Position numbers and translations under genes: made by a program. A model generated the notes under the pieces. That model did not search any database and was not told the DNA's origin. It saw only the letters and a list, made by a program, of their open reading frames with translations. From a virus, in the IMG/VR virus record IMGVR_UViG_3300045930_000098, positions 1-57,232 of that record: a stretch of DNA of 57,232 bases. One strand, given 5' to 3'. Shown piece by piece: positions 1 to 57,232 of this stretch. Every line of letters begins with the position of its first letter. Positions within the stretch are counted from its first letter, which is position 1.

Positions 1-174
1 AGCGGCCCAGGATCTCGTGCCACTCCGCGCTGGCCTGCCCCATCGCCTGCCAGCACTTGCTCTTGCCTTCCCGCGTGCTGGTGTCGACCACGCCTTCGCG
101 CACCGACCAGATGAGCTTGCCCGCGTGAGTGAAGCGGTCCAGCATCGCGGTCTGTCCGAACTCCAACGCGGGAC
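1..174. repeat. Left copy of 174-base end overlap
   Basis: Identical to 57059-57232 except position 47 (C here, T at 57105), a synonymous Gln codon change (CAG/CAA) in the integrase. Shows that the window is one circle, or a circularly permuted genome, opened within the integrase. Confidence 0.92.
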
Positions 175-478
175 GGAGCAGACGGTCCAGAGCGGAGAGG
201 CCGATGCCGTCGATATCCGGCGAGGCGAGTTCGTCCAGAACTCGCTGCATCTGCTCGTTGGTCAGGGTGTCGGTTCCGCTGACGCCCTGAAGCTCCAGCG
301 TGCGGACGATGATCGCGCCAAACTTCGCTTCCAGCTTCTTCTGGTCGGCGCGTTGGCGGGCCACGTCCTGGCGATTGCCAGAGACGCGGATGACCATGAT
401 GATCCGCGGCGTCGTCGGGACGACCTTGGCGGCGAAGTTGAATCCCTTAGCGGTCGTTCTTTTCATTGGCGCCGTCAT
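1..478 (-). CDS. int: Large serine recombinase (phage integrase), N-terminal part cut by window edge
   Basis: This is the N-terminal catalytic half of a large serine integrase, which would insert and excise the phage genome at attB/attP. The ATG at 478 overlaps the TGA of the upstream ORF (TGATG), implying translational coupling. The translation reads IIMVIRVSGNRQ, which puts the nucleophilic serine at residue 33, followed by the conserved DRLLRP motif near residues 98-103. There is no stop before base 1. Because bases 1-174 repeat at 57059-57232, the frame continues into the ORF ending at 55854, giving a protein of about 560 residues, a usual length for large serine recombinases. Identification of the family is secure; attP is not located. 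Confidence 0.9.
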   Translation of the reverse strand, partial: MTAPMKRTTAKGFNFAAKVVPTTPRIIMVIRVSGNRQDVARQRADQKKLEAKFGAIIVRTLELQGVSGTDTLTNEQMQRVLDELASPDIDGIGLSALDRLLRPALEFGQTAMLDRFTHAGKLIWSVREGVVDTSTREGKSKCWQAMGQASAEWHEILGR

Positions 479-632
479 CAACGTCGACCTCTCGTGCGGC
501 TTCGATCTCGTCCACGATCCGCACTAGATTCTCCATGAAGGCGTCTGCGGCCTGCGGATTGACCACGGTCTTGAGCCGGTTCGTCGCCTTGACCGGCGGC
601 TCGTCGGGGGGTTCCGGCCTGCGGCGCGTCAT
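447..632 (-). CDS. Small acidic hypothetical protein overlapping the integrase start
   Basis: An ORF of 61 codons starting MTRRRPEPPDE and ending in an acidic helix-like tail (IVDEIEAAREVDVDD). It overlaps the integrase start by 32 bases and lies almost wholly inside the 3' part of the 478-846 ORF in another frame. Its composition looks more protein-like than the Arg/Gly-rich translation of the competing frame, so it may be the genuine product here, or the true C-terminus of the upstream gene if a frameshift is involved. No family recognised. Confidence 0.45.
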   Translation of the reverse strand: MTRRRPEPPDEPPVKATNRLKTVVNPQAADAFMENLVRIVDEIEAAREVDVDDGANEKNDR

Positions 633-846
633 TGCAGAACCTCGCGAGGAGATCGATCTGCGCCTGGAACCTCTCCATAGCCTTCCTCGCCAGCAGACAA
701 CGCGCCGTCGCGACATCCTCGACGCCGCTCGATTCCTGGCGCAGGACGTACTTGGAGTCGCGGTAGATGAGCCAGAGCATCTTGCCGCGACGTTGAAGGG
801 AACCGGCCCCTCTGGGCCATCCCTTCGGGTTTTGAGTTTCGGTCAT
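478..846 (-). CDS. Small protein with arm-type/AP2-like DNA-binding segment, coupled to integrase
   Basis: The first 65 residues (GAGSLQRRGKMLWLIYRD, then KYVLRQESSG) resemble the short beta-rich arm-binding segments found at the start of tyrosine recombinases and in DUF6788-like small proteins. The TGA overlaps the integrase ATG, so the gene could be a recombination accessory or directionality factor; this is inference from position. The last 50 residues are Arg/Gly-rich and look like an out-of-frame reading of the gene at 447-632. The real C-terminus is therefore uncertain, and a sequencing or programmed frameshift is possible. Confidence 0.5.
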   Translation of the reverse strand: MTETQNPKGWPRGAGSLQRRGKMLWLIYRDSKYVLRQESSGVEDVATARCLLARKAMERFQAQIDLLARFCNDAPQAGTPRRAAGQGDEPAQDRGQSAGRRRLHGESSADRGRDRSRTRGRR

Positions 847-855
847 GCGTATAGC

Positions 856-1065
856 TTAACATGATTTCTCTACATTGTGAGGGGGCCTTGCCGTGGAGGT
901 CCATTCCGCCCGCCGCCGCTCTGCGAATGCGTCGAACGTGTTCCGCTTCGGCTTTGCCTGCGCTTCCGCAGATCTCAACTCCAAGTCGAGTGTGCTCTGC
1001 GCGTAGTCGGCCATGCCCTTGCCAGAGCCAGCCCGTCGCGCCTGACCCAGTGTGCCCCGCGTCAT
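856..1065 (-). CDS. Hypothetical protein (69 aa)
   Basis: Starts MTRGTLGQARRAG at an ATG that overlaps the stop of the upstream gene by four bases (ATGA). Basic and helical, with no recognised domain. The longer reading of this frame (to 1242) is a shadow of the gene at 1062-1268. It belongs to the leftward operon that runs from the recombination genes into the integrase. Confidence 0.55.
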   Translation of the reverse strand: MTRGTLGQARRAGSGKGMADYAQSTLDLELRSAEAQAKPKRNTFDAFAERRRAEWTSTARPPHNVEKSC

Positions 1066-1268
1066 CGCCGCACCGCCGCGCTCTTCGCCATCACCGCCGT
1101 CACGATCTTGTCCTCCAGGCCCGCGTCGAGCTTGTCCGCGTGAAGGTCCCAGCCCGCCACCGGCCCGACCACTTCCTGAACGATCACCGACCGCAGGGTC
1201 GCCCGCTCGTCCTCGTTGAACTGATCGCGGATCGCCTGCCACGTTCGCTTGCTGATGAAGAGCATCAC
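1062..1268 (-). CDS. Hypothetical protein (68 aa)
   Basis: Compact ORF beginning MMLFISKRTWQAIRDQF, with ATGA overlaps at both ends, which support it as a real operon member. Predicted to be mostly helical (DEERATLRSVIVQEVV-like pattern). Family not recognised. Confidence 0.6.
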   Translation of the reverse strand: MMLFISKRTWQAIRDQFNEDERATLRSVIVQEVVGPVAGWDLHADKLDAGLEDKIVTAVMAKSAAVRR

Positions 1269-1498
1269 GCCCCCTGCCGCCGCTGGACTTCCCGCGCCAT
1301 CGCTTCCTGGTAGTCGTTGATCACGTCGAAAACCTTCATCGCGATTTCCGGCGGCATGAACATCTTGAGCGTCACCTCTGAGGGCACGCGCGGGTACGTC
1401 TCCAGGCCGACCTGGAGAACCTGGAGGACGCCTTCGATGGCGTCATCGAATCCCTTCTGCCACTGCGTCAGCCGTTCCTTCTTGAGTTCGTTTTCCAT
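1265..1498 (-). CDS. Hypothetical helical protein (77 aa)
   Basis: MENELKKERLTQWQKGFDDA start, coiled or helical throughout, ending in a basic RRQGA tail. The ATG follows directly on the LuxR-like gene (start and stop share base 1498), and the stop overlaps the next start by four bases. No known domain; translational coupling to its neighbours is evident. Confidence 0.65.
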   Translation of the reverse strand: MENELKKERLTQWQKGFDDAIEGVLQVLQVGLETYPRVPSEVTLKMFMPPEIAMKVFDVINDYQEAMAREVQRRQGA

Positions 1499-1812
1499 TA
1501 CCCCTCCCTGACCATCTTCATGGCGAGCTGCGTTCTGCTATGCACGCCCGTCTTTTGAAAGATCCGGTTCATGTAGACCTTGATCGAGCCTTCCGTCAGG
1601 GCCAACGCGCCCGCGATCTGCTTGTTCAGCATCCCCTCCATCACGCATCCGACGACCTGACGCTCCCGTGGCGAGAGCGGCCCCTCGACTCGTCGCGGCG
1701 CATAGTCGCGCGGCGGCTTCCGGCAGTTCACGCACAACCTCGCCGGAAACCAGCAAGGCCCGCCGCACCGATAGCACGTCCGATCCGGCGGCGTGTGCTG
1801 GGCGAGGATCAA
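1498..1812 (-). CDS. LuxR/GerE-type HTH protein with N-terminal zinc ribbon
   Basis: Residues about 14-33 carry two Cys pairs (CYRCGGP and CVNCRK), a zinc-ribbon arrangement. Residues about 47-100 are a clear LuxR_C/GerE helix-turn-helix (LSPRERQVVGCVMEG, NKQIAGALALTEGSIKVYMN). It should bind DNA and regulate transcription. There is no response-regulator receiver domain. Its place late in the recombination-integration operon suggests a role in phage gene control, but the target is unknown. Confidence 0.85.
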   Translation of the reverse strand: MILAQHTPPDRTCYRCGGPCWFPARLCVNCRKPPRDYAPRRVEGPLSPRERQVVGCVMEGMLNKQIAGALALTEGSIKVYMNRIFQKTGVHSRTQLAMKMVREG

Positions 1813-1871
1813 TGGGCCTTCTCCTCGCGCATGACGTGAGCCTTCACGATCTCGTCTTCGGTTTGCATCAT
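1809..1871 (-). CDS. Possible 20-residue microprotein
   Basis: MMQTEDEIVKAHVMREEKAH fills the gap between the 1877-2530 gene and the LuxR-like gene, with a four-base ATGA overlap at its 3' end. It is too short for homology arguments; it could be only a coupling leader for the HTH gene. Confidence 0.3.
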   Translation of the reverse strand: MMQTEDEIVKAHVMREEKAH

Positions 1872-1876
1872 AAAGC

Positions 1877-2530
1877 TCACGCCGCCGGAAGCCACGGCTC
1901 GACGGCCAGCCGCTTCCGCGCCAGATCCTCCATCGCTATCGCGCCTTCCTTCCGCGCCAGATCCTCGAGGATCGGCATCCCGCTGACAATGGACGCCAGC
2001 ACCTCCTCGCGAGTCGCCACGCGCCCCTCCGCGTACCACTCGACCGTGACCGGCGGGCCGACCTCGATTAGCGGCTTGCCGTCAGAGTCGCGCCAGACGC
2101 GATAGCTATGCGTGATCCAGACCGCGATGCATCCTGGGTTGCGGAGGATCGGGCATCCCGCGACGTTCTCCTGGGTCTGCCGCGTTAGATCGTCCTCGCG
2201 CCGCACCATGTGAGGCCGCGAGAGGAACGGGCAGAACTGCGCCGACCAGCGGGCGCACTCCGCGTGACAGGGCGGCTCCGACGTGGTCAGGTTGATGCAG
2301 CACATGGGGCCGATGCAGAACGCGAGGTAGCTCCCGACCCTGTCGCCGCAGACCCAGCACCGCTTCTGCTGCACGCACCGCGCCCAGTGCGCCTGCGACA
2401 TGAAGCGGAAGTCGCGGACGCCTTTGATGGTGTCGACAAACGCCGGGATCGGATAGCCTCGCTCATCGATGGGCAGATCCTGCATCCGGATCGGCAGGGC
2501 GCCCAGTTCAGGCCGCAGTGGATGCTGCAT
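1877..2530 (-). CDS. Conserved phage hypothetical protein with Cys clusters
   Basis: 217 residues. Opens with a RMQDLPIDERGYPIPAFV segment, then CWVCGD, CIGPMCC, CHAECARW and a CPFL element. Proteins with this ordered pattern (a 'do-not-eat' N-terminus followed by CWVCG and MC-x-N motifs) occur in many phages of actinobacteria and proteobacteria, usually with unknown function. The Cys/His arrangement suggests metal binding. It is co-transcribed with the recombination genes. Confidence 0.75.
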   Translation of the reverse strand: MQHPLRPELGALPIRMQDLPIDERGYPIPAFVDTIKGVRDFRFMSQAHWARCVQQKRCWVCGDRVGSYLAFCIGPMCCINLTTSEPPCHAECARWSAQFCPFLSRPHMVRREDDLTRQTQENVAGCPILRNPGCIAVWITHSYRVWRDSDGKPLIEVGPPVTVEWYAEGRVATREEVLASIVSGMPILEDLARKEGAIAMEDLARKRLAVEPWLPAA

Positions 2531-2870
2531 GGTTCACCTCCCGCGCCACCCAGACGGACGCTTTTCTCCCGCTCCTGGTAGGGCGCTTCGCGCTGGCGCG
2601 CTCGATCAGTTCTGCCTTCCATAGCTCGACGCGCCGGGGCCTCTGCGTCGATGGATTCATGCTCAACGCGACCTGGACCTCGTCGTCGGTCGCGCCGGTC
2701 GCGCCGCATCGCCGGATGTAAGCCAGCACCTCGCCGCGCAACGACTCCGCATCCGGCTCGATCAGTTCGGCGGCTTCGCGGCTGGTGTCGGAGTGCTCCT
2801 GGTAGGGCGCTTCCGGCCCGCCATCGAAGTCGGGGCCGTCGTAGAAGTTGAAGTCTTCCTGGTAGCTCAT
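2508..2870 (-). CDS. Winged-helix-like small protein
   Basis: Start taken at MSYQEDFNFYDG (base 2870); an upstream in-frame ATG at 2888 is also possible. Residues 45-105 (LRGEVLAYIRRCGATGATDD, then NPSTQRPRRVELWK and SGRKASVWVA) match the short winged-helix proteins often found in phages, in which a T-x-x-E helix precedes an RRVEL recognition helix. Probably DNA-binding. Overlaps both neighbours by a few bases. Confidence 0.7.
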   Translation of the reverse strand: MSYQEDFNFYDGPDFDGGPEAPYQEHSDTSREAAELIEPDAESLRGEVLAYIRRCGATGATDDEVQVALSMNPSTQRPRRVELWKAELIERASAKRPTRSGRKASVWVAREVNHAASTAA

Positions 2871-2877
2871 TCGACTG

Positions 2878-3468
2878 TCACTCGTCAAATAAACGGTCCT
2901 GGCCTTCGCAGGGCCAGATCCGCCGCCGCCGATGCGGCTTGTATTGAGGCTTCGGCGGGCGCTTTGCGCGTTTGCTCCACCCGTTTACGATTGCCTCTGA
3001 TCTCCAAGGGAGCACCGGCTGCTCCGGTGTCCCAGGCCCTCGCTCCCAAAAACCTCGTCCGGAGATCGAGGCTTGAAACATGCCTTCCCCGGTGACGGCA
3101 TAGGCGCCGTGCTTCTCCAGTTCCGGATCTGAGCGGCCATCATGATGAGTCGCCCATGTGCAGCCGCATTCGCCCATGACGAAGCCGTGAAAGACGCGCG
3201 GCAATGCCCAGTCGAGGTTCACGCGGAAAAAGTCGTTCGAGATGTAGTCCGACTGATGACGCTGCATCAGCATCGCCTCGACTGTCCGCGCCGTGACATT
3301 GTCCGGAAACCGAAAGAGCGCGATGACATAGCAGGGGGCCGAACACCCATACGCCAGTTGCTCGAAACGCTTGGAGCCGTCGCGCATCAGCCCGATCTTG
3401 AGCGCGTTCCGATCAGGAAAGCCGACGACGTAAACATACGTGTCTGCCTGCCAAAGCTCGTCCTTCAA
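2878..3468 (-). CDS. GIY-YIG superfamily protein (T5orf172/Mug113 type)
   Basis: Residues 7-85 show the T5orf172 pattern: TYVYVVG (degenerate GIY), ALKIGLM (YIG equivalent), an Arg in KRFEQLAYG, Glu in VEAMLMQRH and a closing DFFRVNL. This family contains GIY-YIG nucleases of unknown target. The TTG start at 3468 is preferred over the ATG at 3498 because GGAGGAG precedes it and the TTGA overlaps the stop of the small zinc-ribbon gene. The basic C-terminus (KRAKRPPKPQYKPHRRRR) may bind nucleic acid. Confidence 0.75.
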   Translation of the reverse strand: MKDELWQADTYVYVVGFPDRNALKIGLMRDGSKRFEQLAYGCSAPCYVIALFRFPDNVTARTVEAMLMQRHQSDYISNDFFRVNLDWALPRVFHGFVMGECGCTWATHHDGRSDPELEKHGAYAVTGEGMFQASISGRGFWERGPGTPEQPVLPWRSEAIVNGWSKRAKRPPKPQYKPHRRRRIWPCEGQDRLFDE

Positions 3469-3635
3469 CGCTCCTCCATCGCGCCGCAGGCGCGGCATCG
3501 AGTGACGACGGCCCGCCGGTATTCCTTGCCGCCGTCAGGGCTGGTCACGCCCGTCTCGCACACGGCCTCCACGTCGTAGAGGTCGTCGGAGCCGCACACG
3601 TAACAGCCGTCACTGGTTTGGCTCTGGCCGGTCAT
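3465..3635 (-). CDS. Zinc-ribbon microprotein (56 aa)
   Basis: Found by translating the gap between larger genes. MTGQSQTSDGCYVCGSDD opens it, and CRACGAMEER closes it, giving two CxxC knuckles about 32 residues apart, the classic zinc-ribbon spacing. Stop overlaps the TTG start of the GIY-YIG gene and start lies inside the end of the 3610-3981 gene. It could be a transcription or nuclease accessory; no named family. Confidence 0.7.
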   Translation of the reverse strand: MTGQSQTSDGCYVCGSDDLYDVEAVCETGVTSPDGGKEYRRAVVTRCRACGAMEER

Positions 3636-3981
3636 CGGGCCGATCCTCGAATAGCCGCTCCTGCTTCTCCTGCCACGTCAGCGGCTCGTACCGCAGGGTC
3701 TTGTTGGTGTCGAGGCGCAGGATCTTCGCCTGATCGGCGCCCTTCTCCACGACTCGCATCACCTCGACCTCGATGGACCTTGAGCCGGTGATGATCATCT
3801 CCGCGAGTTCGGTGATGCGCTTCTCGCAGGCCCTCGTCCGGTGCGAGATCTCCGCGATGGTCGTCTGCCGCTCGACGCGGATGCCTGCCAGTTCCTTCTC
3901 GACCAACGCGAGTTCATCGCCGCACTTCAGGATTTCTACCGTCGTCAGCGGCTCCTGCACCATCTCGAATTGACTGGGCAT
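3610..3981 (-). CDS. Coiled-coil hypothetical protein
   Basis: 123 residues, with a long heptad-like helix (ELALVEKELAGIRVERQTTI onward) and a charged C-terminus. Directly follows the RecT-like gene with no gap (3981/3982), so it is probably an accessory of the recombination pair. Family not recognised. Confidence 0.7.
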   Translation of the reverse strand: MPSQFEMVQEPLTTVEILKCGDELALVEKELAGIRVERQTTIAEISHRTRACEKRITELAEMIITGSRSIEVEVMRVVEKGADQAKILRLDTNKTLRYEPLTWQEKQERLFEDRPDDRPEPNQ

Positions 3982-4938
3982 CTACTCTCCCTCTCCCGGC
4001 TCTCGCGCCGGTTCATCGAGGAACGAATCCTGCTTCAGCACGTCGCGCAGAGAGGGTCGCGCGGGCCGCTCTGCCTGCGGATCGGACACGTACTTCGCTT
4101 CGGCATCGACCGCCAGGTCTGGCGATTGCAAGTCGGCGGGCAACTCTTCCGGCGCGGCGTCTTCGACCGGCACAACGTCGAGAGCTTCCTCCTGAACCAC
4201 GCCGCCGCGCAGGACGTGCGGCGCGTAATACTTCTTTACCCGCGCGATACACCGCCAGTAGTACATGTCCTGCGGCCACTGCTTGTACATCGCCTTTTCG
4301 GAGAGCTTGATGGTGCGGCCCTCCTCGCGCGTGTCGATGGTAGAAGCGTCCATCTCCGTGAACGACACCGACGCCTGCTCTCCCGTGCCGGGTTCCCTGA
4401 TCGGCTCGTAGGATTGCGTGGAGCGGTTCCAGCGCGAGAGCCAGAGCGTGCAGCCGATGCACTTCTTCAGGGCCATGCCCTTGTAGGTCACGTCCTCGTG
4501 ATAGAACTGCGGCTCCCACATGATGCCTGCGGCGCGGAGCTTCCCGGCGACGATACTGTTCTCGACGGCGGGCTTGCCGTTCACGATGTAGATCGAACTG
4601 ATCGCGTCTGCGTCGGTCATCCCCCAGTTCTTCCCGAACATCAGCTTCAGCGTGAGCAGGGCCAGCAGTTGCTGGGGATTCTGCCTCTGCGTCTGGTTCT
4701 GGCTGAACGAACCGGAGGTCATCAGGTCCATTGCCATCGCGCGGTACTGCGCGTAGGTCTGCCGCGCGACCTCGACTTCCGCGAGTTGCGCGATCAGGTT
4801 GTCGCGCCTCTCTCCCGGCCCCATCAGGATCAGTTGGTCGGCGGTGATGCGCGGCGGCTTGTCGAGCGCACGCTGCATGGGCGACACGGTCGCAGGCGCC
4901 GTGTCGGGCGCGTCAGTGGTTGGAGGTTGCGGTTGCAC
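3982..4938 (-). CDS. RecT-like single-strand annealing protein (probable)
   Basis: 318 residues. The core has ALLTLKLMFGKNWGMTDADA, then SSIYIVNGKPAVENSIVAGK, and KQWPQDMYYWRCIARVKKYY near the end of the fold. This series (substrate helix, 'IYxVxGKP' strand, 'WPxDMYxxRAxxR') is typical of RecT/Bet-type annealases. Lies next to a YqaJ-type exonuclease, the usual partner for dsDNA-end recombination. Both termini are disordered (Pro/Thr-rich and acidic). Assignment rests on motif reading and context, without alignment. Confidence 0.75.
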   Translation of the reverse strand: MQPQPPTTDAPDTAPATVSPMQRALDKPPRITADQLILMGPGERRDNLIAQLAEVEVARQTYAQYRAMAMDLMTSGSFSQNQTQRQNPQQLLALLTLKLMFGKNWGMTDADAISSIYIVNGKPAVENSIVAGKLRAAGIMWEPQFYHEDVTYKGMALKKCIGCTLWLSRWNRSTQSYEPIREPGTGEQASVSFTEMDASTIDTREEGRTIKLSEKAMYKQWPQDMYYWRCIARVKKYYAPHVLRGGVVQEEALDVVPVEDAAPEELPADLQSPDLAVDAEAKYVSDPQAERPARPSLRDVLKQDSFLDEPAREPGEGE

Positions 4939-5179
4939 GTTTCCCCTTTCTGAATCGGTCCCTGTCGGGACAGTCGATGAAGTGGTTCTGGCCCTCTGCG
5001 GTATAGGGCACGCTCTTGTTGGTGCGCGGATGGTGGACGAACCGGATCGCCGCGCCGCAAGCCTTGCAGGAAGCCCAAGGCCCGCCGATCTGATCGAGCA
5101 GATGCGTCATGCGCTCCCGCGCGTCGGCCAGCTTCTGCTCCACGTCGCAGTAGTCGTTGTTCGCGGGATCGCCGTTCAC
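4913..5179 (-). CDS. Small zinc-binding hypothetical protein between exonuclease and annealase
   Basis: 88 residues. CKACGAAIRFVHHPRTNK followed by a C in FIDCPDRDR gives a zinc-knuckle-like region, with a helical N-terminus. The start overlaps the exonuclease stop by four bases, and the stop lies inside the annealase start. Position between the two recombination enzymes suggests an accessory role, which is inference. Confidence 0.7.
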   Translation of the reverse strand: MNGDPANNDYCDVEQKLADARERMTHLLDQIGGPWASCKACGAAIRFVHHPRTNKSVPYTAEGQNHFIDCPDRDRFRKGKRATATSNH

Positions 5180-6165
5180 GCCGCCGCTCCTTCCTCGCCT
5201 TCGACCTCGAGGTGGCCCTGCTTGGAAGCCTTGTAGGCCGCAGAGTTGAAATAGATCCGGCGCGCGCCGGGTTTGGTGCGGGTGTAGAACTCCTCCAGCC
5301 GCTGGCGCTCTGCCGGATCTTCGATGAACTTCTGGCGCAGGGCAATCGCCATCGACTGCCAGTCGGTGACCGCACTGTCCTTGGTCTTCTTCCAGGTGAA
5401 CTTGCCGCCGCCCGCCGACCAGCGCAAGCCCTCGTTGTCACCGATGGCTTCCTTCAGCCGGTTCTCCAGTAGCCGCCGATGCTCGATGAACTCGTCCTGG
5501 CAGATGCGGAGCGTCTCGTAGTCTTGCAGGACCAGGATCTCCGCGTCGGTCGCCTCGCGCAGGGGCTGGCGCTCTCGCGGGTGCCTCTGTTGCAGCCACT
5601 GCGTAGCCACCATCGAGCCGTCGATGGGCACTTCCTCCTCGCCCACGACGTAGCGGTTCCAGGCGTTGGTCAGGCGCCGGATGACCTTCTGCTCGATCTC
5701 CGCATCGCGGTAGACGGTGAAGGTCGTCGGCGCGGCGCCGCGAAGCGAGACGGCGAAGTCCCAGCAGTCGTATTCGGAGACGGCCATGTAGACGACGGCC
5801 TGAAGCTGGTAGTAGAGCGGCGGGCCGTCCTCCCACTCGTCGCCAAACCCGGCGGCATACTTGGCGTCGACGCCGCGCCGTTCGGTCGCCACGGTGGCGT
5901 CGTAGGTCGCGACCAGCGGGTGCTCCGGATGCTTGATGGTCTGGTGCTCCAGAATCAGTTCGCACCCGTGCTGCTCCGCGTAGCTCTGGAGGATCGGCCC
6001 TTCCAGCAACTGGCCCCAGCGCATGACCGGCGTCGGCTCCGCTGGCGGGAGCAGGCCCTTCTTCTCCGCGACGACCGCCCACAACGAGCGATAGGGACTG
6101 AGGCCCATGACCGGCGCCGCGTCACTGCCGCCGAAGCCTTGCTTGCGAATCTCCGGATCGATCAT
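5176..6165 (-). CDS. YqaJ-family viral exonuclease/recombinase
   Basis: 329 residues from the ATG at 6165, which overlaps the preceding zinc microprotein stop (ATGA); the upstream 87 codons in this frame are Arg-rich noise. KQGFGGSDAAPVMGLSPYRS at the N-terminus is the YqaJ signature (IGGSDxxxxLGxSPY). MRWGQLLEGPILQSYAEQHG supplies the conserved glutamate, ATYDAT the aspartate, VDAK the lysine of the nuclease core, and YYQLQAVVYM the Q helix. Expected to resect dsDNA ends 5'-3' for the neighbouring annealing protein. Confidence 0.88.
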   Translation of the reverse strand: MIDPEIRKQGFGGSDAAPVMGLSPYRSLWAVVAEKKGLLPPAEPTPVMRWGQLLEGPILQSYAEQHGCELILEHQTIKHPEHPLVATYDATVATERRGVDAKYAAGFGDEWEDGPPLYYQLQAVVYMAVSEYDCWDFAVSLRGAAPTTFTVYRDAEIEQKVIRRLTNAWNRYVVGEEEVPIDGSMVATQWLQQRHPRERQPLREATDAEILVLQDYETLRICQDEFIEHRRLLENRLKEAIGDNEGLRWSAGGGKFTWKKTKDSAVTDWQSMAIALRQKFIEDPAERQRLEEFYTRTKPGARRIYFNSAAYKASKQGHLEVEGEEGAAA

Positions 6166-6320
6166 CGAATCCTCTCCAGTTGCAGCCGCGCGTAGTACAG
6201 GTAGGCGCACCGCAGGCAGGACCAGAAGCCGTCGCAGAATCGCGTGCCCAGCCGCCGATGGCAGAGATCGCAGACGTAGCGGTCTGGAACGGAGACACAC
6301 GTCTCCTGTTCGGCTTGCAT
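6162..6320 (-). CDS. Zinc-ribbon microprotein (52 aa)
   Basis: Read from the gap upstream of the exonuclease: YVCDLCHRRLGTRFCDGFW, then CLRCAYLYY, giving paired CxxC knuckles. The four-base ATGA overlap with the exonuclease start shows that the two are translated together. Its role may be to bind DNA or the exonuclease; unproven. Confidence 0.7.
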   Translation of the reverse strand: MQAEQETCVSVPDRYVCDLCHRRLGTRFCDGFWSCLRCAYLYYARLQLERIR

Positions 6321-6346
6321 CGCTGGGTTCCTTTTCTGCGGAAGAA

Positions 6347-6583
6347 TTAGGCCGACACGGGCATCGGCACGGTCTGCGCCTTCTCTGCCTTGCGCTTGAC
6401 CGGCTTGGGTTCCTGTTCCTGGTCACGCTTCGCCGCGATCAGTTCGTTGATCAGCCGCGCGGGCGGCACGTAGACGCCCTCGACCGACCGCCGCTTGGCG
6501 CATTCGCCCCGAAGCCATTTAAGATTGGGCTTCGTTAAAAGCACCGTGATCCTGGGCGGCACATTTTGTCTGGTATTGGACAT
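6347..6583 (-). CDS. Small basic DNA-binding-like protein, first gene of recombination operon
   Basis: 78 residues from MSNTRQNVPPRITVLL; an upstream in-frame start is unlikely because it would add codons ending in the leader. A beta strand (RITVLLTKPN) followed by two helices (LKWLRGECAKRR, PPARLINELIAAKRD) suggests a ribbon-helix-helix-like fold, with a Lys/Glu-rich tail. It is the first gene after the strong leftward promoter at 6718-6746, a place often taken by an early regulator. Confidence 0.65.
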   Translation of the reverse strand: MSNTRQNVPPRITVLLTKPNLKWLRGECAKRRSVEGVYVPPARLINELIAAKRDQEQEPKPVKRKAEKAQTVPMPVSA

Positions 6584-6717
6584 TGATTCCTCACAAAAAC
6601 GAACGCGCGAACACACGACTACTGCACAATTGTTCGCTGTTAATTAACTTGTTCCCGCGCGACAAGTGCTGGAGGTAGGAAGGTTCTGACTTCGCTTGAA
6701 TTTCGCGGCTGACTGAG

Positions 6718-6746
6718 ATCCTAATCCCGACCGGCGAATCTGTCAA
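6718..6746 (-). promoter_or_regulatory. Leftward sigma70-type promoter for recombination/integration operon
   Basis: On the minus strand, a perfect TTGACA (-35, bases 6746-6741), 17-base spacer, then TAGGAT (-10, bases 6723-6718). The transcript would start near 6710 and lead with a leader of about 125 bases into the gene at 6583. The direction and position fit an early leftward phage promoter repressed by the neighbouring XRE protein. Confidence 0.75.
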
Positions 6747-6794
6747 GCCCCTTTTTTTAATCAATGGGTTAGCGTGATTTTCATGAGACATTCA

Positions 6795-6822
6795 TGCGAC
6801 TTTTTCTCACATGAAAGTCGCA
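6795..6822. promoter_or_regulatory. Inverted-repeat operator candidate
   Basis: Perfect 9-base arms TGCGACTTT and AAAGTCGCA separated by 10 bases; a further half-site AAAGTC follows at 6825-6830. Lies about 50 bases upstream of the leftward -35 element, a position suited to a repressor or activator site. Confidence 0.55.
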
Positions 6823-6941
6823 CGAAAGTCACACTACATCTGAGCGTGGATCTGTTTTTTTAACACGCCTACGTAGGTGTAACGACTGATCGCTTCAGGG
6901 GTAGAGGGCGTGCGCGTATCCACCGTGGCAACATCCACCGT

Positions 6942-6974
6942 GGCTACACGCCACGTAGGTGATGTAGCCTTTTT
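6942..6974 (+). terminator. Hairpin plus T run in the XRE leader (possible attenuator)
   Basis: GGCTACA (6942-6948) pairs with TGTAGCC (6963-6969), followed by TTTTT, ending eight bases before the ATG at 6982. An alternative hairpin CACCGTGGC with GCCACGTAGGTG (6935-6961) would exclude it. This looks like an intrinsic terminator/antiterminator pair, but the stems are short. Confidence 0.4.
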
Positions 6975-6981
6975 AGCAGAG

Positions 6982-7251
6982 ATGAAAGAGCCGTCTGAGG
7001 CGGCGCTCCGGGTGGCGTTTGGGAAGGCCATCCGACAACTGAGGCATGACCGCAAATTGGCGCAGGAGAACTTGGCCGCATTGGCCCAACTGGATCGGGC
7101 ATACATGGGAGGGCTGGAACGCGGGAAGCACGCTCCGACGATTATCACGGTTCGCAAGATCGCACATGGCCTGCGAATCACCCCAGCCCATATCATGCGT
7201 GAGTGGGAGCGGCATGTGAAGTATCCGCCGAACAACAACGCGAACACGTAG
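6982..7251 (+). CDS. XRE-family transcriptional repressor
   Basis: 89 residues from MKEPSEAALR. The HTH spans roughly residues 12-65 (AIRQLRHDRKLAQENLAALA, DRAYMGGLERGKHAPTIITV, KIAHGLRI), a Cro/C1-type fold without a peptidase or ligand domain. It is one of very few plus-strand genes and faces the recombination operon across an operator-rich region, so it is the best candidate for the lysogeny repressor. The frame is open back to 6910, but that extension reads through the operator repeats and is probably untranslated. Confidence 0.85.
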   Translation: MKEPSEAALRVAFGKAIRQLRHDRKLAQENLAALAQLDRAYMGGLERGKHAPTIITVRKIAHGLRITPAHIMREWERHVKYPPNNNANT

Positions 7252-7276
7252 CGTTCGTCCCTCCCCCCCCCATCGA

Positions 7277-7296
7277 CCGGGGCCTTGCGGCCCCGG
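7277..7296. terminator. Bidirectional hairpin between convergent genes
   Basis: CCGGGGCC-TTGC-GGCCCCGG, an 8-base perfect stem with a 4-base loop, sits between the end of the plus-strand XRE gene (7251) and the end of the minus-strand tail operon (7312). No clear T tract on either side, so termination strength is uncertain. Confidence 0.55.
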
Positions 7297-7311
7297 CGCT
7301 ATTGGTGTCCT

Positions 7312-7734
7312 TCAGAAGAGCTTGTTGACGATGCTCTCGACGGCAGTCTGCAAGCCAGCATCGCTGACGCCGGTCCCGTCGATCTGCACGGCAGGCGTCA
7401 TCACCACGGCTGGCTGAAGCTCCGTGGCTTCCATGTCTGGCTGCTTCATGGTCGCATAGGCCCATGTCGTGCGCGTCTTGTGCGCGGCGGTCGTGATCGG
7501 CTCGTTGAGGATGTAGTCGGCATATTTCAGGCAGGCCACCTTGATCCGGCCCCGGAAGATCGAGTCCGTCATGAGCATGGCGCTCTGCTCATACGTCAGA
7601 ACGTCCTGCGGCGTCGGCGTCGGCGGCGTCGTTGTCGGCGTGGTCGGCGGCGTGGTTGGCGGCGTTGTCGGTGTCATCGGTTTCTCTCCTTTGAAAAGTC
7701 TCAGTATCGCGATCACAAAACTCTTGAGGACCAT
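7312..7734 (-). CDS. Conserved small phage protein with Thr/Pro linker
   Basis: 140 residues. A short amphipathic N-terminus (MVLKSFVIAILRLF) is followed by TPPTT repeats (residues 20-42), then a helical domain (SIFRGRIKVACLKYADYILN, HKTRTTWAYATM, VSDAGLQTAVESIVN). The last part resembles a small virion-associated family in which an FRxRVRxALxKxA helix and a VSDxxIxxxVN end are conserved; function unknown. Last gene of the tail operon. A start at MTPTTPP would remove the amphipathic piece. Confidence 0.65.
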   Translation of the reverse strand: MVLKSFVIAILRLFKGEKPMTPTTPPTTPPTTPTTTPPTPTPQDVLTYEQSAMLMTDSIFRGRIKVACLKYADYILNEPITTAAHKTRTTWAYATMKQPDMEATELQPAVVMTPAVQIDGTGVSDAGLQTAVESIVNKLF

Positions 7735-7743
7735 TCCTCCTCC

Positions 7744-8511
7744 TCAGTAGCGCGGCCTTCGCACGCGCTCCCACAGATGCTCTGGCGGCGTCCCGACGCC
7801 GCGACTCGCGACCCTCACCTTGGAAGATCCGGAGCCGACGAAGCGCAACGACGCCGATCCCGAGGAGGCCACCATCACATGACTGCGGCCCTCGTCCCAG
7901 ATGAAGATCAACTCCGCGAGGCCGGTGGACGCCACCCGCACTTTGCTCTCGCCCAGAGCGAGGATCGCCTGCGGCGTGTACGTGCCTGCGCCGCCGGATG
8001 CGATGCGGACGGCTGACGCGCCGGTCCCGATGAAGGCCATCGCGCCCGCGCCGCCGGATGCGACCAGGACGGTCGATGCGCCGGTCCCGCTGAAGACCAG
8101 GAAGCCCGCGCCGACCGACGCAGTGCCAATCGAGCTTGCGCCGTCGCCCGTGCGCGGGAGCGGAGTGTACTCGCCTGCGCCACCGGAGCCGACAGAGATC
8201 ATACTGTCGCCCCAGCCGAAGCGTGGAGCGTAGTTGATCCCCTCGCCGGTCGATCCGACGAAGACGGTGGAGAGGCCCGCCCCACTGCCAAGGTCCATCT
8301 CCCCGGCGCCGGATGAGCCGACGAGAACGGTAGCGGTCCCGATTCCGATCAGGCCAATGTCAGGACCGAAGCCGCCCTCTCCGAAGCCGCCCTCTCCGTA
8401 TACGGCTTCCATGAAGATGATCGTGAGCAGATCTTCCTGGCTGAGAAATTGGCCGACGCCGCTCTCCGCGACCAGGACACCGGACGATCCTGCTCCAACG
8501 ACATCCGCCAT
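7744..8511 (-). CDS. Repeat protein built from ten ~20-residue Gly/Ser/Val units
   Basis: 255 residues made almost wholly of repeats of the form GxGxSxVxVASxGxGxxxF (for example GTGASTVLVASGGAGAMAF, GTGASAVRIASGGAGTYTP). The regular alternation of hydrophobic V/I with Ser/Gly suggests a stacked beta-structure such as a beta-solenoid or beta-prism. It lies downstream of the tail-fibre genes, so a surface or receptor-binding role is plausible. No named family recognised. Confidence 0.75.
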   Translation of the reverse strand: MADVVGAGSSGVLVAESGVGQFLSQEDLLTIIFMEAVYGEGGFGEGGFGPDIGLIGIGTATVLVGSSGAGEMDLGSGAGLSTVFVGSTGEGINYAPRFGWGDSMISVGSGGAGEYTPLPRTGDGASSIGTASVGAGFLVFSGTGASTVLVASGGAGAMAFIGTGASAVRIASGGAGTYTPQAILALGESKVRVASTGLAELIFIWDEGRSHVMVASSGSASLRFVGSGSSKVRVASRGVGTPPEHLWERVRRPRY

Positions 8512-8520
8512 CGTGATCCT

Positions 8521-9432
8521 CTATTTGCCTGTCACTACTGCGTCCTTGGCTTTTTGCAGAGCCGCTTCCGCCGCCGCGAGATTCGCCCGCGCCTTCTGCA
8601 CGTCTGGCGTGGGGTAAGCGTCGAGAACCGGCGCCAGCGTCCGCTGAATGTTCGCGGCGAAGTAGCTCCACCAGTCGGGATACTTGTAGAGCGGCTTCCC
8701 GGTGGCGTCGAGGCCCGCCCGCTCGTACTCCACCATGAATTTCTGGATCGACGCGATCACCTCTGCCGGGACCGTGAAGCACCGTTGCGTCTTGTTGATC
8801 TCCGCGCAGACCTTTGTCGGCGTCGGCGGCGGGTACGGCCCCTGCTCCGACTGGATGGTGATATTGATGATCGCCTGCGCCTTCTGCCCGCCGCTATCGC
8901 CCACCACTACCGATACCGGCGCGTTGGTGACCGGCGCAGTGGGAGTCCCGCTGATCACTTCGCCGTTGAGCGCCAGTCCTGGGGGCATGACTTGATTGGC
9001 GACTAGCGCCCACGTATACGGCTCCGCGCCGCCCGCTGCGGTGAGCGTCAGCATGAACGCTTTCCCGACCATCCCCGGCATCGGATTGCGTGGCGCGGTG
9101 ACCGTGAGGACTTCCTGTATCCGCAACGAGACGCGGATCTGCCCGGTGCGCTGCGGATTGCTGGAGTCGGTGACCATCGGAAAGACATCCATCATGAAGC
9201 TCTGAGTCGGCGTGCCGGATATTGTCGCCACGCCGTTCACCGTGTTCCCCAGCGCGAGGCCGGAAGGCAATCCCGATACGGTCCACTTGTGAGGCGCAGT
9301 GCCGTCTTTCACCCACAACTCGATCTTCATGGGCATCCCGACGACGCCGATTGGATTGCCCGTGAACCCGGCATTGTTCAGCGGTGTCTGCGCGTAAGCG
9401 GCGACTGCCGCAAAGACGAGCCATAGTTTCAT
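8521..9432 (-). CDS. Secreted putative-Ig (He_PIG-like) repeat protein in tail-fibre region
   Basis: 303 residues from MKLWLVFAAVAAYAQ, a Sec signal peptide with likely cleavage after AYA. Two putative-Ig domains follow, each with the P-x-x-W-(T/A)-x-x-x-L-P-x-GL-x-L...ISGTPT pattern (about residues 50-115 and 135-210), then a Cys pair region and a C-terminal helical repeat (ANLAAAEAALQKAKDA). The upstream 22 codons of the frame are noise. Such domains are abundant in Acidobacteriota proteins. Function within a phage is unclear. Confidence 0.75.
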   Translation of the reverse strand: MKLWLVFAAVAAYAQTPLNNAGFTGNPIGVVGMPMKIELWVKDGTAPHKWTVSGLPSGLALGNTVNGVATISGTPTQSFMMDVFPMVTDSSNPQRTGQIRVSLRIQEVLTVTAPRNPMPGMVGKAFMLTLTAAGGAEPYTWALVANQVMPPGLALNGEVISGTPTAPVTNAPVSVVVGDSGGQKAQAIINITIQSEQGPYPPPTPTKVCAEINKTQRCFTVPAEVIASIQKFMVEYERAGLDATGKPLYKYPDWWSYFAANIQRTLAPVLDAYPTPDVQKARANLAAAEAALQKAKDAVVTGK

Positions 9433-9440
9433 AGAGCCTC

Positions 9441-10583
9441 TCAGTAATTCGTTACTTGGGGCCGACTGCGGAGGTAGCCGGTCTGGTAGTATGTCCAACC
9501 GGCTGCAAGCCCTCCGTTATCGACCACGTACACGTAGCCGTGCAATGGCGGTCTGCTCAGTTGGAACGGCTTGAACATGATCCGCACCACAGCGGTCACG
9601 TCGGTGCCCGACTTGGAGAAGTAGCTGCTTGGCGTGTCCACCTGACAGGTGATGTTCTGCGGGTAATTGCCCGTTCCCATCGTGATCGCTCCCTGCCAGC
9701 CGCCGCCGTCGCCCGACAGGTGGAAGTAGTTGCCGTTGGGGTACATCAGGAAGTAGCAGGCTTGGTTGGCGTCGACGCCGTTGTTGATCAGGATGTGCAT
9801 GTAGTTGATGTTTCCGTAGCCGTCCGCGTCCCTGACCGTGGCGCTGACGTAGAACCAAGTGTTATAGGCGACGTTGGCCGGGATGCCGCTCAGACCGATG
9901 GTCTGCGGCGTATTGTTCACGGTGTAGGTGATCTCGACCCTGCCAGCAATCCCGGCATTTCCTCCGCTCTCGCCGTTTCCACCCTGACATCCGCCGCCTG
10001 GAGCAGCACATGCAGGGTTAAACCCGCTACCCTGGTTGTTCGAGCCGCCGCCGCTGCCGCCCCAGCCGCCGCAACCATCGCCCCAGTCGCATGTTTCTCC
10101 CTGGTTGCCTTGCTGGCCGCTTTGCCTGAAGTCGCCGGTGCTGGTGTTATACGAGCCGCCGCCGCCGCCGCCGCCCGAACCCCAGCCGCCCTCGTTCTGA
10201 TGGTTGAACCACCCGCCGCCGCCGCCGTACCCACCGTCCGCTACGCAGTGCGATCCAAAAGAAGAGTCGCCGGAGTCACCGCCGTTTGATCTTGGAGATC
10301 CTGCGCCGCCGCCGCCGCCGACCGTGACTGTGATTTGCTGGCCCGCCGATACTGCGATGCTGTTCCTGACAGCGTATGCGCCGCCGCCTCCCCCTCCTCC
10401 GCCGCCGCACCGCTGGCTCTCGCAGAACCCGCCGCCGCCGCCGCCGCCCGCGCCCCAGCATTTCGCCTGGATGGCCGTCACGCCGGAAGGCACGGTGAAG
10501 GTCGTTGAACCCGGTGTATTCCACGTCTGCGTCACGCCGAAGGCCGACGCCGCGAATAGAAGAAGCGTTGTCAGTAGTCTCAT
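9441..10583 (-). CDS. Glycine-rich adhesin-like protein with signal peptide
   Basis: 380 residues from MRLLTTLLLFAASAFG (signal peptide). Residues 25-200 hold repeated runs of five to nine glycines within a beta-sandwich-like frame (WNTPGSTTFTVPSGVT start, then a VEITYTV end), as in glycine-rich phage tail-tip adhesins where glycine runs pack as polyglycine-II helices. The C-terminal 180 residues are an Ig/cadherin-like region (NTWFYVSATVRDADGYG, YVYVVDNGG). Many Cys residues fit an exported, disulphide-bonded protein. Receptor recognition is the likely role. Confidence 0.72.
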   Translation of the reverse strand: MRLLTTLLLFAASAFGVTQTWNTPGSTTFTVPSGVTAIQAKCWGAGGGGGGGFCESQRCGGGGGGGGGAYAVRNSIAVSAGQQITVTVGGGGGAGSPRSNGGDSGDSSFGSHCVADGGYGGGGGWFNHQNEGGWGSGGGGGGGSYNTSTGDFRQSGQQGNQGETCDWGDGCGGWGGSGGGSNNQGSGFNPACAAPGGGCQGGNGESGGNAGIAGRVEITYTVNNTPQTIGLSGIPANVAYNTWFYVSATVRDADGYGNINYMHILINNGVDANQACYFLMYPNGNYFHLSGDGGGWQGAITMGTGNYPQNITCQVDTPSSYFSKSGTDVTAVVRIMFKPFQLSRPPLHGYVYVVDNGGLAAGWTYYQTGYLRSRPQVTNY

Positions 10584-10588
10584 GCTGG

Positions 10589-12208
10589 TCACCAGTTTGT
10601 GTAGTAGCGGTAGCCGATCCGGATGGACTTGGCAGAGCCGCTGATCACGTAGGCTCCGACGAACATCCCGACCGGGATGACGTGGTAGCCGTTGTTGATG
10701 TTTGTGGACTGCGACCCATTGCACGCGAGGTTGCCGTTGATGAAGTCGCCGCCGTCGTTGCGCCGCAGATTGATCGTGGCGTCGTTGGTGTCCGACCAGC
10801 ACTGCACCTGATCGATGACGCTCTGCACGTTCTGCGGCTGGAAGACGCCCCAGACGACCACGCCGGTCTGGAGCGCGAGGTACGGATCGTTGAGAGCGAA
10901 CGAGCCGGTCCAGCGGCGCACGTTCACGACCTGTCGGGCCGCGTTGTCGAGACTGCCGTAGCGATAGAATCCATCGCCACTGTTCACAACAAAGCTGGAG
11001 ATAGCCGGGTTCTCGATACCGTTGCTGGAGTTGAAGTAGCCACCCATGATGTAGCCGTTGCCCTGCGTGCGGACAACCTTGTTGGCTTCATTGTTGGTGC
11101 CACCGTGAACGACCAGCCCACCCACGGCATTCGCGTTGTCGGCGGTATCCACCAGCCCGTTCTGGCCCGCATCGCAGGACGTTGCCCAGGAACCGGAGCA
11201 GCCGACCTCGAACATGCGGACACCCGCTCCCGTCGCGTTGTTGAGAAACGCAGGCTTCCCGGTCACGCCGGTATACGGCACGCTTCCCGCGCTCCCCGCG
11301 CTCCCTGATGCGTTGCCGGTGATGTGAATGGTATAGGTCCCGGTGAGAGCATCAGCGGCGCCCTGAACGTGTGAACTGGCGTGCGCGGACGGAGCGAACG
11401 TCGCGGGCTTGCCGCTGACGCCGGTCCACGGCACTGCGGTCGCGTTGGTGGCATTGGTCGCGTTGGTGGCGGTCGTGGCCGTCGCCGCGTTGCCGCTGAT
11501 CCCGATGCTGTACGTGCCGCTGGTGATCTTGCTGGAGTAGTCGCCCACCGTCGAGAGGTCCGCGACCGGGTGTGTGTGCGCGGATGGCGTGAAGGTCGAT
11601 GGGACGCCGCTCAGTTTTCCCCACGCGAGGCCGGTGATCCATGCGGGATTGTTGTAGCTTCCCGTCGTGTAGACGCCGTTGGTGACGGTGTCCGCGTTGC
11701 CAGCGAGAGGCCCGCTGAATCCCGTAGCCGTGATGGTCCCGGCGAACACGTTGCTCCGCGTCAGGAGCGCCGTGTTCAGAAAGCCCGCGCCCAGCCCGTT
11801 CTGGATCGCCTTCACTTCAGCGGCTAGCTGGTTGTGATAGTTCTCGTCGTTGAGGATCTGGACCGGCGTCCCGTTGGCGTGCGCCCGCGCCGGTCCATGT
11901 ATGCCGCGCCCGCCCGCGCAGACGGTGACCGTAGCCCCCGACGCAGAGCAGATCTTGATCACCTCTGCGGTCGTGCCGCTCCCCAGCGTGTAGTACGCGG
12001 GAGCGCAGAACGTGACGCCGCTGGCGACGGAGAACGACAGGACCGAATCGTTGATCCCTCCGTCCAGCGTCGAGCGGGCGCTATTGCACGCCACGCCCAG
12101 CGTGGTGTCGGTGGCGACGGACGCAGGGAACGCCGCCGGTCGCGGGTTCCCGTTCTGTTGCGCGAGGACGATGCACGCGCAGAGAAACACGGAGAGGAGT
12201 TGTCGCAT
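10589..12208 (-). CDS. Tail-fibre-like protein with signal peptide
   Basis: 539 residues. N-terminal signal peptide MRQLLSVFLCACIVLAQ. Central repeats of the tail-fibre type (W-x-x-VSG-K-P-x-TF-x-PSAH, then PYTGVTGKPAFLNNATGAG) typical of phage collar/fibre proteins, and a C-terminal globular domain. The start shares base 12208 with the stop of the preceding gene. A signal peptide on a fibre protein is unusual because virion proteins assemble in the cytoplasm. Confidence 0.78.
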   Translation of the reverse strand: MRQLLSVFLCACIVLAQQNGNPRPAAFPASVATDTTLGVACNSARSTLDGGINDSVLSFSVASGVTFCAPAYYTLGSGTTAEVIKICSASGATVTVCAGGRGIHGPARAHANGTPVQILNDENYHNQLAAEVKAIQNGLGAGFLNTALLTRSNVFAGTITATGFSGPLAGNADTVTNGVYTTGSYNNPAWITGLAWGKLSGVPSTFTPSAHTHPVADLSTVGDYSSKITSGTYSIGISGNAATATTATNATNATNATAVPWTGVSGKPATFAPSAHASSHVQGAADALTGTYTIHITGNASGSAGSAGSVPYTGVTGKPAFLNNATGAGVRMFEVGCSGSWATSCDAGQNGLVDTADNANAVGGLVVHGGTNNEANKVVRTQGNGYIMGGYFNSSNGIENPAISSFVVNSGDGFYRYGSLDNAARQVVNVRRWTGSFALNDPYLALQTGVVVWGVFQPQNVQSVIDQVQCWSDTNDATINLRRNDGGDFINGNLACNGSQSTNINNGYHVIPVGMFVGAYVISGSAKSIRIGYRYYTNW

Positions 12209-12618
12209 TACTGGCCTGCTTTCAGAACCGTGAACGAATAGCTGTTGATGGACACCTTCGCATTGACCTGGATGTCGATGCTATTCAGATTGAGGTTGAA
12301 GCCCGCGCCGACGCCGACCGTTCCATCGAAGACCGGGGCGCCGCCCGACGTGAAGAACCGACACCAGGATGCCTGCCCGGTCGCCACCGCAGTGCCGTCC
12401 GCGATTGGGTTGGCGGCGGCTACACCTCCAGCGGCGCCGCCGAATGCGGGATTCCCAAGAGCGTGGCTGGAGAGCAGGACCTGGCCGGTGATTGCAGTGT
12501 CGCCGTTCGCCGGTTTCGCGCCGTCGTAGATCTTGAGCGTGCCGCCGTTGCATTGCGTCAGACCGGCGTTCGCCATCGCGTTCGCCATCGCATCGGTGAT
12601 TTGAGTGTCGAGTGCCAT
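12208..12618 (-). CDS. Small conserved phage structural protein
   Basis: 136 residues. Matches a small beta-rich family in phage tail regions with an N-terminal MALDTQITDAMANAMA helix, a LKIYDGAKPANGD strand pair, an FFTSGGAPVFDG loop and a terminal S-x-x-FTV strand. Probably a fibre or baseplate-associated protein. Its stop overlaps the start of the secreted fibre gene. Confidence 0.7.
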   Translation of the reverse strand: MALDTQITDAMANAMANAGLTQCNGGTLKIYDGAKPANGDTAITGQVLLSSHALGNPAFGGAAGGVAAANPIADGTAVATGQASWCRFFTSGGAPVFDGTVGVGAGFNLNLNSIDIQVNAKVSINSYSFTVLKAGQ

Positions 12619-12636
12619 GTTGGTTCTCCTGTTTGA

Positions 12637-13026
12637 TTAGCCCTGCGGTGTCACCGGCAATTGCGGTGGCGGCGTCGGAGCCGGTGGCGTCGGAGCCGGT
12701 GGCGTCGGAGCCGGTGGCGTCTGGGCTGGCGGCGCCGGGGCCGGTGGAGTTCCGCCGACGCGCTTTGGCCGCGCCATGTCTTTAATCTCTTTCTCGATCT
12801 TCTGCGCCGCTTCCAACTGTGCGCGGAGTGATGGCGGCGGGTACTGCTTTACGACTTGGTGAATGGTTTGGTGAACGGCGTCTTCGATAAAGGCGTCTGG
12901 TGTCGGATAGAGCTTGGTCATGACTTGAGCGCCGGTAACCGGATCGTTGGTGACGCGGATCTGCGTGGCGATGTACTGCTCGATGCTCCAGACCACGTCC
13001 TGCGGAATGTCTAGGACGATCTGCAT
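12637..13026 (-). CDS. Hypothetical protein with Pro-rich repeat tail
   Basis: 129 residues. A helical N-terminal half (MQIVLDIPQDVVWSIEQYIA) precedes a TPPAP tail encoded by three exact 15-base tandem repeats (12671-12715) plus a partial one. Good ribosome-binding site (GGAGAGGAG) before the ATG. Overlaps the end of the giant tail protein by 245 bases. Function unknown; the tail may be a flexible linker. Confidence 0.65.
   Translation of the reverse strand: MQIVLDIPQDVVWSIEQYIATQIRVTNDPVTGAQVMTKLYPTPDAFIEDAVHQTIHQVVKQYPPPSLRAQLEAAQKIEKEIKDMARPKRVGGTPPAPAPPAQTPPAPTPPAPTPPAPTPPPQLPVTPQG
12671..12715. repeat. 15-base tandem repeat (3 copies) encoding Pro-rich tail
   Basis: Three identical copies of GGCGTCGGAGCCGGT in tandem, in frame, giving the TPPAP repeats of the overlapping gene. 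Copy number is likely variable between strains. Confidence 0.8.
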
Positions 13027-16000
13027 TGGGTGTCTCCTCTCCTTCTCGCTCTCGTAGCGGGATCTCTCCGATATAGGTCACGATGCCGTTGGTGAATGTG
13101 ACTGACCGGCCATCCCTGTCGATAATCGTGCCGCTCTTGCCGTCCGCTACCTGGAAGATGCCGAACGATTGCGCTCGACACATGGCAGTCGAGGTCGTTT
13201 GAACGAACTGAACGCTGGTGTACTCCTGCGCGTAGCTTCCCGCTGGCTGGTAGTTGCCCTTCGGCTGGTAGAGACTGTCCAGTTCCGTGCCGTTGCGGTA
13301 GATGTAGCGGAAGTAGCCGTCGCGGCTGCTATTGATGGTTTCGGTGTTCTGAATTTTGACCGACAGAAAGTTGGCATTCAAGCTGGAATCGACCATCGTG
13401 TACGCGCCCAGCTTGTAGGTGGCAAAAGGACCGCTACCGTATCCGCTATTGGAGGTGACCCAGCCAGCCAAGGTTTCAAAGTTCCCGCCGCCCGTCAACT
13501 GGACGCCCCCGGTGCCGGTGAACTTCACCGGGGTCGCGCCGGTCACGGTCATTTCTCCCACGGTCAGCTTGCTGAAGTTGAGCGATTTGATTTGCGTGTC
13601 GGTGAGACTGTCGCCTTTCACCTTCACGGTTGGTCCGCGCTCCAGTGTAGTTTCGTCGGAAGAGAAGATGATTTGGTTGCCGCTGGTAGTCAACCCTGCG
13701 CCCTGATCGACGCGGATGCTGGTCGTTCCGGTGATCCCGATGCCGATTGTGATGGTGGCTCCATTGGCTCCGACAGTCAGCGGCCCGCCCGTGTCTGGCT
13801 TAAAGCGGATGGCGCCGGTGTCCACGGCAATGCCGTTGCCACTTCCAACGACGATGCCGTTGGAGTCGAGTCCCATACCGGAGACGCCGCCCAGCCTAAT
13901 CTTGATCCTGGTGGAATCGCCTGACGGATACATGATCCCGTCACTGAGGCCGACCGCCACGCCGCTGGCGTCCACGCCCAGCCCGCCGTTGACCTTGACA
14001 TCGATGTCACCGTTGTAGAGTACAGTGCCTCTGGCGACACGCACGGCAATGCCGTCCGATTGAACCTTTGTCCCGGCGTTCGCCCCGATCTTGACCTGGA
14101 TACCCTCAGTTGCGCCACGCTTGATGCCAGCCGCGCCATCCACCTTGACCTGGATGGCTCCGTCCGCGCCGAACTCCGTGCCGCTGGCTACTCCGGTGAG
14201 AGGCTCCAGCGCGTCGGTGCCGCTGACGAACACTTGCCCGCGCCCGATCTTGATCGCGCCTTTCTTGTTGACATCGATCTCCATGCCGGGACCGGGCAAA
14301 AACTTGAGCGGCCCGCCGGTCTTGATGAGTCCATCGGAAGCGTTGACCTCGAGCAGTGGCCCCTTGAACGTCTGCCCCTCGCCAAGGTTGAGAGTTAGAT
14401 CGCGCCCAGCGGCGGCTTGTCCTGCGCCGCGCCGCACGCGCAGATGGCCGCGCATCAGTCCGGACGCGCCACCGTCCGTATGGACATCGACACCCTCGCC
14501 CTCGTCGGTCTTGAGATCCAGGTTGCCGTTGGTGATCCGGTGCGGGCGATTGGGATCGAGCGGGATCGTGACGCCGGGAATCCTGGTGGACGGATTGAGG
14601 ATCGGACCCTTGAGCAAGCTGTGATCGAGATCGAGCACCACGTCGAAGTACGGACGCTGGGCTGGCGTCGTCTGTCCGACTCCTGCGCTCCAGACGTTCT
14701 GCTGCGTCAGCGTGCCGCCGAATCCGTAGGGGTCGTAGCGCGAACCGATGTACTGCTTGAAGCGCACGATATTGTCGGGATTGAGCGTCGTGCCCAGAGG
14801 GTCCTGCGGCGTCGGCGCGAGATATTTATCCGGCACGTCCCACAGAAGGTCGTTCTCGATGTACACCCGGTTGGAGCGCGGGATGCGGTGGACGCTACTG
14901 TCGTCGTCATCCGTGAACGCCATCTCTTCGGGATGCTGCCCGCCGCCGACGAACGTCGCCGGATTCCCCGGCGTCTGGTAGTGGCCGGTCTGGATCGTCC
15001 ACCGCGCGAAGAAGAACTCGTCCTCATGCGTGAAGGGCAGGACGGAGTACAGGTGACCCCAGCCGTACTTCCCGGCCTTCGGCCCGTCGCCGTAGATGAT
15101 CCAGTCGATGTAGGAGACGGCCACGCCCGCGCCCACGCTCCCGACCACGTCGTTGGTCGGTTCGGGCGGCGGATTGACGGTGAACCGGCTCGTCCGGATC
15201 GCGCCGGATCGGCTGGTGTCTTCGCCGTCGAGGAGGTTGCCGGGGGCCACCAGGACGGACCACTCCTGCGGGAAGTCGGTCGGCGGATAGACCGCCGTGT
15301 TCCAGTCGCCGCGCTCTCCCAAGTAGACCGTCGTGGCGCCAGCCGGGATGCTCACCGACTTCTGCCAGAGGTCGGCGCCGCCTTTGTTCAGCAGGAGCGT
15401 GACGTTCTGCGCCTGCGGGAAGTTCACGGTCACCGCGACGACCATCCGCAGAGCGCCGCCATCATCCTTCCAGCGTTCGCGGTAGCGCGGATCGCTCGTC
15501 GGGAGCGTGCTGGCATCGACCGCAGTTGCCGTCGCCGCCGGTCCACCGGGAATGGTCTGCGTCTTGCCGGGAAGCGTGATCTGGATGTCGTAGGGTTCGC
15601 TGGGAACGTCTGCTTCAGTGAAGCCGGTGAACCGGAGGTAGCAGTTCGCGATTGGTTGCGGCTGCAACTGGATGCGCCCGTCCACGATATGGAACGGGAT
15701 CTCAGAGCCGGTCGCCGGGACCTCGTAGGTGCGGAGGATCGCCGTAGACGCGGGCGTCCCTGGATAGCGGAACTCGACATCGACGTGATGCAGTAGCGCG
15801 TAATCCGGATGGAGCGTCGGCAGATGGATCGAGCCGTCGAAGACTGCGGCCACGCCACTGCCCCACGGTTCGCCGGTCGGCTGGTACACGTCAGCGGTGA
15901 CCGGCGGCGGCTTCTGGATGCCGCCACCTGTCGGCGGCGAAGCTCCACCTTGCGCCACGATCACGCGGAGCTCGCACTGTTTGGTGGCGACGGCGGGATC

Positions 16001-17179
16001 TTCCCACGGCTTCAGGCCCGGTTGCGGCGCCACGCGATTGATCGCGTACACCTGGATGTCGAACCCGGCGCCGCCCTCTCCATAGGGACCGCCCAGATCC
16101 CCGAAGTGCTGGACGCCGTTGATGGGCAGTTCGTCCTTGAACGGATGCGGCGGGCCGAAGGGGAAAGCGAACGCGCCGTTGAAATCATAGAGGACGAGTT
16201 GGATGTACCACGTATTGACGCCAAGCTGACCGGCAGAGCCGGGATACGCGCGAGTGGTGTCCACGCGGACGTATTCGAGATACCAGTCGTGACTGCCATC
16301 GGCCCATACCCGGTCGTAGGGGAACGTGCCGCCGACGCCGGGAGGGACTTTGACATCGGCGGGCGCGATCATGCCCGGTGACGGCGGCTGCACCTTGACC
16401 ACGCTGAACGGCAGGCTGGTGACCGCTCCCTGCGTCGGCGCGACGGACGCATCGATGGTTCCGCGCTCTACGGTGATCGTCCACTGCTCGTCCTTGAGCG
16501 GCGTGAACAGATTGGTATTGGCGCCCTCGCCGCCGATCCGGATCTGATCGCTCCGGTGCCAGCCGTGCCAGATGCGTTCCGGCATCACACTGTCGGCGGG
16601 ATGGTTCGTCCAGACCGTGCAATAGAACGGCGCGTTCTGAGTGGTCACCGTGGCGGTCGCCGTCACCACGGAATGCACGTTGCGGTCTGGCTCGTCCTGC
16701 CAGCGGTCCACCGTGTACTCGCGGCCCGTCACGGTCCCGATACTGAGCGCAGGGAGCGTCAGCGGGATGTCGAACGGATTCGGCCCGCTGATGTCTTCCT
16801 TGCTGAAGCTGGTGAACCGCAGGATGCAATCCTCGACGGCGTCCTCGCCCAGCAGAATGCGGTCGTCGGACAGGCCGGTGTAATCGATGAACGACGCGCC
16901 GCCCTCTGGCCGGAAGTAGCGCCCGATCAGCACAGAGACGCCGCGCTTCACGGTCGGCGGATAGACCAGTTCCACGTCAACGTGGTCCCAGTTGCCCAGC
17001 GCGACCGGCAGATCGATGCGCCCGTTGAAGACGGCGGCGGTGTCGTGGCTGGTGATCCGCCCGGTGATGCTGGTCAGGATGGCGGTAACGTCGGGCGGCT
17101 TGATGACGCCCGTCCCGGTCCCGCCCGTGGTGGAGCCTCGCTCGTAGATCCAGGTGCCGACTTTGGTCGATTCAGGCAT
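12782..17179 (-). CDS. Giant tail-tip/fibre protein
   Basis: 1465 residues. Contains an internally duplicated module of about 240 residues (near residues 33-275 and 429-670) with shared strands such as VTAxx...AAVFxGxIxLP, HVDVExxYP and LRFTxF. Residues about 900-1160 are a beta-helical repeat region (GIxVKI, GLGVDASGVAVGLSDGIMYP) as found in fibre shafts. Encoded between the tail hub and fibre genes. The last 82 codons overlap the next gene in another frame and translate as Arg/His-rich noise, so the true C-terminus is probably earlier. Confidence 0.75.
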   Translation of the reverse strand: MPESTKVGTWIYERGSTTGGTGTGVIKPPDVTAILTSITGRITSHDTAAVFNGRIDLPVALGNWDHVDVELVYPPTVKRGVSVLIGRYFRPEGGASFIDYTGLSDDRILLGEDAVEDCILRFTSFSKEDISGPNPFDIPLTLPALSIGTVTGREYTVDRWQDEPDRNVHSVVTATATVTTQNAPFYCTVWTNHPADSVMPERIWHGWHRSDQIRIGGEGANTNLFTPLKDEQWTITVERGTIDASVAPTQGAVTSLPFSVVKVQPPSPGMIAPADVKVPPGVGGTFPYDRVWADGSHDWYLEYVRVDTTRAYPGSAGQLGVNTWYIQLVLYDFNGAFAFPFGPPHPFKDELPINGVQHFGDLGGPYGEGGAGFDIQVYAINRVAPQPGLKPWEDPAVATKQCELRVIVAQGGASPPTGGGIQKPPPVTADVYQPTGEPWGSGVAAVFDGSIHLPTLHPDYALLHHVDVEFRYPGTPASTAILRTYEVPATGSEIPFHIVDGRIQLQPQPIANCYLRFTGFTEADVPSEPYDIQITLPGKTQTIPGGPAATATAVDASTLPTSDPRYRERWKDDGGALRMVVAVTVNFPQAQNVTLLLNKGGADLWQKSVSIPAGATTVYLGERGDWNTAVYPPTDFPQEWSVLVAPGNLLDGEDTSRSGAIRTSRFTVNPPPEPTNDVVGSVGAGVAVSYIDWIIYGDGPKAGKYGWGHLYSVLPFTHEDEFFFARWTIQTGHYQTPGNPATFVGGGQHPEEMAFTDDDDSSVHRIPRSNRVYIENDLLWDVPDKYLAPTPQDPLGTTLNPDNIVRFKQYIGSRYDPYGFGGTLTQQNVWSAGVGQTTPAQRPYFDVVLDLDHSLLKGPILNPSTRIPGVTIPLDPNRPHRITNGNLDLKTDEGEGVDVHTDGGASGLMRGHLRVRRGAGQAAAGRDLTLNLGEGQTFKGPLLEVNASDGLIKTGGPLKFLPGPGMEIDVNKKGAIKIGRGQVFVSGTDALEPLTGVASGTEFGADGAIQVKVDGAAGIKRGATEGIQVKIGANAGTKVQSDGIAVRVARGTVLYNGDIDVKVNGGLGVDASGVAVGLSDGIMYPSGDSTRIKIRLGGVSGMGLDSNGIVVGSGNGIAVDTGAIRFKPDTGGPLTVGANGATITIGIGITGTTSIRVDQGAGLTTSGNQIIFSSDETTLERGPTVKVKGDSLTDTQIKSLNFSKLTVGEMTVTGATPVKFTGTGGVQLTGGGNFETLAGWVTSNSGYGSGPFATYKLGAYTMVDSSLNANFLSVKIQNTETINSSRDGYFRYIYRNGTELDSLYQPKGNYQPAGSYAQEYTSVQFVQTTSTAMCRAQSFGIFQVADGKSGTIIDRDGRSVTFTNGIVTYIGEIPLREREGEETPNADRPRHSAGRGLEHRAVHRHADPRHQRSGYRRSSHDQALSDTRRLYRRRRSPNHSPSRKAVPAAITPRTVGSGAEDRERD

Positions 17180-17183
17180 AGGA

Positions 17184-20100
17184 CTACCCTGCGGTCACTC
17201 TGATGGTTTCCTGAGGAGCCACCGTCACTGCCGCGTTGCCGTCGAAGAGAAGCTCGTCGGTCGCGCAGTGGACGATGAGGTTGTTAGGTCCATTATCGTT
17301 CGAGAAATAGAGCGTGCGGCCCTGATATACGGCCAGCGGCATCAACTGCACCTCCACGTCGTTGTCGGTCGTGTCGGCGCGGACAGTATGGTCGGTCGCG
17401 AACACTTCCCACGGCTGGCCGGTGTCCGGATCGAATCGCGGCGGTCCCACCTCGCGCACGGTCGGCGGCTGGCCGTAGATGAAGATCTCGCGGTAGACGG
17501 CGAACTCTTCATGCGAGATCCGGCCCGCGCGATCTACCAGGAAGCCGCCCACCAACGCGACCAGCGTGGCGAGGTTGTCGACGCGGACTCTCAACTCGAA
17601 AGCCTGCTTCGGTCGCGGGACCAGCAGTTCGCTGGTGACGCCCGCGTAGTCCCAGTCGTGCGCCTCGATGATGCCGATGGAGGTCGCGTCCGGTTGCGTC
17701 TCCCACGGTGGCTCCACGGTGACGCGGATGTTTGTGTTCGCGGTGATCGCGCGGACCTGACCGGCGCCCTTGCCGCGCAGGATGCGATACAGGCGCCCGA
17801 TCTCCTCGTCGGGACGCAGGCCCTCCGTGTCGGGGAATTGCAGGCGCCCGACGCTGTTATTCCAGAGAGGGTCTTCGACCCAATCCGTGCCGGCGATTGC
17901 GCCAATGGAGCGCACGATGAGCACGTCGCCCTTTTCGACGGAGTCGGCTTGGTCGGCGCGGACGCAATCCGGCGTCACGGTGAACGTGCCGGTCGCCGGA
18001 TCGAATGCGGTGATCTCGAAATTCCAGAGCGGCGCCGATCCATCGCTGAGATCCGCGAGAGCGGAGAGGTATCGCTTCGGCGGGCCGACCCAGTTGTCGG
18101 TGGCGCCGATGAAGTTGTCGGCCTGGATCTTGTTCGGCGCGGTGACGCCGGTCACCAGGACGCCCGCGACTCCGGAGTGCCAGACGTGCTTCGCCGCGAT
18201 CCTCACGCGCTCTGCGGCGGCGTCGGGCAGTTGCTGGGTCATGGGCGCGAGGAAGCCGGTGTACTCGTAGCTCACGGGCGGCGCCCCCAGCGTCTGGGCT
18301 TGCAGGGCGATGCGCCGCCGGTCGGTCCCGATGTAGAGGTCCCAGCCCGCCCACGTTCCGCTGGGCGCCGGGAGCATCGAGATGGTGAGCTTCTGATCGG
18401 TCACGCCTTCCGGAATCCAGATCGCGTAGAGGTTCGACGGCGCGGATGGCGCGTTGGTCAGATCGAACTGCGTGACCGCGACGTACACCGTGACCGGCCC
18501 GGAGATATGCCCGCCCGCCGACCGGGCCACGCCCGTGATGCGCGGCTGCACGGGCGCGGCGAAGTGGTTGATCACCTCCTCGCCGCCGACCCAGATGGCC
18601 GGTGACCAGACGCCGTCACGCTGAATGTTGTAGTCCTGCCAGAGGTCGAAGGTGCGCTCTCTGGGATCGGGATAGAGTGGATCGCCGGGGAACGGCGCGA
18701 CGTGGTTCGGCATCCAGGCGAGGCCGCTGATGCTCTGCAACAGTTCCGGCGGGACCGGCTTGGCCGCAACGTCGGCTGGCTTGGGGCCGAAGGCGAGGTC
18801 GTACATCGAGTCGGTCGTGCATGTCGCCTGGATGTCGATGGAGAAGTCGGGATTCAGGACCCAGCCGGTCACCCGGCCCTCGCCGCGCCCGCCGGGGAGC
18901 CGGTCGTGATCCATGCTGACGATGTCGCCGCACATGGTCCGCAGGGCCAGGAGGGTCGTCCGGAAGCGGAGGTCCCGCGCCTTGACCTGTTCCGCGAGGC
19001 CGACGCCGCCAAGCTCTTCGCGCAGGCGCGTGGTGATGACGCGGGCGCACTGGCTCTTGTTGCTGACGCCGACGAAGGCCATCGTGCTCTGGAGGTATTG
19101 CGGCGTGTCGGTCGCCTCGCCCAGCCAGAGCGCGTGATCGATGTCATAGATGGTGACGCTATTGAGGCCCCAGTCGAACTCATCGTCTCCGAACTCTCCG
19201 ATGAGCCAATTGAACCGGGGCACGACCGGCGAGGCTTCCAGGCTCCTGAACAGGATGTTCGCGCGGGTGAAGGCGTTGCCCGCGAGAACCGAAGAGTTGA
19301 CGCGGATGCCGATCCAGAGCCGCCCGTGGACGAACGTGTAATAGCCGAGGCAACAGTTCAGAATTTCGGTGAGCCAGTCCTTCAGAGGCTTCCGCTCTTT
19401 CAGCACGCCACGGAACGGAAACTGCCGCTCGTTGATGGCCGGTGTGATCAGGCTGGGCACGTACTTGTCGCAGATCTCTGCGGCGGCGATGCAGGACTCG
19501 ACGTTGACGAAATCCTCCATCACCGACGCCGGGATGTCGTCGGCGCGGGATGGATCGACGCGCAGGCCGATTGCTCTGAGATAGACGTTGACCGCGACCC
19601 AGACGGGATTGGAGAGCGCGTTGACCCAGACGCGCGTTCCCGGCGCCGTCCAGGTCCAGCCCCCGATGCCTTCGGTCACCGTGACCGTCATGGCCCGGTC
19701 GGACACCGGGGCAAGCTGCAAGCCTGCCTCGTCGGTCCTGCGGATCTCCGCGAAGGCCACGCCTGCCGCGTAGCTGGCCTGCGGCGGGACCGTCCCTCCC
19801 CACGGCGCCTGATCGAGAGCGAAGAAGTCGGCGGTCGCCGCCGGATCGGTGCCCAGGATGCCGCGCCACCCGCCCCTCTTCTTTGGATCGTGCGGCGGCT
19901 GCTCATCGAGCTTGTGCGCGATCAGGTTCGATGAATAGGAGCCGATGGGGCCTTCGCCGACGATGCCCAACGCGCTGTAGAACTCGCTCTCGTCGCGGCC
20001 TGCGGCCACGTCGCAGACGACCTTCATCGCGATGTCGGTGTAGATCTCCTGAAGCGGACGCTGGTAGACGGACTCCTCCGCGACGGTGACGCTCTGGATG

Positions 20101-21167
20101 CGCGACCGCCCGACGCCCAAGCTCCCCAGAGCTATCGCCATCGGATTGATGCGGACATCCTGCGGCAATGCGACGACGCCGCCGAAGCTCTTGGGCACGC
20201 CTCGCGCCACGCACGCCGCGAAGTCTTTCGGGCAGTCGGGGAACGACGACGTGCTGGGACAGTGCGGCCCCTTGTATTTCTTCCAGCACGTTCTGCTGAT
20301 CTGGCGCCACGGGTACGCGAGGGTCAACTCGAATAGCCCGTCCGACGCGGGCAGGATGAACGTGCCATCGCTGGTCAGCGTCCACGGTCGCGCGTAGCCC
20401 ATCCAGAGGTCGATCAGATAGCCGGTGTTTATGTGGTAGAGCGCGAACGCGACATCGGCCCGGTAGAGGTTGGTCGCGTTCGCGTACTTGACGAACACGT
20501 CGTCCGCGTTGCCGAAGCTGAAGGTGGCCGAATCGCTGGCCTCGTTGAGCGTCTGCGAGATGCCGCCCCATTCGAGCAGACGCGGGAGAAACAGGTTGGC
20601 CGCGCCGTTGATGGTGCATCGCTGGTTGCTGATCCGCAGGACATCGCTCGTCCCTCGCGGATAGATGGTGACCAGCGGGATGAACCGCTGCACCTGATCC
20701 TCCAGCGCGGGCGTGAGCACGTCGTCGGGGAATCGCGTCACGCGCTCCGCGACGTTGTAGTTCGGCGTCGAGGTCGGGACCTCGAGGAGAGTTAGCCCGC
20801 CGACCGACGCGAGATATGCGGTCAGATGCGCGAAGTCCAGGTTCGGATTCTCGTATCGCGCAGTTAGTAACTCATTGCCGCCAGGTCCGTGATAAGTGAA
20901 TGGAAACTGCGCGTACTGTCCCTGCGCCTGCTGCCAGTGGCCCCTCAGGTTGTTGTAGTCGTCGCACGACAGATGATCGCGATGGATGCGGAACCGGCGC
21001 GTCCCGCTCCCCAGCAAGTAGCGTTGCTCAGTCTTGAGGCCCGGTTGATCGAAGACGTGCGTAACGACTTGCGGCTCGTAATCGACGCCGCTCCCATAGT
21101 CGATGCCGAGAGGAAACGCGCCGATCACCGGAGGATCTGGGATGGGAACCGCGCCGAGGTAGTCCAC
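17184..21167 (-). CDS. Tail hub/tip attachment protein (DUF2163-like N-terminus)
   Basis: 1327 residues. Residues 1-330 resemble the gene-transfer-agent baseplate hub family: a beta-sandwich ending in a Cys cluster (CWKKYKGPHCPS, CPKDFAACVARG, SFGGVVALPQD). The remainder has features of phage tip-attachment proteins (hub domain, then fibronectin-like segments such as PVTVYVAVTQFDLTNAPSAP and YEYTGFLAP). Lies directly after the DUF2460-like gene, the order seen in GTA-like tails. Would bind the tail tube end and fibres. Confidence 0.75.
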   Translation of the reverse strand: MDYLGAVPIPDPPVIGAFPLGIDYGSGVDYEPQVVTHVFDQPGLKTEQRYLLGSGTRRFRIHRDHLSCDDYNNLRGHWQQAQGQYAQFPFTYHGPGGNELLTARYENPNLDFAHLTAYLASVGGLTLLEVPTSTPNYNVAERVTRFPDDVLTPALEDQVQRFIPLVTIYPRGTSDVLRISNQRCTINGAANLFLPRLLEWGGISQTLNEASDSATFSFGNADDVFVKYANATNLYRADVAFALYHINTGYLIDLWMGYARPWTLTSDGTFILPASDGLFELTLAYPWRQISRTCWKKYKGPHCPSTSSFPDCPKDFAACVARGVPKSFGGVVALPQDVRINPMAIALGSLGVGRSRIQSVTVAEESVYQRPLQEIYTDIAMKVVCDVAAGRDESEFYSALGIVGEGPIGSYSSNLIAHKLDEQPPHDPKKRGGWRGILGTDPAATADFFALDQAPWGGTVPPQASYAAGVAFAEIRRTDEAGLQLAPVSDRAMTVTVTEGIGGWTWTAPGTRVWVNALSNPVWVAVNVYLRAIGLRVDPSRADDIPASVMEDFVNVESCIAAAEICDKYVPSLITPAINERQFPFRGVLKERKPLKDWLTEILNCCLGYYTFVHGRLWIGIRVNSSVLAGNAFTRANILFRSLEASPVVPRFNWLIGEFGDDEFDWGLNSVTIYDIDHALWLGEATDTPQYLQSTMAFVGVSNKSQCARVITTRLREELGGVGLAEQVKARDLRFRTTLLALRTMCGDIVSMDHDRLPGGRGEGRVTGWVLNPDFSIDIQATCTTDSMYDLAFGPKPADVAAKPVPPELLQSISGLAWMPNHVAPFPGDPLYPDPRERTFDLWQDYNIQRDGVWSPAIWVGGEEVINHFAAPVQPRITGVARSAGGHISGPVTVYVAVTQFDLTNAPSAPSNLYAIWIPEGVTDQKLTISMLPAPSGTWAGWDLYIGTDRRRIALQAQTLGAPPVSYEYTGFLAPMTQQLPDAAAERVRIAAKHVWHSGVAGVLVTGVTAPNKIQADNFIGATDNWVGPPKRYLSALADLSDGSAPLWNFEITAFDPATGTFTVTPDCVRADQADSVEKGDVLIVRSIGAIAGTDWVEDPLWNNSVGRLQFPDTEGLRPDEEIGRLYRILRGKGAGQVRAITANTNIRVTVEPPWETQPDATSIGIIEAHDWDYAGVTSELLVPRPKQAFELRVRVDNLATLVALVGGFLVDRAGRISHEEFAVYREIFIYGQPPTVREVGPPRFDPDTGQPWEVFATDHTVRADTTDNDVEVQLMPLAVYQGRTLYFSNDNGPNNLIVHCATDELLFDGNAAVTVAPQETIRVTAG

Positions 21168-21168
21168 C

Positions 21169-21564
21169 TCACGTCACCTCCCTCATGCCCAGAGACACCT
21201 CGCTCCGACCGACGCCGACCTGATCGCTCCAGTTGCCGTCCCAGACGACCGTGTATCTGCCCACGGGATTCTCGCCGGTCGGATCGGGCTTGAACGGCGG
21301 GACCGTCTCGCGCGGCAAGTAGAAATAGAACGGCGCGACCAGATGCGCCTTGAAGAACGTCCAGAGCGTCGTGTAGCTGGCGGGCGTCACCCGCCGGGTG
21401 ATCCGGAAGAAGTGGCGCGGGTTCAGAACCAGCGCGGCCCGGTCGCTCGATCCGTCCGGATAGCGGTTGACGAATGCCTCGACGCGAAGCTCTTCCTGAA
21501 GCGCCGTGTAGAAGCCAGCGGGCAGGACATCGACCGGCGCGGCGGGCTTGATGTTACCGGGCAT
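21169..21564 (-). CDS. DUF2460-like minor tail protein
   Basis: 131 residues from MPGNIKPAAPVDVLPAG; an alternative ATG at 21609 would overlap the divergent membrane gene. RHFFRITRRVTPASYTTLWT, FFKAHLVAPFYFYLP and GRYTVVWDG match the pattern of DUF2460 proteins (GTA minor tail, next to the hub). Two-base gap from the hub gene. Likely part of the distal tail. Confidence 0.72.
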   Translation of the reverse strand: MPGNIKPAAPVDVLPAGFYTALQEELRVEAFVNRYPDGSSDRAALVLNPRHFFRITRRVTPASYTTLWTFFKAHLVAPFYFYLPRETVPPFKPDPTGENPVGRYTVVWDGNWSDQVGVGRSEVSLGMREVT

Positions 21565-21595
21565 TCCGGCCCCCTTTGGTATCCTGGTAGAACGT

Positions 21596-21844
21596 ATGTT
21601 TTCCGACACTCAATGGAAGGCCGCAGGCGTCGTTCTCCTTCTGGCCGTCCTCTGCATCGCCGGTCTGTTCTGGATGGAGTCGCGGCGTCAGCCCGAATGG
21701 CGCGTGTATGAAACCTTCAGCGATGGTTCCGTTATGGAGATCAAACAGGCGTGCCCCGACTGCGAACTGCTGACTCGCGTCCGCAAAGGCGACAAGATCA
21801 TCGGCGCTCCGTTTGTGGCAGTGCCCGCCAAGGCGAAGAAGTAG
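21596..21844 (+). CDS. Single-pass membrane protein on opposite strand within tail operon (moron-like)
   Basis: 82 residues from MFSDTQWKAAG. One transmembrane helix (VVLLLAVLCIAGLFW, residues 12-27) then a soluble domain with a CPDC motif and a basic end (FVAVPAKAKK). It is plus-strand, wedged between the tape-measure gene (ends 21850) and the DUF2460-like gene, against all neighbours. That arrangement is typical of independently expressed morons, which often alter the host envelope or exclude other phages. Function not recognised; ribosome-binding site is weak. Confidence 0.6.
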   Translation: MFSDTQWKAAGVVLLLAVLCIAGLFWMESRRQPEWRVYETFSDGSVMEIKQACPDCELLTRVRKGDKIIGAPFVAVPAKAKK

Positions 21845-21849
21845 CTCCA

Positions 21850-24800
21850 TCACGCCATCACCGTGGAAGGCTCCAGCAACGCGCCCGTCTGCGCCGCCCT
21901 GCCTTGTCCTGACCGCGCCGCCGTCGTGTTCGCGGCGCCGACTGCGCCGGGATTGTTGCCCAGCACCTGGACGACCTGACCGCTGAACAGGCTGGTCGCC
22001 TGTTGCGGATTGAGTTGGAGGAACATCGGGTTCGGCCCCTGGAGCGCGTTCGCCACCTGAGTCGTCGTCGTGCCGACGTAGGGATTCGCGACCATGCGCC
22101 CGTTGCTGTAGACCGGCTGAAGCTGAAGCCCTCCCGCCGCGCTCTGCGCGAACGTCGCGCCGTACATCTGGCGCGGCATCCCGCCCACTCCCTGATTGGT
22201 GTTCAGCGCATAGAGGCGCACCATCTCCTGCACCTCAGGCGAGAACACCGCCATGCGGAGGTCGCCGCCGAACCGCTGGTCCGCGATCTGGACGACCTGT
22301 TCGCGGATCGATCTATCCACGATATCGACGCCGTAGGCGTTGCGGATAAGGCGCCTGACCTGTTCCTCCTTGGGCTTCCGGAAGTGCCGCACAAGAGTGG
22401 CGATGCCGCCCGCCGCCGCGCCCGCGATCAAGCCGACTCCCGCGCCGATCAGGGCGCCCATCGGCCCGAACATGGCGCCGATCATAAAGCCGATCCCAGC
22501 CCCGGCGAGAGCGCCGCCGCCGATGCTCATCGCCGCGCCCGTGACACCGCCACGCTTGTAGCCAGCCGCAAACAGGCCCAGACCGGCTCCAGCCACAGCG
22601 CCAGCCACCGGGTGGCCGACCATCTTGCCCAGCCCGTACCCGGCGAGGGCGCCACCGGCAATGCCCATCAGACCGGCTCTGACGCCTCGCTTGCTACTGA
22701 GGGCGCCCGCCATGAACATCGGCGTGCCGACCGCCGCCGCCATCGCGCCCATGCCGGGACTGTTCAGCATGGCGCCCAGCTTCTGCCGCCCGGTCAACTG
22801 CGCCCACGGCTTGGTCGAGATCGCGCCAGTCACCGGATCGCGGACCTGGACCGGCTTGCCGATATTCAACGACTCGCGCATGGCCTGGACGCTCTGCGAC
22901 CACTGGCCGCGCACGCCGCCGCCGCCGGTCGCGCCGGTCGCGCCGACGCCCGCAACGTCTGCGGCGGAACCGCTCCTCGCGGACCACGCCTCACGCGCCG
23001 CGTCGGTGACGATGGCGTCGACATCGCGCCCGACGACCTCGCGGTTTCGCGATTCCTGGGTCGCGTAGGTGACATCGGTCTGGGCCGATCCGTAGATGGT
23101 CGGCGCCGTCTGCCCCATGCCGGGGAACCACGGGCCGCGCCACGGGCCGCGCGGGAACTGCGTCTTGAAGCCGCCGAAGATTCCGGCGAGTTGCGCCGTC
23201 ATCGAGTTGGTCACGATGGTCTTCATCACGCCCAGCATCGTGTTCTTCATCAGGTTGCCGAGGCTCTGCCAGACGCTCCGCGACCTGTCGAGCAAGGCGT
23301 CCCACATGTCTCCGATGAAGCCCTTGATCTCCCCGAACATCTCCTCCTGTTGCTGGATGATCACGTCGTTGGTCTGCGACCAGCCCTGCAATCGCGCGAC
23401 CTGGAGCGCGGTGTCGGCGTCGAGCCAGATGCCCTCGATTCGTTCCGTGGTCCGCTTCGTCTCCTCGATGATGCTGGCTTCCGACGTTGCGTTGTTGTTG
23501 CGGAACACGCGCAGGCGTTCGTTCTCTGCCGCGATCTGCGCGTCCCTCGTCTTCTCGATGCGGACGCGCTCCACGTCGGTGATGTCGGCAATGTTCTGCA
23601 TCCGCTCCTGCGGCGTGCGCGGGCGCCGCGCGTAGAGATAGCCGCCCTCAAGCGTGGCCGTCCGGTTGATCCGCAGAAGCTCCATCTGGATGGACTCCTC
23701 CATCAGTTGCTTCCGCTCCTCCAGAATGATCCCGTTGGTTTCGCGTTCGCCCTCGACGCGGATGCGCTTCTCCTCGTTCTTCCGGAACTCCGCGAGTTTC
23801 AGGATGTCGGCGTTCGCGGCGTCCGCGTATCTCTGCTGCTCCTGGCGGATCTGCTCTTCGGACTTCCGCGCCTTCCGGCCCGCTTCCCTGATGCCCTTGA
23901 GTTGGAGATCCCCGACGCGCTTGATCTCTTCTTCCTTCGCGGCGACGTTGGTCCGCATCTCCTCGACGTTGGCTTCGGTTCGGAGCCTCACCAGTTCGCG
24001 TTGACCGGCGAAGGTGTGATCGCGCAACTTCTCCATTTCGGCAATCGCGGTTTGCCGTTGCGCCTTGGCGATATCCTCGTTGAGCTTGGCCTGCTCCCGG
24101 CGCGACTCCTCCTCGCGTTTCGTCACCTCCGTATTGACATCCAGCCAGAGGGCCTTGCGGTAGATCGCGATGGCCTGATCGTTGCCCTTGACCTTGCGGA
24201 AGTACTGCTCGTAATCGCTGGTCAACGCGGATATCGTCTCCTGGCCCGCTTTCCGGTTGCGGACTTGCGCCTCTTCCAAGACGGTCATCGCCTGCTCGAC
24301 TTGCCGCTTCATCTCCTCGACATCGACCTTCGGCAGGCCCGCTTTCAGCCGCGCGATCTCCTCCGGTGTCGCGGGACCATAGCCCGCCCCGGCGGCTTTC
24401 TGCTGCGCTTCGGCTTTGGCCCTGCTGCTCGACAGGTATTGGAGAACGGCGCCGCCCAGCAATCCGACGACGATGGCGATGAGGCCGACCGGCCCGCCGA
24501 CCAGCCCCAGCAATCCGGCCAGCGCGGCGCGGACGCCGGTCGCCGCGACCACTTCGGTCGCCACGCCGGTCGCCGCTCCAGCCGCCGCCGCCGCGCCTGC
24601 TCCCGCCACGGCGCCCCCGGCTTTGCCCAGAGCCGTCTGCGCGACCTTCTGCGCCGCTACCGTCGCCGCTGCATTCGCCGCCGCTTCCGTCGCGATCTTG
24701 GCCGCTTCCTTCGCCGCCGCATTTGCAGCCGCCCTGCGGGCCATCGCGCCTGCCAGAGCCTCGCCTGCAAGCCCGCCCGCGACCGATGTCGCCACTTCCT

Positions 24801-26031
24801 TTGCGACCGCTTTGGCGGTTTCCTTTGCCGCCGCTTTCGCCGCCGTCGCCGCCGCCGCTCTCGCCGCCGCTTCGGTGGCCGCTTTGGTCGCCGTCTCTAC
24901 CGCCGCCTCTGCGCTCCGTCTCGCGACCGCCGACGTAGCAGCCGCCGCCGCGCCGCCGAGGCCCAGCGTGCCACGGGCGCCCGCCGCCGCCGCTCCTGCC
25001 CCTGCCGCCGCCGCGCCTGCGCCCGCGCCTTTCAGGAGTCCGCCGATGCTCCTCCAGGCGCCGAAGCCGGTCGTCACGACGGAGATCGCCAGACCCAGCG
25101 CGATGATCGCGCCGGTAAGCCCGCCGATCAGAACGGTGATGTCTTTGATCGGCCCCGGCAGTCGGTCGAAGATGTCGAGAAGCCTCCCGAACATGTTGAC
25201 CAGACTCGACGCGAAGTCGAGGAGCTTGATGAACGACGGCCCCAGCTTCTTGTCGAGGTCGGCGGCGGTATTGATCACCTGATTCTGGAGCCGGTTCGAC
25301 GCCGCTTCGACGGACACCAGCGCGTCCTTCGCCGCCGCGCCGTTGGTCTTCACCGAGAGCATCGCCAGCGCGTACCGGACGAACGCTTCAGGGTCCATCT
25401 GCCGCGCCGACGATTTCAGTTCGGCCAGCGTCTTGCCGAGGCCCTCCGCTGCTTCCTGCGGGAGGTTCATCTTCACGCTGGCGAAGATCGCCTGGATGCT
25501 CTTGGCGGTAGGGTTGAACGATGCGCCGACCTTGGACAGGGCTTCGGTGAAAGCTTCCATGCTATCGACGCCTTTGATGCCGTATGCGGCGGTGATGTCG
25601 AGGACGTACTGCATGTTCTTGGCGAGATCCTTCGCCGGGATGCCCGCCGCTTGCATCGAGAACGACATTCTGGCGAGTTGGTCTTGGAGCACACCGGCCC
25701 GCTCCGCTAGGGCCTTCAACTCCTCCAACTGATCGCTCAATCCGGCGCGGGAGAACTGGCGCACGATCCGGTTCCACTCCTCGCCCATGCCGATCAGTTG
25801 CTGGAAGCCTCGCGCGACTCCCAGCGCGGCGACGGCGCGGGCCAGCTTCGCCATCTCGTCGGCGGTGTCATGCACCGACACGTTGACCGACTGCATCCCC
25901 TTCGCGGCCTGCTTGGTGGCCTTCTCAGAGGTCGAGCCTACGTTCGCGAGTTTTTGGTTGAGAGCATCGATGTCCCGGCCCGCTTCCTCTCCCTGGAATT
26001 GGACCTGGATGTAAATGCGATTCGTCGCCAT
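21850..26031 (-). CDS. Tape measure protein
   Basis: 1393 residues, the longest tail gene after the G/T chaperone pair, as expected. N-terminal helices (IDALNQKLANVGSTSEKATK), hydrophobic segments near residues 300 and 515, a long Ala-rich stretch (350-470), charged coiled coils (570-880) and a glycine-zipper membrane-active segment near 1190 (MIGAMFGPMGALIGAGVGLI). It sets tail length and probably aids DNA entry. The ATG shares a base with the stop of the T reading frame (TAATG). Confidence 0.92.
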   Translation of the reverse strand: MATNRIYIQVQFQGEEAGRDIDALNQKLANVGSTSEKATKQAAKGMQSVNVSVHDTADEMAKLARAVAALGVARGFQQLIGMGEEWNRIVRQFSRAGLSDQLEELKALAERAGVLQDQLARMSFSMQAAGIPAKDLAKNMQYVLDITAAYGIKGVDSMEAFTEALSKVGASFNPTAKSIQAIFASVKMNLPQEAAEGLGKTLAELKSSARQMDPEAFVRYALAMLSVKTNGAAAKDALVSVEAASNRLQNQVINTAADLDKKLGPSFIKLLDFASSLVNMFGRLLDIFDRLPGPIKDITVLIGGLTGAIIALGLAISVVTTGFGAWRSIGGLLKGAGAGAAAAGAGAAAAGARGTLGLGGAAAAATSAVARRSAEAAVETATKAATEAAARAAAATAAKAAAKETAKAVAKEVATSVAGGLAGEALAGAMARRAAANAAAKEAAKIATEAAANAAATVAAQKVAQTALGKAGGAVAGAGAAAAAGAATGVATEVVAATGVRAALAGLLGLVGGPVGLIAIVVGLLGGAVLQYLSSSRAKAEAQQKAAGAGYGPATPEEIARLKAGLPKVDVEEMKRQVEQAMTVLEEAQVRNRKAGQETISALTSDYEQYFRKVKGNDQAIAIYRKALWLDVNTEVTKREEESRREQAKLNEDIAKAQRQTAIAEMEKLRDHTFAGQRELVRLRTEANVEEMRTNVAAKEEEIKRVGDLQLKGIREAGRKARKSEEQIRQEQQRYADAANADILKLAEFRKNEEKRIRVEGERETNGIILEERKQLMEESIQMELLRINRTATLEGGYLYARRPRTPQERMQNIADITDVERVRIEKTRDAQIAAENERLRVFRNNNATSEASIIEETKRTTERIEGIWLDADTALQVARLQGWSQTNDVIIQQQEEMFGEIKGFIGDMWDALLDRSRSVWQSLGNLMKNTMLGVMKTIVTNSMTAQLAGIFGGFKTQFPRGPWRGPWFPGMGQTAPTIYGSAQTDVTYATQESRNREVVGRDVDAIVTDAAREAWSARSGSAADVAGVGATGATGGGGVRGQWSQSVQAMRESLNIGKPVQVRDPVTGAISTKPWAQLTGRQKLGAMLNSPGMGAMAAAVGTPMFMAGALSSKRGVRAGLMGIAGGALAGYGLGKMVGHPVAGAVAGAGLGLFAAGYKRGGVTGAAMSIGGGALAGAGIGFMIGAMFGPMGALIGAGVGLIAGAAAGGIATLVRHFRKPKEEQVRRLIRNAYGVDIVDRSIREQVVQIADQRFGGDLRMAVFSPEVQEMVRLYALNTNQGVGGMPRQMYGATFAQSAAGGLQLQPVYSNGRMVANPYVGTTTTQVANALQGPNPMFLQLNPQQATSLFSGQVVQVLGNNPGAVGAANTTAARSGQGRAAQTGALLEPSTVMA

Positions 26032-26399
26032 TATCGGCCCCGATGCTGCGACTGCTTACGGACTTCTTCGGCCTGGAAGGCTTCCCGCTCTTCAGCCAAT
26101 TGGCGCAGGAGCAGGAAGGCGTGGTACGGAATCTGATTGAGCGTCACGGCTACTCCCGTCTGCATCGCGAAGTCGAGGTCGATCACCGATTGCAGGAGCA
26201 AGCCCCCAGGAGACTCCAAATAGTTGTGGAGGAGCAGCGAAGGGCAACCCTCGCATGGCAACGCGGAAGGCCCTGCGTCTGGCTCCTCTGTCAGGACGTA
26301 GGGGCAATGTTGCGGCGTCGGGCAGAGGTCTTTCTGCCGTAGCAGCCGGTTGATGATGAATCGGGGCGAAGGACATTCCGGCCATTCCCCGCCGGTTAA
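26031..26399 (-). CDS. Tail assembly chaperone T domain, made as GT fusion by -1 frameshift
   Basis: 122 in-frame codons without a usable start near their beginning (only an internal TTG). Reading continues from the G gene after a -1 slip at 26399-26405: the first residues are LTGGEWPECPSPRF, later CPYVLTEEPDAGP and NQIPYHAFLLLRQLAEERE. It is positioned between the G-like gene and the tape measure as in lambda G/GT. Three Cys-Pro pairs may bind metal. The fusion product would be about 326 residues. Confidence 0.85.
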   Translation of the reverse strand, partial: LTGGEWPECPSPRFIINRLLRQKDLCPTPQHCPYVLTEEPDAGPSALPCEGCPSLLLHNYLESPGGLLLQSVIDLDFAMQTGVAVTLNQIPYHAFLLLRQLAEEREAFQAEEVRKQSQHRGR

Positions 26400-27010
26400 A
26401 AATTTGTGTCATCCCTCTTCGGCCCCAAGTTCTGGTCGATCACGTCCACCACTGACCGCGCGACGGCGTCCTTATGCACGCCGGGAATCCCGTTCGCGTA
26501 GTCGGACGATCTACCGCCGCACTGGTCGTAGAGCCGCGCCCCGGCGTCGGGCGCGACCCTCAGTTCTTGCTGGTTGAAGGGCAGATCGAGCAGCCGGAAA
26601 CCGGCGCGTCGGAACGAGAGCACCTGATCGGCGGTCGGGATCTTCATGCGGTGGCGCACGCTCCCGACGACCGTCATCATCTCGACTTCGGCTTCCTCTC
26701 CTTCGATCTGCACGTTGAACACGTCGGCGGTCGAGATGGTCGTCAGCACTTGCGCGGCTTCGGCTGGCGTCATCTCCGGAGCGCCGTTGAGAGCGATGGC
26801 CTTGTACAGCTTCACGTCGGCCTCGCCCGGTTCGGGCGGAACAGTCTCTGAGACGCCGCGCCCCAGCCGCCGGATGATGATCTTGCGCGACCGGGCGCGG
26901 GCGCTCCATTCCTCGTCGGTCGGGAAGCGCACCGCGATGGTCTGCGGCGCTCCTCCCGTCGAGGCGACTTGCGCCGGGAATGCGTATTCTGCTTGGCTAT
27001 CGAATTTCAT
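26396..27010 (-). CDS. Tail assembly chaperone G-like protein
   Basis: 204 residues, immediately upstream of the frameshift extension and the tape measure. Beta-rich N-terminus (QTIAVRFPTDEEWSARA) and helical centre. The stop TAA follows directly on the slippery heptamer. Position, size and frameshift identify it as the G component that coats the tape measure during tail assembly. Confidence 0.85.
   Translation of the reverse strand: MKFDSQAEYAFPAQVASTGGAPQTIAVRFPTDEEWSARARSRKIIIRRLGRGVSETVPPEPGEADVKLYKAIALNGAPEMTPAEAAQVLTTISTADVFNVQIEGEEAEVEMMTVVGSVRHRMKIPTADQVLSFRRAGFRLLDLPFNQQELRVAPDAGARLYDQCGGRSSDYANGIPGVHKDAVARSVVDVIDQNLGPKRDDTNF
26399..26405 (-). promoter_or_regulatory. Programmed -1 ribosomal frameshift site (A AAT TTT)
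   Basis: Canonical XXXYYYZ heptamer in the zero frame (ACA AAT TTT TAA). Slipping back by one gives TTA ACC GGC and opens the T frame to 26031. The zero-frame stop is immediately adjacent. A downstream hairpin was not worked out. Confidence 0.85.
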
Positions 27011-27160
27011 CTAGACCCTCGTCGTGACCAGCCACGCCAGCGTGAGCAACGCCAGCCCAGCGGCCACCCAATTGATCGACCTGTTTGCGGGCCACTGCGC
27101 GTTGACCGTTCCGATCAGGAACATCAACAGGCCCAGGATCACCAGGACGCTTACGAGCAT
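27011..27160 (-). CDS. Two-helix membrane microprotein (49 aa)
   Basis: MLVSVLVILGLLMFLIGTV forms the first membrane helix and SINWVAAGLALLTLAWLV the second, joined by a short polar turn. A strong ribosome-binding site (AAGGAGGAGG) precedes the ATG, and its TAG touches the ATG of the G-like gene. Sits between tail tube and chaperone genes. A holin-like or inner-membrane role is possible; not a recognised family. Confidence 0.7.
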   Translation of the reverse strand: MLVSVLVILGLLMFLIGTVNAQWPANRSINWVAAGLALLTLAWLVTTRV

Positions 27161-27172
27161 GACCTCCTCCTT

Positions 27173-28315
27173 TTAGGTGAGTCCGAGAATTCCGGACTTC
27201 TCCGTGGTCGCGGAGAGCGTCACGTAGTCGCCGGTCGGCGGCTTGAGGGGAGTCACGACGCAATCCACGGTGACGATGCCATCGGATTCGCCGTTGACGA
27301 CGGCGGTAAAGACGGCGCGAGGGAAGTTGACGCTGAAGCCGTGCTTGGCGGGACCGGCGCCGATGGTCGCGCCGGTCGTGCTGATGGTGACCGACCCTTC
27401 GTTCCCCGGCGCGGGCGTCATCAGCAGAGCGTATTCGGGAGAGCCTTTCAGAGCGCGGGCGACGAAGCGCAACGACACCTCGCGGGAGCCGTACTCCATG
27501 CGCCCTCTGATCGCGTATCCGTTCTGCGTTCCGGAGCCGGGATAGAGTCCGGACGGCAGGCGCACGTTGTTCGCCCAGCGAAGCTCCGCAGAGATGAACG
27601 ACGCCGACATCACGTAGTCGATCCCCAGGATGCTGATGGTCGCGCTGGCCGCATTGAGGAAGTGTTCCGGCTCGATGGCGGGCCACGGTGTGATGCCGGA
27701 TGGCGCGAGGGTCTTGCCGGTGCCGACCGTGTTCACGCTGACTCTGCAATTTGCGCGGCCAGGTCCCGACTCCATCGTCAGCGTCCAGTCGTTGACGACC
27801 ATGCCGACCATCGCGCGGTCCACGACCGAATCCGGTTGCGGTCTGATCTGTTCGGCATACGTGAACGCCGGAAGGTTGAGACAGTTCACGACGGGATCGG
27901 ACGGCACTGCGGTGTAGGTATTGCTGGCCTTGGTCGCCTTGCCGGTCGTGAAGCAGAAGAGCCATGCGAGGAATTCCGACGAGCAGAACTTCTCGATGGT
28001 GGCGGCGGTGTCGATGTTCGTCGGGAAGGTCTGCGTCGGGAACTCGTCGCCTTTGCCGATGTCGTCGGCGTCGGTTTCGTTGACCGGCGTCACCACGCCA
28101 AGGGCCGGGTTGGTCTTGGTGAGGGACCACATTTCCGCTGGCGTGTTCGGCGTCGGCAGATCGGCCTGCGCGACGAACCCGAAGGCAATCTTCGTCTCGC
28201 GGACGTTGGCAGGGCAGGAAGTGGGGCCTGCCAGCAGGCCGGGATCTACTGGCGGCGGCGTCACGTCGAGCGGCGCGACGGGCGCATTGTGCGCGGGCGG
28301 GCGCGGTGTAGCCAT
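27173..28315 (-). CDS. Major tail tube protein
   Basis: 380 residues. Located between the tail-completion gene and the G/GT chaperones, the expected slot. The C-terminal part has an Ig-like beta-domain (EGSVTISTTGATIGAG, DGIVTVDCVVTPL) and the centre alternating beta strands, as in siphovirus tail tube proteins with added decoration. No motif is decisive on its own; assignment is from order and size. Confidence 0.72.
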   Translation of the reverse strand: MATPRPPAHNAPVAPLDVTPPPVDPGLLAGPTSCPANVRETKIAFGFVAQADLPTPNTPAEMWSLTKTNPALGVVTPVNETDADDIGKGDEFPTQTFPTNIDTAATIEKFCSSEFLAWLFCFTTGKATKASNTYTAVPSDPVVNCLNLPAFTYAEQIRPQPDSVVDRAMVGMVVNDWTLTMESGPGRANCRVSVNTVGTGKTLAPSGITPWPAIEPEHFLNAASATISILGIDYVMSASFISAELRWANNVRLPSGLYPGSGTQNGYAIRGRMEYGSREVSLRFVARALKGSPEYALLMTPAPGNEGSVTISTTGATIGAGPAKHGFSVNFPRAVFTAVVNGESDGIVTVDCVVTPLKPPTGDYVTLSATTEKSGILGLT

Positions 28316-28316
28316 G

Positions 28317-28775
28317 TTATGCGTCTCCTGTTTCTTTGGTTTCGGTTTGGATCGTCCAGTAATCGATCTGTTCCGGATCGCTCACGCGCGTGAGCAGCAT
28401 GACGCTGGTGGGATCGACGCCAGCCATCACCGGGCAGAAGTACCAGCGTTGCCCGTCGCCTGGATCGGGCACGCCGCGCATGATGTCATCGATGATCTTG
28501 AAGGTCGTCTGCCCTTTCTGCGGGCGCACGTAGAACTCGACGCGATGCAGCCAGCGGGCCATCTCGCCTTCGGTCTGAATCGATTCGACGGCGGCGACGA
28601 CCACGGTTCCCGGCGCCATCGAGTACTTGGCGGATTCCAGGTTCTGACGAACGGGATTGCTATCGATGTACGCGATGATCGACGCCGGGACCGGCGGCTC
28701 GAGGTCCGCGACCAGCGGCTGGATGCGCCGCAGAGCGTCCACTATCGCGTTCGTCAGATCCGCCAGACTAACCAT
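28317..28775 (-). CDS. Tail terminator/completion protein
   Basis: 152 residues. Alternating helix-strand pattern (LADLTNAIVDALRRIQPLV, WLHRVEFYVRPQ, CPVMAGVD) fits lambda gpU-like or Gp17-like tail completion proteins, and the gene lies next to the tube gene. Function is inferred from gene order. Confidence 0.6.
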   Translation of the reverse strand: MVSLADLTNAIVDALRRIQPLVADLEPPVPASIIAYIDSNPVRQNLESAKYSMAPGTVVVAAVESIQTEGEMARWLHRVEFYVRPQKGQTTFKIIDDIMRGVPDPGDGQRWYFCPVMAGVDPTSVMLLTRVSDPEQIDYWTIQTETKETGDA

Positions 28776-29208
28776 TGACCTGATACCAAGCGTTTTTCGC
28801 CAGAGCGCCGTAAGCGGTCTGCACGTCCCTGTAGAGCGCGGCCTGATCCGATCCGGAGAGGCCGATCATTTCCTCATGCAATTGCGCCTGCCTCGCGTGC
28901 TGCCGCGCCTCGCGCGAGGTGTTCTCCGCTCTGATCACGCCGTTGATGGCCTTCCGCAAGATGAAGTTCTTGAGCATGACGCCGGTCAGATTGTTGTCGC
29001 GGTAGGGCCGACCGACGTTGCGGACCTTCTTCTTGATGAACACGTACTTCTTGTTGAGCGGCTTGGCCTGTTGCCCGTTCGCGTTGATGTGTTTCTCCCA
29101 GCGGGCCTTCTGCTCCTTGACCATGCGGTTGCCGATCCTGGTCAGCTTCCCGTTGTCGAGGTTCGGCTTCTTGACGTGGCCGGTGCGCGGAACGTTGACC
29201 TTGACCAT
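28768..29208 (-). CDS. HK97-gp10-like/minor structural protein
   Basis: 146 residues from MVKVNVPRTGHVKKPNLDNG; upstream codons in the frame are noise. Basic and helical (RMVKEQKARWEKHI, NTSREARQHARQAQLH). The slot between head-completion and tail-terminator genes is normally filled by gp10-type neck or tail-joining proteins. Start shares base 29208 with the preceding stop. Confidence 0.55.
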   Translation of the reverse strand: MVKVNVPRTGHVKKPNLDNGKLTRIGNRMVKEQKARWEKHINANGQQAKPLNKKYVFIKKKVRNVGRPYRDNNLTGVMLKNFILRKAINGVIRAENTSREARQHARQAQLHEEMIGLSGSDQAALYRDVQTAYGALAKNAWYQVNG

Positions 29209-29687
29209 CAGGCCCCTCCTGACGGGTTTTGCAGCACGACGTTGGACGCGCCGTACTTGTAGGCGTCGACGCGCACGACCTCGTAGATTGAGCCGTTCGA
29301 CGCCACCGTGTCGCCCACTGCGGGCGGCGCCGGGAGATGCCGGTTGAGCACCTGGATATGCGAGTAGCGCCCCGGCGAGACATCCTCGTCTTCGGCGCCC
29401 TCCTTCCACATGACGCTGATCGGCCATGCGTCGTCGGGATTGCCCGCGATGCGGTACTCGACATCGCGCCGGAACTCCGTCATCAGGGCTTCCCAGAGCA
29501 TCGGAACGTGGACGGACGTGAAGCGGTCGACGCCCGAATCGAGGTCACCCGCCGCGCGAATTCCGGCCCTTGGCGACAAGCCGGAAAACGCGCTGGGTCG
29601 GGGATTGCCTGCGCGTCCCGCCGTGTTAGCGCGCGCCGACAAATGCGAGAAAGGCCCGATGAACGGGTTGGTGTAGCCCTTCGCCAC
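29208..29687 (-). CDS. Head-tail joining/head completion protein
   Basis: 159 residues, following the major capsid gene with a one-base overlap. The C-terminal half (RYSHIQVLNRHLPAPPAVGD, SIYEVVRVDAYKYGASNVVL) is beta-rich as in small head-tail joining proteins. The N-terminal 40 residues are disordered. Inferred from order. Confidence 0.55.
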   Translation of the reverse strand: MAKGYTNPFIGPFSHLSARANTAGRAGNPRPSAFSGLSPRAGIRAAGDLDSGVDRFTSVHVPMLWEALMTEFRRDVEYRIAGNPDDAWPISVMWKEGAEDEDVSPGRYSHIQVLNRHLPAPPAVGDTVASNGSIYEVVRVDAYKYGASNVVLQNPSGGA

Positions 29688-30703
29688 TAGATCACCTTGG
29701 CTTTGAACGAAGCGTTGGGCCTGTACGGGACCAGGAGCGGCGCCGACTGCAACAGAATGAAGCGCACGCTGGGGTCAGGCTCCACCCACGACTTGACGTA
29801 ATACGGCACGGCCTGGAGTCCCGCCTCTTCGTCGCGGATGGCGCCGTAGGCGCGGACGCCGTCGAGTTGCTGAGACGCCATGATCACCGAATCGATGGGG
29901 AGGATCGGCTTCTCAGTGCTATCGGCGGGATCGACGTACCACGACGCATAGACGTAGATGTCGAAGCCGTCGATGTTCCCGATGAAGGTCCCGCCCTCCG
30001 TCGAGCCAGCCGCGTTGAGCGAGAGCGTGGTGCTCGTCCCGCGCCGGATGTCGAGCCGCTCTTTGACATCGGCGTGATTGCGGAAGACCTTCCAGACGGC
30101 CAGCGGCATGATCACGTCGGTCATGTAAATGCCGGTCGATTGCAGCCCGATCTGCGCCCAGTCCTGTAGATCGTCCAGCGGATGCGATCCGGCGGCGCTC
30201 CAGAGCGTGGCGGCGGTGATGGTGTTTCCGGGGGCGCGTTGAAAGTCCACGATGGCCTGCGGGTACTTGTCGCCCACGATGGTCACCTTGCCGGTCGAGA
30301 GGATCTCGCCCGCCATGACCTCCTGGCGCCGTTGCAGCATGTTGACTTGGTCTTCCATGTCCATCGCGATCAGAGCGCGTTGCCGGTCCATCGGACTCAT
30401 CGTGCCGCCCCAGTTCTCGCCTGCCGACCGCTTGAACGGGCGCAGCATGTCGAAGACTCTCTTGTCCTTGACATAAGCTGGCCGGAAGCTTCCCGTCCGG
30501 TATCCCGGCGAGGCCACGATCTGGCCTTCCACCAGGAACGAGACGAACGGCGAGATGCGCCGTGTGCCATCGACCACGTCGAAGTGGATCTCCTCGCTCT
30601 GTTCGCTTTGCACGGTCTGGAAGTAGCGTTCGAGCAGAAACTGTGTGCTTCCCTTCAGGCTCGTCACCACGCGATTGAGCGTGCCTGTGCTCCAGAGGTC
30701 CAT
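29687..30703 (-). CDS. Major capsid protein (lambda gpE family)
   Basis: 338 residues. Shows gpE-type features: FQSEQSEEIHFDVVDGTRRI-like N-arm region, SFRPAYVKDKRVFD, MLQRRQEVMAGEILSTGKVT in the spine region, and a C-terminal Y-x-KSW...RFILLQSAPLLVPYRPN. Follows a gpD-like decoration gene as in lambda. Expected to form an HK97-fold shell with gpD trimers. Confidence 0.88.
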   Translation of the reverse strand: MDLWSTGTLNRVVTSLKGSTQFLLERYFQTVQSEQSEEIHFDVVDGTRRISPFVSFLVEGQIVASPGYRTGSFRPAYVKDKRVFDMLRPFKRSAGENWGGTMSPMDRQRALIAMDMEDQVNMLQRRQEVMAGEILSTGKVTIVGDKYPQAIVDFQRAPGNTITAATLWSAAGSHPLDDLQDWAQIGLQSTGIYMTDVIMPLAVWKVFRNHADVKERLDIRRGTSTTLSLNAAGSTEGGTFIGNIDGFDIYVYASWYVDPADSTEKPILPIDSVIMASQQLDGVRAYGAIRDEEAGLQAVPYYVKSWVEPDPSVRFILLQSAPLLVPYRPNASFKAKVI

Positions 30704-30744
30704 GTGACTCTCCTACGCGGCGGGAGTTAGAGGTGAAGGGTCAT

Positions 30745-30784
30745 GCCGCCTGACCGGGTCGTCGCCAGACGCCGGTCAGACGGC
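30745..30784 (-). other. Strong intercistronic hairpin between decoration and capsid genes
   Basis: Arms 30745-30757 and 30772-30784 are complementary in 12 of 13 positions (GCCGCCTGACCGG with its partner), loop 14 bases, no T run. Within a 95-base gap, it may stabilise or partly stop transcripts to set the D:E ratio. Confidence 0.5.
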
Positions 30785-30798
30785 GCTACTCGATGCGA

Positions 30799-31491
30799 TT
30801 ACTTGCGATGCGGTTCGGGCGGCTTCGGAGGCGGCGGCTTGGGAACGTCCGTCCGCTTCTCCTTCGGCTCCTTCTCTGCTTGCTCCTCCGCGAACTCTTC
30901 GGCGGCGATGCCCAACGCGCTGGTCGCGAGGCCGGGATTGTCGGCCTTCTCGTCCTGCGTCAAATACTGGAACGGCGAATCCGATGGCGGCTGCTTCTCC
31001 TCCTCGACGGCTTCCTCCGTCTCTTTCGCGGCGGCGCGGGCCTTCTTCAGGTTCGCGATGGCTTCCTTCGCTTCGGCCTCTGTCGGGACCGACTTGGCGA
31101 GACTGCCGTCCGCGATGATGACGCTCTCGATGTAGATGCCGACATCGCGCAGGGCTTCGGTGCAGTCGGCGTGCGACAAGGCTCCCGGCCACTGGATGGC
31201 GTCGGCCTTCATCCTGCCGGTGAGATAGACGCCTGCCTGCACGGTCGCGGTGCTGGCGTCCACGTCATCGACCAGGACGCAGTTGCAGTCGGCGGCGGCG
31301 GCGGGCACGGTGATGACGCCGGTCGCCGCGACGATCTTGAGGATGGCGCCGCGTTTGAGGATGCCGATCCCCGACGCCACGGTGCCCTTGCGCGAGGTCA
31401 CGTCGTGACCGTCCGCGAGGAGCGGCGACAGGAATACCGGCGTCTGAAAGCCGAATGTGGCTTTGCTGATGGGGTCATAGGTAGCGGGCAT
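30799..31491 (-). CDS. Head decoration protein, gpD-like with extended C-terminus
   Basis: 230 residues. The first 125 match lambda gpD-type decoration proteins (DVTSRKGTVASGIGILKRGA, GVITVPAAAADCNCVLVDDV, QAGVYLTGRM). The last 100 are a charged helical region (NLKKARAAAKETEEAVEEEK) and a Pro-rich end, absent from lambda gpD and perhaps exposed on the capsid. Upstream of the capsid gene as in lambda. Confidence 0.8.
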   Translation of the reverse strand: MPATYDPISKATFGFQTPVFLSPLLADGHDVTSRKGTVASGIGILKRGAILKIVAATGVITVPAAAADCNCVLVDDVDASTATVQAGVYLTGRMKADAIQWPGALSHADCTEALRDVGIYIESVIIADGSLAKSVPTEAEAKEAIANLKKARAAAKETEEAVEEEKQPPSDSPFQYLTQDEKADNPGLATSALGIAAEEFAEEQAEKEPKEKRTDVPKPPPPKPPEPHRK

Positions 31492-31506
31492 GAGTACACT
31501 CCTTTC

Positions 31507-31914
31507 TTACGCGGCGCTATGGCGCCGATCCTTCGGGACGAACGCCAGGATCTTGGCGGCTTCGCTGGCTTCGGTGTCCGGTTCCTGCTCACCCGTGCCG
31601 ACCTTCGGGTTCGCCACCTTCGCCATCTGCGCGGCCAGCGGATCGACCGGCGCGGCGGCGGCGGGCGCGACCGGCGAGGCCGCGAGGATCTTCTTGGCCT
31701 CTTCGGGCGACATGCTGGTTTCGAGAGCCAGCGTGCGGGCGAGAGCTTCGCGGCCCGTGGCTTCGGGCGCGTTCAGGATGGCCGCGATGCGCTGGCGTTC
31801 GGGCGCCCGCAGATCTTCGGCGTGGATGACGCGGGCGGGCGCAGGCGCCGCAGGAACGGGTTCGGGTGGAGCCACCGGGACCGGAGCCGCCGGGGGCTGG
31901 GGATTGTCTGCCAT
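31507..31914 (-). CDS. Nested scaffolding protein (lambda Nu3-like), in-frame start inside protease gene
   Basis: An ATG at codon 294 of the protease gene is preceded by a strong ribosome-binding site (AAGGAGG, then AATAACG). The product (MADNPQPPAAPVPVAPPEPV start) is 135 residues, with a Pro/Ala linker and helices (PERQRIAAILNAPEATGREA, SPEEAKKILAAS) like phage scaffolds. This copies lambda C/Nu3, where scaffold is made from an internal start in the same frame. Confidence 0.8.
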   Translation of the reverse strand: MADNPQPPAAPVPVAPPEPVPAAPAPARVIHAEDLRAPERQRIAAILNAPEATGREALARTLALETSMSPEEAKKILAASPVAPAAAAPVDPLAAQMAKVANPKVGTGEQEPDTEASEAAKILAFVPKDRRHSAA

Positions 31915-32793
31915 CGTTATTTCCTCCTTCACTGAAACGGTCGTAGCGCGTGGCGTGGACTCAGCCGCCAGACGCGCTACCAGCGGCTCGAAAGTTCCGA
32001 TCTCGTCGGCCATGCCCGCCGCGACGGCGTCTCTGGCGATGAGCATCTTGCCCTGCCCGAAGCGGGCCTCAACGGTTTCCGTTGAGACGCCGCGAAACGC
32101 GGCCATGCGACCGATGAAGATCTCCGCGAGAGCGTCGACTCGCGCCAGGATCTGCGACCGGCCCTCGTCCGTCGCTGGATCGGGCCGCTTGTACGGAGAC
32201 TTGCTCGACACGATCTCGTAGTTCTTGACTCCCTGCCGCTCCTGCGCGGCGCGATTGTCGCGGATCGACGCCACCACGCCCAGAGAGCCAAGCTCACTCG
32301 ACTCCGACGCGACCACATGCGGCGCCGCCAGAGCCAGCCAGAGGCCACCGGACGCGGCCATGTTGTCCACGTATGCGGTCACCGGCTTCACCTTGCTCCC
32401 GGCGCGGATCTGGTCCGCGAATTCCTGAATGCCCGCGATCTCGCCGCCGGGAGAGTCCACCTCGAGCAGGATGCTCTTGACTTGCGGGTTCTCCAGCGCG
32501 GCCTGGAAGCTGTTCGCCAGCACCTGGACGCTGGTCGCGCCGCTCACTTCGGTGACGAGGTTCGCGTAGCGGAAGAGCGGCCCGGTGACGCCCAGGATCG
32601 CGACGTTGTTGCGGATCTCGACTCCATTGCCTGCATTGTCGAGCGGTCGGCCCAGCTTCGCCGCGACGGCCTCAAGATCCACCGTCCCGGCCTGCTCGAC
32701 GCGGGCGATGAGGTTCTCCATGTCTTCGGCCTTCATCACCCACGGACGGTTGTGGAGCTCGCCCAGAATGCGGAGCAACGCGGAGCGCGGCAT
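31507..32793 (-). CDS. S49-family prohead protease fused to scaffold (lambda gpC-like)
   Basis: 428 residues. Serine protease of the S49/ClpP-like fold: SILLEVDSPGGE, nucleophile Ser148 in NMAASGG, and Lys198 in IVSSKSPYK as the general base. Residues 294-428 are the scaffold region, also made separately. Cuts scaffold and portal during prohead maturation. Sits between the portal and decoration genes as in lambda; the start shares base 32793 with the portal stop. Confidence 0.9.
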   Translation of the reverse strand: MPRSALLRILGELHNRPWVMKAEDMENLIARVEQAGTVDLEAVAAKLGRPLDNAGNGVEIRNNVAILGVTGPLFRYANLVTEVSGATSVQVLANSFQAALENPQVKSILLEVDSPGGEIAGIQEFADQIRAGSKVKPVTAYVDNMAASGGLWLALAAPHVVASESSELGSLGVVASIRDNRAAQERQGVKNYEIVSSKSPYKRPDPATDEGRSQILARVDALAEIFIGRMAAFRGVSTETVEARFGQGKMLIARDAVAAGMADEIGTFEPLVARLAAESTPRATTVSVKEEITMADNPQPPAAPVPVAPPEPVPAAPAPARVIHAEDLRAPERQRIAAILNAPEATGREALARTLALETSMSPEEAKKILAASPVAPAAAAPVDPLAAQMAKVANPKVGTGEQEPDTEASEAAKILAFVPKDRRHSAA

Positions 32794-34562
32794 TATGCGT
32801 CCTCCTCCTCTTTGCTCTCGTCGTCTTCGTCGTCGTCCACGTCGTCGGACTCCTCGTCGGGCGTCTCCTCCTCTTCCTCGTCGTCCTCTTCCTCTTCCTC
32901 GTCGGGCTTCTCCTGCGGCGGCGTTCCGGCCATCGGCGCGGGCATGAGATTCAACTGGCGCATCCGCTCCAGTTCCAAGGCCCGCTGATCGAGAACCTCA
33001 ACCCAGTCGAGGCCCTGTTCGGCGCATTCCATCTCAAGCGTCGAGATCATGTTGGTCATCCTTATCTGCGCGGCGTTCGCCTCTTTGACGGCGTCGGTGT
33101 AGCCGCGTCCCGGCCCCAGCCATTTGCACTTGAGATAGAGCGGCATCAACTCGTAGAAGTCGGGGGCTTCGATCAGGCCAGCGTTGACGACCTCCTCCAG
33201 CCAGAGCTTGTAGACCGGCGAGGCCCAATACGTTCCCAGCCACTGGCGCCGCGCCAGGAAGAATCGCCACGCCTCATTCAACGCGGCGCGCGCCGACGAA
33301 TAGTTGGTTTTCGAGAAATCCTTGTAGACCAACTCATACGGCAGGCCCAGCGCGGCGCCGATCTGTCGCGAGATCGACTCGACAAACGCCGGGTATGTGT
33401 TCGGTGGCCGGTTCGGCGTGTACGGCGTGAGCTTGTCGCCGGGATACAAGGGGATAAAAGTGCCCCCTTCCATCTGCGGTCGGTACTCGCCTTTCGAGGC
33501 CAAATAGGCGTTCGGATCGCCGCCCATCAACTCCGCGATGCCCGCAGGGTCCATCGGCGTCTCGATCACGCCCGCGACCAGCGAGTTCACGATGGCCGAC
33601 TGTAGCTCCGTCCGCTGGTAACTATCCAACATGCGGAACTGCTCGATGATCGGCGTGAGCACCGGCTTCCCGCGCGACTGATCCACGCGATCCTTCGAGA
33701 AGATATGCAGCACCCGCTTGCGGCCCCAGTCGGTTTCCGCCGGGATGCGCTCCCACTCGACAATTCCGCGATTCGCGAACAGACCTCCAGCGGTGAGCGT
33801 CAGATACCAGATCTCCAGACCGCTCCAGGTCGGGTTCTTCAGGACGTGGTACGCGAGAGGCTTGCCGTAGTCATCGAACTCGATGCCGCCGCGCAGGTTC
33901 AGGGTGCTCTGCTCGAAATTGGGGTTGCACAAGCGGTCGGTGTCGACCAGTTGCACGCACGTCTTGAACGGCGTGTCCGGTCGATCTAACCAGAGCGGCA
34001 ACGCGAGGGCCTCGCCGTTCTGGAGCGAGGACCGGAACACCAACTGCGTCATCTGCGCGAACGTCATCTGACCGGCGGCGTCACACGCCATTGTGTTCGC
34101 CCACGTCGCCCAGAGGCTCTCGACGCCTCGCGCCCACTCTTCCGCCCACTGGATGTCCCGCCCCAGAGCGCGGTAATCCGGCATCGCGGCGAGGCGCAGG
34201 CCCGTGCCGACCGTGTTATCGGTGAGCGTCTGGAACGTCCCGCTGGCGATGCCGTTGTTGCGGTCGAGGTCCCGGCTCCGCGCGATCAGCAGATCCTGCT
34301 CTGGCAGAAGCTCCACGTCGGCGGGCGCCCGCTCCGGTTGCCAGTTGGTCAGTTGCTTCCGGGTACGGCTGGCCCCGGCGTATGCGGTGTCGCGGTAGCG
34401 GGCTAGCTGGGCGCCGAAGCGAATCCCCGGCGCGGAAGGAGGATTCGTCCAGCGTCCCAGGAGCCGCGCCAGTAGACCATGCCTTGGAGCTACTGGCGCG
34501 GCGGTCGTCGCGACGGCCCGACGAGGTTCGCGACGATTCTGCAAGGTCGGTGTCATGGGCAC
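32793..34562 (-). CDS. Portal protein (lambda gpB family)
   Basis: 589 residues. LLIARSRDLDRNNGIASGTF near residue 90 is the gpB signature region (R-x-R-x-L-x-RNN), with WAEEWARGVESLWATWA, DRLCNPNFEQ and HIFSKDRVDQSRGKP following in the usual order. Ends in an extremely acidic tail of about 40 residues (runs of E and D). Forms the dodecameric DNA gate for the terminase. Overlaps the gpW-like gene by ten bases. Confidence 0.9.
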   Translation of the reverse strand: MPMTPTLQNRREPRRAVATTAAPVAPRHGLLARLLGRWTNPPSAPGIRFGAQLARYRDTAYAGASRTRKQLTNWQPERAPADVELLPEQDLLIARSRDLDRNNGIASGTFQTLTDNTVGTGLRLAAMPDYRALGRDIQWAEEWARGVESLWATWANTMACDAAGQMTFAQMTQLVFRSSLQNGEALALPLWLDRPDTPFKTCVQLVDTDRLCNPNFEQSTLNLRGGIEFDDYGKPLAYHVLKNPTWSGLEIWYLTLTAGGLFANRGIVEWERIPAETDWGRKRVLHIFSKDRVDQSRGKPVLTPIIEQFRMLDSYQRTELQSAIVNSLVAGVIETPMDPAGIAELMGGDPNAYLASKGEYRPQMEGGTFIPLYPGDKLTPYTPNRPPNTYPAFVESISRQIGAALGLPYELVYKDFSKTNYSSARAALNEAWRFFLARRQWLGTYWASPVYKLWLEEVVNAGLIEAPDFYELMPLYLKCKWLGPGRGYTDAVKEANAAQIRMTNMISTLEMECAEQGLDWVEVLDQRALELERMRQLNLMPAPMAGTPPQEKPDEEEEEDDEEEEETPDEESDDVDDDEDDESKEEEDA

Positions 34563-35074
34563 GCCTCGATGCTGATCGGCCTGCGGCGCATCGTGACCGC
34601 AGAGGTCGGATCGATTTGGCCCTTCAACCAGTCAATGAACCGCTGGAGGTCCGCGATGTTCGTCTGGTTATAAACGACGCGCCCAAGCTGGGGCGTCTCG
34701 ATGGCGACGACGGCCTGACCGGCGGCATAGCGGGCCATCTGCGCCGACGCCTGCAAGAGCAGTTCCGCGTAGGGATTGATCGGCGTGACCGGCGTGACCG
34801 GCGCGACCGGCGCCGCCTCAACCGTAGCGGCGGCTTGCCCTGAGACGCCGTTGGAGGTGGCCGTAATGGTCGCGGCCCCGGCGGATATGCCGGTGACGAG
34901 TCCTTGGGAATCGACCGACGCGACCAGCGGATCGGATGACGCCCATACGCTCGTCAGCGTCATGTCCGCGCTATCGCCGTTGCTGTAGACTTCGGTCGCG
35001 GAGAACTGTTGCTCCTCCCCGGCAGTGATCGTGACGGTGACCGGCGTGACGAGTACGTGTGCGATAGCGGGCAT
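34553..35074 (-). CDS. Ig-like (Big_2) domain fused to gpW-like head-tail joining protein
   Basis: 173 residues. Residues 6-87 are a Big_2 domain (VTVTITAGEEQQFSATEVYS, LVASVDSQGLVTGISAGAAT, ITATSNGVSG). A Pro/Val linker (APVAPVTPVTPINP) leads into residues 100-173, which resemble lambda gpW: helix with QMARYAAGQAVV, strand pair RVVYNQT, helix IADLQRFIDWLKGQI and a basic MRRRPI end. Lies between terminase and portal exactly as gpW in lambda (68 aa). Fusion at this locus appears unusual. Confidence 0.7.
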   Translation of the reverse strand: MPAIAHVLVTPVTVTITAGEEQQFSATEVYSNGDSADMTLTSVWASSDPLVASVDSQGLVTGISAGAATITATSNGVSGQAAATVEAAPVAPVTPVTPINPYAELLLQASAQMARYAAGQAVVAIETPQLGRVVYNQTNIADLQRFIDWLKGQIDPTSAVTMRRRPISIEACP

Positions 35075-35076
35075 TC

Positions 35077-35232
35077 TCAGTCGTCCTTCTCACTCGCCCA
35101 CTCGAATGCCTCGTAGGTTTCGCGGTCCCATCCTTCGGCAATCAGGTCGGGGCATTCGCGGGCGAACTCCTCGTCCAGGCGGGCCTCTTCCAGTTCCGCT
35201 TGCTCAAGCTGATACTGCTTCATGAAGCCCAT
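35077..35232 (-). CDS. Small acidic hypothetical protein (51 aa)
   Basis: MGFMKQYQLEQAELEEARLD, ending WASEKDD. Found in the gap between terminase and gpW-like genes; GGAGTAACCG precedes the ATG. Helical and acidic throughout. Possibly a packaging accessory; no family known. Confidence 0.6.
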   Translation of the reverse strand: MGFMKQYQLEQAELEEARLDEEFARECPDLIAEGWDRETYEAFEWASEKDD

Positions 35233-35235
35233 CGG

Positions 35236-37161
35236 TTACTCCAGCCAATCGTGGCTCGATGACATCGAGCGGAACCTTGGAACAGGCGAGGACGCCTTTG
35301 TTTGCGGGCCTGCGGACGCGCCCGTGGTTGCCGGTCTGGCGGTCTGATTCGGATCGCTCAACTCCTTCTCCATGCCGTCCCATCGCTCCGGTTTCCAACT
35401 CTCGAAACGCAACGACGCGGCGGCGGCTCTCGCATACACGCGACAGTCGAGAGCCTCGTTGCGGTCGCGGATCGGCTCCCACTTGCTGATGCGCCTGCCC
35501 GCCACAGTGCGCGTGATCAGAGCTTCTGCGGTCAACTGCTCGAAATACTCCTTCCCATACGCCGGGAAGTGGCAGAAGCCGACCGGCCATTCCTCGCCTT
35601 TCGCGAGATCCGGCACGGGCTGGCGCAACCAGCGGTACAACTCCTCCTTCGCGATATTGGTATTGCAGGGCCACAATCGGATGCCCCACTTCACGCGCGA
35701 TCCGGTGGGACCGGCCTCGATCAACGAGGGTGCGCTGACGAGGTTGGGCCTTGTCGTCTGCCCTTTAATCGCCATCACGCGCTGGCGCGACTGCTTCCTG
35801 ATCCAGTCGTAGCAGGCCATCGTCTGAAAGCCGGTGTCCACGCCCATGCGGCGGATCTTGATCGGCTGGCCGTACTCCGTCCGGAAGTCTTCATCGAGCA
35901 GTTCGGAGAGTTGCGCCCAGACTTGCGGCTGGTTCGTCTCGCCGTCGAAGCGCCGGTAGTCCACCGACCACGACTCCTTGTTCCGGCCCCACGCGACGAC
36001 TTCCACCTCGATGCGCCGAAGCTGCACGTCCACGCCTGCGGTGAGCACCAGCCCGCCGCGAGGCACGACGCCGACCTCGTAGCCCTCGCGCCGCTCGTAC
36101 AGCCGCTCCGCGTCGGGCACTTCGGAAGCGTCCGCGTAGGGCAGGCCCAGCACCGTGTTCCAGAACACCTGGAGCTTCTCCGGATCGCGACCGGCCTTCT
36201 CCCGCTTCTCCGCAACCTCGCCCCAACTCAACCAGCCGACCGGCGAGTTCAGCGAGGGCAGATGGTAGCCGTGGATCTTCGGGTTCGGGACGCGATGCCG
36301 CCACTGGCCGCGCTGGAGCATCCACTCCTTCGCGTAGTTCTCAATCGGGCGGGCGCACGCCTCGCAGTGATACTTCGCGAGATGCGGCTGACCCTTCGGC
36401 CAGCGCAATTGCTCGAATGCGAGGACCAGGAACTCGCCGCAGTGCGGGCACGGCATCCACCACTGCGCCTGAGAGCTTTCCTCGTAGAACCGCTCGATCC
36501 GGCTCCGACCGCTCACGACCGGCGTCGAGGTGATCAGGATCTTCCGGCGCGGGAAGTTCGACGTGCGGGCAATCGCGAGATCGCAGGGGTCGCCCTCGCC
36601 GCCGACATCGCCGCCATATCCGTCCACCTCATCGAGGAACAGATACCGCACCGGCATCGAGCGCAGGCCCTTCGGTGAGTTCGCGCCGACCAGCACCAGG
36701 ACGCCGCCGGGGAACTCCTTCGCGAGGACGCTGTTTCCGCCGTCTCTCGCGCGTGGCGCCGCCACCAGCCCTCGCAACGCGGGCGAGTCATCGATCAGCG
36801 GCTGGATGCGCTGGCGCGAGTTGCGCTTCGCCATGTCGGTCGTCGGCTGCACGGCCATCATCGGCCCCGGCGCCATGTGCATGTTGAAGCCGGTCCAGTT
36901 GTTGCCGCACTCCGTCTTGCCGATCTGCGATCCGGCCATCACGATGACCATCTGCACCCGGCTCGACGGCGACAGGTCGTCCATGATGTCGCGCAAGTAC
37001 GGCACGCGCGACGTGCGCCACGGGCCGGGTTCCGGCGACGACCGCTCCGTCAGCATCCGGTAGCGGTCGGCCCATTCGCTGATCTTCAGCAGAGGCTCCG
37101 GTCGGAGCGCGGCCAGCGCGGCCCCCCGGTACACCTCGACGCCGGTCAGCATGGGCGTCAT
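35236..37161 (-). CDS. terL: Terminase large subunit, lambda gpA family
   Basis: 641 residues. Walker A-like AGSQIGKTE at residues 76-84, Walker B YLFLDEVD at 172-180, and a zinc-like pair CPHCGE...CEACARP near 235-265 typical of gpA. The nuclease domain follows (LTAGVDVQLRRIEVEVVAWG, GVDTGFQT). A gpA-type terminase implies cos packaging with cohesive ends. Start overlaps the small subunit stop by four bases (ATGA). Confidence 0.93.
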   Translation of the reverse strand: MTPMLTGVEVYRGAALAALRPEPLLKISEWADRYRMLTERSSPEPGPWRTSRVPYLRDIMDDLSPSSRVQMVIVMAGSQIGKTECGNNWTGFNMHMAPGPMMAVQPTTDMAKRNSRQRIQPLIDDSPALRGLVAAPRARDGGNSVLAKEFPGGVLVLVGANSPKGLRSMPVRYLFLDEVDGYGGDVGGEGDPCDLAIARTSNFPRRKILITSTPVVSGRSRIERFYEESSQAQWWMPCPHCGEFLVLAFEQLRWPKGQPHLAKYHCEACARPIENYAKEWMLQRGQWRHRVPNPKIHGYHLPSLNSPVGWLSWGEVAEKREKAGRDPEKLQVFWNTVLGLPYADASEVPDAERLYERREGYEVGVVPRGGLVLTAGVDVQLRRIEVEVVAWGRNKESWSVDYRRFDGETNQPQVWAQLSELLDEDFRTEYGQPIKIRRMGVDTGFQTMACYDWIRKQSRQRVMAIKGQTTRPNLVSAPSLIEAGPTGSRVKWGIRLWPCNTNIAKEELYRWLRQPVPDLAKGEEWPVGFCHFPAYGKEYFEQLTAEALITRTVAGRRISKWEPIRDRNEALDCRVYARAAAASLRFESWKPERWDGMEKELSDPNQTARPATTGASAGPQTKASSPVPRFRSMSSSHDWLE

Positions 37162-37673
37162 GCCGCTTTGCCCTCCTGGGCCGCAAACGTCTCCAGAGTG
37201 CGGCGCAGCTCGCCCTCTAATAGCTCGTAAATGGTCGCCTCATCGGTCTGGCCGACTAACTGACCGGATAGGCGGGCGGGCACGTTCAGGATCGCGTCAC
37301 GCAACTGCCGGTAGAGCCGCGAGGCTTCCTTCTCCACGTCGGCCCGCGTCACGACCTCGCCGCGCCGAAGCTGTAGCTCCAGGCTCCTGCGCTGGGCGTC
37401 ATACACCTCGCGCAACGCGCGGGCCTGCGTGTAGGTCATCCCCGGCACGGCTTCGGTCGGAGCAGGCTCACCCGGTGAGCCACCCCTCGCGATCAGCTTC
37501 GGCCCCGGTCGCGCCTGCGCCGCGTCGGTGTTCTCCAGCCACTGCCGGTCGGCCTCGTCGGAGTCGATCTGGTTGTCGCCGGTCAACGCGATCCGGCCCG
37601 CCGCGATTGCGTACTGCACCGCCGTCGTGTCGCATCCGCGATGAGCCGCGTAGGCGGCGATTCCCAGAAGCAT
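37158..37673 (-). CDS. Terminase small subunit (Nu1-like)
   Basis: 171 residues. N-terminal winged-helix-like segment (AAYAAHRGCDTTAVQYAIAA, then DSDEADRQWLEN) with a C-terminal helical region (REVYDAQRRSLELQLRRGEV, DAILNVPARLSGQL) that matches the Nu1/DUF1441 pattern. Binds the packaging site, which would lie in the noncoding stretch just upstream. Confidence 0.85.
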   Translation of the reverse strand: MLLGIAAYAAHRGCDTTAVQYAIAAGRIALTGDNQIDSDEADRQWLENTDAAQARPGPKLIARGGSPGEPAPTEAVPGMTYTQARALREVYDAQRRSLELQLRRGEVVTRADVEKEASRLYRQLRDAILNVPARLSGQLVGQTDEATIYELLEGELRRTLETFAAQEGKAA

Positions 37674-37768
37674 GAATACACCTTGCAGTCAAGCGCAGAT
37701 GGGAGTACCATTCTGCAAAGCGGTTCAGCACTGATTGGATTTTTCTGAGGGCTAGAGAAGGCAGATCT

Positions 37769-37796
37769 GGGTCGTCTGGTATCAGACGGCCCTTTT
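37769..37796 (+). terminator. Plus-strand rho-independent terminator-like hairpin
   Basis: GGGTCGTCTG-GTAT-CAGACGGCCC followed by TTTT: 10-base stem with one G.U pair. No plus-strand protein gene precedes it, so it may end an antisense or noncoding transcript, or be a structural element near cos. Confidence 0.55.
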
Positions 37797-38181
37797 CGTT
37801 GCACAGTACCAGCACTTCCTCAAGAAGTCAACAAGATAGCCGCTCCCCAGTACCGCCGGGACTTGATTTCCCCGTAAATCCCTGAAACTGTTGACTTTCC
37901 GGAATTCCTCGTTCTCCGAGCCGTGATTTTCGCGTAAGTCGTTGAAAGAAGCGGATTTAGCCACTCGCACAGGTTCCGTTGTGCGGGCGGCGAAGCCCTC
38001 GAGGGGCGTCCGGCCTGTAAGGACCCTGGAATCAACGACTTAGCGGGAATCCGGCGGGTGCCACCACCTGCCAGTGGGCGCGGGTGGCGGTCAGGGCGAG
38101 GTATCCAGGTTACCTCGTTTGTTTTCAATCACTTGCGGAAGTCCCATCGAATCAACGACATAGCTAAACCCATCATTCCAT

Positions 38182-38199
38182 TGCACTTACGTAAGTGCA
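38182..38199. repeat. 18-base perfect palindrome
   Basis: TGCACTTACGTAAGTGCA, in AT-rich noncoding DNA upstream of the terminase genes. Candidate binding site for a dimeric protein or part of the packaging/replication site. Confidence 0.7.
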
Positions 38200-38480
38200 T
38201 GAAAACACAGCACATCGCTATCTCATTTGTTTTCAACGCGATACGATTTTTCTTGACATTCGGCACCGACTATGAGATCCCCTGCCCGCGGTCCTTTAGA
38301 ATCATGAGGATAGCCCGATTATTAAAATGCATTAATTTTCACGATTTTTCGCACGGGCGCCCGCGCGTCCGAAAGTACTATCGGCTAACCTATTGATTCC
38401 ATTAAAAACAGAATTGCACGACCTGGCACGAAACCTGGCAGGGGCAGGACGCCGGCAGGGCAGGACGGCAGCAGGCAGGG

Positions 38481-38640
38481 CAGGACGGCAGCAGCAGGGC
38501 AGGCAGGACGGCAGCAGCAGGGCAGGACGGCAGCAGCAGGGCAGGCAGGACGGCAGCAGCAGGGCAGGACGGCAGCAGCAGGGCAGGCAGGACGGCAGCA
38601 GCAGGGCAGGACGGCAGCAGCAGGGCAGGCAGGACGCCGG
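38481..38640. repeat. 42-base tandem repeat array built from CAGGAC/GGCAGCAG words
   Basis: Units start at 38481, 38523, 38565 and 38607; each is a 42-base string mixing CAGGACGGCAGCAGCAGGG and GCAGG. Related words continue on both sides (38441-38660 and 38773-38800). ORFs across it are low-complexity and not believed to be genes. Confidence 0.8.
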
Positions 38641-38799
38641 CAGGGCAGGCAGGGCAGAAGAGAGCACGACGACCAGACCACGGCACGCGCCGCGGCCCCG
38701 AAACGGAACCTCGACCGTTCAGGATCGGAGAAAAACCCCCGACGCTGGTCGTGAAAAGCTTTTCAAGTTGGGAACAGGGCAGGCAGGGCAGGCAGGGCA

Positions 38800-38840
38800 G
38801 GCAAAGCAAAACGCCCGACAGGGTCAACCTGTCGGGCGTT
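38800..38840 (-). terminator. Strong terminator of the two-gene module
   Basis: 13-base perfect stem AACGCCCGACAGG/CCTGTCGGGCGTT with a 5-base loop (38810-38840). On the minus strand it is followed by TTTTGCTTT. Ends transcription after the gene at 38866-39453. Confidence 0.8.
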
Positions 38841-38865
38841 TCAGGGCAGGCAGGCAGGGCGCCTG

Positions 38866-39453
38866 CTAATCGAAGTCAGTCCGGACACCGTCACGATACA
38901 CAATCGACCGAACGTAGCCGTTACCGTCCAATTCGATGGTGCCTGTCCCATGCGTCATCTGAAGCACCATCTCTACTGCCGTCACATGGGAGTACATCTC
39001 TGCTTCGGTCGTGTCCGGACTCTCAAACAAGCACTCTGTCAGCCCTGCCGTATTGGTAAACATCACGGAGTAATGACCGCGTTTCGCCTGCCCTGCGTCC
39101 TGCCCGCCATCCTGCCCTTCCGTACTCATAACCTCCACGATATTCCAGCCCCAACCAACCTCAGCACGCGCGAATTCCTGTGCCCGCTCAAACGTATCGA
39201 ACGCGCCTTCGGCGCACGGGCGCCATGCGTCATACTCGTTCTCTCGCACCATGATAATGAACTGCCCATGCTGCATTGGTTTGGCACACTCCCATTGTTC
39301 GCCACCTTGCACGACCTTAGCAGCACGCCATAGCGTATCCTCCAATTCATCTATCGCATCGGAGATGATACGCTGCACCATAGCGCCGTCAAGATCCTGA
39401 TTGGTAAATAGCTCTTCAACCTCTTGAAGGCGTTTCAATTGCTCTTGTGTCAT
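38866..39453 (-). CDS. Hypothetical protein with repeat-derived insert
   Basis: 195 residues. Helical N-terminus (TQEQLKRLQEVEELFTNQDL), a mid-region with WECAKPMQHGQFIIMVREN, then EGQDGGQDAGQAKRG, which is encoded by the same CAGGAC/GGGCAGG words that fill the nearby noncoding array. Upstream of the ATG lies a run of CAGGA repeats that also serves as ribosome-binding sequence. Codon use is less GC-biased than in the structural genes. Function unknown. Confidence 0.7.
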   Translation of the reverse strand: MTQEQLKRLQEVEELFTNQDLDGAMVQRIISDAIDELEDTLWRAAKVVQGGEQWECAKPMQHGQFIIMVRENEYDAWRPCAEGAFDTFERAQEFARAEVGWGWNIVEVMSTEGQDGGQDAGQAKRGHYSVMFTNTAGLTECLFESPDTTEAEMYSHVTAVEMVLQMTHGTGTIELDGNGYVRSIVYRDGVRTDFD

Positions 39454-39479
39454 GTGGTTTTGTCCTGTCCTGTCCTGTC

Positions 39480-40211
39480 TTACTTCACGGGCGCCGTCAA
39501 GGCGCCCAAGCTAACGAAGTTTTTGCTTCCCCTGCCATGAACCACGATAGCGATATCCTTACGTGTGTCATCGGCGCCTGTCGTGCCACTGCATAGCTTG
39601 CAATTTTCGCACGTGGTGCGGTGTTCCATTTCATCGGAAGCAGGGCACATAATCTCAGTCCACCGCACGGATTCATCAGCCGTACGGACACGGAAGGTTC
39701 TCCAGCCCTTTTCTTTCGCCATGATGTAATCTGCCGCGGAATCACAGCTAGCCATGAAATAGCGCCTGTATGCCTGATACTCAGGACGGCGCCATTGATG
39801 CGTATAGCCCGTCCAACCATCGGACACGACCGCGAGATCAGACACCATCGACAGGGGAAGCAGAATCGGCTCACCATAGGCGCCGAAGCGGATTTTCCGC
39901 CCTGCGAACACCGCGCGGTATCCCTCGCGCGACAGGACAGGGTAGTTACCACGCTGGTAAGCCCGCCATACGCTCAAGGGCGCCTGCCATACGTTCACAT
40001 AGCAATACTCACCGCGGGCAGGACAATCGAAGCACACGATATCGTCCTGCCCTGTCTTAACCGCCGTGGCAGGGTCTATGTCGCGCGGGAGTAGCCATAT
40101 CTGTACCATGTTGCCCGTTTTCGGATTCTCCGTCTCAAGCGTAGCTATAGCCACGATATTGGCGTTCTCATACATCACATATCCTGTCGGGCGGGCGTTT
40201 TTCTTTGTCAT
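39480..40211 (-). CDS. DUF7227-like conserved protein
   Basis: 243 residues from MTKKNARPTG. Shows the ordered motifs of a conserved plasmid/phage family: NPKTGNMVQIWLLPRDIDP, DDIVCFDCPARGEYCYVNVW, RFGAYGEPILLPL, TGYTHQWRRPEYQ, MASCDS, GWRTFRVR, CPASDEMEHRTTCENCKLC and VVHGRG. Paired Cys groups suggest metal sites. Biochemical role of the family is not known to me. Forms a two-gene unit with 38866-39453, bounded by a terminator and repeats. Confidence 0.75.
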   Translation of the reverse strand: MTKKNARPTGYVMYENANIVAIATLETENPKTGNMVQIWLLPRDIDPATAVKTGQDDIVCFDCPARGEYCYVNVWQAPLSVWRAYQRGNYPVLSREGYRAVFAGRKIRFGAYGEPILLPLSMVSDLAVVSDGWTGYTHQWRRPEYQAYRRYFMASCDSAADYIMAKEKGWRTFRVRTADESVRWTEIMCPASDEMEHRTTCENCKLCSGTTGADDTRKDIAIVVHGRGSKNFVSLGALTAPVK

Positions 40212-40226
40212 GAGTCCATTCTGCAC

Positions 40227-40256
40227 TTGACAGGCAGGCGCCGTAAAGAGTACTAA
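40227..40256 (+). promoter_or_regulatory. Plus-strand sigma70-type promoter
   Basis: TTGACA at 40227-40232, an 18-base spacer, then TACTAA at 40251-40256. It faces away from the DUF7227-like gene, toward the iterons and the terminator at 40598-40618, with no ORF between. Confidence 0.6.
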
Positions 40257-40430
40257 TGGGGCGCCGCGCGACTTATGCGCCGGCGCCAGCGCAGGCGGGC
40301 ACCGCTCGAGGTTAAGTTGTTGATCTGCCAGGTCTTAGCTCTAACACTGGCACCATGTGCTGCATTTCAGACGCCGGTGTCCGGTGGCTAAAGCCCGCCC
40401 TGTCAACAGGTTGGACCGAAACGGCGGGTC

Positions 40431-40517
40431 AAGTGCCTGATTCTAAAGGGCAAGCCGCCAAGTGCCTGATTCTAAAGGGCAGGCCCGCAAGTGACTGATT
40501 CCAGGCCGGTTGCACAA
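40431..40517. repeat. Three contiguous 29-base direct repeats (iterons)
   Basis: Copies begin at 40431, 40460 and 40489; the first two share AAGTGCCTGATTCTAAAGGG almost exactly, the third is degenerate (AAGTGACTGATTCC). No spacers, so they are iterons and not CRISPR. Confidence 0.75.
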
Positions 40518-40577
40518 GTCCTTTGGAATCAACGAGGTAACCGGGAGGTAACCGGATACCGCGGGCGCCCCGAAACA

Positions 40578-40618
40578 GGCCCCCAAAAGCGTGGGGGGGC
40601 CGAAAAACGGCCTTTTTT
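40578..40618 (+). terminator. Intrinsic terminator with overlapping alternative hairpin
   Basis: GGCCG-AAAAA-CGGCC-TTTTTT (40598-40618) is a clean terminator. An upstream GGCCCCC (40578-40584) can instead pair with GGGGGCC (40595-40601), which uses bases of the terminator stem, so the two structures exclude each other. Confidence 0.7.
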
Positions 40619-40672
40619 GGAAAGGTGTCACGGAAGTAAAATGCTTCTTGCACTTACGGGCCGCGGGAAAAG

Positions 40673-40870
40673 TCAGGCCGGCTGCACGTCGAGCACGTTA
40701 TAACAGGCGACGTTGCGGTTCTTATCGATCCCGGCATATTCGAGGGTCACGCGGAGGACGGGCTTGAGCGGGCAGGGGCGGATGCGGAGGACAGGGCTGG
40801 CGGGGGCGGGCGTCTGGTCGTCCCACATGAAGTGGTGCGGTTTGCCGGCGAGATAGAACTCTCCGATCAT
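40673..40870 (-). CDS. Small hypothetical protein (65 aa)
   Basis: MIGEFYLAGKPHHFMWDDQT start, then RVTLEYAGIDKNRNVACYNV. Beta-rich and hydrophobic-patterned, which suggests a real small domain, although no strong ribosome-binding site is visible. Isolated between a terminator upstream (41122-41154) and the plus-strand terminator region downstream. Confidence 0.5.
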   Translation of the reverse strand: MIGEFYLAGKPHHFMWDDQTPAPASPVLRIRPCPLKPVLRVTLEYAGIDKNRNVACYNVLDVQPA

Positions 40871-41211
40871 GGCTGGCCTGGAGACAGGGGGGGGCGACGA
40901 CCGATTCAGCCGCCGCCCCTGTTGCCCGATCCCGGCGAAGTCATGCGGGACCGGGTTCGGCGCGGAGGTCCGCTCAACGGGAAGCTGAGATGGACGAGCG
41001 CCGAAGCTTTCATCGCGTGTGCCTTTGCAGATGGTGTGTGCGGGATGTCCGATGACTTCGGAGTGAGGGCATTCCCGTGAGGCCCGGTTGCGGTTCAAGC
41101 GATTGGCCCCAGCATACCAATAAAAAGGCCCGCCAGCATCAAAGCCAGCGGGCCGCGAAAGGACAAACCACATGTCAAAACGAAACGACTACCAGAGACG
41201 GCTACATTGTA
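40871..41211. other. Intergenic stretch with terminator only
   Basis: About 340 bases. Contains the minus-strand terminator at 41122-41154; open frames crossing it on both strands look like noise. No promoter for the 40673-40870 gene was identified. Confidence 0.5.
41122..41154 (-). terminator. Terminator of the early operon
   Basis: On the minus strand GGCCCGC (41154-41148) pairs with GCGGGCC (41133-41127) and is followed by TTTTTATT. Ends the leftward early transcript after the gene at 41212. Confidence 0.75.
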
Positions 41212-41442
41212 TCAGTCTCCGTTATCGACTAGGAGGGCGATGCGCTCCAACTCCATGCCGTGCAGCCTGCGGACCAACTCGTAGCGGCTATCGCGGGTGC
41301 CATCGGCGTTGCCGCAGTGGCAGTCCTCCATGCCGCAGAGAGCGCGGCGCACGCGATTGTAGGTCTTCAGAGAGACGGCGTCTCCGACGTTGGCGCGGAC
41401 CTTGGCCTGCGTCTTGTGAAAGCTATTGGTGAGCACGATCAT
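41212..41442 (-). CDS. Hypothetical protein (76 aa)
   Basis: MIVLTNSFHKTQAKVRANVG start, with CGMEDCHCGNADGTRD in the middle (Cys pair plus Asp/Asn). This 'TNxxHxTxxxVR' layout with CGMxDCxCG is seen in small phage/plasmid proteins of unknown function. Last gene of the early operon. Confidence 0.65.
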   Translation of the reverse strand: MIVLTNSFHKTQAKVRANVGDAVSLKTYNRVRRALCGMEDCHCGNADGTRDSRYELVRRLHGMELERIALLVDNGD

Positions 41443-41453
41443 CTTGCGTCTCC

Positions 41454-41657
41454 TTAGCACCACTGAATCGCCTCGTTGTACATGGCCTCGACGGCGGCAT
41501 CGGAGGAGTCGCGGATGCCACTCCAGTCGTACCCCTGCGGCGGCACGTAGCCGGCGATTCCATACCCGTCCTGAAGATCCCAGAGGGCCTCGCAGAACTC
41601 GTTGCTGCCCTCCTGCCATGCCTTGTAGAGGTACTCCATTCGTTCTTCGCGGCTCAT
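41454..41657 (-). CDS. Hypothetical acidic protein (67 aa)
   Basis: Start at MSREERMEYLYKAWQEG, whose ATG overlaps the preceding stop by four bases; the ATG at 41684 is less likely. Helical with aromatic residues (GYGIAGYVPPQGYDW). No known family. Confidence 0.6.
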   Translation of the reverse strand: MSREERMEYLYKAWQEGSNEFCEALWDLQDGYGIAGYVPPQGYDWSGIRDSSDAAVEAMYNEAIQWC

Positions 41658-41866
41658 GCTTGTTTCTCCCGTTTCTTCATGCATCGTTCACACCGGCAGT
41701 TGTTGACTTGGGCGTTGTGCTTCTTCCAGATGACGCCGCCCGTGTAGCTCTTGCGCTGGGCGCCTCGACGGCGCCCCACTTCCGCATAGAGGATCTGGTC
41801 GGGGATGGTGGACATGTCGAGAGCCTTCGTCCACTTGGCTCCAGGCAGATCGAACGTCGCGCCCAT
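41654..41866 (-). CDS. Hypothetical basic protein (70 aa)
   Basis: MGATFDLPGAKWTKALDMST start; ends with CRCERCMKKREKQA, a Cys-rich basic tail that may bind nucleic acid. ATG shares a base with the preceding stop. Confidence 0.6.
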   Translation of the reverse strand: MGATFDLPGAKWTKALDMSTIPDQILYAEVGRRRGAQRKSYTGGVIWKKHNAQVNNCRCERCMKKREKQA

Positions 41867-42414
41867 CACTTCACCTCCATCAGATCGATCAAGGTAGCCA
41901 CGCTGACGCCGCATGGCGTGACCCATTCGCCGTCGCGCAGGATGTAACGGATGGCTCCGTTCTCGCGTTCCTCGTAGTCGCGCCACTCCTCATCGTCGTA
42001 GAGGACATAGATCGAGCCATCGCCAAACTCCGCGATGGAGCCAAGGCAGGCGCCCTCGTCGGAGGAACCCAGGACGCGACCGTGCAGGGCCAGGATCGCG
42101 CGACGGCAGGCGTCGGCGTCGTCGCCGGCATAGACCTGGACCTGATCGTCCTCGTCGTACTGATCGTGCTTCAGGTACACGTTATAGCGCGGCTCTTCGG
42201 CCATCTCGCGGTCATCGGCCTTCTCATGCTCGACCCACGCATAGACGCACGGGAAGTCCAGGTCTTCGCTGTAGCCCTCCAAGGGCCGCACAGCGCGGGC
42301 GCAGAGGTCGTTGTGGTAGGAGTGATCCTCGAATCGAAGCTCCCGCAGAAACGCGGGAAACTCGATGCTGGGCCACTCGTTGAAGCCGTTCTTGACAGGG
42401 GCTGGAATGCTCAT
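41866..42414 (-). CDS. Hypothetical acidic protein (182 aa)
   Basis: Rich in Asp, Glu and Tyr (KHDQYDEDDQVQVYAGDDAD), with a mixed alpha/beta pattern and no recognised domain. The acidic character recalls DNA-mimic antirestriction proteins, but this is only a composition argument. Overlaps the preceding gene by four bases. Confidence 0.6.
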   Translation of the reverse strand: MSIPAPVKNGFNEWPSIEFPAFLRELRFEDHSYHNDLCARAVRPLEGYSEDLDFPCVYAWVEHEKADDREMAEEPRYNVYLKHDQYDEDDQVQVYAGDDADACRRAILALHGRVLGSSDEGACLGSIAEFGDGSIYVLYDDEEWRDYEERENGAIRYILRDGEWVTPCGVSVATLIDLMEVK

Positions 42415-42620
42415 TGATTCACCTTTGCTTGTTCTTGCGCCACGCGCACGGCTTCGGTCAAAGCCTGCGCCAGCCGGTTCGCCTCTTCAATCGAGAGGCG
42501 GGCGCGGAACCGGGGGATGGTCACCTGAGGGCGCGGGATGGGTTGCGCCTCAGAGCGGTAGGCTTCGGAGTGCTCCTCCGTCACCACGTTGCAGATGTCT
42601 TGAATGTTGATGCGGGCCAT
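42411..42620 (-). CDS. Hypothetical protein (69 aa)
   Basis: MARINIQDICNVVTEEHSEA start; a C-terminal helix (SIEEANRLAQALTEAVRVAQ) suggests a small helical bundle. Start and stop overlap both neighbours. Confidence 0.6.
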   Translation of the reverse strand: MARINIQDICNVVTEEHSEAYRSEAQPIPRPQVTIPRFRARLSIEEANRLAQALTEAVRVAQEQAKVNQ

Positions 42621-42874
42621 TACCTTCCCTCCTGCGCCAGCCGACCGCAGACGCGGCAACGGCGAACGCCGTCGAAGACTCCGACCGGGAACTCTCTGAC
42701 GCAATCGCAGACGGCCTTCTGTTCCTGCTCGTAGACGTAGGCTTCGGCGGCATCGACCAGACCCTCGCCGCCGCACGTCGGGCATTCCAGGGTCACAGCG
42801 GACCCTGGAAGGGTTTCCTCGTAGGTGACGGTCGTAGCGCCCTTGCACTGCGGGCAAACGATGTCAGCGGGCAT
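42620..42874 (-). CDS. DnaJ-type zinc-finger small protein
   Basis: 84 residues with three Cys pairs: CPQCKGA, CPTCGGEG and CRVCGRL. The CxxCxG forms match the DnaJ central zinc-finger pattern, common in tiny phage proteins. Likely binds zinc; partner unknown. Confidence 0.68.
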   Translation of the reverse strand: MPADIVCPQCKGATTVTYEETLPGSAVTLECPTCGGEGLVDAAEAYVYEQEQKAVCDCVREFPVGVFDGVRRCRVCGRLAQEGR

Positions 42875-43127
42875 TCTTGACCTCCAGTGCGGCCCGTAAG
42901 CCGCCGGCCTGAAGCCAGCTATCGACGCCGGCCTGCACCTCGTTCCAGAAGGCCACGTCTTCCACGTCATGGGCGTCATCCTCGAATGCGCCGCCGTAGC
43001 CGTTGGCGTCGACGTAATCGTGGAGCTTGCTGAAGCTGGCAGCATCGCGCGGGATGCAACCCTCCTTCGCGTCTTCGATAATCTCTTGTTTGGCGCGTTC
43101 GATGACGCGCTTCAATTCGTCTGACAT
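42864..43127 (-). CDS. Small hypothetical protein expressed from leaderless promoter
   Basis: 87 residues from MSDELKRVIERAKQEI. Helical N-terminus, acidic middle (FEDDAHDVEDVAFW) and basic end. The -10 element TATAGT ends six bases before the ATG, so the mRNA would have no leader and no room for a ribosome-binding site. First gene of the 43.1-41.2 kb unit. Function unknown. Confidence 0.68.
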   Translation of the reverse strand: MSDELKRVIERAKQEIIEDAKEGCIPRDAASFSKLHDYVDANGYGGAFEDDAHDVEDVAFWNEVQAGVDSWLQAGGLRAALEVKNAR

Positions 43128-43213
43128 GCCCCTACTATACCAGATGCACGCATCTGGCAGCAACATGAATCTGCCCTTGACGGCAGATGCACGCATCTGG
43201 TAAGATTTGAGGC
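43128..43213. promoter_or_regulatory. Mirrored divergent promoters with an operator inside each spacer
   Basis: Two promoters face outward. Minus: TTGCTG (43163-43158), 18-base spacer, TATAGT (43139-43134), ATG six bases later. Plus: TTGACG (43177-43182), 18-base spacer, TAAGAT (43201-43206), ATG seven bases later. Each spacer is a copy of the palindrome CAGATGCACGCATCTG (43141-43156 and 43184-43199). A repressor bound there would block both. Confidence 0.82.
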
Positions 43214-43705
43214 ATGGAAGAGACACCCATCACAACAGTTTGTGAACAATGCTTCGCGCAGAATTTCACGCCGGTTGCCGGCGACAAGACGGACGGGCAA
43301 CTCTGCCCTGAGTGCCAGTCGAAGGGCATGATCATCCGCATCGAGACGGAGCCGAACGAGGAATATCCGCGCTTCGTCGCCGGTCTTTCGATGGCGTCGG
43401 CATGGATTGACGAGGGCGGCGTGTACGGCGAGTGGTACGAGTTCAGCAACGCGGAGTATCAGGGCGCGTTGAAGGAGGACTGGTTCAAGTTGGCCGACCT
43501 CGATGACTCTTCCTTTGAAGCCCTGCAAGCGTCGGTCGAAGTCCGGTCGGCCTTCCTGCGGGAGTTCTGGGCGAAGCACCGGGATACGCTGGTTGCCCGC
43601 GACAACGCCATGAACGAGTGGGAGCAGATCAAGGCCGGTCGCCCGAAGCCGATCCACTGGCTCGACATTCCGGACTTCAAGATCATCCTCACGCGCATGA
43701 GCTAG
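43214..43705 (+). CDS. Zinc-ribbon protein on plus strand, divergent from early operon
   Basis: 163 residues. CEQCFAQNF and CPECQSKGM give a zinc ribbon at residues 10-39; the rest is acidic and aromatic (DEGGVYGEWYEFSNAEYQGA) with a helical end. No HTH, so it is not obviously the repressor of its own operator. Transcript looks leaderless and ends at a perfect terminator 20 bases downstream. Function unknown. Confidence 0.75.
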   Translation: MEETPITTVCEQCFAQNFTPVAGDKTDGQLCPECQSKGMIIRIETEPNEEYPRFVAGLSMASAWIDEGGVYGEWYEFSNAEYQGALKEDWFKLADLDDSSFEALQASVEVRSAFLREFWAKHRDTLVARDNAMNEWEQIKAGRPKPIHWLDIPDFKIILTRMS

Positions 43706-43724
43706 CCTCTGCCCTGCTCGATGA

Positions 43725-43752
43725 AAGCCCTCCCTTCGGGGAGGGCTTTTTG
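43725..43752 (+). terminator. Perfect rho-independent terminator
   Basis: AGCCCTCCC-TTCG-GGGAGGGCT followed by TTTTT: 9-base stem with a UUCG tetraloop, right after the plus-strand zinc-ribbon gene. Confidence 0.92.
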
Positions 43753-43778
43753 CGTTTATGGGGGGAGTTCCTGGCCGA

Positions 43779-44723
43779 TCATCCCGCATCTTCCCGCCTC
43801 ATCGGCTGGACGACGGCCAGAGCCTTTAGTTCGGGGAAGTGGTCCGTCTTGCGGATCAGCGCCTGATTCACCAGGACGTTCTCGCCGCGGACGTACATCT
43901 GCCACGCCTTGACGATCCGCGCCAGCGTCTCGCCGTTGCGGAGCCGCTCTCCGTGTCTCAGGCTGAGAAGCTCGTCACGGAGGACGGCAATCGGATGGTC
44001 CTTCGACGGGAGGTCGATGCCCTCGATCAATGACCGGAAGAATTTCGCGGCCCGCTTCTCATCGATCTGGTGCAGCAGATAGCTCCCAGCGCGGAACGCG
44101 CCCAGAGCGAACGCCTTCCCGCGAAACACCGCCGGCAGCTTGACCAGATGCTGATGGATGCCGGGATGCAGTTCCACGCACTCGCAGACTTGCGCCGCGG
44201 TCGGGAACTGTTCGCCGCCACGGGCGCCATTCCATCCCGTGCCGTTGAAGAAGCCGCGCTCCCACTGCCAGATCACGGTGGCGACGGCGGCTACCTCGCC
44301 GGGTTTCTCGACGCCCTGCACCTTGAGGTCGTCACGCGCCGACCGCTTCCGGTTCTTGTCGAAGCCGGCAAAAGCTGCCGGCGGAAGGCCGATCTGGACG
44401 ATCAGGGGAACGTGCCCCGGCTCTGACCGGATCAGCGCCCAGAGAACATGCTGGCCGTTGATCAGCCGCTCATCGGTATCGAACGCGATCTGCTCGACCC
44501 ACGGTTGCCACTTGCCGGCGTTCATGTCGGCCAAGTAGCGTTTGCCGACTCCCTCGTTCAGGCTTCGCTGAGACTCCTCGTCGCGTTGCAGAAGCCATCT
44601 GGTGGCCTGCTCCTTGGTCACGTCCTGGCGCCAGACCTCCCGCCCGCCCGCCGCGGAGCGGGTGGCCGCATCCATGAAGTCTGGATACTGAACCTTGATT
44701 CGTCCGTTTCGTTTTCGTCCCAT
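43779..44723 (-). CDS. Conserved phage protein of the 'NGQHxL' (ParB-like) type
   Basis: 314 residues from MGRKRNGRIKVQYPDF. YLADMNAGKWQPW, then FDTDERLINGQHVLWALI, LIVQIGLPPAAFAGFDKNRK and RSARDDL match a common phage/plasmid family in which a ParB-like half carries 'LLNGQHRLxAI' and 'DxGxxRTxxD'. The Arg after GQH is Val here. The C-terminal helical half has no known role. Function of the family is unclear. Confidence 0.7.
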   Translation of the reverse strand: MGRKRNGRIKVQYPDFMDAATRSAAGGREVWRQDVTKEQATRWLLQRDEESQRSLNEGVGKRYLADMNAGKWQPWVEQIAFDTDERLINGQHVLWALIRSEPGHVPLIVQIGLPPAAFAGFDKNRKRSARDDLKVQGVEKPGEVAAVATVIWQWERGFFNGTGWNGARGGEQFPTAAQVCECVELHPGIHQHLVKLPAVFRGKAFALGAFRAGSYLLHQIDEKRAAKFFRSLIEGIDLPSKDHPIAVLRDELLSLRHGERLRNGETLARIVKAWQMYVRGENVLVNQALIRKTDHFPELKALAVVQPMRREDAG

Positions 44724-44725
44724 TT

Positions 44726-44902
44726 TCACAACTCCTTCACTTCCAGCCCCGGCCCCAAGCTTTCGAGCCAACGGAAAAGCCGGTCCATCGGCTGGCCCAG
44801 GAACTTCTCCACGACCGGGGCGCACTCCACGATGACGCCGTCTTCATCGGTCCCGACCTCGACCGTCATCTTCGGGTGGCTCACCCAGAGTCGATGCAGC
44901 AT
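44726..44902 (-). CDS. Small hypothetical protein
   Basis: Start uncertain: ATG at 44902 (MLHRLWVSHPKMTVEVG), GTG at 44932 or ATG at 44869 are all in frame. The part MTVEVGTDEDGVIVECAPVV onward is beta-rich and plausible, followed by a helix (FLGQPMDRLFRWLESLGPG). It overlaps the end of the gene at 44844-45125. Confidence 0.5.
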   Translation of the reverse strand: MLHRLWVSHPKMTVEVGTDEDGVIVECAPVVEKFLGQPMDRLFRWLESLGPGLEVKEL

Positions 44903-45125
44903 CCTCGCATTCTCCGCAGTGGATCGTTCCACGTTCCATGATCTGCTCCAGCTTGTTCAGCAGGACGACCGTGTGACCGCATTCGAGTTCGACGTGCGCC
45001 ATCAGCGGCGAACCCAGCAGGACCAGCTTGTCGAGCACTCGCGCGATGCGGCGATGGTGCGGCCCGACCGGCGTGTCGCCTTTCGTCAGATAAAGCCCTT
45101 CACCGACCTTCTTCCGTTTGCTCAC
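44844..45125 (-). CDS. Small Cys/His-containing protein
   Basis: 93 residues from a GTG start with AGGAAG upstream. Middle reads MAHVELECGHTVVLLNKLEQ, then HCGECEDAA: the VELxCGHxV...xCxxC order is a small zinc-binding motif repeated in several proteins of this phage. The final dozen residues look degenerate where the next gene begins. Confidence 0.6.
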   Translation of the reverse strand: MSKRKKVGEGLYLTKGDTPVGPHHRRIARVLDKLVLLGSPLMAHVELECGHTVVLLNKLEQIMERGTIHCGECEDAASTLGEPPEDDGRGRDR

Positions 45126-45354
45126 GCGCTTCCTCCTGCATGGCCCTGATCAGTCCGATGGCAAGCTCCACCGGATCGTGCGACGGCAGAATTCCGCGCC
45201 GCTTTCCCTGCTCCAGAATGTAGTCGCACCGCTCGACGTTGATCTCGACATCGCCCTGGAGCAGCCCGTACATCATGCAGTCTGCGATCACTCGCGCCCC
45301 GGCGGCGCCGTCCACGGCTTCCTGCCATTGCGCTGGTGTGCGAGGAGTCTTCAT
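45100..45354 (-). CDS. Hypothetical helical protein (84 aa)
   Basis: Start at MKTPRTPAQWQEAVDGAAGA, whose ATG overlaps the preceding stop by four bases. Pattern of helices (RVIADCMMYGLLQGDVEINV, ELAIGLIRAMQEEAREQ). Family unknown, but this type of small protein recurs in phage early regions. Confidence 0.65.
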   Translation of the reverse strand: MKTPRTPAQWQEAVDGAAGARVIADCMMYGLLQGDVEINVERCDYILEQGKRRGILPSHDPVELAIGLIRAMQEEAREQTEEGR

Positions 45355-45539
45355 TTGAACGGCCAGTGCGGCTCGTAAGCCGCGTCCCTGCATTTGAGGC
45401 AGAGCACGTCAGCAATCAATACGGCAATCCGCGTCCTGCGGTCTTGCATGTCAGGACCGCTGATAATCACCTCTCCAGGTTCGCCGCATACCTCGCAACG
45501 CCACGGGACGATGCAAGAGTTCCAGTCTATGACTGTCAT
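45351..45539 (-). CDS. Zinc-ribbon microprotein (62 aa)
   Basis: CEVCGEPGEVIISGPDM followed by CLKCRDAAY gives paired CxxC knuckles about 33 residues apart. ATGA overlap with the next gene. Weakly AT-rich gap of 60 bases upstream. Confidence 0.7.
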   Translation of the reverse strand: MTVIDWNSCIVPWRCEVCGEPGEVIISGPDMQDRRTRIAVLIADVLCLKCRDAAYEPHWPFK

Positions 45540-45599
45540 TTTCCCCTTCCCAAAAATTTTTGCCGTTGACTCGAATTCGATCTGAAACCATTAGCCCGG

Positions 45600-45842
45600 T
45601 CACTGCGCCTGCACCTCTTCACGCGCGGCTTCGATGAGCCACCGCTCCAGAATCTGCACGATAGCCCACTTCCCCTTGGGAAACCACTCCGGACGATCCG
45701 TGCTCTCGCGAAGCAGGAAGTAGAGCCAGCCCCACGCCAGAATCGAATCGTTGTTGCCGATCAGCGCCAGGTCCGCGCCCCACATGTCGTGCGCCCAGCG
45801 GTGCAGGCCGGCCTGCGTCTCTTGAGAAAATCTCTCGATCAT
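45600..45842 (-). CDS. Hypothetical protein (80 aa)
   Basis: MIERFSQETQAGLHRWAHDM start, then LALIGNNDSILAWGWLYFLL and WAIVQILERWLIEAAREE. Helical and Trp-rich; the LAWGWLYFLL stretch is hydrophobic enough for a short membrane or buried helix. No family known. Confidence 0.6.
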   Translation of the reverse strand: MIERFSQETQAGLHRWAHDMWGADLALIGNNDSILAWGWLYFLLRESTDRPEWFPKGKWAIVQILERWLIEAAREEVQAQ

Positions 45843-45851
45843 AACGGCCTC

Positions 45852-45929
45852 TCAGCACGCCAGCCAGAACGCCATCACGATCAGCACGATCAGGAGCATG
45901 GCGACGATCTGGTCGTTGGCTTTCTGCAT
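45852..45929 (-). CDS. Single-helix membrane microprotein (25 aa)
   Basis: MQKANDQIVAMLLIVLIVMA followed by FWLAC. Its ATG directly follows the preceding TGA with no gap, and the hydrophobic core is continuous, so translation is credible despite the size. Could act in lysis control or membrane signalling; unproven. Confidence 0.5.
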   Translation of the reverse strand: MQKANDQIVAMLLIVLIVMAFWLAC

Positions 45930-46154
45930 TCAGTTCGCCGCGATCCTGCACAGAGCGCAGGAGACGTGGCCCCCCATCAAAGCCAGCGGACTGCCCTGAC
46001 CGGATAGCAAGATGACGTGGCCGCAGGCGAGGAAGACGATGGCGCCTTCGGGCAGAGGACAGATGACCAAGATCTTGCGATCAAAGGAGCCGAACGGCGG
46101 ATTAAAGCGGACCTCCATCCCGCCGAACCGGAGTTGAAGCTCGTCATCGGACAT
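45930..46154 (-). CDS. Small Cys/His protein (74 aa)
   Basis: Start taken at MSDDELQLRFGGMEVRFNPP (an ATG one codon upstream is equally possible). Contains IVFLACGHVILLSGQG and GHVSCALCRIAAN, again the CGH...CxxC layout. Likely zinc-binding. Confidence 0.6.
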   Translation of the reverse strand: MSDDELQLRFGGMEVRFNPPFGSFDRKILVICPLPEGAIVFLACGHVILLSGQGSPLALMGGHVSCALCRIAAN

Positions 46155-46157
46155 CAT

Positions 46158-46242
46158 CGACGGCCTCTCTTTCTGATGGCGAGTCCAGCGGGAAGAGCGT
46201 CGTGCCTCGCTCCCGGTGGCCCCGAAGGACTCGCCGCAAGGT
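46158..46242. other. Intercistronic gap with 9-base inverted repeat
   Basis: GGCGAGTCC (46178-46186) and GGACTCGCC (46227-46235) form a long-loop hairpin in the early transcript. No ORF. Confidence 0.4.
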
Positions 46243-46581
46243 TCACGCCGCGCCTTTACGTTTCGGCATGACGTGAACGGACCCTTTTTTTGCCGGGATC
46301 TTCAGGTTGTACGCAGTGGGATCGAAGTAGCTGGTGAGCGGAAGCGTCGGATCTTTCCGCCAGATCACCGTCGTATGAAACTCGTTCCAGGCGTCCATCC
46401 CCTTCTGCGTCATCTTGAACCCGTGGCCGGGATAGTATGCGACGTACTCGCGGATCAGCATCGAGCGGAAGGGCCGCTGATCGAACTCCTGCGCCTGATC
46501 GATTCGCAAGTATTCGCGGGACCGCATCTGCATGAGGAACTCCAGCATTCCGTACTGGCGCCGCGAGAGGGTCGTGCTCAT
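46243..46581 (-). CDS. Winged-helix-like hypothetical protein (112 aa)
   Basis: Start at MSTTLSRRQYGMLEFLMQMR, preceded by GAGGGGAAGCC. Helix-strand order (RRQYGMLEFLMQMRSREYLR, IREYVAYYPGHGFKMTQKGM) resembles small winged-helix DNA-binding domains of phages. Basic C-terminus (MPKRKGAA). Confidence 0.6.
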   Translation of the reverse strand: MSTTLSRRQYGMLEFLMQMRSREYLRIDQAQEFDQRPFRSMLIREYVAYYPGHGFKMTQKGMDAWNEFHTTVIWRKDPTLPLTSYFDPTAYNLKIPAKKGSVHVMPKRKGAA

Positions 46582-46790
46582 GGCTTCCCCTCGCGTTTCG
46601 CGCTGGCGAGAACGCTCTTGCTGACGTTGGTGTCGATCAGCGATTCGCCGCCGTTTCTGATGGTGCCGTCCGGTTCCCGCTTGCCGCACTGTACGATGAT
46701 GGCGTCACCCGCGTCGATGCTGGTCTTCCGCTTCACCGCCAGCTTCACGATGTAGAGGATGATGAGCCGCTCCAACCCCAGGACGTTCAT
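46578..46790 (-). CDS. Hypothetical protein (70 aa)
   Basis: MNVLGLERLIILYIVKLAVK start, then KTSIDAGDAIIVQCGKREPD and SLIDTNVSKSVLASA. Four-base overlaps at both ends. No family recognised. Confidence 0.6.
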   Translation of the reverse strand: MNVLGLERLIILYIVKLAVKRKTSIDAGDAIIVQCGKREPDGTIRNGGESLIDTNVSKSVLASAKREGKP

Positions 46791-47113
46791 GCAACCGCCG
46801 CTTTCTGCGCCGCGGGCTGCTTCTCCGCTTTCCATGCCGCGCGTGTGATGGTCTTCTTCTTCGCCTTCGCCCATCTCCGTTTCTGGGCCTCTGCGATCCT
46901 CGCGCGGCCTTCCGGCGAGACATGGTGCTTCGTCGTCGGCTTCATTCCGCCGTTCTGCATCGCCGCCAGTTGCGCCTTGAACTCATCGATCTGCGCCTGC
47001 ATCAACTCGACGGCGTGAACCATTCCAGGCAGGAGCGCCGCCATGCCCATCTGTGCGTACTGCGATAGATTGTCATGTTGTAGTTTCTTCACCCGATCCT
47101 CCCGGTCGGTCAT
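46787..47113 (-). CDS. Coiled-coil, basic-tailed hypothetical protein (108 aa)
   Basis: From MTDREDRVKKLQHDNL; an ATG at 47146 is an alternative. A helix (PGMVHAVELMQAQIDEFKAQ) is followed by a Lys/Arg/Ala tail (ARIAEAQKRRWAKAKKKT) similar to the 'RIAxAQKxRWAxxK' tails of many phage and bacterial small DNA-binding proteins. Upstream 125 bases are slightly AT-rich and may hold a promoter that I could not define. Confidence 0.65.
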   Translation of the reverse strand: MTDREDRVKKLQHDNLSQYAQMGMAALLPGMVHAVELMQAQIDEFKAQLAAMQNGGMKPTTKHHVSPEGRARIAEAQKRRWAKAKKKTITRAAWKAEKQPAAQKAAVA

Positions 47114-47237
47114 CTGTTTTACACGCAGTATTTCAACATGAAACATGCACGGGTGCGTAGCGGGAACGTATCGAGAACCACGGTATATGCACTACACGCC
47201 TCATTTTTGGGCGGTGTATCTTTTGGACACTGAGCTT

Positions 47238-47822
47238 TCATGGAATGACGATCTCCCCGATGTCGGAGGGGAACAGAGCCAGCACAATCGTGTTCTTGCT
47301 CGATGTCAGGTTGCTCAGGCGGGCGTCTTCCTGCTCGTCCAGCCACGTCTCAAATGGCGTATCGCTCTTAGTGCCATTGCATGAGGCGCAGAATAGCCGG
47401 ATGTTCCGCGCGTGGAGCCGCGCCCAGTCTTGATCGTTTCGCGGCGGCGCAAGGTGCTCGATCTGAATGTCGCGTTCGTTCAGAAATGAGTGACCGCATC
47501 CTTGGCACACTCCTTCATGGCCCATCAGAGCGCGGAGGACCGGAACCAGCGATTGGTAGTTCATCGTAACCATGAAGAACTCCCGGCTGGTTCCAGCCTT
47601 GTGGGCCGCGATGGCCGCGCGATTCTGAATGATGGCGAAAGGCCGGTCGGCGTTCTTCCGTTCGTTGCGTTCCTTCTGTTCGCAGGCTTTGCAGACCGGA
47701 TTGAATTCCCACACCGTACCGTGTGGGGTTCTTCGTTGTCGCCCGCGAAAACGAGAGTGATGCTTCCATAATTTGCATGGACCTTGGCACTGGCGTTCGC
47801 ATGGTCGATGTTCGTCGCTCAT
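47238..47822 (-). CDS. HNH endonuclease
   Basis: 194 residues from MSDEHRPCERQ (ATGA overlap with the preceding gene). N-terminal Cys motif (CERQCQGPCK, CKACEQKERN) and a C-terminal HNH: CQGCGHSFLNERDIQIEHLA, then ARNIRLFCASCNGTKSD. Could be a homing-type enzyme or a packaging/replication nuclease. It is far from the terminase genes, unlike HNH packaging partners. Confidence 0.82.
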   Translation of the reverse strand: MSDEHRPCERQCQGPCKLWKHHSRFRGRQRRTPHGTVWEFNPVCKACEQKERNERKNADRPFAIIQNRAAIAAHKAGTSREFFMVTMNYQSLVPVLRALMGHEGVCQGCGHSFLNERDIQIEHLAPPRNDQDWARLHARNIRLFCASCNGTKSDTPFETWLDEQEDARLSNLTSSKNTIVLALFPSDIGEIVIP

Positions 47823-48202
47823 GACGCCCTCGCAATTCGGCATCGGCATGGTCGGCTGAAGTCGGCTTCATATTCATGCAGCCCGCCGATGCTGACGGGC
47901 CGGGTGACCGACACCCAGCCGCTTCCTTGGCAGACCTCGCAGTCGGGATCGCCCAGAGATCTGGGACCGGACTGCTGACGCAACTCGCCTGCGCGGCGGA
48001 TTAGTTCCGCTGGTGTCGGACATCGCTCATCGGTGTCGATCACGTCTGAGATCAGCCGGTGGATGAATGCCTGATCGGTTTCAGAGACACGCCGCAATGC
48101 GCGGCGCATCTCATGCTGGGCTTTCGGCACTTCCGGAAATTTCGGAAGGCCGCTCAGACGCTGGATCTCCTCGTCGTAAAAAGCGTCAAGCAGTTTTCGC
48201 AC
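47819..48202 (-). CDS. Replication accessory-like protein
   Basis: 127 residues from the GTG at 48202, preceded by GGAGG at good spacing; upstream codons in this frame are shadow. FPEVPKAQHEMRRALRRVSE, then CPTPAELIRRAGEL and CEVCQGSGWVSVTRP match small proteins that follow replication initiators in phages ('CPxPxDL' and 'CxxCxGSG' motifs). Possibly a helicase-loader-like or regulator protein; weakly supported. Confidence 0.6.
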   Translation of the reverse strand: MRKLLDAFYDEEIQRLSGLPKFPEVPKAQHEMRRALRRVSETDQAFIHRLISDVIDTDERCPTPAELIRRAGELRQQSGPRSLGDPDCEVCQGSGWVSVTRPVSIGGLHEYEADFSRPCRCRIARAS

Positions 48203-49085
48203 GCCATACCTCCGGATCTTGTCCATACTCGCGGAGGGCATCCCACATGCCGTGTTCCGCCAGCATTCGGTAGTAACGGTCCTGATCGTCGGCGCCTTCG
48301 CGACGGCGCCGTTCCTGCCACGTCTCCCGCGCGATCCCCTTCCGCTCGACCGGCGCGTACTTCCACTCGCCGGAATTGAGCCACCTCCACAACTGCGGGA
48401 TGAATCGATCTCGAGGCAGGGTCGCCCAATGCTCCCGCCAGGAGCCGTGGTTCGCGCGGATGGTCTTGGCGGTCGCCTCAGGGTCTGGCGATGCGGCCAG
48501 GACCGTCCTGGCTTCGGCAACGGCCCTTCCAGGGTTCCCCGGCTCCGGATGGTTGGGGATCAATTCCGCGACGAGGGTTTCAGCTTCAACCGTGGTTGCG
48601 TTGTTTTCAACCGGAGTTGATGCGCCAGCATCCCCAGCCGCCGCCGCCGCCGGCGGGCGAGGCTTCTCAGGCGCCACTACTGTACGGAGCTTGTTATCGG
48701 CGTCGGCGGCGGTATGGTTCCCTTCTTCTGGTTCAAAAACCTCTGGTTCTGTCGGGTGGATTTGAACGCCCTCAGGCGTCGTAGTTGAACGGGGAGGGCG
48801 TTCACCCACCTCCCCGTCTGGCGCCGCAAAACTGAAGCGGTAGGAATTGGAAGAACCCAGGTTGGGAGTGCTGACCACGATGCCGGCCCGCCGCAGTTCC
48901 CGCACCCACCGACGAAGCGTTTCCCCCGGCACGCCCAGCCGTTTCGCGGCGGTGCCCAGACTGGGATTGCACTGGCCGGTTCTCCGGTTGCGAAACGAGA
49001 GAAGGCCCAGTAGTCCTTTCACCGCCCCCGGTGAAAGACCGCTTCCTAGAACCTCTAGAGGCACGCAGACGAATTGACCTTTCAC
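48186..49085 (-). CDS. Replication-initiator-like winged-helix protein
   Basis: 299 residues. N-terminal winged-helix (FVCVPLEVLGSGLSPGAVKG, NPSLGTAAKRLGVPGETLRR, WVRELRRAGIVVSTP), a disordered Pro/Ala/Glu linker and a C-terminal helical region with FIPQLWRWLNSGEWKY. This layout matches phage replisome-organiser/lambda O-type proteins. The next gene, a small accessory, and the absence of a polymerase suggest host-dependent replication. Confidence 0.7.
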   Translation of the reverse strand: MKGQFVCVPLEVLGSGLSPGAVKGLLGLLSFRNRRTGQCNPSLGTAAKRLGVPGETLRRWVRELRRAGIVVSTPNLGSSNSYRFSFAAPDGEVGERPPRSTTTPEGVQIHPTEPEVFEPEEGNHTAADADNKLRTVVAPEKPRPPAAAAAGDAGASTPVENNATTVEAETLVAELIPNHPEPGNPGRAVAEARTVLAASPDPEATAKTIRANHGSWREHWATLPRDRFIPQLWRWLNSGEWKYAPVERKGIARETWQERRRREGADDQDRYYRMLAEHGMWDALREYGQDPEVWRAKTA

Positions 49086-49762
49086 GGCTGCATCCTCCTC
49101 GCCGCACGGCGTTCTCTGCGCCGACGCCGCGCATCGCGTCCAGCTTCAGTACATGCGTTACAGAAATGGCACGTAGGCAAAGCGGCCAACCGGCTGGCCG
49201 GGATCAGTTCGACGTGGCCGCATGACAGAACCAATCCAGCCATCGGCATTTGTCTTTTGGAATTGTTCTTTGCCGTTTGGAAACCGCCAAAGTGAATCGA
49301 GCGGATCGCCCGATTCACGAAATCGCCGGTCGCGCCGGGATCAGAAGGAGGGTCGTATCTGTGCGGAAGTTTGTATTCTCCTATCGCCGCCAGAAACTCA
49401 GCGAAATCATCAGCCGACGACCGTACGCCGTGCTTCAATCGCCGTGCTCGATCCGCTTTCCAATGACACGCCTTGCAGAGCCAGCGGATCTTCAACGCTT
49501 CCGCGTAATCGTCATGATGCGCTTCTATGGGGGGAGAGCTACCTCCGCAGTTTGAGCATCTATCAGGTCGGATGAGAATTCCCGCGCAAAGCGCACCCAT
49601 CACTGCGGCGTGGGCATTGTGTTTCTCCTGGGCCGCTTGGAAAGGGTCAGGATGGTATAGCTGAATACATTGAAAGAGTCTGTAAGCGCCGTTGGAGACG
49701 TTCTTCGCCTTAACGTAACTTGCGGGTGACAAAACAAACGGTATGATCTCTGTAGTAGTCAC
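49082..49762 (-). CDS. HNH-like zinc protein (226 aa)
   Basis: CSNCGGSSPPIEAHHDDYAE, then WLCKACHWKADRAR, is an HNH-type signature with bracketing Cys pairs. The C-terminal third has another Cys pair (CHFCNACTEAG) and an Arg-rich end. Located in front of the replication gene with an ATGA overlap. May be a homing nuclease or an inactive zinc protein; His/Asn positions need alignment. Confidence 0.65.
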   Translation of the reverse strand: MTTTEIIPFVLSPASYVKAKNVSNGAYRLFQCIQLYHPDPFQAAQEKHNAHAAVMGALCAGILIRPDRCSNCGGSSPPIEAHHDDYAEALKIRWLCKACHWKADRARRLKHGVRSSADDFAEFLAAIGEYKLPHRYDPPSDPGATGDFVNRAIRSIHFGGFQTAKNNSKRQMPMAGLVLSCGHVELIPASRLAALPTCHFCNACTEAGRDARRRRRERRAARRMQP

Positions 49763-49815
49763 GAGTCTTCTCCCCTTTAAAAAACCTCATCAGTTTGGCG
49801 GGAAGGTTCGGCTGG

Positions 49816-49858
49816 AACAACGGCGCATCTTCGGAGGTGCGCCGTTTTGCTTTTTCAG
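49816..49858 (+). terminator. Hairpin with T-rich tail, plus strand
   Basis: AACGGCGCA and TGCGCCGTT (49819-49846) form a 9-base stem; TTTTGCTTTTT follows on the plus strand. Lies between two minus-strand genes, so it may be bidirectional or limit antisense transcription. Confidence 0.6.
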
Positions 49859-50250
49859 GGCGCCCGTGCCAGGAGTCGCGACCATTCGACCTTGGCGCGA
49901 TCCTGGTGGCCGTCGAGCCACCTCGCGAGAGACTCCACGCTATCGACCACGCAGATCGCGAGTCGGTAGCCCAGATAGATCTCCCGGTGCTTTGCTGCCT
50001 GCTCTATTGAAGCGCCCTCGCCAGGACGCTTCACCTCAACCAGGAAGCCTGGATAGATTGCGTGGATCGCGCCGTAGTCGGGAGTGCCCTTCTCGACGCC
50101 TTTGATCCAACGCCTGCCATCAACCGATTTGAACGTGCCGGCGTGCAGCCGCGCCGGCCAGTACGACCGGAGCCGCAACAGATCGAGACACGCCTTCTCG
50201 ATGTCGTTCTCGACCAGCTTCACCCGCGGAGCCTTGAGGCGGAAGGTCAT
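49855..50250 (-). CDS. VRR-NUC domain nuclease
   Basis: 131 residues from MTFRLKAPRVKLVENDIEKA. E of VENDIE, then GTPDYGAIHAIYPGFLVEVK (D, ExK core) and EQAAKHREIYL are the VRR-NUC/Holliday-junction-resolvase-like motif order. Probably a structure-specific or resolvase-type nuclease in replication or recombination. Confidence 0.85.
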   Translation of the reverse strand: MTFRLKAPRVKLVENDIEKACLDLLRLRSYWPARLHAGTFKSVDGRRWIKGVEKGTPDYGAIHAIYPGFLVEVKRPGEGASIEQAAKHREIYLGYRLAICVVDSVESLARWLDGHQDRAKVEWSRLLARAP

Positions 50251-50450
50251 CAGCCGCCGCTCCTCTCCTGCGACTCGTCGCGGACCTCGATGCCCAGCCG
50301 GACGCAGAACGGGGCGAGCTCCGCCCACTCCTCGCCGCTGAGATCGAACACGCCGACCGTGTGCCACTCGCCGCCGCGCCGGATCTTCAAGCGGCCATGC
50401 ACGGACTCGTCGGGCCGCGTGCGGACGACGAATCTGGCCTCGACGCTCAT
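50250..50450 (-). CDS. Small hypothetical protein (66 aa)
   Basis: MSVEARFVVRTRPDESVHGR start, then VGVFDLSGEEWAELAPF. Beta-rich N-terminus and a helix; overlaps both neighbours. Family not recognised. Confidence 0.6.
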   Translation of the reverse strand: MSVEARFVVRTRPDESVHGRLKIRRGGEWHTVGVFDLSGEEWAELAPFCVRLGIEVRDESQERSGG

Positions 50451-50566
50451 GAGTGCCGCCGGAAGCGCAGGAGCCGCACGATGGCGACTGCGATCACCGC
50501 GCCGATAAACACCCAGATCGCGACATCGAGGACGATGGCGATGCTGGCGAGGTCTTCGTTGGGCAT
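50447..50566 (-). CDS. Single-helix membrane microprotein (39 aa)
   Basis: MPNEDLASIAIVLDVAIWVF, IGAVIAVAIVRLLRFRRHS: one membrane helix with a basic cytoplasmic end. Tight TGATG and ATGA overlaps with both neighbours support translation. Function unknown; similar tiny membrane proteins in phages act in lysis or host envelope changes. Confidence 0.55.
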   Translation of the reverse strand: MPNEDLASIAIVLDVAIWVFIGAVIAVAIVRLLRFRRHS

Positions 50567-51909
50567 CACGCCGCCCCTTGGCCGATCATCCGCAGGATCT
50601 GCGCGATGACGAGGACGAGATCGTAGTCCACGACCTGGCGCGTCATGGTCTGCGTCCCGCCGCCCTGCACGTTGATGCCGCTATTGCCCTGCCCCATCTC
50701 GACGGCGCCGGCGTTGACGAAGGACAGGTTGCTGTTATTCAGTTCCAACGACCACTGGTTGTTGCCGCTGATGGTCATGTTGCGGAACTGCGAGTTGGTC
50801 ACGTACTGCATCGCGCCGAGGCGTCGGCAGTTTTCAAACGAGCAGTCGTGAAAGTTCAGGTTGTTGTTGCCCGCCCCATTCACCAGATAGAAGCCGCCGA
50901 ACGTGGTGTTCTCCGCGCCGCAGTTTTTCGAGACGTGGCCCCTGACTTCGATAGGCGGATCGACGCTGCTTCCCTCGATCATCATTCCGGCGTTGGCCGT
51001 GCCGTTGACGAGGTTGTTCTCCCAGAGGGCGGCGTCGGCAGAGCCGCGCGGGACGAACTTGTAGCCGGTCCCGTGCTGACGGATATCGTAGACCTCGTTG
51101 TCGTGGACGTAGGGTCCGCTCGATTCCGTGATGATGCCGGTGTGCCCGACGCGCTCGATCTTGCAGTGGTGGATATGCGGCTTGGAGTCGCGCCGCGAAT
51201 CGCTGACGCCCAGCCAGATGCCCCTGACCTCTGGCCCGGTGTCATGCACATGGCAGTAGCCGACCTCCGTCTCGACGCACTGTTCGCCGTAGAACCCGGC
51301 CCACGGCGCCCCGGCGGTATTCTGCGCGACGTTCCACGATTCGCAGTGCAGCACCTTGCCGCGGGTTGACTTGCAGAGGAACACGCCCCCAGCCTGTTTG
51401 CCATTCGAGTTGAACTTCAGCCCGTTGAACTCCGACTCGTTGAAACCCTCTGCGTAGACCATCGCGGAGAACGGGCTGGTATACGCTCCGTTGCCGATGG
51501 CCTTGAATCCGCCGCCGTTGCTGGAGGTGATCTTGACATTCACCTTGCCCAGCACCCGCACGCCCTGCGTATTGATCGCCGCGGTTCCGCGGATGTCGTA
51601 GACGGCGTCGTTCGGTTGCTGGTTGATCCAGTTCTGCAATGCGGTCGTGTCGTCCTGCCCGTTGGCTTGGTACGTCTTCACCGGACGGTCATCCGGCGGA
51701 TCGGGAGGGTCAGGCGGATCGGGAGGGTTCTGGTCGTAGGTGATCTCCAACGTGGTGACGCATTTGGTGCAGTAAACCCATCCCGGCTTATCGGCCACCG
51801 GCAGAAAATTGTGCGGCGTATTGTCCACCGGACACTTCTCAGTGATGACTCGCGCGGCGTCGGCGCTATAGCTGACAGCGTTCCAGTCCTGCTCTCGTAT
51901 CGGGTTCAA
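50566..51909 (-). CDS. Parallel beta-helix protein with N-terminal zinc ribbon
   Basis: 447 residues. A short Cys2-Cys2 region (CPVDNTPHNF, YCTKCVT), a PPD-repeat linker (NPPDPPDPPDPPDDRP), then a right-handed beta-helix like pectate lyases and tailspikes (FNSNGKQAGGVFLCKSTRGK, HIHHCKIERVGHTGIITESS, LNFHDCSFENCRRLG). The fold suits glycan or polysaccharide binding or cleavage. Its place in the early region, far from tail genes, is unusual. Confidence 0.72.
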   Translation of the reverse strand: MNPIREQDWNAVSYSADAARVITEKCPVDNTPHNFLPVADKPGWVYCTKCVTTLEITYDQNPPDPPDPPDPPDDRPVKTYQANGQDDTTALQNWINQQPNDAVYDIRGTAAINTQGVRVLGKVNVKITSSNGGGFKAIGNGAYTSPFSAMVYAEGFNESEFNGLKFNSNGKQAGGVFLCKSTRGKVLHCESWNVAQNTAGAPWAGFYGEQCVETEVGYCHVHDTGPEVRGIWLGVSDSRRDSKPHIHHCKIERVGHTGIITESSGPYVHDNEVYDIRQHGTGYKFVPRGSADAALWENNLVNGTANAGMMIEGSSVDPPIEVRGHVSKNCGAENTTFGGFYLVNGAGNNNLNFHDCSFENCRRLGAMQYVTNSQFRNMTISGNNQWSLELNNSNLSFVNAGAVEMGQGNSGINVQGGGTQTMTRQVVDYDLVLVIAQILRMIGQGAA

Positions 51910-52235
51910 GCGGTGACCTCCTTGATCAGTTCCTCGATGGCTTTCTGACAGTGCAGGCAGAGGCCGTCGAGTGTGTCGAGCCGTAGATCGATCCGCCCGC
52001 GGCGGTCGTTGATATGCACCTCGCGCCCGCAGAAGGTCTGGCTCACGGTGAACGCCTTGACGTGCCGCACGCCGTTCTGCGCGACCGTGATCAGTTCGCC
52101 ATCGCCCACGACGACCTTGCGGAGAGCGTCAACCTGAATGCGCCGCACCTCGAGATCGGACTTGCGCGTCAGGCAGGCCATGCAGGCCAGCAGAGGCTCC
52201 GGAATCGGGTTATTGCAGGACCGGCAGACTCTCAT
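51906..52235 (-). CDS. Zinc-ribbon hypothetical protein (109 aa)
   Basis: Start at MRVCRSCNNPIPEPLLACMA, with GGAGGAACTCCA before it. Two Cys pairs at the N-terminus (CRSCNN, CMACLT) and one near the end (CLHCQKAIEEL). Beta-rich middle. Possibly a zinc-binding regulator. Overlaps the beta-helix gene by four bases. Confidence 0.65.
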   Translation of the reverse strand: MRVCRSCNNPIPEPLLACMACLTRKSDLEVRRIQVDALRKVVVGDGELITVAQNGVRHVKAFTVSQTFCGREVHINDRRGRIDLRLDTLDGLCLHCQKAIEELIKEVTA

Positions 52236-52316
52236 TGGAGTTCCTCCTCTGCCATCGCGCAGAAGAACGAGCAATCGGGCACGACCTCGTCGTGCTTGCC
52301 CTCGTCCGGTCGAAGC

Positions 52317-53186
52317 TCATGGCGCGACCTCGATGCGCTTGTCGCATCCCCAGCACAGCGGACCTGGCGGCTGGACGAGCATGTCGGGCGACACGATGGT
52401 CAGCCGATCCGCGATGGGGCGTTCGCCCCAGCCGCGCCCGAACCGCGGGACGACCTCCTCCTCCAGCTTCACGATGCGGTCGTACATCGGGCGCGTCTCG
52501 TCCCAGAGCTTGAGTTCCGCCAACTCCTCGCGCTGGGCGAAGGCGCCGCAGAGGCACTCGCCGGATTTATGGATCAGGTCCACCACGCGAGAGCGCGGCT
52601 GCTTCGCGACCTTCAGCGTCTCCGTGGTGTCGAGCTTGTCGAAGTCGTGGATCGGGGCGCACCAGACGCGGCGCGGCTCACTGAGGTCGATCTCCTTGGT
52701 GTTCGCCATGCGCCGGTCAGACTCCTGCGACCGGCATCCGTTGACGTACATCACCCGGCGCGGTTTCTTGCCGCGACCAGAGGCGCCGATGGCCCGCTCG
52801 AAACGGCGAAGCTGACGCTCCTTGAGCCGGTTGTACATGAACTGGTGACCGGCAGGGCCGGGGAAGCCGTGGCGCCGCACCAGATCCTCGTAGACCATCG
52901 GATCGGGCGTTCCATCGGCGCGGACGTTCTCCGTCGCGCGGTACTCCTCGAGGTTCCAGCCCCGGTCGCGGCATGTGTCGCGCACGTAGTCGCGGGTGGC
53001 CTCGATGCCCCAGCCGGTGTTCACATGCACGATGCCGTCGAAGCGTTTATGCAGGCTGGCGACGTAGGCCGCGGAGAAGCTATCGTGCCCGCCGCTCACC
53101 AGCGCATAGACGCCGATGGGGTCTTGTTCGCGAATGTGCTTGTCGAGCCGCTGGTAGGCAATCTCGATCTTCTCGTTGATCGTCAT
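52317..53186 (-). CDS. PAPS-reductase-like PP-loop ATPase (DndC/CysH superfamily)
   Basis: 289 residues. ALVSGGHDSFSAAYVA is the PP-loop (SGGxDS, residues 31-36); VHVNTGWGIEATRDYVRD, FPGPAGHQFMYNRLKER, VNGCRSQESDRRM and CAPIHDFDKLD follow as in phage PAPS-reductase-like proteins. Cys pairs near the end (GECLCGA, CWGCDK) may hold a cluster. These enzymes adenylate a substrate for sulphur or nitrogen transfer, and relatives include DndC. An 80-base stretch after it holds no certain gene. Confidence 0.8.
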   Translation of the reverse strand: MTINEKIEIAYQRLDKHIREQDPIGVYALVSGGHDSFSAAYVASLHKRFDGIVHVNTGWGIEATRDYVRDTCRDRGWNLEEYRATENVRADGTPDPMVYEDLVRRHGFPGPAGHQFMYNRLKERQLRRFERAIGASGRGKKPRRVMYVNGCRSQESDRRMANTKEIDLSEPRRVWCAPIHDFDKLDTTETLKVAKQPRSRVVDLIHKSGECLCGAFAQREELAELKLWDETRPMYDRIVKLEEEVVPRFGRGWGERPIADRLTIVSPDMLVQPPGPLCWGCDKRIEVAP

Positions 53187-53620
53187 TGCGGTTGCTCCGG
53201 TCCCGCGAGCTGCTTGAAGCCGCCACCCTTCAGGGCTTCAAAGAGCGTCTGTCCGCTGGGCGTCTGCATGTACGGCAGAAAGACCTCTGACGCCTCGCTC
53301 ATGCCGCAGTCGATCATCGCCATCTGCGCCTGGACCCAACGGAGCAGTTGGCGCCACGCCACCCGTTCGGCCTTCTCGCGGATCTTGCCCGTGTCGATTC
53401 CCCAGCGGCCCTCGACACGCTTGTAGAGGATCTGGTAAATCGGCTCGACACGCACCGGCATCGAGAAGAGAATTTCCCGCCCGCTGATCCGCATCGTCCA
53501 GCGAAGGCCGCGCACTTTGCCTCCGTCATACTCCGTCGCAATCTGGGTCGCCCCGGCGGTGACCAGGACTTGCGCGATCTCGCCAGCGGTCTTCTCTGGC
53601 GGAATCTCTGTCGATTCCAT
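53183..53620 (-). CDS. Conserved phage protein of unknown function (145 aa)
   Basis: From MESTEIPPEKTAGEI. FIS-like beta strands (RGLRWTMRISGREILFSMPV) and a long helix with EKAERVAWRQLLRWVQAQMA, IDCGMSEASEVFLPYM: a recurrent family in phage early regions, normally beside DNA metabolism genes. Function unknown. Four-base overlap with the PP-loop gene. Confidence 0.7.
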   Translation of the reverse strand: MESTEIPPEKTAGEIAQVLVTAGATQIATEYDGGKVRGLRWTMRISGREILFSMPVRVEPIYQILYKRVEGRWGIDTGKIREKAERVAWRQLLRWVQAQMAMIDCGMSEASEVFLPYMQTPSGQTLFEALKGGGFKQLAGPEQPQ

Positions 53621-53637
53621 AAAGAGCGGCTTCTTGG

Positions 53638-53796
53638 TCACGGCTTCCTCCAGACCCAGCCCAGCAGGAGCCAATACCAGAACCGGCGCCAGAGGTTCGG
53701 CATCGGGCGCGTGCATTGAATGGTCAGGCACGATGATGCGTGCAGGACGGAGCGCACGGGCGGCTCCGTGATCAGCAGATGCCAGTCCTGCGTCAT
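53638..53796 (-). CDS. Small Trp-rich membrane-associated protein (52 aa)
   Basis: Read from the gap between annotated genes: MTQDWHLLITEPPVRSVLHA, ending PMPNLWRRFWYWLLLGWVWRK. The PNxWRRFWxxxLLGW end is a pattern seen in small phage and plasmid proteins; it may form an amphipathic or membrane helix. ATGA overlap with the HNH gene. Confidence 0.6.
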   Translation of the reverse strand: MTQDWHLLITEPPVRSVLHASSCLTIQCTRPMPNLWRRFWYWLLLGWVWRKP

Positions 53797-54272
53797 CTCA
53801 GCACCCCAAGTCTCCTAGCAAGGCGCAGACGAGCCGCTCTCTCTCGCGTCCTGCACGTATTGCAGACGGATCGATTACAATCTGGCCGACCGCAAACGCG
53901 GCAATTCCTCAATGGCAGGCGCGGAGAGATCTCCCCAGCGGCGTGATGCAACGAGGTATGGCACGACGCGCAGAGCGTCTGAAGATTATCCGGCGCATCG
54001 TTCGCCCAGTCCCGGTCCTTATGGTGAATGCCAAGTTTCTCGTTGCCGCCGCAGATTTCGCAGGCCGACTTCCGGAATTTCCGCGCCCGCACCAGATGCC
54101 CCTTACGGGTAACCTCCTCTTTGACGTAAGCGCGAGCCATACATTCACGACCGCAGTATCGGCGCCGCAGAAAGACGCTCATGTCCTCCAAGCGCCCATT
54201 GAATCGCTTGCGCGACATCAACGCGCCGCACGATCCGCAGTGTCGTTCGGGGTCTGGCTTTGGTAGAAACAT
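53793..54272 (-). CDS. HNH endonuclease (zinc-finger type)
   Basis: 159 residues. HCGSCGALMSRKRFNGRLED and RRYCGRECM form an N-terminal zinc finger; CEICGGNEKLGIHHKDRDWA and NLQTLCASCHTSLHH form the HNH; CRVCGRPDC, CNTCRTR end it. Small zinc-finger HNH proteins of this form are common phage homing enzymes and often sit beside methyltransferase genes. Start is one base after the stop of the alternative methyltransferase frame. Confidence 0.85.
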   Translation of the reverse strand: MFLPKPDPERHCGSCGALMSRKRFNGRLEDMSVFLRRRYCGRECMARAYVKEEVTRKGHLVRARKFRKSACEICGGNEKLGIHHKDRDWANDAPDNLQTLCASCHTSLHHAAGEISPRLPLRNCRVCGRPDCNRSVCNTCRTRERAARLRLARRLGVLR

Positions 54273-55765
54273 CCTAATTGCTCCGCGATTCCCAGCCGGT
54301 GAGCAAGCTCAACAAGCACCGCCGCGCACTGGATCGGAACCACGCCATTTCCAGCGCATTGCAATCGAGGTCTACGTTGCTCCAACCAACGGGCCACGCC
54401 ATTAGCCATTCGCAAAATTCGGGCGAGAGCCTCTTCCGAAAGAGCGGACTCCTCCTCCACTTCCCATCGATGAATCGGCCACCCCTCGCGTAGACTGTCG
54501 GCAAGGAGCTTTGTAACCGGCGACAGAGCAGGAGCAAGATCCGGACGCGCCTGAAGAATGGCAGGCCATCGAGGATCGTTGGGGCCGGGGGCGAACAAGG
54601 GAAGCTCGACGCGAGGATCTGCTTGGTCGCGGGCGGAAGCTCGATGCCGATCATCTCTTCCGGCATCACTCCGCAGGCGAGCTCCGCTACTTGCTCCAGC
54701 CCCGGCGGCGAAGAGTTCCCGCCGCCCGACCTCCGACCGTTGTTCGTTGACGCCGTCAGAGCCTTCGCGGATTTCCGGTTGCTGAGATCCGGCGTCGGCC
54801 ACTGCGCCACCTGATCCGCGATGTAGAGTTGTCTCTGCGGATGGTCGGCTCGAGGTCCCTGCTCGTGCCAGTCGCGCGTGTTCGGTGTGCGCCAGTGGTG
54901 CTCGATGAAGTTGGGCAACTGTTCGCCCTTCAGGTTGTCGTTGCGCTCCAGGCGGCTCCGCGCGTTCGGATCGCGCGAATCTCTCGACGCTGGCGTCGGC
55001 CACTGCCGGATCGCATCCGTCAGCGTAGTGCCGGAATGCATCACGCCCGTCGTCGTCGTGTGCCGCGCCGTCTCCTCCGCATCGCGCGTATTCGGCGGCG
55101 GCCAGAATTCCGCTTGGCTGGAGAGGTCCACCGTCCGCTTGATTCCATCCGCATCCATTCCCTTCCGCGCGACCGTCGCCGCGTCGAGCTTGTTGCCGCC
55201 GCCCATCGTCCGCGGCGTCTGCCACTCTGACGGCGACGAAGAACGTGCGGAGCCGACCGTGGCTGGCGCCCACGTCGGACGCGCGAAGACTTCCCCATTC
55301 GACATCGAACCCCAGCGCGGCCAGATCCCTGAGAACGGCGCCCATTCCGCCCACAGCGTCATCTGCGGCATCATCCACGTCGAGCGGTTCGTCAGCAGGG
55401 CTATCGGCGTCCTTGAGGATTCCGCTGACGTTCTCCCCGAAGAAGTAGGGCGCTCCGCATTCATCGAGCACGCGGGCGATGTCCGACCAGATCCACCGCT
55501 CGTCGTTGACGCCTCGTCTGCGACCGGCGACTGAATGGGGCTGGCACGGCCATCCCGCAACGACTGCATCCACGACGCCGTCGAAGGGTCGTCCATCGAA
55601 TCCCAGGACATCGCGGAAGACCTTCGCCTGCGGGAACCTCCTTCGGAAGCGCCGCGCCGCTTGGGGATCTTTTTCGATTGCAGCGATGCAGCGATATCGG
55701 GGGAATGCGATCTCAACGGCGATGTCGAGCGTCCCGATTCCGGCGCAGAGGGAGAGGCCATTCAC
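54218..55765 (-). CDS. DNA (cytosine-5) methyltransferase
   Basis: 515 residues from the GTG at 55765 (GGGGA upstream). Motif I LSLCAGIGTLDIAVE, motif IV VAGWPCQPHSVAGRR with catalytic Cys at residue 74, motif VI FFGENVSG, motif VIII LGFDVEWGSLRASDVGASHG, and motif X CAGNGVVPIQCA at the end. The middle is a long variable region. Likely protects phage DNA against host restriction. The C-terminus overlaps the HNH gene by 55 bases. A second frame in the same DNA also looks coding (next entry). Confidence 0.85.
   Translation of the reverse strand: MNGLSLCAGIGTLDIAVEIAFPRYRCIAAIEKDPQAARRFRRRFPQAKVFRDVLGFDGRPFDGVVDAVVAGWPCQPHSVAGRRRGVNDERWIWSDIARVLDECGAPYFFGENVSGILKDADSPADEPLDVDDAADDAVGGMGAVLRDLAALGFDVEWGSLRASDVGASHGRLRTFFVAVRVADAADDGRRQQARRGDGRAEGNGCGWNQADGGPLQPSGILAAAEYARCGGDGAAHDDDGRDAFRHYADGCDPAVADASVERFARSERAEPPGAQRQPEGRTVAQLHRAPLAHTEHARLARAGTSSRPSAETTLHRGSGGAVADAGSQQPEIREGSDGVNEQRSEVGRRELFAAGAGASSGARLRSDAGRDDRHRASARDQADPRVELPLFAPGPNDPRWPAILQARPDLAPALSPVTKLLADSLREGWPIHRWEVEEESALSEEALARILRMANGVARWLEQRRPRLQCAGNGVVPIQCAAVLVELAHRLGIAEQLGCFYQSQTPNDTADRAAR
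54274..55761 (-). CDS. Overlapping alternate frame with methyltransferase-like TRD motifs
   Basis: Open for 495 codons in the frame one base ahead of the methyltransferase, starting at an ATG four bases inside it. From about residue 140 it reads IWPRWGSMSNGEVFARPTWA, EWQTPRTMGGGNK, QWPTPASRDSRD, WRTPNTRDW, QWPTPDLSN, then LSPEFCEWLMAWPVGW, all typical of target-recognition and C-terminal parts of phage C5 methyltransferases. Its stop touches the HNH start. The first 130 residues look like shadow. Could be reached by frameshift or be dual-coded. Confidence 0.4.
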   Translation of the reverse strand: MASPSAPESGRSTSPLRSHSPDIAASLQSKKIPKRRGASEGGSRRRRSSAMSWDSMDDPSTASWMQSLRDGRASPIQSPVADEASTTSGGSGRTSPACSMNAERPTSSGRTSAESSRTPIALLTNRSTWMMPQMTLWAEWAPFSGIWPRWGSMSNGEVFARPTWAPATVGSARSSSPSEWQTPRTMGGGNKLDAATVARKGMDADGIKRTVDLSSQAEFWPPPNTRDAEETARHTTTTGVMHSGTTLTDAIRQWPTPASRDSRDPNARSRLERNDNLKGEQLPNFIEHHWRTPNTRDWHEQGPRADHPQRQLYIADQVAQWPTPDLSNRKSAKALTASTNNGRRSGGGNSSPPGLEQVAELACGVMPEEMIGIELPPATKQILASSFPCSPPAPTILDGLPFFRRVRILLLLCRRLQSSLPTVYARGGRFIDGKWRRSPLFRKRLSPEFCEWLMAWPVGWSNVDLDCNALEMAWFRSSARRCLLSLLTGWESRSN

Positions 55766-55783
55766 ACGTTCCCCACTTGCCCT

Positions 55784-55825
55784 AAAAAGCACAAAGCCCC
55801 CGAAGCCGCGAGGGCGTCGGGGGCC
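55784..55825 (-). terminator. Terminator after integrase
   Basis: On the minus strand GCCCCCGA pairs with TCGGGGGC (12-base loop region), followed by TTTGTGCTTTTT; a GTCTCA/TGAGAC repeat lies just upstream. It ends the leftward integrase transcript before the methyltransferase gene. Confidence 0.75.
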
Positions 55826-55853
55826 AGTGTCTCAGTGAGACTGAGGCGCGGTG

Positions 55854-57232
55854 TCACGCGATGCGCCTCTTGATTTCAAAGGGAATAGCAGTTGAACAAG
55901 TGTGAGGGGCGTGAACACCCCCCTCACAGTTGTTTGAGGTATGCCGGGAACCCGCGCCGGGTTCCGGCAGGGGCATCGGAATCGCCCCGGTAATCGTCAC
56001 TTCGCCGTCCGCGTACACTGCCTTAAAATCCTGAATGCTCTCCAGAATACTCCTGCGGTGCTCGAATTTGACAGGCTTGTTTTTGGGGTCCGCGATGCGG
56101 CGCAGGGCGGCTTCGGCCTGACGCTCTGACGGGATGGACACAACCTTGCCCGCTTCCTTGAGGTCGGCCTGAACCTCGCGCAGACGCTTCTGTTTCGCAA
56201 GGATGTCAGCCGTCGCCTTGACCGGGTCACCGGCGCCCTCGCTGATCATGTGCTGCAAACCGCCGATGGACGCCTGAAGGTTCTGCGCTTCCTTCTCCAG
56301 CCGCTTGGTGACGCCCGTGTTCACCTCCCGCGCCTTGTAGAAAGCCGTCGCGGATTCGATGAACGTCGCCGGAACGGTGATCGTCTCCCAGACGGCGTCG
56401 AACGCGACCGGCTCGATCAGGTGAACGCCGACACGACGTAGCCTGCAAGGCCCGGTGTGTGTCCGCGAGTCCTCGTAGTGCTTGCAGCCATAGACCGGAT
56501 AACGTGCGCCGCGAGAGCCAGCCGTGCCGTTGGAGCACATGCGGTGACCGGCCTTGTCGAACAGAAAGTGCGAGAGCAGATACTTCCGCTTCGGCGGGCG
56601 CCCGTTGGTCCGCTCCGGAGCGTTCTGGTTGACGCGCTGCACCTCCAGCCAGAACTCCTTCTCGATGATGGCGCCGCACGGGATGATGCGACCGATGCGC
56701 TGGTGCTCTCCGCAGTACGTCGAGTTGACGAGCATCTGGCGGATGACGCGAGGCACCCACAGTCCCGGCGGAACCCAGACGGCCTTGCCCGTCTCCGGAT
56801 CTTTCTTTCCCCAGTAGCCGTTCGACAGAATGCCCTTCGCGTTGAGCGCGTGCGTGATCTTGGCGATTGTCCAGCCGGTGCGGCGCCAGCCGTAGACCAT
56901 CTCGACCACGTTCCGCTTGCTGATCCCCTCGACGTTGGTCATCGCCGGATCGATCACCAGCTTCCGGCCATCCGGCGTCTGGATGTTCAGCATCCCGTAG
57001 CACGCCATGCCGTGATCGAGCATCCCGGCGTCGAGGTTGAGCAGCCGCTGATCCATCGAGCGGCCCAGGATCTCGTGCCACTCCGCGCTGGCCTGCCCCA
57101 TCGCTTGCCAGCACTTGCTCTTGCCTTCCCGCGTGCTGGTGTCGACCACGCCTTCGCGCACCGACCAGATGAGCTTGCCCGCGTGAGTGAAGCGGTCCAG
57201 CATCGCGGTCTGTCCGAACTCCAACGCGGGAC
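55854..57232 (-). CDS. int: Large serine recombinase (phage integrase), C-terminal part
   Basis: Continues the protein begun at base 478 through the end overlap (residues about 103-560). Recombinase domain: LVIDPAMTNVEGISKRNVVE, YGWRRTGWTIAKITHALNAK, VIRQMLVNSTYCGEHQRIGR. Zinc-ribbon-like region with CSNG, YGCKHY and GPCRLRR, where one Cys of the usual four is not obvious. Coiled coil (TKRLEKEAQNLQASIGGLQH, KQKRLREVQADLKEAG), then a resolvase-type tail. It drives integration, with a directionality factor needed for excision. Confidence 0.9.
   Translation of the reverse strand, partial: PALEFGQTAMLDRFTHAGKLIWSVREGVVDTSTREGKSKCWQAMGQASAEWHEILGRSMDQRLLNLDAGMLDHGMACYGMLNIQTPDGRKLVIDPAMTNVEGISKRNVVEMVYGWRRTGWTIAKITHALNAKGILSNGYWGKKDPETGKAVWVPPGLWVPRVIRQMLVNSTYCGEHQRIGRIIPCGAIIEKEFWLEVQRVNQNAPERTNGRPPKRKYLLSHFLFDKAGHRMCSNGTAGSRGARYPVYGCKHYEDSRTHTGPCRLRRVGVHLIEPVAFDAVWETITVPATFIESATAFYKAREVNTGVTKRLEKEAQNLQASIGGLQHMISEGAGDPVKATADILAKQKRLREVQADLKEAGKVVSIPSERQAEAALRRIADPKNKPVKFEHRRSILESIQDFKAVYADGEVTITGAIPMPLPEPGAGSRHTSNNCEGGVHAPHTCSTAIPFEIKRRIA
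57059..57232. repeat. Right copy of 174-base end overlap
   Basis: Matches bases 1-174 with a single mismatch at 57105. Lies inside the integrase coding region, so a true packaged terminal repeat is less likely than assembly overlap of a circular sequence. Confidence 0.92.

Follow-up and report, generated by a model that had tools for sequence, protein, structure and literature searches.

The immB regions of the telomere phages PY54, N15 and phiKO2 carry a 16-bp palindromic operator between divergent genes, and their cI and cro mRNAs are reported to be leaderless (PMC4488713). In PY54, Cro binds the 16-bp palindrome and both of the divergent immunity genes are leaderless (PMC4488713). Another family of short control elements comes from the Cluster K mycobacteriophages, which have a 13-bp asymmetric sequence thought to initiate translation (SAS) and, upstream of it, a pair of 17-bp repeats (ESAS) (PMC3203893). 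Bacteria too have leaderless genes, in which a TANNNT box precedes the start by approximately 12 bp; the phyla in which they make up a substantial share include Acidobacteria, with 13.3% on average (PMC3160421).

The operator-promoter module described here is a new variant of this known phage operator logic, and it is real, conserved and beyond chance. It mixes features of the PY54 and Cluster K systems and belongs to neither type, because its genes are not repressors and its repeated element lies in the promoter instead of at the ribosome site. Its nearest precedent is the immB region of PY54. Both are palindromic operators between divergent, apparently leaderless genes of temperate phages; however, the divergent genes of immB encode two repressors, whereas one of those in the module encodes an unassigned zinc-ribbon-like protein and the other a small accessory protein, and units of the type described here are reiterated before other operons in related phages. 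With SAS and ESAS (PMC3203893) the module shares short inverted-repeat elements that precede a subset of non-structural genes and are kept while the genes vary. Unlike them, its dyad sits inside the promoter and a Shine-Dalgarno (SD) site is not needed, and in place of a 13-bp asymmetric start sequence there are just 6-8 unconserved nt between the -10 box and the ATG. The spacing of the box matches that of the bacterial leaderless genes, but those are mostly host genes, and a dyad that supplies an extended -10 is particular to the phage module (PMC3160421).

The window, that is, the whole stretch of DNA that was analyzed, is a 57,232-b virus record from IMG/VR. It encodes a lambda-type terminase, a portal, a head protease and a major head protein, together with RecE- and RecT-like proteins and a replication initiator-like protein. 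The phage looks temperate, since a serine-integrase-like protein and a CI-type helix-turn-helix (HTH) protein are among its predicted products. All 13 of the best bacterial matches to its terminase (51-57% identity) are from Acidobacteriota, mostly Bryobacterales/Solibacteraceae, which places the probable host in the Acidobacteriota (Bryobacterales). The minus strand carries almost all of the called genes, and the plus-strand gene at 43214 is among the few exceptions (Table 1). A ParB-like nuclease-domain protein (43779-44729) adjoins the dyad sites, and a 77-aa protein at 1498-1731 consists of little beyond a LuxR/GerE DNA-binding domain. A gene for a PAPS-reductase-like protein (52317-53186), likely an auxiliary metabolic or DNA-modification gene, had no counterpart found in the relatives G2 or G17 described below.

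Table 1. Positions of the principal features in the window.
Feature	Position	Strand	Description
XRE/Cro-CI type HTH protein	6982..7251	+	89 aa; candidate binder of the dyad
Remainder of minus operon	38866..42874	-	small proteins, mostly with SD
First gene of minus operon	42864..43127	-	87-aa protein; probably leaderless
Minus promoter -10	43134..43139	-	TATAGT; TG from O1 (TGG-TATAGT)
Minus promoter spacer	43140-43157		18 bp, CCAGATGCGTGCATCTGG
Operator O1	43140..43157		CCAGATGC-AC-GCATCTGG; fills minus-promoter spacer; orthologous sites in G2, G17, L435
Operator O2	43157..43174		weak copy, GCAGCAACATGAATCTGC; overlaps minus -35
Minus promoter -35	43158..43163	- (complement)	TTGCTG
Plus promoter -35	43177..43182	+	TTGACG
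Plus promoter spacer	43183-43200		18 bp, GCAGATGCACGCATCTGG
Operator O3	43183..43200		GCAGATGC-AC-GCATCTGG; fills plus-promoter spacer
Plus promoter -10	43201..43206	+	TAAGAT; TG from O3 (TGG-TAAGAT)
Plus gene	43214..43705	+	163-aa CxxC...CxxC protein, zinc-ribbon-like; probably leaderless
Terminator hairpin	43724..43749		AAAGCCCTCCC-TTCG-GGGAGGGCTTT; end of plus gene
Integrase	55854-57224		serine-recombinase type

The first-pass annotation described two divergent promoters, each made of a -35, an 18-bp spacer filled by a palindrome, a -10 and a start codon 6 or 7 nt further on, and the promoters were located as it said. The ATG follows the -10 by 6 nt on the minus strand (43127-43125) and by 7 nt on the plus strand (43214). 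Its palindrome, given as CAGATG(CACG)CATCTG, is a genuine dyad, but the 4-bp loop is not: arms of 7-8 bp flank a 2-bp AC centre, so that the spacer dyad of both promoters reads (C/G)CAGATGC-AC-GCATCTGG. The two exact 16-mers are the sole matches to CAGATGCNNGCATCTG in the window when up to three mismatches are allowed. Shuffled sequences give by chance a mean of 4 imperfect dyad matches, and two exact ones are not expected. Sixty first-order simulations of the window yielded no pair of near-identical 7-2-7 palindromes within 200 bp, of which the window itself has one. The resemblance of the two 40-bp units extends outside the dyad as well (TTGnnG... GGTAnnnT... GGCATG).

Two features had been overlooked. 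The first is the contact with RNA polymerase: the conserved TG that closes the dyad lies one base ahead of the -10 and thereby makes an extended -10 (TGnTANNNT) in 5/5 units found among the three closer phages (the window phage, G2 and G17). This TG belongs to the dyad and to the extended -10 at once, and thus the operator is fused to a polymerase contact. The second is O2, a third copy of the dyad, offset from O1 by exactly 17 bp, as are the second sites in relatives. Its score alone is unremarkable (approximately 7e-5 of window positions reach an equal one), and a weak copy in G17, CCAGCAACATGCATCTGC, is nearly identical to it and has the same 17-bp offset. Across phages the dyad follows the consensus CA[G/C]ATGC-NN-GCAT[C/G]TG, 16-18 bp long, with arms that are kept and a central 2 bp that varies (AC, AG, GC, AT, TT). 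Conserved arms around a drifting centre are as expected of a site for a protein dimer, which the sequences would fit.

The starts of the two genes stand apart from the rest of the window. Of the 70 called window genes, 2, precisely the two at issue, have a TANNNT box whose end lies 5-9 nt ahead of the start codon, as do 1.2% of random positions; a core SD is found in 43 of the 70. In both genes a -10 box precedes the start by about 12 nt (its first T is 12-14 nt before the ATG) and there is no normally spaced SD, the GAGG ahead of the plus ATG being just 1 nt away from it. Between G2 and G17, 14/18 positions of the operator and 82/90 at the beginning of the gene (its first 90 nt) are identical, compared with 3/8 of the spacer from -10 to ATG, so that no leader element is conserved there. 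From the spacing, both mRNAs are probably leaderless. An in-frame TGA two codons before the ATG of the plus gene rules out an upstream extension; in the minus gene of the window and in G2 and G17 the upstream frame is open, so that a longer, leadered product is possible in these three by frame alone.

The proposal of mirrored promoters had been staked in part on the conservation of palindrome and spacing in relatives, and it withstood that comparison: palindrome, promoter register and -10 to ATG spacing are kept across four phages. At least eight units are known in at least four phages (window 2, G2 1, G17 2, L435 3), with a dyad ahead of each -10 and the ATG 6-8 nt past it in 8/8. The relative G2 (57,687 b) shares 37,997 b of identical sequence with the window and is 75-90% alike across most of the remainder. 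It has adjacent dyads at 4780, orthologous to O1, and at 4797, on a single minus promoter (TATACT, ATG 8 nt on). This unit heads the same operon as in the window, with orthologs of the genes at 39480, 41654, 41866, 42411 and 42620 behind the shared operator; the first gene differs, the plus gene is absent and a near-identical terminator hairpin directly abuts the operators. G17 (54,993 b; terminase 73%) has two promoters before two different genes, with sites orthologous to O1 at 32324 and 32661, a second site at +17 in each, and the ATG 8 and 7 nt past the -10; orthologs of 39480 and 41654 also lie behind its operator. In the window, G2 and G17 the sites therefore head one common operon despite the differing first gene.

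The most distant example, L435 (8,493 b; terminase 33% identical), has three units, again with sites orthologous to O1, of the dyad form CA[C/G]ATGC-NN-GCATGTG and with the ATG 6-7 nt past the -10. Two of them directly follow a terminator, and one heads an operon with an ortholog of window gene 41654. The spacer measures 18 bp in both window promoters and in those G2 and G17 units that were aligned, and by hand count 17 and 19 bp in two of the L435 units. A further gene in this contig (L435:140-200; MFRVVKTL...) has its ATG 6 nt after TGGTAGAGT; the spacer holds no dyad, and a weak one lies about 75 b upstream. Its recurrence before small accessory genes in three other phages makes the operator-promoter unit look like a reusable control element.

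Elsewhere in the 5.1 Mb of examined loci a looser version of the unit was absent. The motif is missing from the wider-family members G7, G9, G11, G12 and G15, and their own palindromes were rejected as operators, being coding hairpins or chance occurrences. A scan of IMG/VR for the exact dyad returned 118 places, about the chance level for the estimated size of the collection, and the full promoter register was absent from all of these except two in contig L020. G2 and L020 were the sole real cases in a scan for adjacent dyads. A relaxed promoter pattern found in IMG/VR mostly a coding motif of unrelated phages, with L435 among the matches listed.

Recruitment of polymerase by a protein at O2/O1, which would make the dyad an activator site, is conceivable at promoters with a poor -35. 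Such a -35 (CATCTG) is found in G2 and in the first G17 unit, which may therefore depend on an activator, and O2 overlaps the -35 in every O1+O2 unit. Against this, O2 is missing from the plus promoter and from the L435 units, both of which have a good -35 (TTGACG, TTGACA), a promoter with an extended -10 does not require a -35, and O1 lies in the core spacer, overlapping the extended -10, which is a typical position for a repressor. MerR-type promoters have an over-long spacer of 19-20 bp, and that of the module is 18 bp. Activation is thus an unlikely role for the dyad. Far less credible still is a function in DNA transactions (as parS-like sites, replication iterons, attP or modification sites) with a chance location in promoters. 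The adjacent ParB-like gene and the serine-type integrase would suit it, but G2 and G17 keep the sites without the ParB-like gene, the integrase is 12 kb and the replication initiator 5 kb away from them, and the constant placement of the dyad relative to -10 and ATG in 8/8 units would be left unaccounted for.

The plus gene appears to hold the explanation for the mirror symmetry. As the first-pass annotation had noted, its 163-aa product has no recognised family: no family match was above the cut-off. No relatives were found in the phage collection, 16 related contigs and 250 Bryobacterales genomes, nor in a peptide-pattern scan of IMG/VR, and its AlphaFold2 model (pLDDT 37) is too low in confidence for use. 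G2 runs from the terminator through O2 and O1 to the operon. In the window, the plus gene and then O3 stand between the same hairpin and O2, and O1 and the operon follow as in G2. The simplest account of this arrangement would be that the plus gene was brought in together with an inverted copy of the unit. The sites of the relatives serve a single direction, so the mirror symmetry is peculiar to the window phage, and it probably reflects the insertion of a co-regulated accessory gene. Like a moron, the plus gene is an independent unit, with its own promoter and terminator, set between genes and between conserved landmarks (O2 and the terminator) and missing in relatives. Unlike a moron, it has the same GC content as the neighbouring operon (0.600 vs 0.597 for 38866-43127) and bears the phage's own operator, which suggests that it is co-regulated.

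A compact symmetric switch, as had been proposed for this locus, is not supported by these observations: neither gene is regulator-like, the relatives are one-directional and the two promoters would be on or off together, not mutually exclusive. The one-way sites, the moron-like plus gene and the lack of a regulator-like gene look instead like co-repression of accessory genes. A lambda-like immunity switch, with the divergent genes as antagonistic regulators under O1-O3, is very improbable. Three operator copies do overlap the divergent promoters, as in lambda, and both starts appear leaderless, as for cI and cro of PY54 (PMC4488713). However, neither product matches an HTH family as antagonistic repressors would, G2 and G17 keep the operator and lack the plus gene, two (G17) or three (L435) units precede further unrelated genes, and the CI-type gene of the window lies elsewhere.

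The protein that binds the dyad is most likely encoded by the phage. The leading candidate, a tentative one, is the XRE protein. Its counterparts in G2 (100% identical) and G17 (51% identical) share its DRAYMGGLERGKH recognition stretch. Neither the dyad motif nor this stretch is present in G7, G11 and G12; a near match to the stretch occurs in G9, which lacks the motif. The motif is also absent from relatives whose XRE proteins are 35-41% identical, and no CAGATGC dyad lies near the XRE gene. Upstream of that gene (6864-6881) in the window, G2 and G3 is CCTACGTAGG, which may be the real XRE operator. It shares a TACGTA core with TGCACTTACGTAAGTGCA (38182-38199), an 18-bp perfect palindrome close to the presumed cos end. 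Two other binders were rejected: the ParB-like neighbour, because its gene is absent from G2 and G17, and the 77-aa LuxR-type protein, because it was not found in G17.

A host global regulator such as LexA could bind the dyad in place of a phage protein, so that the genes would track host stress. Phages often borrow host regulators, and LexA-type sites are short dyads. Yet 11 sites with at most one mismatch were found in approximately 63 Mb of nine host-like Acidobacteria genomes, where about 10 are expected by estimate, and none of 250 Bryobacterales genomes contains the promoter unit, nor any of 396 Acidobacteriota genomes a looser version of it. Control by the host is accordingly quite improbable, a little more so than activation.

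We consider it likely that the locus is a phage operator-promoter module that co-controls accessory gene operons, with a dyad bound by a dimer and with leaderless first genes. A dimeric DNA-binding protein would bind the 16-18 bp dyad, which fills the spacer between -35 and -10 and gives the TG of the extended -10. From this position in the promoter core, the bound dimer would exclude RNA polymerase and repress. When the site is free, transcription would begin 6-9 nt past the -10, at the AUG or within about 1 base of it; the mRNA of the first gene would be leaderless, and the later genes of the operon would rely on SD sites. In the window phage, the minus operon would be driven by the ancestral unit, made up of O1 and the weak O2. 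Between O2 and the old terminator, a plus-strand gene would then have been set, together with a terminator of its own and an inverted unit, O3, creating the mirror symmetry. As O3 would be an inverted copy of the ancestral unit, one protein would control both directions jointly.

A more doubtful suggestion, though one that may be worth entertaining, is that operator, extended -10 and leaderless start form a transferable cassette of approximately 35-45 bp, placed before varied accessory genes and serving, as an inverted copy, the gene inserted in the window. If so, a captured gene would fall under one phage repressor, and a leader and SD would be dispensable. Almost nothing is known about gene control in uncultivated phages that probably infect Acidobacteriota. 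If the module is read correctly, a tiny piece of DNA that fuses operator, polymerase contact and translation start brings new genes under a single repressor and provides a searchable signature for co-regulated accessory genes in such phages. It also makes testable any tie of leaderless starts in phages to operators in the promoter core.

The window record itself looks like an almost circular assembly whose ends differ a little, because these (1-174 and 57059-57232) overlap by approximately 174 b in G2 coordinates. Its identity to G2 (3300045952_000066) is 99.997% over positions 1-37997 and 75-90% over 37998-57232, and the G1 and G2 contigs both stop exactly at 37,997, approximately 320 b upstream of the small terminase. 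This boundary is either a cos end or a recent recombination or assembly boundary. Tandem repeats of the GGCAGGACGGCAGCAGCAGG type lie beside the presumed cos end at 38430-38860, and the equivalent end of G2 carries another repeat, GGGCTGGCGTCG.
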